The notes under the pieces were generated by a model, which was given only the letters and a program-made list of their open reading frames with translations, was not told where the DNA came from and searched no databases. A stretch of 28,180 nucleotides of DNA from Actinomortierella ambigua (taxonomy: Eukaryota; Mortierellomycota; Mortierellomycetes; Mortierellales; Mortierellaceae): contig JAAAJB010000470.1 of the NCBI GenBank assembly GCA_016098155.1, positions 1-28,180 on the forward strand, in the 5' to 3' direction. The position numbers and the translations under genes were made by a program. Shown piece after piece: positions 1-28,180 of the stretch. Position 1 is the first letter of the stretch. The number at the start of each line of letters is the position of its first letter.

Positions 1-828
1 CAGGGACCGTCGTGGTTTTTATGGCAACGGGAACAGCGGTGATGCTTCTTCTTCCAAAGAGCAATCTGGTCGGCTGGGAGATCAGCCGGCATCTCTTCAG
101 GAGATGACACGGCGTCGTCGGCGCTCTCAGCACTGACGCCATCGATTTCGGCATCGGCGCCAATATCATTCTCGCTATCAACCAGAGGCACAGGCTCAGG
201 AACAGGCTGGCAGCCGTTGGGGAGCGTTGGCGAGCAAGGCGATTGCATCACTACATATCGGTAGTTCTTGCCTCCGCCGTTGTTCAAGGCATCGATGTCG
301 GCAACAGCGGCATCGAGGGTGTTGCTGCAGGTCAGCTGGTCAATGACAACGCCGTCGCAGACCAGACCGATATACGATGCTATGGAGGCACGGATGAGAA
401 ACCAGCCAAAGGGTAAGAAACCATAGCTTCAGCATCCACTCTTGTGATGGAGCAGCATCGCAAAAAAAAATAAAATAAAAAATGAAAGAAAGGTACTCAC
501 CACCCTTGTTGCAATTGTGCTTCGGTCTGTTGCAGTTCTTGTTGTGTTTGTGGTTCTTCTTGCAGGGGCTGTTGCAGTGCTTGTTGTGTTTGTGATTCTT
601 GGTGCAGTGGTTGCTGTTCTTGTGATGCTTGCAGCTGTTGGTATGGTGGTGGTGCCTCTGGCTCCAAAGCGCCTGGGCCTTGTCGCCTGTAGCATGCTGC
701 AAGTTGCGCTCGCCGCGTGACGCGTGGTCAGCCTTGAGCTTACTCTTGGCAGCTACAGGTGAGGTCACTAGACACACAATGCCAGCAAGCGCTGCCGCGA
801 CAGCGAGCCTAGCGGAGGTGAACCTCAT
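1..828 (-). CDS. Secreted His/Asn/Lys/Cys-rich protein, 3' part beyond window
   Basis: Two exons are visible: 828-501 and 379-1. The intron (500-380, 121 nt) has donor GTGAGTAC and acceptor CCATAG after a pyrimidine-rich stretch, and the join keeps the frame (phase 1). The protein starts with a clear signal peptide (about residues 1-27, hydrophobic core then SPVAA). Next come a basic linker and a block very rich in His, Asn, Lys and Cys, in which NHKHNK occurs twice, each followed closely by Cys. Exon 2 is different: it begins ASYIGLVCDGVV, becomes acidic (Asp/Glu/Ala-rich), then returns to a basic His/Cys segment (HHRCSRCHKNHD) at the window edge. No stop is reached, so the C-terminus lies outside. 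The composition suggests metal binding or a cell-surface role, which is inference. I do not recognise a family. Without the intron the exon-1 frame runs on only to a stop at 340. Confidence 0.75.
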
Positions 829-960
829 CCTGTTCTTGTTCTCAGAAGGAGGGGAGCGTGGATTGAATCAGTGGAGGGGTGACAGTCTCTGGATTCAGCT
901 GATGAAGGTGAAAGTGAGAGAACAACGGGGTTGTGGATTGAAGGCGATAGGGGAGTCGAG

Positions 961-969
961 GGTATATAT
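961..969 (-). promoter_or_regulatory. TATA box of the His-rich secreted protein gene
   Basis: On the minus strand this reads CATATATAC, about 135 nt upstream of the ATG at 828. The stretch between is C/T-rich, as expected for a fungal 5' leader. Confidence 0.5.
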
Positions 970-3290
970 GGAGCTCCTATTTTTGCAGCCAAAGGAGGAA
1001 TACGAACTGAGAACACACCCATTGACCAAGGGATGGACGAAAGAAAAAAAAAGGGTGAGATTCTATCCCACGCTTGAATTGTTGTGCACTGATCAAAAAA
1101 GGAGGCACTCAACTCGTCCCGACACTCATCCCCTCTTCTACCTTCCTTTGAGAAAACACCACAGGTGGAAGGCTAGGAACAAACTAAGAAGATTGGAGTA
1201 TGCCTCCCCTCTCTTTTTTATTTTGCTATGGAGCTTTCTTTGAGGTGGTTATTCATGGTCATTATTGTCCCGCCAACCTCTTGATTTCTATTAAAGGGGC
1301 GATGGCCTTCATTCTTAGACAAGTAACAAAGGGGTCGGTGGGGGAGCAAAGGAAGAGATGAGAAGAAGGGGTGGTCAAACTCTCAATTCCCGAGAGCCTC
1401 CTTACTCAAGGATAGGATCGAGATCACTAAAGAATGCCCTTTTGAAAGTCTTTGCTCCCCTGGGCCTAGGCAGGCTAGCATAGGAAACTCTATCCTCATT
1501 AACGCTCACTGCAAGATATGGTGGAGGCGGCAAGTTCTTCAATGATCTGACTTTAGAGTTAACCAGCTGGGGTGCTGCAACCGCGAGGCGGCGGGCTGTA
1601 TTGCAATCGTGGTGTGATTTGTGACGCCATGGCACGACACGAACGGATCATTCGCGCTGAGAGCTCAACCTACTAACCTTTTCGCCAGCGTGGCAGACTA
1701 TTTGGAGACGACTGCATCGACCCATGAAGACATGAGCAATGCTACCAGCACACAAGGCCGTGGACAAGCACCGGCAAGTCATCTACACCGAAGCCCACTG
1801 AAGTGCATGCAAAGGCTATGAGATGGAGGCACAGAAACCCCAAGATCGCGTTTGCTGTAAACCAAACTTTGCGCGTCCATGTATTCAAGTTTATCGGCTA
1901 ACCGCACTCGAGATCGTTTAGTATATACGAATGTTACAACGGCATGAATGGGCAGTGGCCTATCAACCAGGACAATAGACACATGAGCCGGTACAGACAA
2001 GCGCATTGACAAGAGAGAGTTACCGCTAGCAAGTAGCTCGAACAGACTTGTGCGCCACGCTTTGGTTACATCGCCGACACATCCATGGAAGCGCACACTG
2101 CCATCTATGTTTTGGCCCCGCTCAGTGCCTACGCCAGGCTGAAGATCGATCGACTGTCGCAAGTCGAGGGGTAATCATTCTTATACGTAGTACGACTAGG
2201 GGAGCATGTAGTTTGCTCGTCTTGAAACAGGCGAGAATGCACCAATATGGCTGGTGCACGCCGTAGACTTGAGAGAACCCCTAAGAAAGACGATGATAGA
2301 TGATTGACAACCAAATGCACAGAAGCTATGACTCAAGCGCGTAGCTGCGTCCCAAAAAAATAGGGCCATGTAGCCAATCATGCAGGCAGGCAGGATCTCT
2401 GGTCCCTGCTGCCTCGACATTCCAGTAGTCCCGCTACCATGACAATCCTGTCGAGACATGGGAATCATTCAATGATGCTCGATGTCAGTATGAAGCGAGG
2501 GTTGATCAACAAAAGAGTGGCACATACGGTCGCTGAGCGTGGACAAAGGTGCCACGAAAGAAAAACAGGCGAGTCTTGGCGAGCAAGTGTGACAGGGTTC
2601 AGTTCAGGGTGCTCGGAGATGTCTATTTTTTTGTCCCTTGCGCTCGATCATTCCCGCCATCTTGCAATTCATGTCCCACAATCAAGGAGCCTGGCTGCTC
2701 AACCAACCTACTCCACGCACACAGGTGTTAGTTATGCTGGTACCGCTCGTCCGTGTTACATACCAAGAAGGAATGACAAACCCATCCATCTACCCCCCCA
2801 TCCACCCACCCATCCTCCGACACCAACTCCCAAGACAGTAATTGTGCCACTGCCGTCACTACCATCACCATTGTACACTATGACAACATCCTAGACGAAA
2901 GCGGCTGGCTGCTTCTTCCTAATGCCTCTGCTCGGCTCCCCCACCATCGTCGCCGCGTGTAGAAAGCGGCGAACCTACTCTTGTCTCTGCCCATCGCATT
3001 GGAAATAGATTCCCTTACCTCGACCGAGGCTAGAAAAACCTCTCCTGGTCGCAAGGCGTAAACGAGGTAAGACGGTTGTCGCGGGGACCCATAGCTGAGT
3101 TATGTGTGTTTTTGGTGCTTCTGCTTCTGCTTCAGCCTACGATGTTTTTACACTGTTATATTCTAAAGCCAGGCCTCATTTTGGTAGATGTACAATTGGT
3201 TTTCAGGCGCGACTAGCTGCGCGAGAGGCTGGGAACGTTGAGAGGGCCCATGTCTTCTCTACCTACAGCCAGGATAACGTCAACACCTCA
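970..3290. other. Gene-poor stretch, no convincing gene
   Basis: I find no gene that I can support here. The longest plausible frame is on the minus strand at 1779-2162 (127 codons, ATG at 2162). It has no signal peptide, no recognisable motif and no supporting promoter, so it could be chance or an old exon. Positions 2790-2820 hold a low-complexity C-rich run (ccatccaccc type). The remaining open frames are short and overlap in several registers. Confidence 0.4.
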
Positions 3291-3294
3291 ATGA

Positions 3295-3552
3295 GCACTT
3301 TCAACACCTCAGCTTACGAGCGATGACGGCGATGTAGATCCTGACAACACTGTCGCTCAAATTTGGGAGGATGGTTCCGATGATGCTCACCTCATCTCGC
3401 CGACTCAGCACTGGAGGCGCACCATGACGTGCGATGATGTGTATGCTGCCACCTCATTGTCCTCGTGTGATGCAGCAGTGAGAGTATTCTATTTGACTGT
3501 GACACTGAACATTGTCAAGGCGACCATGACAAAATTATCTAGACAACTTTGA
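3295..3552 (+). pseudogene. Coding-like open frame without a start, possible exon remnant
   Basis: After a TGA at 3292-3294 the frame stays open for 85 codons to TGA 3550-3552. It encodes an acidic, protein-like stretch including DDGDVDPDNTVAQIWEDGS and ISPTQHWRRTMTCDDVY. The only early ATG would be internal (MTCDDVY). A GTATGT donor-like site directly follows the stop. Composition is more protein-like than in the flanking frames, so I read this as an exon or a remnant of one. No family is recognised. Confidence 0.25.
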
Positions 3553-4917
3553 GGTATGTCGACCACAATGCACGACATGCGTATAATGTTATCGAGATAT
3601 TCACTTTATATTTTATCTGAGTTTTCGCTCGAGGTGTCGCGGGAGACGGCGACGAAAGCGTATTTACACCAAGGATTAGCATATGTGACTCAGTGGCGCG
3701 CATGTTTAGCACGAAAGTTGGATGTCCAGGCAAATTCCTAGCCGATGGTCGGCGGGACTTGAACGCATACACCAGCACGACCTTGACAGCAACGTGGTGC
3801 ATGCATTAGCATGATCCATGAACCAGCCTCTCCCTGGGCGACGCTAAGCTCACCCAAACAACAAGCCTCAGATGGATAAAACGCCGGCGTGGACTCGCAA
3901 GTGCAAGGAACCCATGGGGTGGGGAGAGGCTGGCGAGACCAAGCAACCGCATTGGCCCGGCATCACTATAGCCCCGAGAGGCACGGCAACGACTACTCGA
4001 GAGTAGCTCGGTACGAATCGATTCAGTCAGGACAATCTCTTCTGATGTTCAATCGCATGAGGTGAGCCACCTTGCAGGATACAGCAGAGAACATGTTTCG
4101 ATCTAACAATTGAATCGACCAGCCAGTTTTCTACTCAATAGGGTTCAAGGCATTATAAGAGGTGAGCCGCGAGTGCCTGGACTAGCCCGATCTAGCAGAT
4201 ACTTTCGCTTGCTCACAGTGCACTCTTCCCAGACTGCAGCGTGAGTTTAGTTCCAGTAGGTTCTTTTCATGTGACATTGAGTTACTCTCCTCATGTGCGG
4301 AAAGCAGCCTTCCGTCTGCGACCCTTCTGTTCCACTGCGCTGTCTCGACCAACGATGTTGTTTGTGAAAGCTTAATCGTTATAATTGTCGACTTTTGCAT
4401 TTGCACAACCATAAGAGAGCTTTGAAGTCCACTTCGATAAATGGCGCAGGGCACCTCAAAGTAAGGAATTCATTGCTGCTGGACCGATCACAGCTTATTT
4501 TGACGTACGTAGTTCTTTCGAGGAGAGCACTGCATCAACACAGCTTCGAGCCAAGTTATCAAAGTCCTCAACAAACATTTCTCGCACTTTGTCACAATTG
4601 CCAGAATCAACCAGAGAGACGGCTCAGGTGGAGAGCACTTCTTTAGCCAGACATACACGCCTCCCTCTCAGCAGCCGACCCTCAACCTTGATAACACCCC
4701 ACTTGCATCCGGATCCCGCCCTCACCACAATGCCTCGTCTTCATCAGATTGGACAGGCCAAAAAAGACTAACAAAAAAGATGAGGGGATGGCAAGGACAA
4801 ATAGCTAATCCCAGCCCCTGAAAAATGACAACCAACCAAATGACCCATGACAACAAATCTCAACATTATTGACGCAGACACGGAACACTTTCGGCTCGCA
4901 TTAAGATATCGTATTGA
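3553..4917. other. Intergenic, nothing supported
   Basis: Only short overlapping frames in several registers are present. The short stem at 3747-3780 that looks like a tRNA T-arm has no matching acceptor or anticodon arm. No repeat, RNA gene or promoter could be supported. Confidence 0.4.
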
Positions 4918-5445
4918 CCGAGGACGACTTCACCCGGGCCCCAAGACAACAATGATAACGACGACATCGACAAAGAAATATCTGAGCTTGAGGCGAACCC
5001 AGAAATCGTAATGAACGGGGCAGCCATCCTCTCCCTCTGCAACCATGAAGGCTTCACTAGGATCTAATTAAGAGCATATGTCTGTAGTAGCAGAAATAGC
5101 ATTGCAAATCCCTTCTCTTCCTTCCTACTCTTTCTTAGCAACACGACGACTCTATCAAGGCCCCTCTTTGTCTGGAACGCACCTAGTGGTATCTGATGAC
5201 AGCTAGGCCTCTTCTGTCGCGTACGATGATGATGCTCTTCGTGACAAGACAGACCTGAGTAACCTGCTCAAAGCCTCTCTTCTCCACTTCGAGTATGACA
5301 TGCCCTCAAGGAAATGAATAATGCAATGCACTTGAAATTTGACAAGAGCTTCCAGTACTGGCTTGATCCTCAAGGGCACTCTGACGGAGCGTACACACGC
5401 GGAATGGAAGTTCAGCGTCCCATCCATCTATTTCACAATATTTTT
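4918..5445 (+). pseudogene. Decayed protein-coding remnant with stops and a frame slip
   Basis: Three protein-like segments follow one another on the plus strand in different frames. The first (4918-5067) includes DNNDNDDIDKEISELEANPE and ends at TAA. The second (about 5205-5319) includes DDDALRDKTDLSNLLKASLL and ends at TGA. The third takes over by a frame change near 5314 and includes MHLKFDKSFQYWLDPQGH. Acidic and amphipathic composition, and continuity across the frame changes, argue for a once-coding region. An intron between the first two segments is possible. Family unknown. Confidence 0.4.
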
Positions 5446-5526
5446 TTTGTCCACAATATCAGAGAGCTTCGTTGGCGCGCGTTATATAATTTTGCGTTGA
5501 GGGACCCCTTTATACCAAAGGAGGGT

Positions 5527-5535
5527 TATATAAAA
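5527..5535 (+). promoter_or_regulatory. Strong TATA box with CT-rich leader
   Basis: TATATAAAA is followed by a pyrimidine-rich stretch (5541-5590) and an ATG in good context (caccATGt) at 5594, 59 nt beyond the end of the box. This matches the promoter layout of the other genes in the window, yet only a 40-codon frame follows. Confidence 0.5.
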
Positions 5536-5593
5536 TATATCTCTCTCCATCTGACTCTCTCACTCCCTCTGCAACTTGCCCCCTCGCAACACC

Positions 5594-5716
5594 ATGTCTC
5601 CTATTTGGCTCAGGAGAACAACAACATCGATAGCACTAGCTCTGGAAAAATACGAAAATGGTGGTTTAATCTGCGCATTTTGGAATTATATAGGTGGGCA
5701 CAAGGCTGCTGGGTAG
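5594..5716 (+). CDS. Short 40-aa ORF behind a complete promoter, possibly a truncated first exon
   Basis: The ATG at 5594 opens 40 codons ending at TAG 5714-5716. The product starts MSPIWLRRTTTSIALALEKY and has no clear signal peptide or domain. It is supported only by the TATA box and CT-rich leader directly upstream. A GTGGGC donor-like site lies before the stop, so this could be exon 1 of a longer gene whose remainder is decayed. The next recognisable coding block downstream is repeat copy C near 5925. Confidence 0.25.
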   Translation: MSPIWLRRTTTSIALALEKYENGGLICAFWNYIGGHKAAG

Positions 5717-5924
5717 AAAAATCATTTTTGCGCAATTGCATGCATATCGGGGAACAGCAAAATAAATGTAGAAAAGGGTGCAGCGGAGCAGCTGCTGAAT
5801 GGGGTTGGTCTCACGCGAAGAGCCGGCCACCACACGATGCGCATGACATGCTTTCTGAGTCCGAATGTCAACAACAGCCCGGGACATGATATCAACCAAC
5901 ACATGCGTTCTTCTGCTCCCAGGA

Positions 5925-6180
5925 GCAGATGTACAGACACATGTTTTTTCTTTCAACGTTTCGTGTTACTGGCCTCTCGCCGATTTCCATCTTGTAATAG
6001 CTCCACCATCATGGCCATCAGGACATGGGAGTGGATGTGCAGGGCAACAGGAGGAAGCTAGGTCGTGGCAGACCAGCAGGATACTTGGACTACTCGGATA
6101 CTTGTTCCTGAGAGGTGTCACTCTGCAAACAATGAGCGTGACCTCTGACGACATTTATCCACTGGTGAGTCAGGACCTCT
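5925..6180 (+). repeat. Dispersed repeat copy C (most diverged)
   Basis: This segment matches, with gaps, two better copies at about 11640-12035 and 25960-26328. Shared landmarks in the same order are a CTTGTaA/CGCAG acceptor region, an exon with GGAGCTAGG-like and CCAGCAG..TACTTG-like blocks, and the tail ATCCACTGGTGAGTCAGGAC. The encoded exon retains HQDMGVDVQGNRRKLGRGRP, aligning to YQDGGEDGQSDRRELGHGGP of copy B. Divergence is highest here and the tail is shorter. Confidence 0.55.
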
Positions 6181-6413
6181 CTCTCTCTCCCTTTCTCTCA
6201 AATAGCTCCGCTGATATGGGTATCAAGGAGAAATGACTCTACCACATATGAGACATGCCATTGGTCGATGAAAGCTCCTACTTCACCACCCACCCAAGGA
6301 ACGCTTGTGGACATAGCGGGAACAAATTCGTGGCCATGGTCAACCACCGTTTCCTTAATTGTCGTCGATGCTGGACGCCATTCCACCGCGATATCTTGGC
6401 TTGTCCAATATGA

Positions 6414-8310
6414 TCAATTGTACCTCCCACCACCCCTAGCGTTTTGGATGGACCCCATACCTTGTCCACCCTCCCACGTAACACTCACCCATCGGTAACT
6501 ATTTTTTTTTATGATAACAGGATTTGGAGAGCCTCTAAATGTTGTTCGTATCATACATTCAGGATTTCCTACTGCTGCACTCTTCTGGTGAACTTTAGCC
6601 GCTTCCTCCAAAGCCGTACAAGGATTGCCTGAGTTAATCTCGGAAAACTTGTAGCTGCAATACACGGCTGCATCCTCACCAGCAAAGATGTGGTTGGGTC
6701 TACACAAGAAGCGGTCCCCCTCTATCATAGTCAATGTATCAAGCATGTCTTTTTATCCACCATGTCGCATCATGGATGTCGGTCGGGAAACTCAGTCAAC
6801 TATACTAGTTCCTTACGGACTGCTGAGGTGGCAGTCTCATAGAGCTCTTCCAGCATCGTTGAAGCCATAAATGCTGACGTCGCCATTCTGCCGGTGGCAA
6901 GTTCGACATAGTTTGTGGAGCCCAGCATCTTTACCTCCAGATCGCGGTACTTCAATATCATGTTGGTGATGAGTTTGTTGTCCAAGTTGCCTGATGGTGC
7001 ACGAGTAGCATAAGCCATGTACACTTACTTACATAGATCGTGCAACAAAAGGTGAGAAGAGATATCCATGACGGCGAGAGTAAACAGGGTAGGAACACAG
7101 TTTTGTTGCCTCACATCGACACGAAACTGACTGTGTCATTATTTTTAGAAGATCTCTCGCTTCTTGCAGTTCACCATATAAGGTACATATACGGGAGCAT
7201 CCAAAGTAACTTCCCATGGTCCGGACTTTAAGGAGCTCCAGTGTTTAGTATCATAGGCTTTTTCTCTCATCTCAATAATAGTACTAAACTTCAAGAAAAA
7301 CAAAGGAGGAGGTGGAGAGGGAGGACGGGCCTTCATTGCCATCGCTGACTCCACTCTTCTTTGCATACCATGCCAGAGCAGTCAGGGGAGTTTCAGGACG
7401 GCCACGGAGCTACGACGTATTATTGTTGTTCGGGTGAGCAATGGCCTTGGTGGCATCCTGAACGCTGTTGCCAAACTTAATCTGAGCCTTTTCTTCCTAC
7501 GGCTATTGAAAGTTGACTTCTTTTTTGGCACTGCCTTCGCCCAGTCGATACAAATGCGACTCCGGACAGCTCCGGTCTCTATACATAAAGTCATGCCCAC
7601 CATATGCTGCTGCTCCTGGTTGAGTTTGATCCAACAATCCGCGTTGGATTTGAGCCGGTTAAGAGTATCGTAGAGCTCGAGAGACTGGCCCTTCAGCAGC
7701 GACATACAGATAACCATGAGCTGTGTGAGATCTTACCAAGGCCTCACGAAGCTTGGGCGATCCATGGACCATCAACAGATGGATGTTCAGGCCTGATTAA
7801 CGGCCGAGATCATCCTGTAGATCCTGAATCTTGCTCAGCGGGCCATCTCACGACGGTTTTATTGACTTGAAGCGCTCCAGAAACTTGGTCTCAATCCCCC
7901 TGACCAGCGCTTGTACGGCTGGCACGACATAATCCAACCTGAACAACGGCGTATTCATTTGACTTTATCCAGTTGAGGATCGGGTTGGATTTGAACTCGA
8001 GGCTACAGAGGGCGGTGGTGACGGGCCTGACCGAGTGCTCTGTGGATAGTGAGGGGTCATACATGAATAAACCCCAATCATGGGTAGTTCCGCGCCGACT
8101 CAGCCATAGAATGTGCATTGGTAAGGTGCTTGGCGAACAAGTTCACCAGCCTTGCCCGACTGGTGGTGGACAAAGGCCAACGAACAGGTTGCCATTATTA
8201 TGGAGAGACAGATGGAGTGAAGCATGGCCGAGAGAATGGTTGGGGGGAAGGGGCAAAGAGCCAAAAAAAAAAAAAAAAAAAAATTGCGTCTGCCTTCGGT
8301 CTGAGTATAC
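6414..8310 (-). pseudogene. Decayed multi-segment protein gene with an internal motif repeat
   Basis: Reading the minus strand from about 8310 leftwards, protein-like segments appear in changing frames with stops between them. They include WGLFMYDPSLSTEHSVRPVT, SLEFKSNPILNWIKSNEYA, QALVRGIETKFLERFKS, LNRLKSNADCWIKLNQEQQ, AQIKFGNSVQDATKAIA, LDNKLITNMILKYRDLEVK and FAGEDAAVYCSYKFSEIN. The motif KSN-x-WIK-x-N occurs twice (about 7940-7985 and 7620-7670), which suggests a duplicated domain. Frame changes and internal stops mark it as non-functional. I do not recognise the family; a transposon-encoded protein is possible. Confidence 0.4.
8263..8283 (+). repeat. Poly(A) run of 21
   Basis: An uninterrupted A21 run. 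It lies near the 5' side of the minus-strand pseudogene, where it reads as poly(T). Confidence 0.9.
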
Positions 8311-8349
8311 ATGAAGTCCTACTCTCCCCTTCATCTTACACATACCTGT

Positions 8350-8820
8350 TGCCCAACTTCACTAGCCTTTCAGCTACCGTTGTGAGACCATACAGAGAGT
8401 ATGGTGGGATTGGCTATTGATTCTAGATCTCGACCATGCAACGTGGCCCCGAGTGGCGATAGACACGCAGTTATCCCACGTTAACCATCGCCTAGTCACA
8501 GACCTATTGCTGCGTATAGCCTCTATAGGAGTCTGATCACGGTTCATCGCATAGTGAAGCCAGGGTTGCTTGGGCTGCTGGCTTAAAAGACTGCTCACAC
8601 ACTTGTAGACAGACGATGCAGCCTATGACTCGGATGACATAAGTTATTGACATTGCATTATTTGCACTCTTCACCCATTTTTTCATGGGTCCATAAGAGA
8701 GAAAGTGGGTGTTTGAGCAATTGCACATCGAGACACAACATATGCAGACACGCGCACACATATGAACCCTCTTAGCAAAAAACAATACAAAACGAAAGGC
8801 GTTACTTTTCTATTTCGCGA
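8350..8820. other. Intergenic, downstream of the 170-aa secreted protein gene
   Basis: Short overlapping frames only. There is no promoter, repeat or RNA gene that I can support. Confidence 0.4.
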
Positions 8821-8825
8821 TAGAA

Positions 8826-8831
8826 TTTATT
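8826..8831 (-). terminator. AATAAA poly(A) signal
   Basis: On the minus strand AATAAA lies about 52 nt beyond the TGA at 8885-8883. It supports the transcript ending here rather than continuing into a further exon. Confidence 0.5.
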
Positions 8832-8882
8832 TTTGAAATCCACCAACCCTCTCCGTCAAGGATGGAGGTCGAGACCAAGCAC

Positions 8883-9395
8883 TCACGTCGTTGCCATTTG
8901 GCCTTCCATCGCCCATCGCTTCAGTCCCTTTTTGTCGCAGTTACTGTTGACGGTCACAGTTGCGTTGGTCACCTCGAGGGTCTGGCCTCTCAACAAGCAG
9001 TCTTGGTCGAACGTGATAGTTTGACCTTTACCGCCGGTGTGGACAATGGTGAAATTGCAATGCTCTAGTTTGTCCTGAGAGAGCGTGATGACCATATGGC
9101 CAGGGCGTGGTACGATACTCGGATACTGGCAGCCATCCGCTCCGGCTGTAGCTGTGCCACCCGTGTTGTACATACTGGTCTTGATGTTTGAGTATACACC
9201 GTTAGGCGAGTGGCATTTGTTTAATACGCCCGCGGTGGGTACATCTTGCGTTTCGTTTGGCTTTAGTGGATCGCCTTTGAGGTAGAGAAACTGATGGAAG
9301 TGGCACTCCAGATCTCCAGGTGCTGCGTGGACGACAGGTGCGAAAGCTGCAAGTGCAGCGATCTCAAGGGCAAGGAGGACGGAGACGAGGACCAT
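8883..9395 (-). CDS. Secreted six-cysteine protein, 170 aa
   Basis: A single open frame starts at ATG 9395 with a typical signal peptide (residues about 1-24, ending VVHA before APGDLEC). The mature part has six Cys, enough for three disulfides, and three N-glycosylation sequons (NET, NFT, NAT). It contains Gly/Thr-rich stretches and a VTNATVTVNSNCDKKG segment, suggesting a beta-rich extracellular protein. I do not recognise a domain; an effector-like or cell-wall role is inference. The TGA lies inside GTGAGTGC, which is also a perfect splice donor. However, an AATAAA 52 nt downstream and the lack of a good continuing exon favour the stop being real. The gene stands alone, with a CATAAAA box upstream. 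Confidence 0.72.
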   Translation of the reverse strand: MVLVSVLLALEIAALAAFAPVVHAAPGDLECHFHQFLYLKGDPLKPNETQDVPTAGVLNKCHSPNGVYSNIKTSMYNTGGTATAGADGCQYPSIVPRPGHMVITLSQDKLEHCNFTIVHTGGKGQTITFDQDCLLRGQTLEVTNATVTVNSNCDKKGLKRWAMEGQMATT

Positions 9396-9540
9396 CGTAA
9401 TGGATGAAGGAGTGCTCTTGCAGAGTCAAAGCCGCGCCCTGTGTAAAGCTAGTATGCTACTTTGGTGTCGAATGGGATGTTGGGAGCTGATGGTTGAAGT
9501 ACTGGCGTGATTTTGGGTTTGAATTGGCTAGACGAGAGGG

Positions 9541-9547
9541 TTTTATG
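9541..9547 (-). promoter_or_regulatory. TATA-like box CATAAAA
   Basis: Located about 146 nt upstream of the ATG at 9395 on the minus strand. A leader rich in C and A follows (ACTTCAACCATCAGC type). It is a weaker match than the boxes of the other secreted-protein genes. Confidence 0.35.
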
Positions 9548-9549
9548 TG

Positions 9550-10590
9550 ATCGACGGCAGTGTAAACCGAAGGGGAACGAGAATGGACGGAGGGAATGCA
9601 TCTTCTTATTCAAATTTGAGCGCCCTGTACCTACCTGTCCTTTACTCTTACTGCACTTCTTGTGGTTTGTGCTGGACTGTGCTAATGACTTTGAATACAC
9701 AGCTAAATCATGCTCCATAAAAAATGGGAATCACCTTCTCTACAGGACAAGTGGATAAGGGGGGGGGGGAGAAGGGGCTAAAGATCTTTTTCGTCAAGCT
9801 GAAAACAGAATGTAGAGCAGCAAACTCGATCCTAAGTGGGCGGGCATATCGTTGGTGTGTGTGGATAGGGAGCGAATGCTACGTGATCTCATGGTGGGAG
9901 GGACTGGGGACAAACATGAATGAGTTTAGTATTGTTTCGGTGGAATTGGAATTGCAGACGTGGGGAGGGGGGGTGGAGAGGAAAGGTAAGGTTAGGAAGG
10001 GGGGGGGGCCTTTCTTGCGTGACAGACTGCATTTGACGTACCCATGAATGGCGTTTGCTCACACCATTTGTAAACCTACAAACACACTCGGCGACGGCAA
10101 CCCTAGCTGTGGATGTCGGCAACAGCTAGGCTGGAGGATTTCCGATCAAGGTGCAGGCCAACCGAAGATCAGAGTAAAAACGAGAGAAAAGGTGGGGAGG
10201 AAGGCGCGATGGACGGCACTGAAGCCTCATTCCCCTCTGTCAAGAAAGCGCCATAGTTGCTGAGATACCTGCTGGCAGCCACTGCCACCCCACGATCCTT
10301 ACTCCTCCTTGTGTCCCGATGGGCGCCGTTGTTGCCCTGCTAGTTTTCAATTTTTTCCTGCCCATGCTGTTGATGTAGCTTCGGTGTGCGATTCTTTGTA
10401 GGACAACATATCGCTCTATGTGGAAACAAACCGAGATCCATGAGGTGTGGCTCCAAACCAATTTTGTGTTTGCATGGCCTAGAAGAGGGGGGGGGGGTTT
10501 CGTTCAATATCAACCAAGATTTGTGATCTTTGTTGGGCAAGGGGTGGTCGCAATAGAAAAATTTAGGGGGGGTCAAGCTCATCTTGGAAA
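9550..10590. other. Intergenic stretch with repeated G-runs on the plus strand
   Basis: No gene is supported. Notable are G-runs of roughly 8-10 near 9761, 9998 and 10488, and shorter ones near 9965 and 10565, all on the plus strand, leading up to the TC microsatellite at 10596. Open frames here are short and compositionally poor. Confidence 0.5.
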
Positions 10591-10592
10591 GA

Positions 10593-10595
<3 letters not shown>

Positions 10596-10651
<56 letters not shown>
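10596..10651 (+). repeat. (TC)n microsatellite, about 28 units
   Basis: An uninterrupted TC/CT dinucleotide run of 56 nt. In this genome CT tracts lie in 5' leaders, and another promoter-like stretch follows (10660-10860), so it may belong to a plus-strand promoter. Confidence 0.95.
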
Positions 10652-10652
<1 letters not shown>

Positions 10653-10701
10653 ACTAAAAAGGGGTATTCTCTTCCTCGTTCTCGACCTCAACTATCACCG
10701 C

Positions 10702-10733
10702 CCCCTTGGTTGACAAAAGTCCCCTTGGTTGAC
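10702..10733 (+). promoter_or_regulatory. Direct repeat CCCCTTGGTTGAC x2, possible binding sites
   Basis: The 13-mer occurs at 10702-10714 and 10721-10733, start-to-start spacing 19 nt (about two helical turns). It lies between the TC microsatellite and the first ATG of the next plus-strand coding-like region. That spacing would suit paired factor binding, but no factor can be named. Confidence 0.35.
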
Positions 10734-10862
10734 TGTGCGTCGAGTAAGCGCTAGAAAGTCTTTTTTTTTTCAACTTTGTTTGGCCCAGGAGAGGGCTCAC
10801 CCCTTGTCTCTCTTCCATTCTCCCACGCTCCACATGTCCATCTCCTTCTCACTTTGATCTAC

Positions 10863-11084
10863 ATGTTATTGCCGTTGAAATTCATTCATCTACCCAGCGC
10901 GTCTGCGACTAACCCGTCACCAGGGACAAACAGCAGGCCTTCCGCGTCATGGCACGCGAAACTTCAATATGCCTCCGACAGCCCCATCGCCAATGTTTTT
11001 CGGCCTGCCTTTGGTCTAGTCTGGCATGGCATTCAGCAAGCTTCCCACCTAATCTCTGTGGCGTCTGTGGTAACGTGTACATGA
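10863..11084 (+). pseudogene. Possible first exon of the copy A coding region
   Basis: From the ATG at 10863 the frame is open for 73 codons, including PSGAS-like low-complexity and ANVFRPAFGLVWHGIQQASH. It ends just after a donor-like GTAACG. A CT-rich leader and the TC tract precede it. It could be joined through an intron (acceptor CTGTCAG near 11177) to the next open segment. No family recognised; coding status unproven. Confidence 0.22.
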
Positions 11085-11177
11085 TCCTTCCATGCTTAAA
11101 TTCGGTCTTCTGAATGTAGGACTCTTAATCTTGCAATGATACCTCTTCATCACGAAGCAGTGGCATTTTTCTGTCAG

Positions 11178-11867
11178 GACAAATACCCCTTCAGCTCGTC
11201 ACTCTCGTCCCGGTGGATAGTGAAGGCAACGAGAGCAAGTTGATGGCGGCGGCGGTCGATTTACCTGGATGGATCAATGTCGCCTCGGTATCGACCCACT
11301 TAACGCGTATATGCCAAAGACTGGACAATGGCGTCGGGGAACGACTAGAGGAGCTTTTCTTTGCCAAGATTTTTTTTTTTTTTTTTTTTTTGCCGTCTGC
11401 ATGGGAATTCTCGACTAATCATCTCAAGACCGAGGCTTCAATAGACACTGAGGCGGACAATATCAGCATCTGGGAGGTGTGCATCCTTGGGCCTGAAGGT
11501 TGCTTTACGACAGCAGCGATCCTCGGCTGTGACGAACGAGGTATGTTTTGGCGGAAGGATTGTTATTTGATTGATTTGTTCCACTCACAGCACTGGCCAC
11601 TGAGTCGACCATGTGGTACTTTCTGGGTGTGTATGTCAACACCATGGTCTGCCTGTGTCTGCGTTCTTCTCCCTGAGAAGTAAGTGTCGGACTCAGGCAT
11701 TGTCTTTGGTTCAATGTTTCTTGCTGCTAACCTCCCGCCATTCCTCAACTTGTAAGTTCGTCACATGGTATCAAGACAGTGGAATGGATGAGCGGGACAG
11801 CGGGTGGGAGCTAGGGCATGGAGAGCCAGCAGAATGCTTGCTCATGAGCGGCGCCCTTCAGCTTTAG
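11178..11867 (+). pseudogene. Coding-like region carrying repeat copy A, interrupted by a T22 run
   Basis: Open frames include VTLVPVDSEGNESKLMAAAV and ASIDTEADNISIWEVCILG, separated by a run of 22 T (11370-11391) that would encode seven Phe in a row. A likely short intron follows (GTATGT at 11541 to CACTCACAG near 11590). A second intron (GTAAGTG near 11681 to TTGTAAG near 11755) leads to the exon TWYQDSGMDERDSGWELGHG, which stops at TAG 11867. That exon aligns with copies B and C. Relative to copy B, which reads past the equivalent point, copy A stops early. Some frame changes upstream suggest decay. Confidence 0.4.
11370..11391 (+). repeat. Poly(T) run of 22
   Basis: An uninterrupted T22 run in the middle of an otherwise protein-like open frame. 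It may be an insertion or a slippage expansion. Confidence 0.9.
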
Positions 11868-12035
11868 CTGAGTGACTCCTCTCAGAGTAATCATCCACTG
11901 GCGAGCCAGGACCTACACAATCTCTACCATTCAACACCTTCAACACCGTACCTTCAACACCGTTTGCAATCAGGGGTGAGGCAATGAATTAGGCACAGCG
12001 ATCTTAGTCGGAACTGTCGAGGCTGTCGACGATGA
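11640..12035 (+). repeat. Dispersed repeat copy A
   Basis: Closely similar to copy B (25960-26328). Both share CTCCCTGAGAAG, ATTGTCTTTG, the acceptor region, ACATGGTA, GAGCTAGGGCATGG, CCAGCAGAATGCTTGCTC, the long block around TCAGAGTAATCATCCACTGG, and the end GATCTTAGTCGGA...GGCTGTCGACGATGA. Copy A keeps a good GTAAGTG donor where copy B reads AGCAGCG. It also has a small internal duplication of the CTTCAACACC unit. Similarity ends sharply after the GTCGACGATGA block. Confidence 0.75.
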
Positions 12036-12050
12036 CTTTAGGAGGGTGCG

Positions 12051-12090
12051 ACTGGCTTCTATCTGGCTCGACTGGCTTCTATCTGGCTCT
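12051..12090 (+). repeat. 20-bp direct tandem duplication
   Basis: ACTGGCTTCTATCTGGCTC is repeated back to back, 12051-12070 and 12071-12090, with one mismatch in the last base. It lies just past the end of repeat copy A. Confidence 0.9.
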
Positions 12091-12099
12091 TGTGTGGCA

Positions 12100-13750
12100 A
12101 ACCATGGATGTGAAGACCAACGACCGTTGTGGCCTTGCACCCACGCTCTCACATCTGTGCTTAGGAATATCCGTAGTTCAAAGCCGACAGCACAACACAG
12201 CCATAGACGGCGCTCGGGCGGACAACAACGATAATCGCCACATCCACTGAACGGACACCAGTAGCTCGTATCATTCCAAGCGAGGACCACCGGCACACGA
12301 CCGATGGGGTGGATGGTCGAGGCCAGGGGTGCAGGGACTTTTTCTCTGCTACTTTTAAACAGATTCTTCCCACAAGGACCAGATCTACCTGGATCGGCCC
12401 TATCCCAAGACCATGGTGCACAACATGACCAACCCTTTGTAGACAGTATTTTCTCGGCGCTTGATCGACAATTTCGGACGATGGGAAGCCCTCGAAACAG
12501 CGCAAGAGTCTATTATGTGATACCATGGACTGAACCCTGCTCAGTTGGGACCTCTAGTGGCACAATACACGCCACTTCATTTGCCACTTTCTCTGAACAG
12601 GACGGAGTCACCTGTACAATCATTGTGTCTTTCCCCATTGGTAAGGGCACAAGGACGCATAAAAATACCGTAGATAAATGACCACTTGCCTTCTTTCGCT
12701 CTCCCCCCCCCCTCGATCTCGTCTGCTGCCACATCCATAGCATTTTTGTAGCGTTGTATTTCATCTTATTTCATTTTTTACAATTCTATCAACGCTCTTG
12801 TCCTCATCTGCCCCGATGTGTTGCAAGCGTGCTCCTCACGTCCAAGTTCTTAACATGAGGACGTGGCCTTGCTTAACGATGAGACACTCATGTAAACGGG
12901 TCGGAAAAGCCCTTGGCAAAGCTTTTTTTTTTTTCATCTCGATGGAACACTAGTGGTTTCTCGTAAAGGGTGGCTAATAACACCAACATAAGCCCCAGAA
13001 CCGCGCACCAAAGAGTTCATGGTAAAGCTTCCGTGGTATTCACGCTAGTACCCGTTACTCTCGTATTTTCAGCAAGGAGTTTGCCTCCTTGTGTCCTTGC
13101 CTTGGGATACAAGGTCGTGCCTTTTAGGAAAACACTTTTTTTTTCAGATTTCTAAAGCCACAACCTTGTGCACTTAAAACGGCTACAATGATTGTGCGTC
13201 ATATGCCGTCAGTTTGGTTTGGTACCATGTAGCATTTCTCTTCTTTGGGTAGGTTGTCCCTGAAGTACAAGGTTGTCACATTCCAAAGCATTCACTTTCT
13301 TGGCCAGTCAACATGCACAGCACGCTTTCAGTCATCGGCTTTGGATTCATACAAAGATACGAGATACGACTGTTCTAGTGCGCTGCCTCCAGTTCTTGAG
13401 CGACACGCCAATCATCATGGAGACGTTTGTCCCAGGCTCCATCGCACCCAATTGTGGAGCTGGTGTTGAATGCAGCGGGCCAGACCCGACCATTGGATGC
13501 CTAGCCCCCAAGACAAGTGAGAGTCTAGATATGTTGCCCCTCTCTTCTTTGAAATCTGCAATTGGATGCTCACACACGCCGTTCATCGCGCGACATTTGG
13601 AGATCCCAGGAGGCTCGTACGTTTTCGCAATATCAATGCTTATTCCAAAGCCCTCCCTCCATAGACCTTTCCCGACATACGCAACAATTTCATGCTGCTC
13701 TCTGTCTATCCTATTTACTCGCCGTCTGAGGCAGCTGGTGTGTCAAGGGT
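12100..13750. other. Intergenic stretch with one weak ORF
   Basis: A plus-strand frame at 12304-12681 (125 codons from ATG) includes VDSIFSALDRQFRTMGSP and IHATSFATFSEQDGVTCTI. It has no signal peptide or known motif, and a GTAAGG donor-like site lies near its end, so it may be an exon remnant. Another open frame (13273-13824, +) overlaps the 3' end of the minus-strand secreted gene and looks like chance. Homopolymers: C10 near 12703, T10 near 12925. Confidence 0.3.
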
Positions 13751-13751
13751 A

Positions 13752-13757
13752 TTTAAT
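13752..13757 (-). terminator. ATTAAA poly(A) signal variant
   Basis: On the minus strand ATTAAA lies about 64 nt after the stop of the 115-aa secreted protein gene. Confidence 0.35.
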
Positions 13758-13820
13758 AGTTGGGTTGCTTGTCGAATGCAAGAACAGAGGGAAACAGTTT
13801 TATCTAAGAGGGCCACTCGC

Positions 13821-14168
13821 TTAAGGGATAGTAGCGGTCCAGCACTTCTCTGCGCCCATCTTTTCAGCCATGTAAAGGTTCCTTTTGGCCACATATTTGG
13901 TACACGAGCCAAGACGTCCGTAGCAGACTCGTGCGTAGTCGACTCCGGTAACCTTCCAGTACAACTCCCAGGTACCTCCATTGCACCATGTTGATTTTCC
14001 ACCAGCCCAGTTGTTGAGGACAGAAGACTTGGAAATGCCGTCAATGCAAGATCCGTAGCTCATTCCCGTGGACATAATGGCCTTGCCGTCCCTGAAGCAA
14101 AGGTTCTCCATGGCAGCAGAAGCAGCGGCAACAAAGGCGAGAGGGGCAAGAAGCTTGGTAATGAGCAT
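13821..14168 (-). CDS. Small secreted six-cysteine protein, 115 aa
   Basis: The start is placed at ATG 14168, giving a textbook signal peptide (MLITKLLAPLAFVAAASA). The frame is open upstream to 14255, but that extension is hydrophilic and crosses what looks like a 5'-leader intron: donor GTACGT at 14263, branch-like CTAAC, acceptor GCTAATAG ending at 14174. The mature protein (about 96 aa) has six Cys and is rich in Gly, Trp, Tyr and Lys (NNWAGGKSTWCNGGTWELYW). This fits a compact disulfide-bonded extracellular protein. Family not recognised; effector or antimicrobial-type roles are guesses. A TATA box lies 168 nt upstream and an ATTAAA downstream. Confidence 0.75.
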   Translation of the reverse strand: MLITKLLAPLAFVAAASAAMENLCFRDGKAIMSTGMSYGSCIDGISKSSVLNNWAGGKSTWCNGGTWELYWKVTGVDYARVCYGRLGSCTKYVAKRNLYMAEKMGAEKCWTATIP

Positions 14169-14173
14169 GTTTG

Positions 14174-14263
14174 CTATTAGCGGAGAGGATTTTGTATAAG
14201 GTGTTAGTTGTGCTGGGTAAGAAGGACACTTGTTGTGCAAAACACAACTGTTCAAGAACGTAC
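14174..14263 (-). other. Predicted 5'-UTR intron of the 115-aa secreted protein gene
   Basis: Minus-strand donor GTACGT (14263-14258), an AACTAACAC branch-like sequence, and acceptor CTAATAG ending at 14174, five bases before the ATG. The 90-nt length matches the window's coding introns. Confidence 0.5.
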
Positions 14264-14335
14264 CAAAGAATTGAGTGCGAGTGAAGGATATGATCGGAGG
14301 ACTGAAGAAGACATACCACTGTGCCAGGCAGAGAT

Positions 14336-14344
14336 CCTTTTATA
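14336..14344 (-). promoter_or_regulatory. TATA box TATAAAAGG
   Basis: A near-ideal TATA box on the minus strand, 168 nt from the ATG at 14168. With the predicted leader intron removed, the spliced leader is short. Confidence 0.6.
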
Positions 14345-14349
14345 CGAGT

Positions 14350-16560
14350 CGTGGCTCAGATGTGCCTCGATAGGGTCAAAACATCACCCATGATTTTTCG
14401 TGCTCCTCAAACTGTGGTAGGGCACTTGCATGGAAACACACTCTGCCTTAGGTGAGGAATGATCTTTTGTTCCATTCCCGGAATGCGGCTATGCAAACTC
14501 TATTGCAGCAGAATTATTGGCAGAAGGGAACAAAGTGGTGCCATCCCAATCTGGTTTATTGTGGGCTGTTGCATGCGTGTTACACAAACAAGAATCTCGG
14601 TATTCGGTATCTTCTCCGGATTGGGCCGCCGCGTGTGTGCTCAGATTTTACCAGCGGCAGCAGCAATGTGTTGCAACTTTGGTAGATGTCTGCTGTTCTC
14701 TGAGGTTCCAAGAATTCTATGTGATATGTATCTTCAACGATGAAACGATCGTTCAAGCTGACGTTTCTCGGGGTGCTGTGCTTTGTGTTACAACAGACAT
14801 CCATACATGTGGCATGAGATGTTACAGTTCCTGTGTACTAGGCGCATGCAAGCATGCATGCACCGCCAAATTTGGGCGGTGCACCAATTGGCCATCCTCA
14901 GACCAACGACGGTGGTGCAAGTATTCAGAATGAACCACTGTAAATCGTATGAGGACTTTTGAGGAAAAAAGAAAAAAGATTAGCCAAGCGACAGTCGTTC
15001 TGCTGCATGTGTCTTACTCTTCGGTGTTTGCTATCAATAGCATCAAAACTTGGAGCATTCCAGGCTTCCAAAATGCTCACCTCACCTTGGCCTCAAGGGT
15101 GCATACCGTCCTTGCTTTCCATAGGAGATTCAACTATACATACGCTGTCATAGACCTACGATGTTGTTAGATTGGCTATACAAATGTCCTAGTGAATACA
15201 GCAGAACGATTTGTAGGGGTTTGCGAGTAGGAGCCGCTGCACATTTAGTCGCGCTCTTCAACTATGGTCTCCGACTGGGCTACATGCGCCCAATGACTCG
15301 TTTCCGACTTTGAAATTTGCGATGATCAAGGTTGGTCGTCGGCTATGATATTGACAGTCTATCGTACTGTTCGTCGAGCTCACTACTGCCTGGCTCACTA
15401 CTGCCTAGCACAAAACTATGCCCATAGCGCGTCAGGTAAAAGTGGAGCCACCAAAGGTCTCCATGTGTCCTGCCGAGCCTTTGCTTGCCCGCAGTATGTA
15501 GATCCTTCCTAGCCTGTAGCGCTTTTTGTCGCTAGAACCATATGTAGTCTCTCTTGCGTGCTCCATCTTCGATGTCACTGGCCCCCGGCTTGGCGGCAAG
15601 ATGGGGGCAGTGCGACGCAGATTGACACTCCAAGCCAAAAAAGAAAGAAAACTCTGTGTATTTGTGGGATCGAAGATTATCACGCAGGACGGAATTACAT
15701 CAAGTCATAAATGGCGCAGAAAAGCTGAGGTCTGACCATGAGGGAAGCACGCGGAGCTAATTGCTTCTTTTTGTACCCACAAAGGAAGGCAGGACGTGGA
15801 TGCTGCTAGTCGACTAAGCATGCTGTATCTTTATGCTGTATCTTTGGGCTATTGTCCTCATGTGCGGTAGCAGAGAGCAGCAGATATCCCATCTGCGACT
15901 GCTGTTCTGTTCTGTCTCGTTTGCAAGTTTGCAAACTTTCGACTTTTGATGCATCGCCATGGTACTGCACGTGAAGTACATTCGTACGTACAAACAAACT
16001 TTTGCACACCAGCAGAACTCCAAAAAAACGGCACCAGCACATTTCCGCCCACCCCCTACCAACAACCAAGAAGACTCTCTCTATCAACTTGCCTTTTCGT
16101 CTGGCAACGCAACCAGTCGTACCTGGGGCCACTCTTGCCGCGCACGGTGTTCTTTGGATGATACCCTTTGCGACAGCACACCTGTCCGCGCTACTTCCAT
16201 TATCACATGCTCTCCCCCTCACCCAAGGAAATGAGAGCGATCCCCATCCACACATTTCTTGCGCTCTGCTACCATATCAGAGTCTTAATGGTCAATCAGA
16301 GGTTTTGTGTACAGAAGATATTTAATACTAAGGGGGGTCAAGAAGAATGATGATACTGCTATGGTAGTTGTCTACTTTTATAGGTGTTTGTTACAATCCG
16401 ACCTGGCGCGTGGTGATTGTAATTGCCATCTAACTAGAAAAAAGTCAATAATGAAACCAACAATGGTTAGTCAGCGATTTCTTGTGCCACCCTCGCACCT
16501 TTCCATATACTGACTATGCCCCCTCCCTATCTCTCTCTCACGCTCTGAAATGACTTACTG
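14350..16560. other. Gene-poor stretch with small duplications
   Basis: No gene is supported. A weak candidate is a 56-codon plus-strand frame from the ATG near 16157: it begins like a signal peptide (MIPFATAHLSALLPLSHALP) and ends at TAA near 16325, with a CT-rich stretch upstream. Two exact tandem duplications occur: GCTCACTACTGCCT at 15378-15391 and 15393-15406, and ATGCTGTATCTTT at 15820-15832 and 15833-15845. A palindrome at 14859-14883 is listed separately. Confidence 0.35.
14859..14883. repeat. Perfect 9-bp inverted repeat, 7-nt loop
   Basis: TGCACCGCC (14859-14867) and GGCGGTGCA (14875-14883) flank AAATTTG. The stem is G+C-rich and stable. Just upstream is a cluster of GCATGC-type palindromes (14843-14858). 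Confidence 0.8.
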
Positions 16561-16562
16561 GT

Positions 16563-17017
16563 CTACAACTTGGCGTTGAGAGCCCTAGTGGCACCAGTGA
16601 CGGTGTCCAGGGCAATAGATCGACCAGTGGTCATGCGCTGGTATGGGCGAGCCTATGTCCACACCAAAAAGTAAACAAACAGATGGAATGAATTACTAGA
16701 GTTTTCGACCACATTCGATTCCATTCAAATTCAAAACACCAAAGTCACTTACTTGCCTCGCCCGACTCCACGGATGTGGATAGCGCAGTCTTGTTGGGTT
16801 TTCACTCCAGGCGAGTGCTGGAGGCTGGGGGGACTTGTAAAATGGGGAAGTAGCCGGGATGTGGGAATTTCTGCCACGCGGCCTGGCACGACACCCTGTT
16901 GCTTACTCGTTCGTCCCAGCTTGTGAGGTCGGAAGAGAATGTGGAGAAAGGACGTGAAAAGAGAGGAAAAGAGGAACGGGGCTCGTGATAGGATGGGATG
17001 GGGCCTTTACCCCCCAT
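16563..17017 (-). CDS. Possible small three-exon gene, 90 aa, divergent to the Fanzor-type gene
   Basis: Exons 17017-16907, 16824-16753 and 16652-16563 join in phase 0 to give 90 residues ending at TAG. Donors are GTAAGC and GTAAGT; acceptors are CCCCCAG and GGACATAG. Introns are 82 and 100 nt, like those of neighbouring genes. The N-terminus (SFPLFSRPFSTFSSD) resembles a mitochondrial presequence. The last exon, ARPYQRMTTGRSIALDTVTG then ATRALNAKL, reads like conserved protein, but I cannot name it. Promoter support is good: TATATAAA 105 nt upstream and a (CT)n leader on the coding strand. Doubts: a second CAG acceptor would give another frame in exon 2, and a GTAAGTC donor-like site lies 4 nt past the stop, so the gene model may be incomplete. 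Confidence 0.42.
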
Positions 17018-17039
17018 AAATGTGGTGTGTATGTATGTG

Positions 17040-17042
<3 letters not shown>

Positions 17043-17073
<31 letters not shown>
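17043..17073 (+). repeat. (GA)n microsatellite
   Basis: About 15 GA units. On the minus strand it is a (CT)n tract within the presumed 5' leader of the small gene starting at 17017. Confidence 0.95.
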
Positions 17074-17076
<3 letters not shown>

Positions 17077-17121
17077 TGGAGTGGTGAGAGAGTGAGGGTG
17101 AGATATGGTGAGAGAGAGGGG

Positions 17122-17129
17122 TTTATATA
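17122..17129 (-). promoter_or_regulatory. TATA box TATATAAA
   Basis: Minus strand, 105 nt upstream of the ATG at 17017, followed by the CT-rich leader. It abuts the end of the minisatellite. Confidence 0.55.
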
Positions 17130-17135
17130 CAAAAA

Positions 17136-17740
17136 GCGTTGGCGCCGAGGGTGGACAAAGCGTTGGGGTTGTGGAAATGGCATTGAGGAGAAAGAGACAA
17201 AGCGTTAGGGTTGTGGAAATGGAAGTGTGGAGAAAGAGATAAAGCGTTAGGGTTGTGGAAATGGCATTGAGTAGAAAGAGACAAAGCGTTAGGGTTGTGG
17301 AAATGGAAGTGTGGAGAAAGAGATAAAGCGTTAGGGTTGTGGAAATGGAAGTGTGGAGAAATAGACAATGCGTTGGGGTTGTGGAAATGGCATTGAGTAG
17401 AAAGAGATAAAGCGTTAGGTTGTGGAAATGGCATTGAGGAGAAATAGACAAAGCGTTAGGGTTGTGGAAATGGCATTGAGGAGAAATAGACAAAGCGTTA
17501 GGGTTGTGGAAATGGCATTGAGGAGAAAGAGACAAAGCGTTAGGGTTGTGGAAATGGAAGTGTGGAGAAAGAGATAAAGCGTTAGGGTTGTGGAAATGGA
17601 AGTGTGGAGAAATAGACAATGCGTTGGGGTTGTGGAAATGGCATTGAGTAGAAAGAGATAAAGCGTTAGGTTGTGGAAATGGTATTGAGGAGAAATAGAC
17701 AAAGCGTTGGGGTTGTGGAGGGAAGTGTGGAGAAATAGAC
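17136..17740 (+). repeat. 42-bp minisatellite, 14 units plus a degenerate one
   Basis: The unit begins GCGTTAGGGTTGTGGAAATG and is 42 bp. Units start at 17160, 17202, 17244, 17286, 17328, 17370, 17412 (41 bp), 17453, 17495, 17537, 17579, 17621, 17663 (41 bp) and 17704 (37 bp, truncated). A 24-bp degenerate unit starts at 17136. Two variants alternate in the middle (GGCATTGAG and GGAAGTGTG). Units 4-7 are repeated as units 10-13 in the same variant order, including the 41-bp unit, so a block of about 250 bp was duplicated. Because 42 is a multiple of three, long repetitive frames stay open on the minus strand; I regard them as by-products. The array has no spacers, so it is not CRISPR. Confidence 0.97.
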
Positions 17741-17977
17741 TAGTATACCAAAATAAATCCCCTTGTGAAAGAGATCGGTATATCAAGAAAGAGTGATAGA
17801 GTAAGTGAATGAGAGAGTGGGTTGTCACCCGAGCTTGTTCTCTCTGGTTGCCTGCAGATGGCCACGCCATCTCGATTGTTATTTCTAGACGTCCTTCATC
17901 GCCATCTCCCTGTCGTGCATTCGCTGCCTCATAGTTACCTCTCACTTTTGACATCAGTACAACAACACCAGACTCAG

Positions 17978-20900
17978 ATGGATGATAGCACGCAGTCGAA
18001 ACGCCGACTTTCCACACGCTCCGCATCGGGATCATCGACAAGCTCATCAACCTCCGCATCTCGCCCGAGGCGCTCACCCGACAAACGAAGAAGGACGTAT
18101 GCCGAGATCGCAGCATCCGCTTCATCGCCAGCCACAGCGAGCAGTAGCAGTCAGCGTCAAGATACGCGACAGGTACGGTTTTCGGCAATGCCGTTGGCTG
18201 GACCCATCGACAGCCGAGCCCACTTCCCGTCGTCGGTCAACACGATGAGCCTACTGCGCTCTACAAAAGGTGTGAGTGCTTTGGAGAACCAAGCGTTTCT
18301 CATTACTCGCATCGACAACCTGGACAAACGACTACAGGCTGCCTACTGCGCCCTCCAAACAACCACCTTCAACGAGAGCGCGGGTGCCTGCAAGCATTCG
18401 CTACTACGCGAGGGCTTGGTTCCGTTGGCTCAGGCTCACATCAGTGAGCTACAGAAGACGCCGCTCTGGATGGCCTACCAGCTTCTTAAGATGACAGACG
18501 AGCAAGCCATGCAGACCAACGTCAAGCAAGAATTGACAATCAAGCTGGTTCCAGCCTCACAGCATCAGCCTCTGACCATTGAGGTTCCTCATCAGTCGTA
18601 TCTGTTTTGGTTGCTCGTTGCCGAGAAGCTTCGAATCCGAATCTACGTGTTTTCGACTGCCAGGTATCCCAAAGTGTTTGGCCCCAATAATTGCCATTTT
18701 GCCATTGGCATCCTGCACCTTCAGGACTCGTTCAACCATGTGTCCCAGTGGGTAGCCCTTGGTCTCTCGAGAACGCAGCCTGAGCCTCGCGCTGTGACAG
18801 AGGGTTTGCCAACAACCTCAGCACCGATGCCAACAACCTCAGCACCGATGCCAACCACTTTGACAAGCTCCGCGTCAAGTTCAGCACCGATGTCTAGCCC
18901 CGCTTCAAGCTCAGCTCTGCCCCAACAAGCTCAATCTACGAGGGCTAAGGTCGCTGTGTCGGAAGATGACGCTCAAGCCGCTCTCGAGGCATCATGGTAA
19001 GAAACATTAAAGATGAGGATAAGCAAGGCTCAGCATGAGCGTGAAAACTAACAAAGGACTGACCATACGCTTCCACATTCATGTTATCGCACCAGCTTGA
19101 AAAACATACAGGAGACGGCCAACAAGTGGGTTAGCAGAGCCCACGGCGACTTTGCTAACGACGAGAAGAAGACAAAGCCGCTCCAATCGTTCATCGAATC
19201 AGCCCACAAGGAGTACCTGGAGAAGACTGATCCAGTCAAGGCCAGGCGATCCGTGCCCACAGGTGTCATCAACAGTGCCGCCAGTATTCTTTGTCAGCAG
19301 AAGAGCCTTGGAGGCGACGAGATGGACGCAACTCGCTTGGGCAAGATCCTCTCGAAGGTCAACAAGGTTCAAATTTGGCAGGGAATATCCACCGAGAAGC
19401 GGGATGACTGTTGGGAGACAGCCCTGGCCAATACAGCCCTGCGTGAAGACAGAGCCGAGACGCCCAAAACCACACAGCTGGAGAATATGAAGACCTGCCC
19501 TGCTAGCCTCGGCAAGATTCTGAACTTGGAGATGAGGGCAAACCAGACGACCATTGTGGATATTCTGAATCAGCAGCAAGAAGCCCTCACCGCGGACATG
19601 ATTGACCTGAGCGCGATTGCACAGGGTGCTCTATTGCAAGTCGTCGGCGGCAAAGTCTACCAAGGCCTCTGGGGCCATAGTGCTAATGGTCCCAAGACGT
19701 TTGATATCAACACCTTGCTGCCATCCACCTACCAGGACGAAAATCCCAGGCCATTAAGAATAGTGCCTATCCCACCTCTTCTCCATGCAGCACTTCGGAA
19801 GCCCAAGGGCGAGATGACGCTGGAAGAGCATGACCTGAAGGATCTTTTCACCAACCACCACCTCCGTCACCTACACACGCGGTTTCTGGGTTCTGGTAAG
19901 CAGCAAAAGGCCACTACAGCGACGCATCCACTCTGGCAAAACCTTGCCCTAGATGTCGTTGACTTTAGCAATCCCAAGAACAGGGTGGCTACTGAGGTCC
20001 TCGACGCCGCCATCACTGAGATGGCCACTTCTTTCACCAATCTTTCGAATGGCTCGTCCTACAACCGGTCCATGACCTATCTTTTGCGCATCCTTCTTCG
20101 CATATGGATGGCTCCAGAGCGCATGAGAAAGACCAAGGAGGTCCGTCAAAAGTACGCAGAAGACAAGGATAATATTGTCAAAAAGGGCTCCAGGCGCCGC
20201 GTTCAATGGAAGCGATGGAAACAAGGACGCATTCGGAAGTGCGATATGCTTGCAAAGGCACTCCTGAAAGGGAAGAACCTCGGTCCTAGCCTTCGGGTTC
20301 TTTATTTTCATGAATCTTCAAGGCCATCGGCCGCTATCCCTGGACGGATTCCTCCTCTTAACGAGCAGCTGGCAGCCACGGAGCTCGGCTCTAATGTCAC
20401 CAAGGCCGCCGTTACAGGCACCGTCCTTGACGATGACGATGATGACGATGATGACGATGATTACGACGATAATGACGACGATGATGACGATGATGACGAT
20501 GATGACGATGACGACGATGATGACGATGATGGTGACGACGATGATGACGATGACGACGATGATGACGATGACGACGATGATGACGATGATGATGATGACG
20601 ACGATGACGATGATGATGATGACGACGACGACGATAATGATGATGACGGTATGTTGCTGAGGCTTGATTGAGTCGATGTTTTACTCTTTTTTTTTTGTCT
20701 AATAGCTAATCAATTAAACCCCGTCTCCCATAATAGCGTCCGAGCCATCGGCCAAGCGTCTGCGCGTGCTCGAAGCCATCATCCGACGTGTTCTGGAGAG
20801 TCCAACAACCAAGCTTCCTCTTAACATGAATGTCATCAAGGGCTACGCTTGGAAAGGCACTGAAGTGACAGACGAAGAGGCGAGGATCCTTTTAAAGCTT

Positions 20901-23295
20901 GCAACCATTCTCCACCCATACGTTCCCAAGAAGATGCCCAGCAAGTCAAGTGATGGCGAGGCAGCAGCAAGCGAGGACAAGGGTAAAAAGAAGAAGAAGA
21001 AGAATACTGAAGGAGAAACCAATACTCAAGGCACCCTTCTTCGCCATCCGGCGTTGCTCACTCCTATCATCATCATTGCTGGCGCCGTACTGCGGGCAAC
21101 GGGGCACAGGAACTTTGTCCAGTCATTCTGTCCGCAACCGTCGATCGCCCACAGACGTCCAATGCATGTCTCTGCCACGGCGCTGTACCAAATGTTAGCC
21201 TCGTCCGAGGCTCCTTTTTCAGTGAACGACGGTTTTGGCCATCTCCTCACCATCCGCAGCAGAATCGCAAGTCATCCAGACAACCCCAAGCTGATTTTTG
21301 AGCGGTTCTTCGACATGACAACCATAAACAAAATCTGCCGAGACTATGGATTGCGATTCCGAATGCGGTAAGTTTTGTTTTTTACTGTTGTTGTTTTCTT
21401 CCACTGACATGAGTCAGCCTACAGCAGCAACCTCCTGACGCATCCCTTTTCTATCTCTCCAATCAGCCTAACATTCGTCGAAGAGAAGACAATGTTTCTC
21501 CTGGGGGAGGTCATCCCACATGCTGTAGATGGGCGCGCTGGTTATCCTGTTTTCAGCGCTCTTGAGGACCGCAAGAAAATGCAGAAGAAACGGCCAGGTG
21601 GCACGGCAGACAACTGGGCACGCAAACTACAGCAATCTGGGATGACGGCAAGCCAAGCCAAGGTCAAGGCCGAAGCAGCAGCAGAAGAGCTCAAAGTGCT
21701 CGACGCCAAGATCAAGGTGCTCCAGCGGCGTTCCTCTGCCTCTTCAAAGAACCAGACACTGAGCAAGCAGGCCCTCAACAACGCCAAGAAGAGTCAAGCA
21801 GCGGCCGAGACGATCGCCATGCTGCACACCACATTCAAGACTGCTCGCAACAACGTCCATGCATGCACAAGAGAGCTCATCCCGCTGAAAGAAGAGCGGC
21901 GACTCCTCAAGTCTCGGCACTATCAGCTAGGCATGATGGGGGGCGTTACCAGCATGCCTTCAGCATCAAAAACATCGTCTGCACCATTCACAGCCCCTAC
22001 CCTCGACCGACAGCAGGTTCACGACGACTCGAACCATATGGACTTGAGTCAGTTGAAGCTCGAGGTTCGACCCTACACCGTGGTCTTTGGTGCAACCGAC
22101 CCAGGGCTCGTCACGATGCGCTCTACGACTGCTATCACGGGCAACGAGATGCAGGTCTTCTATGACTACTACAAAGCTTCTAAAGGTAATTTCTGTCCAC
22201 ATGCAGCGTGCCCTCTACCCTTGATAGGACCACCCTTTAATAACATTGCGTTTCTTTCTATTTTAATCGTTCAGATCCATCCGTTGCGCTCCCTGCCGAA
22301 GTACCTTTGATCTCCAAGGGTCACACAACCACCGCCGAGCACTTGCACGAAGTAGCTCATACGCGGAAACTCGGGCAGAGGCGAATCAAGCGCCTTGCTC
22401 GAGATGCAAGCGCTCAGGCTGCCTATAGCGCCATCCAAGACCCTGCCTGCTCGTTGACCACTGCTACTTCTGTACGCGAGCTGCAGTCGGCTCATGCCGC
22501 CAGGAGAGCATGCCGGAAAACGCTGCAAAAGTTCGAGCAGTCTGCACGACAGGTGCATGACAGGAAAACGCTGCAGCTCCGGAACAAACGGGCTTGGCGA
22601 AAGGTGGCAGCAACGGAGCGCCATTTTGTGATTAGGCATGCTGGTAAGTTGAGTGCAAATTCTTTTTTTTTATTTTTTTTTTCGAAAAGTGTGCGCATCT
22701 TGGCAACTCACCCAGGTCTCCTAATCGTGTTGTGCTTACTGTAGATGCTCCACCGTCGACACGGGTTTCTCCCTATGACGGGTTCTGCGCAGAATGTAAT
22801 AAGCATCATCTCACCAGCGCTCAATATGGTTCTGTCTTCTCCCACATCACACGCTGTCCCAAGTTGGACACACCGATTGTCCCGGTGATGATCGAGGGGG
22901 CTGCAGGAACCGCGGTTGGGAGTCGCTTGAAGGGGCACATCAAGCGCGGCGGCCGCAAGGCAGTCAAAGAACACCGACTAGTGTGCACCACCATTGAACA
23001 GGACGAGCATCGGACGTCAAAAGTATGCATAGGCTGCTTTTCGGAGATGGACAAGGCCACCAGCAGGCGCATCGTCAAGGGCTCGATCAAGGTCAAGAAG
23101 ATCAATGGCGCCTTACAGTGCCCGAACCCGGATTGTCCCCGGGTGAAGCAAGGACAAGCCACATGTAGCCGCGATCCAAAGTCTGTGGTTGCCATTGGTT
23201 TGGCGTGCGCCGGTCGCCTGTGGCTCCGTGAAGACCGGCAGCCTCTTTCGTGCTTCACCAAGGAGGCACCCATCGACACCAGCGGGAAGTCCTAA
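17978..23295 (+). CDS. Fanzor-type (eukaryotic TnpB-like) RNA-guided nuclease, six exons, 1613 aa
   Basis: Exons: 17978-18996, 19096-20648, 20737-21367, 21467-22185, 22275-22643, 22745-23295. Donors are GTAAGA, GTATGT, GTAAGT, GTAATT and GTAAGT; acceptors are all YAG; introns are 88-101 nt. Every join keeps frame and the total is 4842 nt. The start at 17978 begins MDDSTQSKRR; an in-frame ATG at 17858 would add 40 residues. Layout: basic Ser-rich N-terminus with RRSPDKRRR (31-39, NLS-like); unrecognised domain (about 183-256, IRIYVFST); TSAPMPT linker repeat; long helical region; Asp tract (785-857); second Lys-rich patch (KGKKKKKKN); coiled coil (about 1125-1222); RuvC-I GATDPGLVTM with D1279; E1481; DEHRTSKVC with E1518; zinc finger C1525/C1528 and C1556/C1561; D1574. 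Family members use a 3' guide RNA to cut DNA; activity here is inferred from intact residues. No terminal inverted repeats were found. Confidence 0.9.
20429..20647 (+). repeat. (GAY)n tract encoding a 73-residue poly-Asp block
   Basis: 73 codons, nearly all GAT or GAC, with single Tyr, Asn, Gly and Asn interruptions. It sits at the 3' end of exon 2 of the Fanzor-type gene, directly before the GTATGT donor. Mixed GAT/GAC codons show it is not a pure recent triplet expansion, although slippage of short GATGAC units is likely. Confidence 0.95.
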
Positions 23296-23480
23296 TGTGC
23301 ACAACCTGTTGTGTAAGAGGATAGGATACCCTCTACACTAGCGTACGCACATGCCTTACAATCAGCCGCCTTATATTCTCTCAAACTTTACTTTTTCACC
23401 TAAAAATAAATAGCTTTTCTCATAGTCATTCTACACCTTTTTCTTGATCAATATATTTTTCTTTACCATACTTCTGTCTC
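23296..23480 (+). other. 3' flank of the Fanzor-type gene, candidate guide-RNA region
   Basis: In characterised Fanzor and TnpB loci the guide RNA is encoded at or just past the 3' end of the nuclease gene. This flank has no open frame, begins with a short inverted element (TGTGCACAACC/TGTTGTGTA) and becomes AT-rich after 23360. An AATAAA at 23405-23410 is the likely poly(A) signal. The guide-RNA assignment is inference from family biology only. Confidence 0.25.
23405..23410 (+). terminator. AATAAA poly(A) signal of the Fanzor-type gene
   Basis: Located 110 nt after the TAA, in AT-rich sequence. Confidence 0.5.
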
Positions 23481-24650
23481 TGCCTACTTTATATGTTGTG
23501 GCTCTTCTTCGTCACTAGCGGCCACGCCCGACTTCGCCGCGTGGGGGCTTGTCGCTGCGTGAGCTTCTCGCTCTGGAGGCGGGGGAGAGAGAGAGATGAT
23601 ATCGCTTTGGTGGCGGTGCTTCTGTTATCGTTCTGCTCTGGTGTGGGCCATGTGGTTTGGTGTGAGCCATGCTGAGAATGATTGAAGAAGTGGACGATGT
23701 AGCATAAGGCGCGAGAGAAGTAAAGTAATGCAGGCACCGTATGTAGACTCTCATTGCTCGTTCTCGAAAAACACCTTTTCTTGGCTTATTATTTCCTTCG
23801 ACTCTCTTGTTGACCCTACCCAAATCATACCCTATCTAACTACTTGTCACTCTCCACTTCCTTTCAGTCCCGCCTTCCTTGCCGATGTCAAGAGCGTAGC
23901 CTTGAAGGACCCTGTAGCTACCGGACATCCATGCAAGTACAACCTCGATGGCAACGCAGGCGACTTTGAAACCTGGTGAAAAGCCAATTCTCCCTGCTCT
24001 TACTCCTCGCGTGCATTGATGACCTGCGAGAGTTGTATGTAGACGAACAGAGGATGCTATTAGAACAAAAAAGCAAACACGCAAGACGCGAAAACAAAAC
24101 GCGCGGGAAAGAACAAAATGGAGAACAGCAAAGCATTGACGAGAAACACCAAGGCAGCCACGGAGATGCGATGTGAAAGAAGGAATGAGCACAATTTGTC
24201 ACCAGCCCCCCCCCCCCGGCGGGGGGCCATGTAAATGCAAGTTAGAATGTATGATTTTACCAAAAAAAAAAAGGACGTCAAATTTCGCCTGGCAAGAGTC
24301 AGATGTCCCATGTGGGACGGGCGTCAGCCATCCCCCATAAAGGCTACTGGCCAGGTCTCACCTCTCCTTTTTGAATGTACAGATCCACCCCATCGCTAAT
24401 TAACATTTAATGTTCATACATGGTCCATTCACCCGGCATGGCATTCCACCCACCTCTTTTGGCGCCTGTAGAAATGTCTGAAAAACTTAAAAAGACTCTC
24501 TCTCTACTCTACCTCCCTGTTTCTATCCACCTAGTGATCCTAGAGACTTGCTTCAATATGGGCGAAATTCACGCTTTGGTCGACACACTGTCTAAGGTTT
24601 TTGTCCCCTAAGAATACACACACAGGATACGATATCTTGAATCCAGTCAC
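23480..24650. other. Intergenic stretch with a possible terminal exon remnant
   Basis: At 23867 a good acceptor (CTTCCTTTCAG) opens a plus-strand frame that includes LADVKSVALKDPVATGHPC and ends GDFETW then TGA near 23979; no matching upstream exon was found. At 24206-24226 a C12 run, GGC and a G6 run form a strong G+C hairpin. No other feature can be supported. Confidence 0.35.
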
Positions 24651-24778
24651 TAGAAGCGGGTACACTTCTCTCCAGGGCGGATTCTCCCTCAAGTTGCCAC
24701 TCCAACCTTGAAGGCTGTCTTCCAAGAGATCACCCAATCCATCAGCGAGTACAAGCCGGTTTCCATGCCAAGAGGATG

Positions 24779-24803
24779 TTTTTTTTTTTTTTTTTTTTTT
24801 TTT
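24779..24803 (+). repeat. Poly(T) run of 25
   Basis: An uninterrupted T25 run just ahead of the coding-like region that carries repeat copy B. Copy A also has a long poly(T) run upstream. Confidence 0.9.
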
Positions 24804-24850
24804 AGCTCCGCGACGTCTCATGTGGCAATGCGATCGGGACGTCCTTATTC

Positions 24851-26322
24851 ATGTCAACCACTAACCTCGTACCGATCAACACCGCTTTCGATAAGATGCG
24901 GCGCGTCAATAAGTGGTTTAAGCACATGACAATAGTGCAGGGACAACGGCCCATGTATGCAAAGCGATGGGCGGTGAACCATTCGGGTGAAGACACCAAG
25001 ACGCAAGGTCCCCTACCTATTCATCTGCGACTATTGCATTGCCCACTACTACGCCATGAGAATGTCCTTCGTGCTGTCTACCAGAGTCGACGGTGGCGTT
25101 AGACAAGGAATGGAATGCACTGGGTTCTGAGATGCACGATGAGCTGAAAAAAGGCTATGCAACCGTAGCCAGGCAGCTATGGTCGCAAAAACTGAAGGGT
25201 GGGGCGCTCCACTTCCTGACAGAGGCTGATTTGTCGTTATCGATGATCGGCAGGTTAGGGCCCATGGTATCTTGACGTGTTGGAGCTAGTCTATGAATCA
25301 GCATCGAGACAGGGAGCAAGAGCATCAAGATTTTCATCTGCCAAAGCACACGAGCTTTCTTCTTTGCACTTGATAGATTATGTCCGCAAGGCCAGGATTG
25401 TCCGGACCACCCCTACCTCAAGACTGTGGCACGCAACATTGCCTCCAGATGCATGCTACATTTAGCGGCAGCCTTCATATAACTTCTACACCAGTGAAAA
25501 CCCATGCTAGGGTGTTAATAGTGAGGAGGCCTTTTGCCAATTTCCGCGTTTTGAGAGACACGCGAGGGCCCACTGTCGCCACGTCTTTCACATAGGGCGC
25601 CTTCATGGGTTGGCGGCTCGGGTTTTCCGAGTCTATGAAGACCACTTTTTGACTGGCTCAGGCTCACCAACAGTGGATTCACCACTATCATCTAGCCATC
25701 TGCATTGTGAGCAAGAGGCAGCTACTTCCAGAGCATCGGTTTGAGATTCCCAGCACCGCCTTGATGAGCAACAACGCAACCATGCAGATAGAACTCAGCA
25801 GGAGATGGGACTTGGCATCCATTTCGAGGTGGACAATTTATACCCCGGCGAGACGATCGCGACACGGGTCTTCAAGCTCTTGGGGGGAACCGTTGGCAAC
25901 AGGAAGTTCATGACTTACTCTCTGGATGCGTATGTCAATAAAAGTTCAGAACAAGACGCTCCACCTGTGCCTGTGTCGTTCTCCCTGAGAAGCAGCGTCG
26001 GGCCGGGCGCCGGCATTGTCTTTGCTTCAATATTTCCTACTGCTAATCCTCAACTTGTCGCAGATTCTTCACATGGTACCAGGACGGCGGAGAGGATGGG
26101 CAGAGCGACAGGAGGGAGCTAGGGCATGGTGGGCCAGCAGAATGCTTGCTCGTGAGCGGCGCCCCTCGGCTTTGGCTGAGCGACTCCTCTCAGAGTAATC
26201 ATCCACTGGCGAACCAGGACCTACACAATCTCTACCATTCAACATCTCTAACACTGTTTGCAATCAGAGGTGAGGTAATGCATTAGGCACGGCGATCTTA
26301 GTCGGAGCTGCTGAGGCTGTCG
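24851..26322 (+). pseudogene. Decayed coding region carrying repeat copy B
   Basis: Protein-like segments follow in changing frames: FDKMRRVNKWFKHMTIVQGQ (24851-25102), NALGSEMHDELKKGYATVAR to a TGA near 25275, and MGLGIHFEVDNLYPGETIAT running to KFMTYSLDAYVNKSSEQ (about 25740-25985). After a decayed donor (AGCAGCG in place of GTAAGTG) and an intact acceptor (GTCGCAG), the exon TWYQDGGEDGQSDRRELGHG reads on to LSDSSQSNHPLANQDLHNLY and a stop near 26285. Stops and frame changes show it is not intact as a single gene. No known family is recognised. Confidence 0.42.
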
Positions 26323-26328
26323 ACGATG
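25960..26328 (+). repeat. Dispersed repeat copy B
   Basis: Aligned with copy A (11640-12035) over almost the whole length, ending at the same GGCTGTCGACGATGA block. Most differences are substitutions. Copy B keeps the exon open past the point where copy A has TAG (CGGCTTTGG against CAGCTTTAG), and lacks copy A's small CTTCAACACC duplication. Confidence 0.75.
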
Positions 26329-26594
26329 AATAGAGCGGATCGCGAGAAGAAGCTCTACAAGCTGTAGCAACGAAGAGAGAGACAGTATTAGCCCTCAAAG
26401 AGGGCCATTGGCCCTGACCTGCCTTGACGTCGAATGTGATGTCAATGCCATTTTTCCATATTGTCATCTTCCATGGTCTTGCCACTATGATATCATCATA
26501 TCGGATGCGCCTGCGAACTTCAACTTGGCCAGCTCGGCCAAGGTCCCCGAGGGACTAATTCCCAGCACCGGTAAGCACGGACTCGAGCATTCTC

Positions 26595-26920
26595 TCCTAC
26601 TCATCCCAAGTAAAACGGTAGCATCCATTGATGAAGGTATCAAAGTCATCGGTACATACCGCCCTTCGTTTCTTGGCTTCTGCCTGGACCATGCTCGACG
26701 AGGCGGCTGTGACGCCCAACTGAGAATCGACAGCTTTAATAGCCATCATAGCGTGGTGCTGATCAGCAGCTGCATCGTCCTCGTTGTTCACAACGTTAGA
26801 GTCCTTGAACACACTCTTCAGGTTGGCAGTGCCATTAGTATGATCGTGATGGCAATGTTTCAGTCACCAATGCCCTCCAATTTCTTCATCAACGCGTTGA
26901 CCTTTGGTAAGTGGTAACAT
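26595..26920 (-). pseudogene. Exon-like remnant, possibly from a copia-type Gag
   Basis: On the minus strand the sequence reads VNALMKKLEGIG, then a stop, then IAITIILMALPT, then after a frame change LKSVFKDSNVVNNEDDAAAD and SSMVQAEAKKRRA, with a GTATGT donor-like site next. The pattern of a helix, an I..ILMALP motif and a basic end recalls the Gag (UBN2-type) region of Ty1/copia elements. This is a by-eye resemblance, and no zinc knuckle, protease, integrase or RT is visible nearby. Confidence 0.25.
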
Positions 26921-27243
26921 TCACCTCAATCGCGACCTATCCTTCTTCACCGCGCACAGACACAAATTACTTCATGAACGATAGTGCTACGTTAAGAGAC
27001 ACCGTAAGCGACATCATGTTGAGTCTACTTCACCAGATGAAGCTTCCAACAATTCCCGTCGCAATAAAAATGATGAGAAAGTAATTACTAGACTAAAGGG
27101 TTCTCTCATCTTTGATTTCAAGCACTCTTGGTTTATTATTCTTGTCGTACATGATCATGAAAGCAAACGTGAGACTGGGATAGCAAGTGAGGTGGTCTCC
27201 AATAATGGTGTGCTTGAAGGGGAGATGGCTAGCCCTGACCGTG

Positions 27244-27450
27244 CTATTCCCAAAAAAATTTTTCACAGATACATCGTCGTGGAGGTGGCCCACACTTCGC
27301 CATCAGATCTCCTGTATTTCGGAAACGGCATAGATTCCAGGTGGCACATGAAATGGTGCAGCCCAGGCTGAAACCAGCTTGTGCTACGGATAACGTCATA
27401 ACAAGTATGACTAGGTAGAGGACAATAGCATTGGTGATGCGAGCAGCCAT
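27244..27450 (-). CDS. Small secreted six-cysteine peptide, 68 aa
   Basis: ATG at 27450 opens a signal peptide (about residues 1-25, ending SVAQA). The mature part of about 43 aa carries six Cys spaced C-x3-C-x5-C-x12-C-x6-C-x-C. C-x3-C and C-x-C pairs occur in defensin-like folds, but here C-x3-C is the first pair, which does not match the canonical CS-alpha-beta order. The frame ends right after a T7 run. A second minus-strand frame that overlaps it continues as protein-like sequence to 27093, so the stop may result from a one-base change in that run. A good TATA box is 72 nt upstream. An AATAAA near 27132-27137 would serve a short 3' UTR. Function unknown. Confidence 0.6.
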   Translation of the reverse strand: MAARITNAIVLYLVILVMTLSVAQAGFSLGCTISCATWNLCRFRNTGDLMAKCGPPPRRCICEKFFWE

Positions 27451-27521
27451 GGGTGATAAGGTAACGTGGGTACAAGAGAAAGGGCAGGGGTTGTGAAGAT
27501 TGTGGTAAGAGCCGGCCAGGG

Positions 27522-27528
27522 TTTTATA
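27522..27528 (-). promoter_or_regulatory. TATA box TATAAAA
   Basis: Minus strand, 72 nt upstream of the ATG at 27450. Confidence 0.6.
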
Positions 27529-27539
27529 CTTAGCAGTGG

Positions 27540-28126
27540 TTTGTGTCGAGAGTCTTGTGTCGATGAGTCATAGCGGAGGAAACGTGAGATTGTGACATGA
27601 CACAATGCAGTATTTTCGTCACATGTACGTGGTTGGACCGTAGAAAAAGACAGTGGCCACTGTCCGAAGGCATACAACTAGAGTACCTACCATACTTACC
27701 ATGTGTACGTTACGGTCGTTACCTAGCACTTACTACACCATGGCAAGCCCAACCTTGCATACATAGTCTGCTTTACCGTGCTAGCGCACGCTGTATCAAA
27801 ATGTCTGTTTATTTTCTGGGCGAGGAAGAGAAAAAAAAGGGCCAGTTCCCCTCCATCATCTCAGGTATTTGTATTCCATTGCATTCAGATTTTTCCAGTA
27901 AATGCAAACTCGCATTGAGGCATATCAAAGTCGCTCATGATATATCAAATTAGCACTTTACTATTTCAAAGTAGTGATACTTCTTTTCAAAGTGGTATAA
28001 AATAAAATCGAAATAATTTCTCGTTCTCAAAATTGTTCATTCAATTTGAAACCATTGTTCTTCGTATCCAAGATGTTTGTATCAATCAAAGTCAAGATAT
28101 TTACCACCAATTCCAAAATCGTTTTT
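27540..28126. other. AT-rich right flank with one weak ORF
   Basis: A plus-strand frame from ATG 27597 (118 codons) has no signal peptide or motif and is not supported. From about 27930 the sequence is strongly AT-rich, with repeated ATCAAA/TTCAAAG words and a TATAAAATAAAA stretch near 27997. The composition change marks a boundary with the rest of the window. Confidence 0.4.
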
Positions 28127-28180
28127 AGGGATTTTTTAGGGATTTTTTAGGGATTTTTTAGGGATTTTTTAGGGATTTTT
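28127..28180 (+). repeat. 11-bp tandem repeat AGGGATTTTTT at the window edge
   Basis: About 4.9 perfect units of AGGGATTTTTT, running off the right end. Each unit contains TTAGGG, the usual fungal telomere hexamer, spaced by extra T and A, so the array is telomere-like but not a true telomere repeat. Confidence 0.95.

Follow-up and report, generated by a model that had tools for sequence, protein, structure and literature searches.

A probable giant Fanzor-lineage nuclease with a tentatively OTU-like N-terminus and no detectable mobile carrier in Actinomortierella ambigua

In this study, we analysed a 28,180-nt stretch of the Actinomortierella ambigua genome (hereafter the window), which probably encodes a giant nuclease of the Fanzor lineage bearing an OTU-like pseudo-domain and an acidic run, in a copy without a detectable mobile carrier. 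Fanzors are programmable eukaryotic nucleases. The window product would be a TnpB/Fanzor-type RuvC endonuclease (D1279/E1518/D1574 with a C4 zinc finger), placed after about 1270 family-specific residues in which the putative OTU-like pseudo-domain comes first and the acidic run is included. A previous sequence-only reading of this DNA did not include the size class of the protein, the existence of a paralogue family, the mariner-type carriers at two of its members, the lack of a detectable carrier here or the OTU-like N-terminus.

The gene comprises six exons on the + strand, separated by five introns of 88–101 nt (GT...AG in all five), and gives 1613 codons followed by a stop, with no inner stops. 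In-frame GT-AG joins of 50–260 nt were scored between open frames. When the score held a length term (92 nt, chosen after these introns had been seen), the introns of the sequence-only reading ranked first at 5/5 joins, and with the length and branch terms removed introns 1, 2 and 5 ranked first and introns 3 and 4 second. The best rival for intron 4 (22048-22274, 227 nt) would delete D1279; the original intron was preferred because RuvC-I is exonic in the paralogues and their modelled introns measure 83–123 nt. The window gene shares introns 1 (column 365) and 3 (column 1298), both in phase 2, with four paralogues at identical alignment columns and phases. Exon 1 (17978..18996, aa 1-340, phase-2 donor) and exon 3 (20737..21367, aa 858-1068) were supported by the splice scans and by the paralogue comparison of introns 1 and 3, respectively, while exon 2 (19096..20648, aa 340-858), with the acidic run at its end, and exon 5 (22275..22643, aa 1308-1431), which covers the RuvC-I to RuvC-II interval, were supported by the splice scans. 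Exon 4 (21467..22185, aa 1068-1308) holds RuvC-I, and its donor was second without the length term. Exon 6 (22745..23295, aa 1431-1613 and the stop) was supported by the splice scans and by the alignment of a Linnemannia zychae protein (P0001) over the exon 5/6 join. The six exons and five in-frame joins proposed previously were thus confirmed by the 1613-aa product, the splice scans and the paralogue intron positions. The N-terminal end of the model is uncertain, with an alternative in-frame ATG at 17858 adding 40 aa.

Upstream of the start, an unstranded 42-bp tandem repeat of 13.5 copies was located at 17154..17719. The neighbouring coding remnants had been described as decayed. This description holds only in part, since several frames in the vicinity, short and secreted-like, are open. 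Rfam and tRNA searches gave 0 matches each. A telomere reading of 28122-28180 was dropped because its 25-mer occurs nowhere else in the genome.

The catalytic motifs were found at the positions assigned to them before, namely D1279 (DPG), D1517-E1518, C1525, C1528, C1556, C1561 and R1573-D1574. On the + strand, RuvC-I D1279-P-G lies at 22098..22106, DEHRTSKVC with E1518 and the C4 zinc finger C1525-C1561 at 23002..23136, and RuvC-III R1573-D1574 at 23170..23175. The published Fanzor motif, D-X(125,275)-[TS][TS]-X-X-C4 zinc finger-X(5,50)-RD (PMC3627910), is matched by D1279, T1521 S1522, C1525/C1528/C1556/C1561 and R1573 D1574. The DPG of RuvC-I is a fingerprint of the Fanzor lineage (PMC10711439) and was present in three of the five readable family members (window, C122, C157), with DYG in C338 and C16. 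The second fingerprint, a displaced RuvC-II glutamate (Ealt), was represented by E1518, followed by six residues and C1525, and this spacing was the same in 5/5 family C-termini. An extra CxxC...C (C1445-C1468, 22786..22857, + strand), a possible zinc site, was likewise present in all five C-termini examined. The TDG of the WED domain is a motif of the Fanzor1 subtype (PMC10711439); literal TDG was absent from the five family sequences spanning its place, the sixth, C781, being a C-terminal part, and the protein was therefore classed as a variant of the Fanzor lineage that is closest to Fanzor1 without being a typical one.

It is very improbable that the product is instead another RNase H-like or zinc-finger protein that matches the motif by chance. 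Pfam support was weak, NCBIfam was of no use (two weak, unrelated rows), and the VIA list for the low-confidence C338 tail model contained helical bundles and two Cas12 rows with 0 Fanzors. On the other side, the combined fingerprint occurred in 0/2000 residue shuffles, the motif was retained in five divergent family C-termini, and a DDE transposase adjoins the C16 and C338 copies. The profile and structure searches proposed with the sequence-only reading also returned Fanzors: the five-sequence family profile placed those of Spizellomyces (SpuFz1, E=1.2e-5) and Parasitella (PpFz1, E=0.046) at ranks 1 and 2 of 177,635 PDB sequences, respectively, and Foldseek with the low-confidence C338 tail-exon model gave Fanzors in rows 1-6, SpuFz1 being the best. 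Membership in the Fanzor/TnpB lineage, as first proposed, is supported by the motif, both fingerprints, the PDB profile search and the Foldseek order on that low-confidence model. In the RuvC region of C338, long helices were predicted at the place of the REC2 kinked-helix pair (block pLDDT about 63-83). The middle part of the protein had no match in sequence searches, and when the family profile was compared with that of another Fanzor-like family in this genome, only the zinc-finger start aligned (Prob 48.6), with nothing in the middle.

Three full-length paralogues (C338, C16, C122) and two partial ones (C157, C781) were identified in the genome. C781 and C157 were kept separate, although their overlap is 92% identical. 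Broken copies of the family occur elsewhere in the genome (C457, C241, C83, C437, C228 and others). Searching at the DNA level with three parts of the window gene (exons 1-2, exons 3-5 and exon 6) turned up no other intact member of its subgroup; the sole matches were the scrambled C457 locus and short fragments at C131 and C347. In protein searches, window residues 1000-1613 gave nothing at E<=1 among the best 7987 candidates by shared words, and residues 1425-1600 nothing at E<=1 among 201 candidates. The five-sequence profile gave one match among its best 7995 candidates, P0001 of Linnemannia zychae (E=1.2e-52), whose nearest family member is the window copy and whose alignment covers window aa 1324-1508. 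Pattern A1 matched 52 times in IMG/VR and 148 times in GTDB genomes, and pattern A3 39 times in IMG/VR, with 0 matches confirmed in each case.

The four full models of the family measure 1512-1812 aa (window gene, 1613), roughly double the length of published large Fanzor1s (about 800 aa, PMC10711439). By sequence composition, an acidic repeat spans aa 785-857 (20429..20648, + strand), where 69 of 73 residues are Asp. Tentatively, the N-terminus is predicted to fold like a pseudo-OTU domain, at about aa 129-262 (18362..18763, + strand) according to the alignment with folded C338 residues 50-163. Pfam returned no OTU row for this part. With the N-terminal model, 1/319 rows of a viral library reached E<=1e-3 (a negev-like polyprotein), and OTU or ubiquitin-thioesterase names stood on two of the best 50 of the 319 rows. 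No Cys or His column that could represent the OTU catalytic residues was invariant in the five family N-termini; the closest was a His at window residue 247, present in 4/5. Protease activity of the region is not expected, and the N-terminal part may instead serve as a protein-docking module. No link between an OTU-like N-terminal fold and a Fanzor was found in the literature searched.

Transposons of the Tc1/mariner (IS630) type carry the family in this genome, as seen for at least two members, C16 and C338. Each of these paralogues lies inside an element of 7.7-7.8 kb that has TIRs and contains a DDE transposase gene, and the inverted ends (C16:62272-70016 and C338:1741-9570) both start with TATAG. 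The DDE_3 transposase upstream of the C16 copy is open (E=6.1e-14), and C338 carries a broken relative of it beside an open Fanzor frame; the Tc1/mariner (IS630) features, a DDE transposase, TIRs and TA ends, were accordingly all found at C16, and at C338 with the transposase broken. The element-end pattern had 22 matches, against 2 for the reversed-pattern control. In the window, there was no transposase match and no TIR pair above shuffles, the TIR searches including an inverted-repeat scan of 15000-26500, and the Tc1/mariner features were thus undetected there. The end pattern matched once in the window, against a chance mean of 1.48. Among TA-starting pairs between 12000-17977 and 23296-28180 the best scored 18/26, inside the range of 30 first-order resamples (17-20), and the true TIR pair of C338 scored 21/26, which 1/30 resamples equalled; pair scoring alone is therefore weak, and the C338 and C16 ends rest on matching ends across copies. 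End-like matches at L047 and L050 (19-20/28) were taken as chance. Since neither TIRs nor a transposase were detectable, the window copy is probably an intact-looking, low-copy member of the family that is stranded or immobile.

The dN/dS between the window gene and the broken copy C457 was 0.40 over 244 codons, the inverted C457 piece being left out, and third-position differences exceeded those at the first and second positions (Fisher p=0.011). Past constraint on the window gene is therefore likely, which lends moderate support to the former suggestion of selection. C338 versus C16 gave 0.29, and the remaining full-length pairs were saturated. A plausible account, somewhat short of even chances, is a stranded or dying transposon copy that was immobilised recently and is silent, its frame open because decay is young. 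The repeat-rich surroundings, the broken copies elsewhere and the C338 locus, with its transposase already broken and its Fanzor frame open, agree with it, but the third-position excess with the dN/dS value, and a six-exon frame of 1613 codons free of stops and frameshifts, argue against it. Domestication is unlikely: in this reading the window copy, no longer part of its transposon, would work for the host, for instance in genome defence, and selection would maintain its nuclease. The long open frame with every catalytic residue, the lack of detected transposase and TIR signals in the window, the failure of the DNA searches to find another intact copy of the subgroup, the dN/dS and the nearest relative in another mortierellaceous fungus would all fit, but the pairwise dN/dS may date from constraint before duplication, a young stranded copy would look the same, and element ends belonging to an unrecognised subgroup could have escaped the search. 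A broader proposal, a giant-Fanzor clade of mortierellaceous fungi with a fused pseudo-OTU docking domain and a domesticated, non-mobile, selected window copy, is improbable as a whole. The reading of a giant Fanzor-lineage nuclease without a detectable carrier is preferred.

By analogy with studied Fanzors and TnpB, this protein, presumably expressed from the window gene, would bind a structured RNA derived from the element's 3' side and cut dsDNA matching the RNA guide; inside an element, guided cutting would favour retention or spread. Folding z values of the 3' flanks were -0.96 (window), -0.53 (C338) and -1.91 (C16), so no claim of a guide RNA is made. A candidate hairpin downstream of C338, C16 and C241 (3 sequences) had 2 compensatory pairs, and 44/500 shuffles reached as many.

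A giant clade with an OTU-like N-terminus would broaden the known eukaryotic additions to the TnpB core. For testing guide-RNA boundaries, the C16 and C338 elements provide concrete ends and a transposase, and the window copy is a direct test case for Fanzor domestication. Compared with the OTU deubiquitinase fold (yeast Otu2, OTUD3, OTUD5 and tymovirus PRO, which we take to be OTU-like), the family N-termini lack an invariant Cys or His. The C16 and C338 elements share with the known mariner-type element an upstream transposase, a Fanzor in the 3' part, TIRs and TA ends, whereas the Fanzor here is giant and the window copy has no detected carrier part. SpuFz1 of Spizellomyces punctatus (PDB 8gkh, 9ceu), a Fanzor1, shares the D/E/D order, DE-x-x-TS-x-x-C, the C4 zinc finger and RD with the window protein, which differs in lacking TDG, in carrying an additional CxxC...C ahead of RuvC-II and in its OTU-like N-terminus; SPu-1-1p, presumably the same protein as SpuFz1, has 633 aa against 1613 aa here. 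In PpFz1, the fungal Fanzor1 of Parasitella parasitica (PDB 9cf0), the family-specific insertion lies in RuvC (FRI domain), whereas the window protein has its additional mass on the N-terminal side of RuvC-I.

The gene at 17978-23295 on the forward strand of the window encodes a giant, TDG-less nuclease of the Fanzor lineage. The sequence-only reading had proposed a six-exon Fanzor-type gene here, and both its structure and its kind were borne out. The six exons join into 1613 codons plus a stop, without inner stops, and the five introns (88-101 nt) all have GT...AG ends; an in-frame ATG at 17858 would give a protein 40 residues longer. For the splice scan, in-frame GT-AG joins of 50-260 nt were scored between stop-to-stop frames. 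With a length term, which was fixed after the window introns had been seen, the proposed intron was top at 5/5 joins; without the length and branch terms, proposed introns 1, 2 and 5 ranked first and introns 3 and 4 second among 18-51 candidates per join. Use of the rival intron 4 (22048-22274) would delete D1279, and since paralogue models keep RuvC-I exonic and have introns of 83-123 nt, the proposed intron 4 was preferred.

The Fanzor motif D-X(125,275)-[TS][TS]-X-X-C4-X(5,50)-RD of PMC3627910 (Bao and Jurka 2013) is present in the protein as D1279, T1521-S1522, C1525/C1528/C1556/C1561 and R1573-D1574. Both fingerprints given in PMC10711439 are also present: RuvC-I contains DPG, and a glutamate stands six residues ahead of the zinc finger. 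The combined pattern occurred once in the protein and in 0/2000 shuffles. When the C-terminal 345 aa alone were searched against PDB, Spizellomyces punctatus Fanzor1 (SpuFz1) was matched at E=0.047; with a profile of five family C-termini, SpuFz1 (E=1.2e-5) and Parasitella parasitica Fanzor1 (0.046) were the top two of four matches at E≤10. The motif, the fingerprints and these profile matches support the assignment. Pfam returned a single match for the whole protein, CDC45 across an acidic run and below the cut-off, and none for the C-terminus alone; PF07282 matched 2/5 family members (best E 0.0039). The last-exon structure model of the paralogue on contig C338 was poor (pLDDT 55.7, pTM 0.29); Foldseek with this model against PDB placed Fanzors at ranks 1-6 (best E 2.5e-3), and a second comparison (VIA) showed no Fanzors among the 50 matches listed. 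TDG, which PMC10711439 describes as characteristic of the Fanzor1 WED domain, is missing from all five family sequences spanning its place.

A search of the fungus's own genome, 846 contigs totalling 33.8 Mb, with the C-terminus of the window protein gave 36 matches at E≤1, of which 24 at E≤1e-3 were spread over 15 contigs including the window's. Full-length spliced paralogues were modelled on C338 (1512 aa), C122 (1660 aa) and C16 (1812 aa), while C157 carries a 1380-aa 5' part ended by the contig boundary and C781 a C-terminal part. Identity to the window protein was 22-25% across the N-terminal part and the part following it, 25-35% in the part leading up to RuvC-I, and for the C-terminus 31-39%, except for C157 (25% over 71 aligned positions only). 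Introns 1 (column 365, phase 2) and 3 (column 1298, phase 2) are identical in the window gene and four paralogues, introns 2 and 5 are private to the window gene, and one intron common to four paralogues is absent from it; the fourth window intron matches nearby paralogue introns in phase, but the stretch aligns badly. Outside this genome, the sole match among 7995 candidates scored was a 215-aa fragment from Linnemannia zychae (Mortierellaceae; E=1.2e-52), closest to the window copy (45.6% versus ≤41.2% for other members). This makes a mortierellaceous host probable.

PF07282 gave 32 matches in the same genome at E≤1, 17 of them above the cut-off and one (C228) a member of the giant family. 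Three others that were inspected, on C12, C326 and C471 (L060, L061 and L062), belong to a separate Fanzor-like family with the displaced glutamate (VEEYYTSKKC / VNEFYTSKKC); C471 has TDG, and DLG instead of DPG. Fanzors in Mortierella, Mucoromycota or Mortierellomycota were not found in the literature searched, which covered few subscription papers, and so far as that literature shows the giant TDG-less family is new.

Genome DNA searches with the window exons found C457, plus short pieces at C131 and C347. C457 is a scrambled, partly inverted broken copy whose pieces match window 16426-24366; it looks folded back on itself, since positions 5079-5986 of its extracted sequence (L050) are 81% identical to their own reverse complement. 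In the exon 4-5 piece, window and C457 differ at 34/196 third positions and 38/392 first and second positions (Fisher p=0.011), and at 15/89 sites of intron 4. The dN/dS (NG86) was 0.40 over 244 codons, 2 codons being left out for stops in C457; because C457 is broken, part of this constraint may be older than the duplication. The values for C338/C16 and C338/C241 were 0.29 (1453 codons) and 0.59 (323 codons), and the remaining full-length pairs were saturated. The window gene may be expressed, and its protein would be RNA guided and cleave DNA. A guide RNA was not found, the folding z of the window 3' flank being -0.96; one hairpin downstream of C338, C16 and C241, with two compensatory pairs (44/500 shuffles reach the same), is a weak lead.

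The neighbouring coding remnants had been described as decayed, which is not true of all, because four short frames, at 340-867, 8883-9425, 13821-14339 and 27244-27567, all on the reverse strand, are still open; by eye their starts resemble signal peptides, as in small secreted-like proteins. A repeat at 23516-24060 matches 15 other contigs, and a second (24061-24371; also on C457, C578 and C691) starts where it stops. A 0.4-kb stretch is present in two copies, 80% identical (11652-12035 and 25964-26329). At 28122-28180, TTTTTAGGGAT is repeated 5.4 times up to the contig end; this looks telomeric by eye, but a 25-mer from it is absent elsewhere in the genome, its 3 matches all lying within 28122-28180.

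The giant family is transposon-borne at two other loci, and the window copy is without a detectable carrier. On C16 a DDE_3 transposase (Pfam E=6.1e-14), open in two exons, is found upstream of the paralogue, and a broken relative of this transposase occupies the matching place on C338. Imperfect inverted ends starting with TATAG enclose both paralogues (C16:62272-70016 and C338:1741-9570), and the broken copies C241 and C83 have similar ends. Genome-wide, the end pattern gave 22 matches at ≤2 mismatches versus 2 for the reversed control. Exact left terminal inverted repeat (TIR) copies, with no partner listed, were seen at C418:27648, C481:24880, C644:17360, C725:37 and C759:12624, and may be carrier relatives that have decayed or are non-autonomous. 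The C338 element is flanked by secreted-like frames (L058 2-640 and L045 8093-8758) that appear related by eye. In the window, the pattern search found no carrier-type ends, the best TIR pair was no better than in resampled sequence, and there were no transposase matches. The arrangement of the C16 and C338 elements is the same as that of Fanzor1 in Tc/mariner elements, as described in PMC3627910.
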